Source of the DNA: Geminicoccaceae bacterium
GTDB taxonomy: Bacteria > Pseudomonadota > Alphaproteobacteria > Geminicoccales > Geminicoccaceae
Assembly (NCBI GenBank): GCA_020446285.1
Contig: JAGREZ010000408.1
Location: 1 to 12,283, forward strand
Reading direction: 5' to 3'
Length of the DNA: 12,283 bases
Shown: positions 1 through 12,283 of the stretch, piece by piece
Layout: each line of letters begins with the position of its first letter
Numbering within the stretch: the first letter of the stretch is position 1
Notes under the pieces: model-generated
Databases searched by the model: none
Seen by the model: only the letters and a program-made list of their open reading frames with translations
What the model was told of the DNA's origin: nothing
Program-made: the position numbers and the translations under genes

Positions 1-632
1 ACATGCGCCCAGCGGGTGGTTTCATTGACGGAATAGTAGGGCACATACTGGAAGACCCGGTCATGCGACAGGACCGCATTGGTCAGATTGTCGAGAATGA
101 CCACATCGTCATCGAGATAGACCGCCAGCACGGCATGGGCGAGATCACGCAGCGTGTCCTGGACGACCACCATCCGCAGCCGCTCCACCGGAAAACCGAC
201 GCTGCGCAGCGAGACATATTTCATGATCGCGTAGTCCTCGCAATCGCCGGAGCGCCTGATGAACTCGATCGGGCTCGCCCAATAGTCGCTGCGGCCATAG
301 TTCTCGCTGTCCGGCCGATAGCGCCACTGATTGACGAAACGATTGATCTTGCTCACCTGCTCGCGCGGTGCCGCACCCTCGAGACCCTCGAGAAGGGCCT
401 GCCACGCCATCACGCCCCTGGTCGGGCACTCCTTCGCATTGCTGCTGCACTTGTTGTAGACATCGCGTTCATTTTCAATCTTTTCGAGAACATCTCTCCA
501 TTTTGGCAATGCCTGATGAGACTCCGCACGCAACTCCGCAGTACCGAAGAGAGCGACGGGAACAACAGCCATGGCCGAATTGAACGGTGCAATTATAGTC
601 AACAAAAGAATAATTCTGGCCAGATTGAACAT
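1..632 (-). CDS. Periplasmic bacterial transglutaminase-like cysteine peptidase, 3' end cut by window edge
   Basis: I translated this gene by hand on the minus strand. It runs open for 210 codons from ATG at 632 to the window edge. Residues 1-22 (MFNLARIILLLTIIAPFNSAMA) form a short Sec signal peptide with a likely cleavage after A22, so the enzyme should act in the periplasm. The fold is the bacterial transglutaminase-like cysteine proteinase family (DUF920/peptidase C93, the LapG family). Its catalytic triad is visible: Cys131 in GDCEDYA, His166 in DLAHAVL and Asp181 in VILDNLT. The motif WRYRPDSENYG (103-113), just before the Cys domain, is also typical. AGGGA lies about 9 nt before the ATG. 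LapG of Pseudomonas cleaves a surface adhesin, but many alphaproteobacterial members have no known target and no LapD/adhesin partner is visible here. Its own promoter probably lies in the AT-richer gap at 633-848. Family assignment is firm; the substrate is unknown. Confidence 0.9.
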   Translation of the reverse strand, partial: MFNLARIILLLTIIAPFNSAMAVVPVALFGTAELRAESHQALPKWRDVLEKIENERDVYNKCSSNAKECPTRGVMAWQALLEGLEGAAPREQVSKINRFVNQWRYRPDSENYGRSDYWASPIEFIRRSGDCEDYAIMKYVSLRSVGFPVERLRMVVVQDTLRDLAHAVLAVYLDDDVVILDNLTNAVLSHDRVFQYVPYYSVNETTRWAH

Positions 633-848
633 GGTGTTCTTCCCTATTTGGCGGTTCATCCGCCTGCGCTTGTGTCGTGAGCGCATATTGCGATTTGAAA
701 GTGAATAAAGTTTTTACAGATCGCGCGACCATGGAAAAGCGGTACTCGAGTGCATTCGTTTGAGGCGATTTTTTTTCTTCACCCCGTACCGACAGCTACG
801 CCTTGTACTTTTTATCGTTTGATTACAATATGTTAGAATTTTTCCCGT

Positions 849-1595
849 TCACGGCATCAGCGAGCCGCCATTGACCTCGATGATCTGGCCGGTGAGGTAT
901 CCGCCAAGCGTCGGGCTCGCGAGGTAGAGGAAGGCACCGGCGCAATCATCGCCGGTCCCCAGACGCCGGAGCGGAATCCGCTTGCGGGTGGCTTCGAGCT
1001 TCTCCGCGCTCGAATAGACCTCGTGGAAATAGGTGTCGATCGTGCCGGGCGAGACCGCGTTGACGCGGATGCCCTGCGGTGCGAGCTCCGTTGCCAGCGA
1101 CCGGGTGAAGGTCGAGACGAAGCCCTTGGAGGCGGCATAGAGCGAGGATCCGGCACTGCCGCCGGCGCGCGCGGAGATCGAGGTGACGTTGATGATCGCA
1201 CCGCGACTGGCCGCAAGCGCCGGCAGGGCCTGCCGGCAGGCCACCACCACCGAGCGCGCATTGAGATCGAACACGGCGTCGATATCGGCGTCGCGCATTC
1301 CGTCGAGCGGGATCCGCGCCACCATGTGACCGGCATTGTTGACCAGTATGTCGAGCCCGCCGAGATGGTCGATGGCCTCCTCGACGACGCGGGCGACATC
1401 CGCCATGCGGGTGAAATCGCCCTGAAGCAGGCAGGAATGGACGATCGCGTTCGCCTCGCCCGGTTCGCTGTTGTAGTGAAGGGCCAGGTGCGCGCCGGCA
1501 TTGGCGAAGGCGCGGGCCGCCGCCGCGCCGATCCCGCGGCTCGCTCCCGTAACGAGAATCTTCCTGCCCGCCAGTCCCGGATCGATCGTTGCCAT
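849..1595 (-). CDS. Classical SDR-family NAD(P)-dependent oxidoreductase (FabG-like)
   Basis: This 248-residue protein has the usual length of a classical short-chain dehydrogenase. Visible motifs, in order, are the cofactor loop TGASRGIG (16-23), NNAG (86-89), structural Asn112, catalytic Ser139 in NVTSIS, and the YAASK active site with Tyr153 and Lys157. The PG motif follows at 183-184, and a C-terminal YLTGQIIEVNGG stretch is typical of FabG-like enzymes. The second strand ends HYNS without an acidic residue, which weakly favours NADP(H). I chose ATG 1595 because the Rossmann strand starts about 10 residues later and AAGGGGG lies 8 nt upstream. A longer reading from 1667 would add 24 residues before the fold. 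It is divergent from the HAD gene and has no obvious operon partner. It may act on a sugar, polyol or 3-oxoacyl substrate; the sequence does not decide. No link to the kinase/aldolase operon is proven. Confidence 0.9.
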   Translation of the reverse strand: MATIDPGLAGRKILVTGASRGIGAAAARAFANAGAHLALHYNSEPGEANAIVHSCLLQGDFTRMADVARVVEEAIDHLGGLDILVNNAGHMVARIPLDGMRDADIDAVFDLNARSVVVACRQALPALAASRGAIINVTSISARAGGSAGSSLYAASKGFVSTFTRSLATELAPQGIRVNAVSPGTIDTYFHEVYSSAEKLEATRKRIPLRRLGTGDDCAGAFLYLASPTLGGYLTGQIIEVNGGSLMP

Positions 1596-1738
1596 GCGCG
1601 TACCCCCTTGTCGCCATCGTTGCCTGCATGGCAGCGTAACAGCGTGTTGGCGAAATGCCGACAGCACAGCGGTTCCTGACCGCCCGGAAATGGGCTAGGA
1701 CGACATCGTCCCGACCACGCTTCAAGCAGGTTCCAGCC
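1596..1738. promoter_or_regulatory. Divergent intergenic region (SDR / HAD) with a 14-bp palindrome
   Basis: These 143 nt separate two divergent genes and should hold both promoters. The clearest element is GGACGA-CA-TCGTCC at 1698-1711, with two perfect 6-bp arms around a 2-nt centre, 28 nt before the chosen GTG of the HAD gene. A smaller dyad, TGCC-TGCAT-GGCA, lies at about 1625-1637. I found no convincing -35/-10 pair on either strand. The palindrome could be an operator; this is inference from symmetry and position only. Confidence 0.35.
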
Positions 1739-2605
1739 GTGTCCAGACCGCTTTCCGTCGACGGTATCCGTGAATTCGCCGATCGTTTCGATGCCTTCAT
1801 CATCGACCAGTGGGGCGTCCTGCATGACGGTGCGGCGCCCTATCCCGGCAGCATCGACGCCCTGCAGGCGCTGCATGAGCGCGGCAAGAAGCTGGTCCTG
1901 TTGACCAATTCCGGCCGCAGGGCGTCGCTCAACCGCGAGCGGATGACGGAACTCGGCTTCGACACGGGCATTCTCGAGGGCATCGTCACCTCGGGCGAAG
2001 CCGCCTGGAAAGCCCTCTCTGACCGCGCGTTCGCACCGTTCGACAGCCTCGGGCGGCGCTGCTACCTCGTTACCAGCGGCAACGATACGGGTCCGGTCGA
2101 GGGACTCGACATCGAGGTCGTCGATGATGTCGGCAAGGCCGATTTCCTCTATTTCACCTTTCTGCAATCCTCGATCGAGGACATTCCCCGCTTCGATCCC
2201 CTGCTCGAACGGGCGCTGGAGCGCCGGCTGCCGTTTCTCTGCTCCAATCCCGACCGCGTCGCCGTGAATGCCGGCGGAATGACCGCGGCTCCCGGCTCCA
2301 TCGCCGCGCGCTACGAGGCGATGGGCGGCGAGGTTGCCTATGTCGGCAAGCCGCACCGGCCGATCTACACGGCCTGCCTTGCGCATCTGGGTGGCATCGC
2401 GCATGATGGAATCGTCTGTATCGGCGATTCGATCGAACACGACATCAAGGGAGCCAATGACATGGGTTTTGCCTCCTGTTTCATCCGCAATGGCATCCAT
2501 CGGGGCGCGTTCGGCAAGGGTGTGGACGAGGTGTCGGTCATCGACCAGCTCACGGCCGAACATGGCGGCCGCCCGGATTTCGCGCTTGCGGATTTTCGCT
2601 GGTGA
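1739..2605 (+). CDS. HAD-superfamily class IIA hydrolase (TIGR01459-like)
   Basis: This 288-residue protein belongs to the HAD phosphatases with a class IIA cap. Motif I is DQWGVLHDG, with nucleophile Asp23; motif II is LLTNSGR (Thr56); Lys204 lies in VGKPHRPIY; motif IV is CIGDSIEHDIKGAND, with Asp230 and Asp235. The second motif I aspartate (the D+2 general acid of NagD-like enzymes) is Trp25 here. To my knowledge this substitution is characteristic of the TIGR01459 subfamily, common in Alphaproteobacteria, whose substrate is unknown. The C-terminal GDS/DIKGA block is intact, so Mg2+ binding should be kept. I prefer GTG 1739, preceded by AGCAGG. An in-frame ATG at 1655 would add 28 unconserved-looking residues and cover the palindrome at 1698-1711. 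It overlaps the next gene by 4 nt (GTGA), so the two are translationally coupled. Family is confident; start codon is moderate. Confidence 0.85.
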   Translation: MSRPLSVDGIREFADRFDAFIIDQWGVLHDGAAPYPGSIDALQALHERGKKLVLLTNSGRRASLNRERMTELGFDTGILEGIVTSGEAAWKALSDRAFAPFDSLGRRCYLVTSGNDTGPVEGLDIEVVDDVGKADFLYFTFLQSSIEDIPRFDPLLERALERRLPFLCSNPDRVAVNAGGMTAAPGSIAARYEAMGGEVAYVGKPHRPIYTACLAHLGGIAHDGIVCIGDSIEHDIKGANDMGFASCFIRNGIHRGAFGKGVDEVSVIDQLTAEHGGRPDFALADFRW

Positions 2606-3090
2606 CCTTCGGCATCCGGTCCTACCGCGAGGAGGATCGGAACGCGGTGGAGGAACTGCTCGCCCTCGCCTTTCCCACCCCGACCGAGTCCGATCTCGTC
2701 GGCGAACTCCGGCAGGCCGGGGACGCGGTCATCGAACTGGTGGCGACCATCGACGGCAGGGTCTGCGGGCATGTCATGCTCAGCCGGCTGAATGCCCCGA
2801 TGCACGCACTGGCACTCGCACCGGTGTCGGTGCATCCAGCACATCAGGGCAAACGGATCGGCGACAGGCTCGTTCATCAGGCCATCGACGAGGCGCGCGG
2901 GCTCGGTGTCCAGCTCCTTCTGGCCCTCGGCGAACCGGAATATCACGGCCGCTTCGGTTTCTCGCAAGCCGACGCCAGCGGTTATGACTGCGTCTACGCC
3001 GCGCACACGCTCCTCGCGCTCAGGCTCGATCCCGACTGCCCGCGCGAGGGTCGGATCATCTACGCCGCACCGTTCAACGCGCTCGGCTGA
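2602..3090 (+). CDS. GNAT-family N-acetyltransferase (YhbS-like)
   Basis: This 162-residue single-domain acetyltransferase begins IRSYREEDRNAVEELLALAF, the usual beta1-alpha1 opening of the GNAT fold. The acetyl-CoA pyrophosphate loop is QGKRIG (82-87), inside VSVHPAHQGKRIGDRL. The later GEPEYHGRFGF stretch (110-120) is typical of the YhbS/COG3153 group. The GTG start at 2602 shares four bases with the TGA of the HAD gene, so it depends on translational coupling. The 3' end runs 17 nt into the convergent dehydrogenase gene. The acyl acceptor is unknown; YhbS-like enzymes are mostly uncharacterised. The pairing with a HAD phosphatase suggests a shared small-molecule role but does not identify it. 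Confidence 0.87.
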   Translation: MTFGIRSYREEDRNAVEELLALAFPTPTESDLVGELRQAGDAVIELVATIDGRVCGHVMLSRLNAPMHALALAPVSVHPAHQGKRIGDRLVHQAIDEARGLGVQLLLALGEPEYHGRFGFSQADASGYDCVYAAHTLLALRLDPDCPREGRIIYAAPFNALG

Positions 3091-4006
3091 GTACCGCCAG
3101 CACATTGTCGGCGGTGACCGATGACACGCGCACATTGCTCTCGCCGGTCACGCCGGCGATATGCGGGGTGAGGATCAGATTGTCGATGCCGGCAAGGATG
3201 GCGGCCGCATCCCTGCCGAGCGGCTCGTTCTCGAAGACGTCGAGGGCAGCACCGGCAAGCGGGCCCGAGCGCAGCGCCGCGGCGAGCGCGTGCTCGTCCA
3301 CCACGCCGCCACGCGCGGCATTGATGAGGATCGAACCCTCGCGCATGGCGGCGAGCCTGTCGCCGTTGACGAGGTGGCGCGTGCCCTCGGTGAGCGGCAC
3401 ATGCAGCGACACGACATCCGCCTCGGCGAACAGCGCGTCGAGCCCGCGATGCCCGAGACCGTCCCAGGCCGGATCGTGGACACTCACGAACGGATCGTGG
3501 GCGATCACCTCCATGCCGAGCGCACGCGCCTTCGCCGCCACCCCCCTTGCGATCGAGCCGAGGCCGACGAGGCCCATGCAGCGCCCCGAAAGCTCTCCGC
3601 CCATGAGCCGGCCGCGCGGCCACTCGCCGGCGAGCATCGCCTCCTTCGAATGATAGGCACCGCGCAGGAGCATCATCGCCGTGGCGATCACATATTCGAC
3701 GACGGAAAGGTCGTTGGCACCGCTCGCCGGGCAGACCTCGATCCCGCGCTCGCCGCAGGCGTCCAGATCGATATTGTCGAGACCGACGCCGAGCCGGCCC
3801 ACCACCTCGAGCTTCGCTGCCGCCTCCAGCAGGGCACCGCGCACCTGCGTCCTGTTGCGCACGACCAGCGCGCGGCAATCGGCGAGGAGTCCGGCGAGAT
3901 CGTCCGGCCGGTCGACCAGGGCCGGATCGTAGACCGTTGCATGCGCCTCCTTCAGTCGGGCGACGGCGGCCTCGTCCATGAATTCGCTGATGACGATCGT
4001 GGCCAT
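3074..4006 (-). CDS. D-isomer-specific 2-hydroxyacid dehydrogenase, NAD-dependent (SerA/SlcC-like)
   Basis: This 310-residue protein has both halves of the D-2-hydroxyacid dehydrogenase fold. The N-terminal part holds the substrate loop GRLGVGLDNIDL (70-81). The Rossmann motif is GLVGLGSIARGVA (145-157), where the usual third glycine is Ala153. Asp171 at the end of the second strand (IAHDPF) favours NAD over NADP. The catalytic set is Arg232 (NAARGG), Glu261 (FENEP) and His282 (TPHIAG). ATG 4006 is preceded by GGGGGAG at normal spacing; longer in-frame starts lack one. The gene is divergent from the sugar kinase across 127 nt and probably co-regulated with it. The family includes phosphoglycerate and hydroxypyruvate reductases and also SlcC, the (S)-sulfolactate dehydrogenase. 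The TPHIAGVTGESNVR ending fits short hydroxyacid dehydrogenases rather than SerA with an ACT domain. The sulfolactate role is an inference from context, not a motif. Confidence 0.88.
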   Translation of the reverse strand: MATIVISEFMDEAAVARLKEAHATVYDPALVDRPDDLAGLLADCRALVVRNRTQVRGALLEAAAKLEVVGRLGVGLDNIDLDACGERGIEVCPASGANDLSVVEYVIATAMMLLRGAYHSKEAMLAGEWPRGRLMGGELSGRCMGLVGLGSIARGVAAKARALGMEVIAHDPFVSVHDPAWDGLGHRGLDALFAEADVVSLHVPLTEGTRHLVNGDRLAAMREGSILINAARGGVVDEHALAAALRSGPLAGAALDVFENEPLGRDAAAILAGIDNLILTPHIAGVTGESNVRVSSVTADNVLAVLSRAR

Positions 4007-4133
4007 GGATGCGTTCTCCCCCATTTGCTGCGTGGACCGGCTTGCACGGAACGTGTTATCGCCCTTTCCTGACATACGACAAGCCACCTCGCTCCCCCCC
4101 GAGGACGGGTTGTCAGGGGAGTGAACGGGGCTC
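4007..4133. promoter_or_regulatory. Divergent regulatory region (hydroxyacid dehydrogenase / sugar kinase) with nested dyads
   Basis: This 127-nt gap lies between two divergent starts. It holds an inverted repeat, CCTGACA (4068-4074) and TGTCAGG (4111-4117), with a smaller dyad inside it, CCTCG (4087-4091) and CGAGG (4100-4104), around a C-rich loop. GACA also recurs as GACATACGACA at 4071-4081. A third short dyad, CACG-GAA-CGTG, lies at about 4045-4055. The outer arm at 4111-4117 sits just before the kinase ribosome binding site, so a bound regulator or an RNA stem there could affect kinase expression. No regulator gene is in the window, and I cannot assign -35/-10 boxes with confidence. Confidence 0.4.
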
Positions 4134-5030
4134 ATGACGCGTATTCTGACAAGCGGTATCACCGTCATCGACATCATGTTGCCGGTCGACCGGTTGCCGT
4201 CGGGTGATTGCAAGACGCTGGCCACGGGCCGGCAGGACGTGATCGGCGGGATCGCCGCCAATGCAGCACTGACGGTCAAGCGGCTGGGCGGAACGCCGGT
4301 GCTGTCCACCCGTCTGGGTCATGATTCCACCGGCGACGAGATCATGCGGCAGCTCGACGCCGCCGGCATCGACACGCGTGCGGTGGAATGGGTCAACGGC
4401 GCGCGCAGCTCGCTCACCGCCGCCATCGTCGACGCCGATGGCGCGCGGATGCTCATCAACCATACCGACGCGCATCTGCATCGCGGCCCGCCCGATCTCG
4501 ACGGAATCGAGGTGGACGGCGTCATTACCGACACGCGCTGGCTCGACGGCGCCTTCGCCTCGCTTCGCCATGCGCGCGAACGCGGCCTGCCGGGGCTGCT
4601 GGATTATGACATGCCGCCGGACGATAATCTGCGGTCATGGGAACTCATTGCCGAGGCCAGCCATGTCGCGTTCGGCGCCCAGGGCCTTCGCCTGCTCACC
4701 GGCATCGACGATCCGGCGGCCGGCCTCGCCGCCGTGCGCGAGCGTTTTTCCGGCTGGCTCGCGGTCACATGCGGCGGTGACGGCGTCTACTGGCTGGAAG
4801 GCGACCGCGTCCGGCACCTGCCGGCCTTCAGGGTGACGGTGGTCGATACGCTGGCTGCGGGCGATGTCTTTCACGGAGCCCTTGCGCTCGCGCTTGCGGA
4901 AGGGATGGAGATGCACGAGGCGCTGCGTTTTGCTTCCGGCGCCGCGGCGATCAAGTGCATGCATTTCGGCGGTGGTGCCGGCATTCCGACCCGCGCCGAA
5001 CTCGAACGCTTTCTGGCGGAGCATGGATGA
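4134..5030 (+). CDS. PfkB/ribokinase-family sugar kinase, sulfofructose kinase (YihV)-like
   Basis: This 298-residue PfkB kinase opens GITVIDIMLPVDRLP (8-22) and has the GG-hinge GGIAAN (38-43). The ATP and catalytic loop is DTLAAGDVFHGAL, with catalytic Asp245; the usual TGAGD is LAAGD here. It is collinear with E. coli YihV as I remember that sequence, with equal length and close matches at DTRWLDGA (YihV DVRWHDGA), VVDTLAAGDVFHGALA and RFASGAAAIKC. Lys27, Asn109 and Arg135 fall where I recall YihV's sulfonate-binding Lys27, Asn109 and Arg138. It would phosphorylate a ketose, plausibly 6-deoxy-6-sulfofructose, for the aldolase encoded next. AGGGGAG lies upstream of ATG 4134. The stop is followed closely by the aldolase start, and an alternative aldolase start overlaps it. 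A fructose or tagatose-6-phosphate substrate is the alternative. PfkB family is certain; sulfosugar specificity is inference. Confidence 0.9.
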   Translation: MTRILTSGITVIDIMLPVDRLPSGDCKTLATGRQDVIGGIAANAALTVKRLGGTPVLSTRLGHDSTGDEIMRQLDAAGIDTRAVEWVNGARSSLTAAIVDADGARMLINHTDAHLHRGPPDLDGIEVDGVITDTRWLDGAFASLRHARERGLPGLLDYDMPPDDNLRSWELIAEASHVAFGAQGLRLLTGIDDPAAGLAAVRERFSGWLAVTCGGDGVYWLEGDRVRHLPAFRVTVVDTLAAGDVFHGALALALAEGMEMHEALRFASGAAAIKCMHFGGGAGIPTRAELERFLAEHG

Positions 5031-5064
5031 GCATGATCCGCGCGGCGCCGACGGGGATGAACCG

Positions 5065-6138
5065 ATGACCAGGACGACACCCGGCAAGCTCTGGGGAATG
5101 CGCCGGCTGGCGGACGATGCCGGCTTCTTCCGCATGACCGCACTCGACCAGCGCCCGCCGATCATGAACCCGATCCGCGAACTCAGGCGGACCCCCGAAG
5201 CGCCCGATCAGGATGTCGCGGCGGTGAAGCGGGTGATCGCGGAACAGCTCGCTCCGGTTTCAACGGCAGTGCTCATGGATCCGATCTGGGCCTATTCGGC
5301 CTGCATCGACGTGATCCCGCCATCGAAGGGCCTGATCCTCACGCTCGAGGATCATCGCTTCGCGGACGGGACGGGCGGACGGCGCTCGCGCAATATCGAC
5401 GACTGGAGCGTGGAGAAGATCCGGCGCATCGGCGGCGATGCGGTGAAGGTTCTCGCATGGTATCGCCCCGATGCCGCAAGCGATGTCATCGAGCACCAGA
5501 AGGATTACGTCCGGGCGATCGGCGACGAATGCCGGCGCCTCGACATTGCCTTCGTCTTCGAGCTTCTGGTCTATCCCTTCGCGGACAGGGGCAACGATTA
5601 CGAGGAGGATCCCGCCAAGCGCCCGGAACTGGTGATCGACAGTGTGCGCACCTTCGCCGATCCGCAATACGGGGTCGACATCTTCAAGCTGGAGAGCCCC
5701 ATCCCGGCAAAGGAAGTCCCCGAGCCGGGAAGTTCCGCGTCCGCAGAGGTGCAGGCGCTGTTCGATGCGCTCGGCGAGGCTGCGGGCCGGCCCTGGGTGA
5801 TGCTTTCCGCCGGCGCCGGCAAGGCCGATTTCAAGCGGGTGCTGCATCACGCCTTCAAGGCCGGTGCCTCGGGCTTTCTCGCCGGCCGGGCGATCTGGCT
5901 CGACGCATTCGGGCACTTTCCCGACCTCGATGCCATGGCGGCCGATCTCGCCGGTGACGGACGCGCCTACATGGAGGATCTGCAGAGCCTGACAGCAGCG
6001 GCGGCACGGCCGCTCGCCGAGGCTTTGGCATACGGACCGGGGGCAGACAGTCCGGGGGCATACGCTCCGGGCTTCGCCGGTGCCGGTTTCGAGCTGCCGC
6101 GCAGCTATGGCGGCATGACCGGGAGCAGTGCAGGGTGA
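5065..6138 (+). CDS. Class I aldolase of the LacD/YihT family (tagatose-1,6-bisphosphate or sulfofructose-phosphate aldolase-like)
   Basis: This 357-residue protein is a TIM-barrel aldolase of COG3684, the family of LacD and YihT. Visible motifs are KLWGMRRLAD (8-17), MTALDQRPP (24-32), the barrel strand GGDAVKVLAWYRPD (123-136) with conserved Lys128, FVFELLVYP (163-171), and DIFKLESP (205-212). Lys208 in that last motif is the expected Schiff-base lysine. The final barrel block is GASGFLAGRAIW. It should split a ketose 1-phosphate derivative into DHAP and an aldehyde. It is longer than YihT (about 290) and nearer LacD. The extra C-terminus is a Gly/Pro/Ala-rich tail after about residue 320, with small imperfect repeats. 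ATG 5065 has GGGGA about 8 nt upstream. ATG 5023, overlapping the kinase stop, is possible but its GGAG is too close. The 3' end overlaps the permease GTG by 4 nt. Family is firm; substrate is undecided between sulfo- and phospho-sugars. Confidence 0.88.
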   Translation: MTRTTPGKLWGMRRLADDAGFFRMTALDQRPPIMNPIRELRRTPEAPDQDVAAVKRVIAEQLAPVSTAVLMDPIWAYSACIDVIPPSKGLILTLEDHRFADGTGGRRSRNIDDWSVEKIRRIGGDAVKVLAWYRPDAASDVIEHQKDYVRAIGDECRRLDIAFVFELLVYPFADRGNDYEEDPAKRPELVIDSVRTFADPQYGVDIFKLESPIPAKEVPEPGSSASAEVQALFDALGEAAGRPWVMLSAGAGKADFKRVLHHAFKAGASGFLAGRAIWLDAFGHFPDLDAMAADLAGDGRAYMEDLQSLTAAAARPLAEALAYGPGADSPGAYAPGFAGAGFELPRSYGGMTGSSAG

Positions 6139-6920
6139 ACGAGAAGGCGCTGAGGATCGTTGCGCCGCTCGGCATCGGCCTGCTGTTGCTGGCCGGCTGG
6201 GAGACGCTCGTGCTCGTTCGCGGCATCCCGCCCTATATCCTGCCGGCTCCGAGCCTCGTTGCCACCACCATGATCGCCGAATGGTCCAATCTCTGGCCGT
6301 CGCTCATGATCACCCTGCAGATCACCACGATCGCCCTCATCGCCGCGATCGTCGGCGGTGGCGGGCTCGCGATCCTGTTCTCCATGTGGCGACTGGTGGA
6401 GCTCTCGCTCTTTCCCTATGCCGTCATCCTGCAGGTGACTCCCGTGGTCGCCATCGCACCGCTGCTGCTCATCTATATCGACAACACGCTGCTCGTGGTG
6501 GTGATCGTCGCCTGGATCGTCGCCTTCTTCCCGATCCTCTCCAACACCACGCTCGGGCTGAACTCGGCCGATCACAATCTGCGCTCGCTGTTCGAGCTTT
6601 ATGGCGCCACGCGCTGGCAGGCGCTGCGCCACCTGCGCATTCCCTCGGCCATGCCCTATTTCCTCGGCGGCCTGCGCATCGCCGGCGGGCTGTCGCTGAT
6701 CGGTGCCGTCGTCGCCGAATATGTGGCCGGGACATCGGGCACCGGCACCGGCCTCGCCTTTCGCATCCTCGAGGCCGGCTATCGCCTGCAGATCCCCAAG
6801 ATGTTCGCCGCCCTCATGCTGCTGGCATTCACCGGCATCGCCATCTTCCTGTTCTTTTCCGCCATCAGCCATCTGGCATTGCGCAGCTGGCACGAGAGCG
6901 CCGTCAAACGAGAAAGCTGA
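6135..6920 (+). CDS. NitT/TauT-family ABC transporter permease (SsuC/TauC-like)
   Basis: This 261-residue inner-membrane protein has about six hydrophobic segments. The first is near residues 8-30 and is followed by GIPPYILPAPSLV, typical of the nitrate/taurine/sulfonate permease group. The cytoplasmic EAA loop is ELYGATRWQALRHLRIPSAM (from residue 154), which docks the ATPase. GTG 6135 shares four bases with the aldolase TGA, and GGGAG lies about 9 nt upstream, so the two are coupled. The gene sits inside a sugar kinase/aldolase operon without the ATPase and periplasmic binding protein that normally flank such a permease; these must lie elsewhere or be borrowed. Members import taurine, alkanesulfonates, nitrate, riboflavin or pyrimidine precursors, so an organosulfonate is attractive here but not proven. 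Confidence 0.85.
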   Translation: MNEKALRIVAPLGIGLLLLAGWETLVLVRGIPPYILPAPSLVATTMIAEWSNLWPSLMITLQITTIALIAAIVGGGGLAILFSMWRLVELSLFPYAVILQVTPVVAIAPLLLIYIDNTLLVVVIVAWIVAFFPILSNTTLGLNSADHNLRSLFELYGATRWQALRHLRIPSAMPYFLGGLRIAGGLSLIGAVVAEYVAGTSGTGTGLAFRILEAGYRLQIPKMFAALMLLAFTGIAIFLFFSAISHLALRSWHESAVKRES

Positions 6921-6929
6921 ACAGACATC

Positions 6930-7991
6930 ATGACCGACCGCACGCCGCGTTTTTCCGCTTCCGCCCTTCGCGATTTCGCCACATCGCTCATGCTCGCCTC
7001 GGGCTTCGAGAAAGAGAAGGCCGAAGTGACCGCGCGGCATCTCGTCGATGCCGACATGATGGGACACGACACCCACGGCCTGAACCTGCTCGTCGCCTAT
7101 GTCGATCACGCGGCCTCCGGCGGCATGACGCTCACCGGCGATGTCGAGGTGGTCGCCGACCGGCCCGCCGCCATCACCTGGGACGGGCGCAACCTTCCGG
7201 GCGTGTGGGTGACCGACAAGGCCGTCGATACCGCCATCGCACGCGCGCGCATCTACGGGCAGGCGAGCATCGCCATCCGCCGCAGCCATCACATCGCCTG
7301 CCTGCAGACCTATCTGCCCAAGGCGACCGAACAGGGCATGATGGTGACCATTCTCTCATCCGATCCGCATGTCGCCACCGTCGCCCCCTTCGGCGGGCGC
7401 AGGCCGCTCTACACACCCGATCCGCTGGCCTGCGGCATTCCCACCGACGGCGATCCGATCCTTGTCGACATCAGCGCCTCGATCACCACCAACGGCATGA
7501 GCGGCCGTCTCGCAGCCGAGGGCAAACGTCTGCACTTTCCGGCCTATCTCGATGCCGAAGGCAATCTCACCGACGATCCCGCCGTGATCGAGGCCGATCC
7601 GCCCGGCTCGATCCTGCCCGTCGGCGGTCTCGAATATGGCCACAAGGGCTACGGCCTCGCGCTCATGATCGAGGCGGCGACGCAGGGGCTTTCCGGCTTC
7701 GGCCGCTCGGCGCAGGCGAAGGGCTGGGGTGCTTCGGTGTTCGTGCAGGTGACCGATCCGGCGGCATTCGGCGGGCTCGATGCGTTTGCCCGCGAGACCG
7801 GCTGGCTCGCCCGTGCCTGCCGCGAGAACCCGCCGCGTCCGGGGGTCGATGCGGTGCGGCTGCCGGGCGAACGCGCGCTCATGCGGATGCGCGAGGCGCG
7901 CGAGCATGGCGTTCCGCTGTTTCCCGGCATCATGGACCGGCTGACGAATAAGGCCCGAAGCCTCGACATCGCACCGCCCGAGCCATGCTAG
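6930..7991 (+). CDS. Ldh2-family (malate/L-lactate/sulfolactate-type) NAD(P)-dependent 2-hydroxyacid dehydrogenase
   Basis: This 353-residue protein is a member of the malate/L-lactate dehydrogenase superfamily (PF02615), which is unrelated to Rossmann dehydrogenases. The signature MMGHDTHGL spans residues 43-51, with His49. The active-site stretch IRRSHHIACLQTYL includes Ser119 and His120. PDPLACGIPTDGDPILVDIS is the typical nucleotide-binding core, and GHKGYGLALMIE lies near residue 235. The family includes ComC, the (R)-sulfolactate dehydrogenase, as well as ureidoglycolate, malate and proline-pathway enzymes. The Arg found after SHG in malate-type members is absent here (HGLNLL), so malate itself is less likely. 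The start is 9 nt after the permease stop with only a weak GAAAG, suggesting reinitiation. The 3' end overlaps the MFS gene by 7 nt. Together with the divergent D-2-hydroxyacid dehydrogenase it could interconvert the two stereoisomers of one hydroxyacid (inference). Confidence 0.87.
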   Translation: MTDRTPRFSASALRDFATSLMLASGFEKEKAEVTARHLVDADMMGHDTHGLNLLVAYVDHAASGGMTLTGDVEVVADRPAAITWDGRNLPGVWVTDKAVDTAIARARIYGQASIAIRRSHHIACLQTYLPKATEQGMMVTILSSDPHVATVAPFGGRRPLYTPDPLACGIPTDGDPILVDISASITTNGMSGRLAAEGKRLHFPAYLDAEGNLTDDPAVIEADPPGSILPVGGLEYGHKGYGLALMIEAATQGLSGFGRSAQAKGWGASVFVQVTDPAAFGGLDAFARETGWLARACRENPPRPGVDAVRLPGERALMRMREAREHGVPLFPGIMDRLTNKARSLDIAPPEPC

Positions 7992-9196
7992 TCCGGGCCG
8001 CACGCACGGGCGGATCCGATCTCGAGGTCATCGGCCTCGTCACCGTCGCGCATTTCTTCTCGCATCTCTACATCCTCGCCCTGCCGCCGCTCTTTCCCGT
8101 GCTCACAGGCGAACTCGGCTACACCGCAACCCAGCTCGGCATCGCCGTTGCCATCTTCAACCTCATCACCGCGGCCCTGCAGGCACCGATGGGGCTCGCC
8201 GTCGACCGCTACGGCTCGGCGCTCATTCTCGCCATGGGTCAGGCATTCTCGGGTCTCGCCTTCATCGTCATCGGCATCCTGCCGGGCTATTCCGCGCTGC
8301 TGCTGGCCATGGTCATCGGCGGTATCGGCAATGCCGTCTACCATCCCGCCGATTACGCCATCCTCGCCGGCCGCGTACGCAGTTCGAGGGCCGGGCGGGC
8401 GTTCTCCATCCACACATTCGGCGGCTATCTCGGCTTTGCCGTGGCACCGCCGGTGATGATCGGCCTGCACAGCATCGCCGGCTGGCAGACGGCGGTCATC
8501 ACCGTCGGCGTGATCGGGTTCGCCTTCGCCTTCGTGCTCTTCGCCCGCAGGAACCATCTCCAGCCGCCGAAGGTCCGGGGCGACGATGCCGGCGGTGCCG
8601 TTTCGGCGGACAAGTGGAAATTCCTGTTATCGGGACCGATCCTCCTCGCGTTCCTCTTCTTCGTCGCCATCGCCATGTCGCAGACGGGCTTTACCAATTT
8701 CGGCATTCTCGCCCTCAACCGGTTGCAGGAACTGGATCTGGCGCAGGCGGCCCTGCCGATCACGGCCTATCTCGTGACGAGTGCCGCGGGCGTGCTCATG
8801 GGTGGCTGGGTCGCCGACAGGATCCGCGACCATGACCGCTTCGTCATCATCTCGTCGATCGTCGCAGCACTGCTCACCCTGCCGCTCGCCTTCATGCAGC
8901 TGCCGTTTCCCGTGCTCTTCGTCCTCCTGGCACTCATCGGCGTCAGCAGCGGCATCATCGCCCCGTCACGCGACATGATCGTGCGCAAGCTGGCGCCGGC
9001 GGGCAGCACCGGCACGGTCTTCGGCTTCGTCACCACGGGCTTCAACGCCGGCGGCCTGATAGCACCACCGCTTCTGGGAATCGCCATCGACATGGGTCAT
9101 CCGGCCTGGGTGTTCATCACCGCGGCCATCTTCTTCCTCGTCATCCCGGTCACGCTCGGTTTCGGGCACGGGCGGAGCAAGGCCCCGGCCGGCTGA
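7985..9196 (+). CDS. MFS transporter, 12 predicted membrane segments
   Basis: This 403-residue protein is a major facilitator superfamily permease with two groups of six hydrophobic helices. A hydrophilic central loop (about residues 180-215) contains HLQPPKVRGDDAGGAVSADK. The motif A loop between helices 2 and 3 is GLAVDRYGSAL, and GGWVADRIRDHDR is its partner in the second half. GGIGNAVYHPADYAIL in helix 4 resembles the fosmidomycin-resistance/YnfM-like exporters. The ATG overlaps the dehydrogenase stop by 7 nt, so it is the last coupled gene of the operon. It could import the pathway substrate or export an end product such as a hydroxyacid or sulfonate. No motif fixes the direction or the substrate. 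It is not of the GPH type to which YihO belongs. Confidence 0.87.
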   Translation: MLVRAARTGGSDLEVIGLVTVAHFFSHLYILALPPLFPVLTGELGYTATQLGIAVAIFNLITAALQAPMGLAVDRYGSALILAMGQAFSGLAFIVIGILPGYSALLLAMVIGGIGNAVYHPADYAILAGRVRSSRAGRAFSIHTFGGYLGFAVAPPVMIGLHSIAGWQTAVITVGVIGFAFAFVLFARRNHLQPPKVRGDDAGGAVSADKWKFLLSGPILLAFLFFVAIAMSQTGFTNFGILALNRLQELDLAQAALPITAYLVTSAAGVLMGGWVADRIRDHDRFVIISSIVAALLTLPLAFMQLPFPVLFVLLALIGVSSGIIAPSRDMIVRKLAPAGSTGTVFGFVTTGFNAGGLIAPPLLGIAIDMGHPAWVFITAAIFFLVIPVTLGFGHGRSKAPAG

Positions 9197-9228
9197 CGGT
9201 CCGCAACCCCGAAGCCTTCGTCAGCCGG
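9189..9228. terminator. Ten-bp perfect inverted repeat at the MFS/maoC-like convergent junction
   Basis: CCGGCTGACG (9189-9198) and CGTCAGCCGG (9219-9228) form a perfect 10-bp stem with a 20-nt loop. The left arm covers the MFS stop codon, and the right arm lies about 20 nt beyond the stop of the opposing gene. The position between converging genes suits a bidirectional terminator or transcript barrier. There is no U-tract on either side, so it is not a canonical intrinsic terminator. Confidence 0.45.
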
Positions 9229-9233
9229 TACCC

Positions 9234-9264
9234 GTCATGCCCCGCCGTCATGCCCCGCCGTCAT
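9234..9264. repeat. Tandem 13-bp direct repeat, about 2.4 copies
   Basis: The unit GTCATGCCCCGCC occurs at 9234-9246 and 9247-9259 without a gap, followed by a partial GTCAT at 9260-9264. It covers the stop codon and last residues (NDGGA) of the MaoC-like gene and lies just outside the hairpin at 9189-9228. It looks like a small slippage duplication at the gene end. The reading frame of the hydratase is intact. Confidence 0.8.
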
Positions 9265-9688
9265 TGGCGACCCAGGCGAGAATGTGCGTGGCGACGGCGA
9301 CGAGCTTGCCGTCCTGGTTGGTGATCTCGATGCTCGAACGGGAGCGGCGTCTTTCCGTGTCGATCTCGCTTGTCCGGTAGGTCACGGTGATGGTGTCGCC
9401 GATGAAGACGGGGGCAAGGAAACGGATCCGGTCATAGCCGAGGGAGACGGCGGTTTCCGCCTGCGTGTGCCGGCCTTCGAGAATCCGGGTCGAGCAATTG
9501 GACATGAAGCCGACGAGCAGGGCACCATGGGCAATGCGCTTGCCGTAGGCCGATTGCGCCATCAGCGCCTCGTTGACATGGTTGGGTGCAAGATCGCCCG
9601 TGATCCCGGCGAACAGATACACATCGCTCTCGGATACGGTCTTGGAAAAGGTGGCCTCGTCGCCCGGCCGGATCGGCAGATCGGTCAT
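9248..9688 (-). CDS. MaoC-like (R)-specific enoyl-CoA hydratase, hot-dog fold
   Basis: This 146-residue single hot-dog domain has the hydratase-2 signature TGDLAPNHVNE, with the catalytic pair Asp32 and His37. RIAHGALL, the helix that lines the active site in PhaJ-type enzymes, follows. The length matches PhaJ (about 135-155). ATG 9688 is preceded by AAGGGGGAG at good spacing. The family hydrates trans-2-enoyl-CoA to (R)-3-hydroxyacyl-CoA, but many members have other acyl-CoA substrates. It stands alone: it converges with the MFS gene and diverges from the binding-protein gene, so it shares only an upstream region with the sugar transporter. A role in the neighbouring pathway is not evident. 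Confidence 0.88.
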   Translation of the reverse strand: MTDLPIRPGDEATFSKTVSESDVYLFAGITGDLAPNHVNEALMAQSAYGKRIAHGALLVGFMSNCSTRILEGRHTQAETAVSLGYDRIRFLAPVFIGDTITVTYRTSEIDTERRRSRSSIEITNQDGKLVAVATHILAWVANDGGA

Positions 9689-9889
9689 CTCATTCTCCCC
9701 CTTGAGAGCTGATATAGCGTCCTCTGGAGGGCTGATATAGCGTCGGGATCATCGTTTGGCGACTGTGCCGGCAACCCGTTTTTCGCCTGTCGGCAACATG
9801 TTCCGTTGCAATCGCAACCCGCTTTTGGCAGGCTCGCTGCGTAAATCCGTTCCTGTCCTGCGGGAGCGAGAAACAGGGAGCTTTTCACG
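9689..9889. promoter_or_regulatory. Divergent regulatory region (maoC-like / sugar ABC operon) rich in repeats
   Basis: These 201 nt hold several short ordered motifs. GTTGC-AATC-GCAAC at 9805-9818 is a perfect 5-bp dyad. GCAAC recurs at 9771 and 9793 and as part of this dyad at 9814. GCAACCCG(T/C)TTTT is repeated at 9771-9783 and 9814-9826, 43 nt apart. Near the maoC-like gene, a 14-bp direct repeat is described separately. On the minus strand TCGCCA-17 nt-TATATC, with its TATATC in the second repeat copy, is a weak promoter candidate. The GCAAC/GTTGC cluster lies 60-120 nt before the binding-protein start, a position that suits an operator for a LacI- or GntR-type sugar regulator (inference). 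Confidence 0.4.
9708..9744. repeat. 14-bp direct repeat with 23-bp period upstream of the maoC-like gene
   Basis: GCTGATATAGCGTC occurs identically at 9708-9721 and 9731-9744, separated by 9 nt. A 23-bp period is close to two helical turns, so two protein subunits could bind the same face. The repeat starts 20 nt before the MaoC-like ATG and would lie in its leader or core promoter. It may equally be a recent local duplication. Confidence 0.75.
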
Positions 9890-11230
9890 ATGCCTTTGCG
9901 TCTGACACGTCGCGATTCCATGATTCTCGGTGCTGGAGCACTCGCCGGAACGGCTCTGGGCGGGCCTGTCGGCCTGCGCGCGCAGATACCGGTAGCGGAG
10001 GCCACGCCGCCCGATCTGCCGATCGAGGATGGCGCCAGCCTGACCCTCCTGCGCCCGACGAAATTCGTCGCCACGGATGAGGAAATCTGGCTCGCCAACA
10101 CCAGGAAGTTCACCGAAGTGACGGGCGTGCCGGTCAAGGTGGAATTCGAGGGCTGGGAGGACATTCCGACGAAGACCGCCGTGGCCGCCAATGTCGGCTC
10201 GGGTCCGGATGTCGTGATCGGCTTTGCCGACAATCCGTTCCTCTACAAGGACAAGCTGCACGATCTCTCCGATATCACCGCCTATCTCGGCGCGAAGTAT
10301 GGTGGCTGGTGGCCGCTCGCCGAGCGCTATGGCACCGATCCGGACACGGGCAAGTGGATCGCCATGCCGGTGGGCGCCTCGGGTGGCCGTATCGTCTATC
10401 GCAAGTCGATGATCGAGGCCGCGGGCTTCAGCGAGGTTCCGACGGATGTCGACGGATTCCTCGAGATGTCGACGGCACTTCAGGCCAACGGCACGCCGAT
10501 GGGCCTCGCACTCGGCAATGCACCGGGCGACGGCAATGCGTGGACGCACTGGCTGGTCTGGGCGCATGGCGGCAAGATGGCCGATGATGACAACAATCTC
10601 ATCATCAACAGCCCGGAGACCATCGCCGGCCTCGAATATGGCAAGAAGCTCTTCGAGACCTTCATTCCGGGCACCCTCTCCTGGCTCGACGCCAACAACA
10701 ACAAGGCGTTCCTCGCCGGGGAAATCTCGCTGACGCAGAACGGCATCTCCGTCTATTACGCGGCCAAGACCTCGGAAGATGCCAAGATCAAGGAGATGGC
10801 CGAGGACATCTATCATGCGCGCATGCCGGTCGGTCCGGTGGGAATCCCGACCGAGCGCTGCCTCGTCTTCAACTCGATGATCTTCCAGCACACGCCCTAT
10901 CCGAACGCCGCCAAGGCCTATCTGATGTTCATGATGGAGAGCGATCAGTATGCCGAGTGGCTGGAGAAGGGCATCGGCTACTTCAACCATCCGCTGCAGG
11001 CCTATGATGCCAGCCCCGTCTGGACGAACGATCCCAAGCACGAGGCCTACAAGCATGTGATGAAGGACGCCGTCTGGGACGGCTATTCCGGCCGTCTCGG
11101 CCCGCAGAGTGCCGCCACCCTCGCCGACTTCATCATGGTCCAGATGGTGGCATCCGTCTGCTCCGGCCAGGCGACGGCGGAGGAGGCCGCGGCCGAAGCC
11201 CAGCGCCGCGCCAGCCGCTACTACCGCTAG
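9890..11230 (+). CDS. CUT1-type sugar ABC transporter substrate-binding protein with Tat-like leader
   Basis: This 446-residue periplasmic protein resembles family 1 extracellular solute-binding proteins (MalE/UgpB class). The leader contains TRRDSMILGAGALAG with twin arginines at residues 7-8, and a plausible cleavage follows GLRA at residue 31, so export is probably by Tat. The mature part has FTEVTGVPVKVEFEGWEDIPTK and GSGPDVVIGF, the typical first-lobe pattern. Later come GLALGNAPGDGNAWTHW, KAFLAGEISLTQNGI and VFNSMIF, typical of the hinge and second lobe. AGGGAG lies about 9 nt before ATG 9890. A permease gene of the matching family follows after a hairpin-rich spacer. Sugar, sugar-alcohol or glycoside ligands are all possible. 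A sulfoquinovosyl-glycerol-type ligand, as for SmoF of Agrobacterium, would fit the neighbouring operon, but I see no diagnostic residue. Confidence 0.88.
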   Translation: MPLRLTRRDSMILGAGALAGTALGGPVGLRAQIPVAEATPPDLPIEDGASLTLLRPTKFVATDEEIWLANTRKFTEVTGVPVKVEFEGWEDIPTKTAVAANVGSGPDVVIGFADNPFLYKDKLHDLSDITAYLGAKYGGWWPLAERYGTDPDTGKWIAMPVGASGGRIVYRKSMIEAAGFSEVPTDVDGFLEMSTALQANGTPMGLALGNAPGDGNAWTHWLVWAHGGKMADDDNNLIINSPETIAGLEYGKKLFETFIPGTLSWLDANNNKAFLAGEISLTQNGISVYYAAKTSEDAKIKEMAEDIYHARMPVGPVGIPTERCLVFNSMIFQHTPYPNAAKAYLMFMMESDQYAEWLEKGIGYFNHPLQAYDASPVWTNDPKHEAYKHVMKDAVWDGYSGRLGPQSAATLADFIMVQMVASVCSGQATAEEAAAEAQRRASRYYR

Positions 11231-11243
11231 CACGATCCGGACA

Positions 11244-11295
11244 GCGCTCCCTTCGGGGGACGCCCCTGCCCGTCGGTCCCGTCCGGCGGGCAGGG
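11244..11295 (+). other. Intercistronic double hairpin between binding-protein and permease genes
   Basis: Two stems follow each other in the 99-nt spacer. The first is GCG-C-TCCC (11244-11251) with GGGA-CGC (11257-11263), with one bulged C and a TTCGG loop. The second is a perfect 9-bp stem, CCCTGCCCG (11264-11272) with CGGGCAGGG (11287-11295), around a 14-nt loop. No U-tract follows. Such stems after a binding-protein gene usually block 3' exonucleases or attenuate transcription, so that more binding protein than permease is made, as in malE-malF. That role is inferred here. Confidence 0.6.
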
Positions 11296-11329
11296 AGTTC
11301 CTTCCTTCACTCGCAAGCGGAGACAGAGG

Positions 11330-12283
11330 GTGGCCACGACCGCCAAGGATTTGTCCTACGAACGGCCCGAGGACAGCTGGTTATCCAGACTGTTCGACAA
11401 CAAGGCCTTCCTCATCATCGTTTGCATGATCCCGGCCGTGGGTCTGCTCGGCGTCTTCCTGTCCTATCCCCTGGGACTGGGCATCTGGCTCGCCTTCACC
11501 GATACACGCATCGGCCAGACCGGCGCCTTCATCGGTCTTGAGAACTATCAGTGGCTGTGGAACGATCCGATCTTCTGGATGTCGGTGGGCAACACGCTAC
11601 TCTACACCATCGTCGCCACCATCGGAAAGTTCGCGCTGGGCCTCTGGCTGGCGCTGCTCTTGAACAATCATCTGCCGTTCAAGTCGCTCCTGCGCGCGAT
11701 CATCCTCATTCCCTGGATCGTGCCGACCGTGCTCTCGGCGATCGCCTTCTGGTGGATCTACGATCCGCAATTCTCGATCATCTCCTATGTTCTCGTCGAC
11801 AAGCTCGGCATCCTCGACACCTACATCAACTTCCTCGGCGAACCGTGGAACGCGCGCTGGTCGCTGATCGCCGCCAATATCTGGCGCGGCATCCCGTTCG
11901 TCGCGATCTGCCTGCTGGCCGGGTTGCAGACCATCTCGCCATCGCTCTACGAGGCGGCAATGCTCGATGGCGCCTCGCCCTGGCAGCGCTTCGTCCATGT
12001 CACCTTCCCGATGCTCATGCCGATCCTCGCGGTCGTCCTGACCTTCTCGGTGATCTTCACCTTCACCGATTTCCAGCTGGTCTATGCCATTACCCGTGGC
12101 GGTCCGGTCAATTCGACCCATCTCATGGCGACGCTGGCTTTCCAGCGCGGCATTCCGGGCGGCATGCTCGGCGAGGGTGCGGCGATCGCGGTGGCGATGA
12201 TTCCCTTCCTCGTGGGGGCAACGATCTTCAGCTATTTCGCCCTTGCCCGCCGCAAGTGGCAGCAGGGAGGCGCCGATGACTGA
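11330..12283 (+). CDS. CUT1 sugar ABC transporter permease, MalF/UgpA-like
   Basis: This 317-residue inner-membrane protein begins at GTG 11330, with GGAG 7 nt upstream, and ends in the last codon of the window. Residues 1-20 are cytoplasmic, and the first membrane helix follows at about 27-50. FIGLENYQWLWNDPIFW is the conserved periplasmic stretch of UgpA/MalF-like permeases. The EAA loop is YEAAMLDGASPWQRFVHVTF (207-226), which contacts the ATPase. GGPVNSTHLMATLAFQRG is the usual late-periplasmic segment of this family. The complete gene is present. The next start codon overlaps its end, so the second permease very probably follows directly. The ligand follows the binding protein and is unknown. 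Confidence 0.9.
   Translation: MATTAKDLSYERPEDSWLSRLFDNKAFLIIVCMIPAVGLLGVFLSYPLGLGIWLAFTDTRIGQTGAFIGLENYQWLWNDPIFWMSVGNTLLYTIVATIGKFALGLWLALLLNNHLPFKSLLRAIILIPWIVPTVLSAIAFWWIYDPQFSIISYVLVDKLGILDTYINFLGEPWNARWSLIAANIWRGIPFVAICLLAGLQTISPSLYEAAMLDGASPWQRFVHVTFPMLMPILAVVLTFSVIFTFTDFQLVYAITRGGPVNSTHLMATLAFQRGIPGGMLGEGAAIAVAMIPFLVGATIFSYFALARRKWQQGGADD
12276..12283 (+). CDS. Start of the next operon gene (probably the second CUT1 permease), cut by window edge
   Basis: ATG at 12276 lies in another frame, overlapping the upstream permease stop by 8 nt. It is preceded by GGGAGG (12265-12270) five nt upstream, a strong ribosome binding site. Only Met-Thr and two bases are visible. The MalG-type partner permease is expected at this position by analogy with CUT1 operons; nothing in the visible codons confirms it. 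Confidence 0.5.

Follow-up and report, generated by a model that had tools for sequence, protein, structure and literature searches.

Does a Geminicoccaceae locus in which a PfkB kinase and a class I aldolase lie beside a divergent D-2-hydroxyacid dehydrogenase gene encode sulfo-EMP cleavage joined to sulfolactate metabolism? A sequence-only reading of the 12,283-nucleotide stretch of DNA analyzed here (the window) had proposed so. The window makes up most of a 12.9-kb contig from the fragmented genome of an uncultured bacterium (87% complete, 619 contigs), and all six genes of that reading were confirmed at their positions (Table 1). Three of the six, encoding the kinase, the aldolase and the SlcC-type dehydrogenase, support a sulfosugar role, and the remaining three do not. 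Those supporting it resemble enzymes with which other bacteria degrade sulfoquinovose, a plant sulfosugar.

Gene Layout and Composition

The five genes from kinase to MFS transporter share a strand and either overlap or are separated by no more than 34 bases; by layout, the proposal of a coupled operon therefore holds. An in-frame ATG at 5023, upstream and overlapping the kinase end, is an alternative start for the aldolase. The HAD-IIA hydrolase is the same neighbor in loci L015, L016, and L017, and is probably outside the pathway. The sugar ABC genes are accompanied by a second permease-like frame that continues past the contig end. Family scans of 10 of the approximately 13 window proteins gave no YihU-type match, in line with the proposed absence of that reductase, and no SLA reductase or SLA dehydrogenase was found among these 10.

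The locus had also been called an island, for which we found no support. G+C content was 0.56–0.69 across 13 window genes, compared to 0.62–0.66 in eight other stretches of the same genome, and the order HAD hydrolase, SlcC-type dehydrogenase, kinase, aldolase is common to two more genomes of the family (G022 and G024). Horizontal acquisition is thus supported neither by composition nor by gene order.

Table 1. Features of the window, with predicted roles.
Feature	Position	Strand	Remarks
HAD-IIA hydrolase (TIGR01459)	1655-2605	+	Family-conserved neighbor
D-2-hydroxyacid dehydrogenase	3074-4006	-	Divergent from kinase; candidate SlcC-type (S)-sulfolactate dehydrogenase
PfkB kinase, YihV-like	4134-5030	+	Candidate sulfofructose (sulfoketohexose) kinase
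Class I aldolase, PRK12858 subfamily	5065-6138	+	Candidate sulfofructose-1-phosphate aldolase
ABC permease (BPD_transp_1)	6135-6920	+	Start overlaps aldolase stop
Ldh2-family dehydrogenase, not ComC type	6930-7991	+	By tree placement
MFS transporter	7985-9196	+	Paired with Ldh2
Carbohydrate ABC binding protein and permease	9890-12283	+	Near contig end

The Kinase and the Aldolase

The kinase had been labeled YihV-like, and this was borne out. Its best PDB match was the sulfofructose kinase 7ag6 (199.8 bits), it shares 41% identity with E. coli YihV over 298 residues, and in the kinase tree it grouped with YihV, apart from LacC and from four PfkB paralogs of its own genome (clade support 87/95, not starred). 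The closeness of YihV to the window kinase differed between two kinase trees. On this evidence a YihV-type sulfofructose kinase is predicted, and a LacC/LacD tagatose pathway was rejected on the family scores together with the kinase trees. Residues K27, N109, R135 (equivalent to YihV R138), and D244 are kept; YihV K27, N109, and R138 are presumably the sulfonate contacts. Relatives P0002–P0004 share 79–85% kinase identity. One near relative (P0019) has Leu in place of R135. At positions 181 and 281, Ser and Arg are found in YihV and in 73 of 79 locus rows, but the kinase of the window, like ten of its near relatives, has Gly at both.

For the aldolase, the label "LacD/YihT-family" proved too narrow. 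The protein scored 331.8 bits against the PRK12858 subfamily model NF009498 (cutoff 184), but only 112 bits against the lacD model (cutoff 432), and pairwise identity was 27% to YihT and 33% to a LacD. This places it in a third class I subfamily, distinct from those of LacD and YihT. K208 aligned with YihT K193 and LacD K205; the class I family and the lysine are kept, but the subfamily is not that of YihT, and the protein is a candidate SFP aldolase. Identity across the 80 relatives listed was 52–61%.

The Dehydrogenases, Permease, and MFS Transporter

Assignment of the D-2-hydroxyacid dehydrogenase to the SlcC family holds on the strength of its plasmid relatives, their gene context and its tree. 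Identity was 58–63% in the 14 best-scoring of 38 matching loci, and at most 65%. Eight plasmid records matched at 60–64%, the next listed being at 39–47%. In each of the three annotated regions examined its relative precedes an Ldh-family gene, and in two of them two UxaA-family genes are nearby. We predict an SlcC-type dehydrogenase, the comparison set being one without a biochemically tested SlcC sequence. An SlcC-type gene also stands beside the kinase-aldolase pair in loci L015, L016, L039, L073, L080, and L099.

Two sulfolactate-type dehydrogenase families had been proposed; the Ldh2-family protein is not a ComC ortholog. It belongs with ComC at the level of the Pfam family, but scored 133 bits against the L-sulfolactate dehydrogenase model NF040650 (cutoff 500), and 172.8 bits (cutoff 336) against the malate/lactate/ureidoglycolate dehydrogenase model PRK10098, which we take to be the HcxB family. 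In the tree it grouped with Ldh2 proteins of Chelatococcus and Pararhizobium (100/99) and then with E. coli HcxB (95/89), the 20 ComC-type rows forming a separate clade (95/92). Matches at 1e-100 or better were present in 13 of 385 genomes of the class, its own included. Among the stretches examined in the other 12, an MFS gene was adjacent in G022 only, and no permease, kinase or aldolase gene was found; two of the 12 gave weak dehydrogenase matches (28–32%). The Ldh2-MFS pair of G022 (57 and 49%) has an alanine dehydrogenase gene as neighbor and stands apart from the kinase-aldolase pair. A search across the order came back to the family's 31 genomes and gave nothing further.

The permease had been typed as SsuC/TauC. 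This stands at superfamily level; the specific type does not (36.8 and 45.9 bits against the SsuC and TauC models, cutoffs 347 and 342). No ATPase or binding protein for it is encoded in the operon. Four of the 12 plasmid relatives listed were examined, and all four directly precede amidohydrolase or cytosine deaminase genes, which gives no support to sulfonate import. Neither permease nor MFS transporter carries a sulfonate signal, and the permease, Ldh2 and MFS genes look to have joined the operon from other pathways.

Candidate Sulfosugar Genes Elsewhere in the Genome

Contig C286 of the same genome encodes a candidate GH188-type sulfoquinovosidase, and the kinase and aldolase are thus not its only predicted sulfoglycolytic genes. 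Its product scored 386–390 bits to 8qc2/8qc3, compared to 78 for the first match outside the top three, and it keeps the R, L, and K of the sulfonate-binding loop. The accessible part of PMC11465081 describes 8QC2 as GH188, with R166, L170, and K172 as contacts. PDB entry 8tnf bears a name without a function, and a literature search on it gave nothing relevant. We also considered GH188 feeding sulfo-SMO, which gained no support: a Salipiger SmoC-type protein (LLM-class, labeled from its neighbors) gave no match at 1e-10 in 6 genomes, in a search without a positive control.

Other genes that the sequence-only reading would have sought were not found in the 87%-complete genome. This applies to a GH31 sulfoquinovosidase, in whose stead the GH188-type gene is present, to a PF07221 (YihS-type) isomerase of the AGE type, and to a close SuyAB relative. 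The best SuyB match within the genome was 35–36%; for scale, G012 holds a 77% match, and the SuyB-type protein of a gammaproteobacterial cluster is 75% identical to its Paracoccus counterpart. Two-gene UxaA-family pairs occur on contigs C90 and C5; at 32–33% identity to a Paracoccus SuyB-type protein, they would be distant candidates for SuyAB. The C5 pair adjoins a TctA-type transporter gene.

The sole FucI-like match in the genome (contig C253, 28–29%, partial) was rejected as the missing isomerase. Its closest plasmid relatives (46–47%) come from Sodalis and Rahnella, and in the two regions examined they belong to operons that also encode a split transketolase together with a carbohydrate kinase, which in Sodalis is of the FGGY family. 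A GabD-like ALDH (55%) is encoded elsewhere, with neighbors that by eye are HtpG- and glutathione-reductase-like. The sugar ABC genes of the window were likewise unsupported as a sulfosugar importer: the permease was 25–38% identical to sugar ABC permeases, and the binding protein, 53% identical to an S. meliloti protein whose surroundings carry no sulfonate gene names, matched the compared loci only in part and at 21%.

Loci of Aldolase Relatives

A search with the aldolase returned 80 loci, which after removal of two duplicating the G022 and G024 loci left 78 named loci; because many contigs are cut, all counts are lower bounds. The kinase was present in at least 70 of the 78, and a sulfoquinovose-isomerase-like gene in at least 68, its representative having as sole NCBIfam match the sulfoquinovose isomerase model (257 bits, below the cutoff of 700). 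At least 40 held a Gfo/Idh gene, 22 GH31, 31 an SlcC-type gene, 20 SuyB-type, 21 SuyA-type, 21 either of these two, 16 a ComC-type Ldh2, and 13 an SSADH-like ALDH. Kinase, isomerase-like gene and Gfo/Idh or GH31 occurred together in at least 55/78, and this set with SlcC-, ComC-, and SuyB-type genes added in at least 13/78. Among cultured organisms, Hoeflea poritis (L082) and Exilibacterium tricleocarpae (L067) carry such a full cluster. By record titles, a YihV-like kinase and a PRK12858-type aldolase occur in many alphaproteobacterial records. A Devosia plasmid relative has, by annotation, Edd and fructose-bisphosphatase as neighbors without sulfonate genes, and in a Deinococcus cluster sugar ABC genes adjoin isomerase, kinase and aldolase.

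G022 (one contig), G024, and G020 have the aldolase gene, and GH188, isomerase and SuyB were not found in them at ortholog level. In the G020 aldolase the Schiff-base Lys is replaced by Ala, and the 3.8-kb contig that encodes it yielded no SlcC gene.

Comparison With Known Systems

The YihV-like kinase and class I aldolase recall sulfo-EMP (E. coli yih; Arthrobacter AK01/AK04), and the accessible part of PMC8873060 shows no SLA reductase in the Arthrobacter locus, as in the window. Unlike in sulfo-EMP, the window aldolase is of another subfamily, an SlcC-type gene stands beside the kinase and no YihS-type isomerase was found in the genome. In actinobacterial GH188 Y160-type clusters, as far as PMC11465081 describes them, GH188 is joined by a sulfofructose kinase and an SFP aldolase, as well as by a "3-phosphoglycerate dehydrogenase" that may correspond to our SlcC-type protein; these clusters additionally encode a fucose isomerase, a sulfolactate sulfo-lyase and an SLA dehydrogenase. 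Our genome resembles them in its kinase, aldolase and GH188, but its GH188-type gene lies on a contig other than the window's, and none of the three additional enzymes was found in the locus. Cluster 2 of Paracoccus wurundjeri Merri, in the description accessible to us (PMC12421959), has a PF00294 kinase and a PF01791 aldolase with SlcC, but also ComC and SuyAB, both of which the window lacks; Merri degrades sulfofucose by an ED-type route, and growth on this sugar did not induce the kinase-aldolase pair. The SlcC/ComC/SuyAB system (Chromohalobacter, Paracoccus) shares the SlcC-type dehydrogenase, but our Ldh2 is of another clade and no close SuyB was found in the genome.

A Probable Partial Sulfo-EMP Module and Its Alternatives

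We consider it probable that the locus represents a sulfo-EMP module, partial and dispersed, with a link to sulfolactate oxidation. Judged from family membership, gene order and the catalytic residues kept, the GH188-type enzyme would free the sulfosugar from a glycoside, the kinase would phosphorylate sulfofructose, or its 4-epimer, at C1, and the aldolase would split the product into DHAP and sulfolactaldehyde; the SlcC-type enzyme would oxidize (S)-sulfolactate to sulfopyruvate. Enzymes that form sulfofructose from sulfoquinovose and sulfolactate from sulfolactaldehyde, and one for a final C-S cleavage, may be encoded in the portion of the genome that is missing, be less related, or be absent. 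The proposed union of sulfo-EMP cleavage and sulfolactate metabolism is favored by the SlcC-type and SuyA/SuyB genes of the relatives' loci and by the GH188-type gene; against it stand an Ldh2 that is not ComC and the failure to find isomerase, GH31 or close SuyB in the genome.

The module may instead be a relic or repurposed, an ancestral sulfo-EMP/sulfolactate cluster having lost its isomerase, SLA dehydrogenase and SuyAB while kinase and aldolase decay or serve another phosphoketose. The upstream and downstream genes not found in G022, G024, and G020, the lost lysine of the G020 aldolase and the SlcC gene not found beside it, and the changes at kinase positions 181 and 281 all point this way; however, in the window itself the kinase, aldolase and SlcC-type genes are intact and their products retain the catalytic residues, and the GH188-type gene of the genome still encodes its sulfonate loop, so we find this rather doubtful. 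We think it improbable that kinase and aldolase act on a non-sulfonated ketohexose, with Ldh2, permease and MFS in that pathway and the SlcC-type gene a chance neighbor. Some relatives annotated without sulfonate genes, such as that of the Devosia plasmid, the aldolase's pairwise identity (nearer LacD than YihT) and the permease would fit, but the gene set of at least 55/78 relatives, the recurrence of SlcC-type genes beside the pair in six loci and the separate Ldh2-MFS pair of G022 do not.

Complete mineralization of sulfoquinovose, with isomerase, SLA dehydrogenase and SuyAB unassembled (for example past the contig end) or with the C5 or C90 UxaA-family pair cleaving the C-S bond, is highly improbable: several functions would all need to have escaped assembly, both UxaA-family pairs are distant from SuyB, and the sugar-binding protein has little match in the compared loci and its S. 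meliloti relative no sulfonate gene names nearby, even though the genome is incomplete and in 619 contigs, the ABC genes continue past the contig end, a Deinococcus cluster has such genes beside isomerase, kinase and aldolase, and UxaA-family pairs exist, one beside a TctA-type gene. A Geminicoccaceae variant of sulfoglycolysis is also quite improbable; in it, SlcC would be coupled to kinase and aldolase, another type of Ldh2 would stand in for ComC as second sulfolactate dehydrogenase, the MFS protein would export the C3 sulfonate in place of SuyAB cleavage, and the sulfoquinovosidase would be unlinked.

Joined sulfo-EMP/sulfolactate clusters are already in print as predictions, in the accessible parts of PMC11465081 and PMC12421959. 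The portion of a review available to us tabulates sulfo-EMP for Gammaproteobacteria and Actinobacteria and gives its end products as DHPS or sulfolactate; its text also mentions hybrid sulfo-EMP sets across Proteobacteria and Actinobacteria. The window is a partial, weak example of a kinase-aldolase group that has full-route clusters. In at least 13 of the 78 named loci kinase and aldolase are accompanied by genes that cover the entire route to sulfite, and single organisms are therefore predicted to be able to mineralize sulfoquinovose without cross-feeding.

Gene content of the window

Window genes were called from open reading frames (ORFs) and family scans, with some labels given by eye. 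The window covers 1–12,283 of the 12,906 bases of contig C178, and the genome, 87.5% complete, totals 4.2 Mb over 619 contigs.

Genes called in the window
Gene	Position	Strand	Basis
Transglutaminase-like	3–686		By eye
SDR	849–1667		ORF and family scans
HAD-IIA	1655–2605	+	ORF and family scans
GNAT-like	2602–3090		By eye
D-2-hydroxyacid dehydrogenase	3074–4006	minus	ORF and family scans
PfkB kinase	4134–5030	+	ORF and family scans
Aldolase	5065–6138	+	ORF and family scans
Permease	6135–6920	+	ORF and family scans
Ldh2	6930–7991	+	ORF and family scans
MFS	7985–9196	+	ORF and family scans
MaoC	9248–9688	minus	ORF and family scans
Sugar ABC binding protein	9890–11,230	+	ORF and family scans
Permease-like	11,330–12,283	+	ORF

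The kinase, aldolase and divergent dehydrogenase

The sequence-only reading had called the kinase YihV-like, and PDB matches, identity and trees bore this out. Among 51 matching PDB sequences, E. coli sulfofructose kinase 7ag6 scored highest (199.8 bits), followed by 2rbc, a sugar kinase without assigned function (175.5 bits), and then ribokinases (at most 87). Identity to YihV is 41% over 298 residues, and relatives at 79–85% occur in records named Geminicoccaceae. Alignment of 99 kinases showed that K27, R105, N109, D133, R135 (YihV R138), D244 and H247 are kept. Across its 79 locus rows K27 is Lys in 75, N109 is Asn in 62 and R135 is Arg in 76, while LacC has none of K27, N109 and R138. Against YihV-likeness, positions 181 and 281 are Gly in the window kinase and ten listed near relatives but Ser and Arg in YihV, and Leu replaces R135 in the near relative P0019.

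A quick tree of the 99 rows, rooted on the very long LacC branch, placed the window kinase and YihV in one 39-row set (SH-aLRT 99), with many cluster rows outside it. This set was not recovered in a careful tree of 36 rows. There a group of 25 rows (82/85) includes the window kinase and cluster rows but not YihV, which stands unresolved at the base of 31 YihV-like rows. These 31 were separate from LacC and four PfkB paralogues of the same genome (87/95, not starred), which share 27% identity with the window kinase. The assignment as YihV-like, and not LacC or ribokinase, thus holds at the level of sequence, while the two trees disagree on closeness to YihV inside the group.

The aldolase had been placed in a LacD/YihT family, which proved too narrow. 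Its K208 aligns with YihT K193 and LacD K205, and R275 with R253 and R278, but it missed the lacD model cutoff (112 vs. 432) and passed that of subfamily PRK12858 (331.8 vs. 184). The closest PDB entry was 8tnf, a "DUF2090 domain-containing protein" without assigned function (350 bits), as against 105–116 bits for LacD and 78–83 bits for YihT. K208, at the position of the Schiff-base Lys of the family, is invariant in 78 relative rows. The aldolase was found at 1e-60 or better in 4 of 31 genomes of the family (its own, G020, G022 and G024). In G020 (L017, C135, 1–1011) the relative lies on a long branch with Ala replacing this Lys, suggesting decay or a new role; its 3.8-kb contig also carries kinase and HAD frames 525 bases apart, and no SlcC gene was found there.

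When plasmids were searched by tblastn, 8 of 2966 records matched the divergent dehydrogenase in the 60–80% band, the next listed being at 39–47%. Four regions were inspected, three annotated and one, from Sinorhizobium mexicanum, unannotated. In Methylobacterium oryzae and Paracoccus aestuarii an Ldh-family gene directly follows the dehydrogenase relative, with two UxaA-family genes and sulfite/sulfate-type exporters close by. The relative also precedes an Ldh-family gene in Paracoccus ferrooxidans, with a TauE-type gene nearby and no UxaA gene in that stretch. A quick tree grouped the window dehydrogenase with plasmid relatives and sulfosugar-cluster rows (41 rows, SH-aLRT 96), leaving two PGDH-family proteins and E. 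coli SerA outside. These neighborhoods and the tree agree with the earlier SlcC assignment, and we call the protein SlcC-type, a name taken from the literature, as the set compared contains no biochemically tested SlcC.

The downstream half of the operon

The ComC label of the window Ldh2 holds at Pfam level only: the tree joins this protein first to those of Chelatococcus and Pararhizobium (100/99) and next to E. coli HcxB (95/89), outside a separate group of 20 ComC-type rows (95/92). In the Chelatococcus and Pararhizobium loci (L126, L127) the window-type Ldh2 gene adjoins phosphoglycerate-dehydrogenase and DHDPS-like genes, giving a further D2HDH-Ldh2 pair whose substrate could be some 2-hydroxyacid.

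G022 has HAD, SlcC, kinase and aldolase genes at one site and, elsewhere, an Ldh2 (57%) and MFS (49%) pair adjoining an alanine dehydrogenase gene, in a 12.5-kb stretch with no match to the window permease, kinase or aldolase. Four permease relatives, inspected of 12 listed, lie directly upstream of a gene for an amidohydrolase or a cytosine deaminase, and the neighborhood includes FAD-oxidase and creatininase-family genes. Because Ldh2-MFS stands apart in G022 and the inspected permease relatives sit in amidohydrolase-type operons, the half of the operon made up of permease, Ldh2 and MFS appears to have been added locally. The permease is an ABC permease inside a sugar operon, without ATPase or binding protein.

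Loci of aldolase relatives

One scan of named bacterial genomes, queried with an alignment of four aldolases from Geminicoccaceae genomes, gave 399 aldolase relatives, and the analysis went on with the best 80. ORFs of at least 70 residues from these loci, L015–L017 and the window were clustered, and labels came from Pfam for ten representatives and NCBIfam for five cluster proteins. Two loci were left out as duplicates of G022 and G024; counts over the remaining 78 are lower bounds, as many loci end at contig ends.

The kinase was present in at least 70 of the 78 loci and an SftI-like isomerase in at least 68, its representative having sulfoquinovose isomerase SftI as sole NCBIfam match (257 bits, cutoff 700) and Fucose_iso_C in Pfam (30.3 bits). 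A Gfo/Idh protein occurred in at least 40 (one representative checked as GH188, by a 56% match to the own-genome GH188-type protein), GH31 in at least 22, SlcC-type dehydrogenase in at least 31, and SSADH-like ALDH in at least 13. SuyB-type (at least 20) and SuyA-type (at least 21) proteins gave no match to curated SuyA/SuyB models among those tested: the SuyB-type representative scored 131 bits with a galactarate dehydratase model (cutoff 731) and owes its name to 75% identity with a protein encoded in a Paracoccus aestuarii locus that also carries SlcC- and ComC-type genes; the SuyA-type has a SAF domain (23.8 bits). ComC-type Ldh2 (at least 16) is named from its top match, NF040650, which was below cutoff (184 and 164 bits; cutoff 500).

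Shinella and Rhizobium plasmid clusters carry sugar ABC, kinase, aldolase, SDR, enolase-superfamily and TSUP exporter genes, with succinate-semialdehyde dehydrogenase additionally in Shinella; a Devosia plasmid cluster has no sulfonate genes by annotation. Deinococcus peraridilitoris plasmid pDEIPE01 (L130) has, in a row, sugar ABC, fucose isomerase, PfkB kinase, aldolase and TIM-barrel glycosidase-type genes, a sulfo-EMP-like cluster in Deinococcota. Within Geminicoccaceae, L119 (G012, C57) holds GntR, SuyA-, SuyB-, SlcC- and ComC-type genes together with one for a YeiH-type membrane protein (PF03601); no such aldolase was found in this genome, which is without the kinase-aldolase pair.

A proposed pathway in the Geminicoccaceae genome

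Elsewhere in the genome, a 354-aa Gfo/Idh protein (L152, C286, 3246–4310), behind a MetH-like gene labeled by eye, is a candidate GH188-type sulfoquinovosidase. Its top PDB matches are 8qc3, 8qc2 and 8zn9 (376–390 bits; next 78), and its residues at the positions that PMC11465081 names as sulfonate contacts of GH188 structure 8QC2 are likewise R, L and K. G028 has such a protein (55%); the best match in G022, G024, G020 and G012 was at most 29%.

Neither GH31 nor the AGE-type isomerase (YihS), which the sequence-only reading had proposed to look for, was found in this 87.5% complete genome, and the search for an SftI-type isomerase yielded nothing there beyond a 28–29% partial match. That match, a FucI-like gene adjoining a split transketolase (L118, C253, 1414–3199) weakly matched the sulfoquinovose isomerase model (78.7 bits) and was rejected as the missing isomerase, its Sodalis and Rahnella relatives sitting with transketolase and carbohydrate kinase. 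As for suyAB, no close SuyB was found in the genome among four UxaA-family matches (best 35–36%). Two of these are two-gene pairs of SuyAB-like layout, 32–33% identical to a Paracoccus SuyB-type protein, adjoining an enolase-superfamily-like gene (by eye; L024, C90, 2807–4320) and a TctA-type transporter gene (L027, C5, 1281–4221). A search without positive control gave no SmoC-type match in the genome.

The most likely pathway is given below; what the sequences show of it is family membership, residues and gene order. Sulfoquinovoside would be cleaved to sulfoquinovose by the C286 protein and sulfoquinovose isomerized to sulfofructose, a step for which no enzyme was found in this genome. The window kinase would form sulfofructose 1-phosphate and the aldolase split it into DHAP and sulfolactaldehyde. 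Sulfolactaldehyde may be oxidized to (S)-sulfolactate, for which there is a GabD-like ALDH (55%) but with ordinary neighbors, and the SlcC-type dehydrogenase would yield sulfopyruvate. Because the isomerase and lyase are missing in G022 (one contig) and the catalytic Lys is lost in the G020 aldolase, a remnant of a former pathway is retained as a less likely reading.

Relation to known clusters

Earlier papers describe an Actinobacterial cluster of kinase, aldolase, fucose isomerase, "3-phosphoglycerate dehydrogenase", sulfolactaldehyde dehydrogenase, sulfolactate lyase and GH188, proposed as a possible new sulfoglycolytic pathway (PMC11465081); a Paracoccus kinase-aldolase pair adjoining SlcC, ComC and SuyAB (PMC12421959); SuyAB in sulfo-TAL clusters (PMC9594981); sulfo-EMP gene sets of hybrid make-up spread over Proteobacteria and Actinobacteria (PMC12890257); and clusters of the sulfo-EMP and other kinds that contain GH188 genes, with Jannaschia and a Paracoccaceae bacterium as examples (PMC10755693). 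Kinase, aldolase and a GH188-type gene are common to our genome and the Actinobacterial cluster, although our GH188-type gene is on another contig. Joined clusters of this type have been predicted before. The literature searched, with subscription papers mostly uncovered, described neither its breadth in Alphaproteobacteria and Steroidobacteraceae/Nevskiaceae-type Gammaproteobacteria nor a Geminicoccaceae case. At least 13 of the 78 loci (L034, L047, L056, L059, L064, L066, L067, L072, L082, L084, L086, L090 and L091), from Alpha- and Gammaproteobacteria, hold kinase, aldolase, isomerase, Gfo/Idh or GH31, SlcC-, ComC- and SuyB-type genes within about 21 kb or less, which predicts mineralization of sulfoquinovose by one organism.
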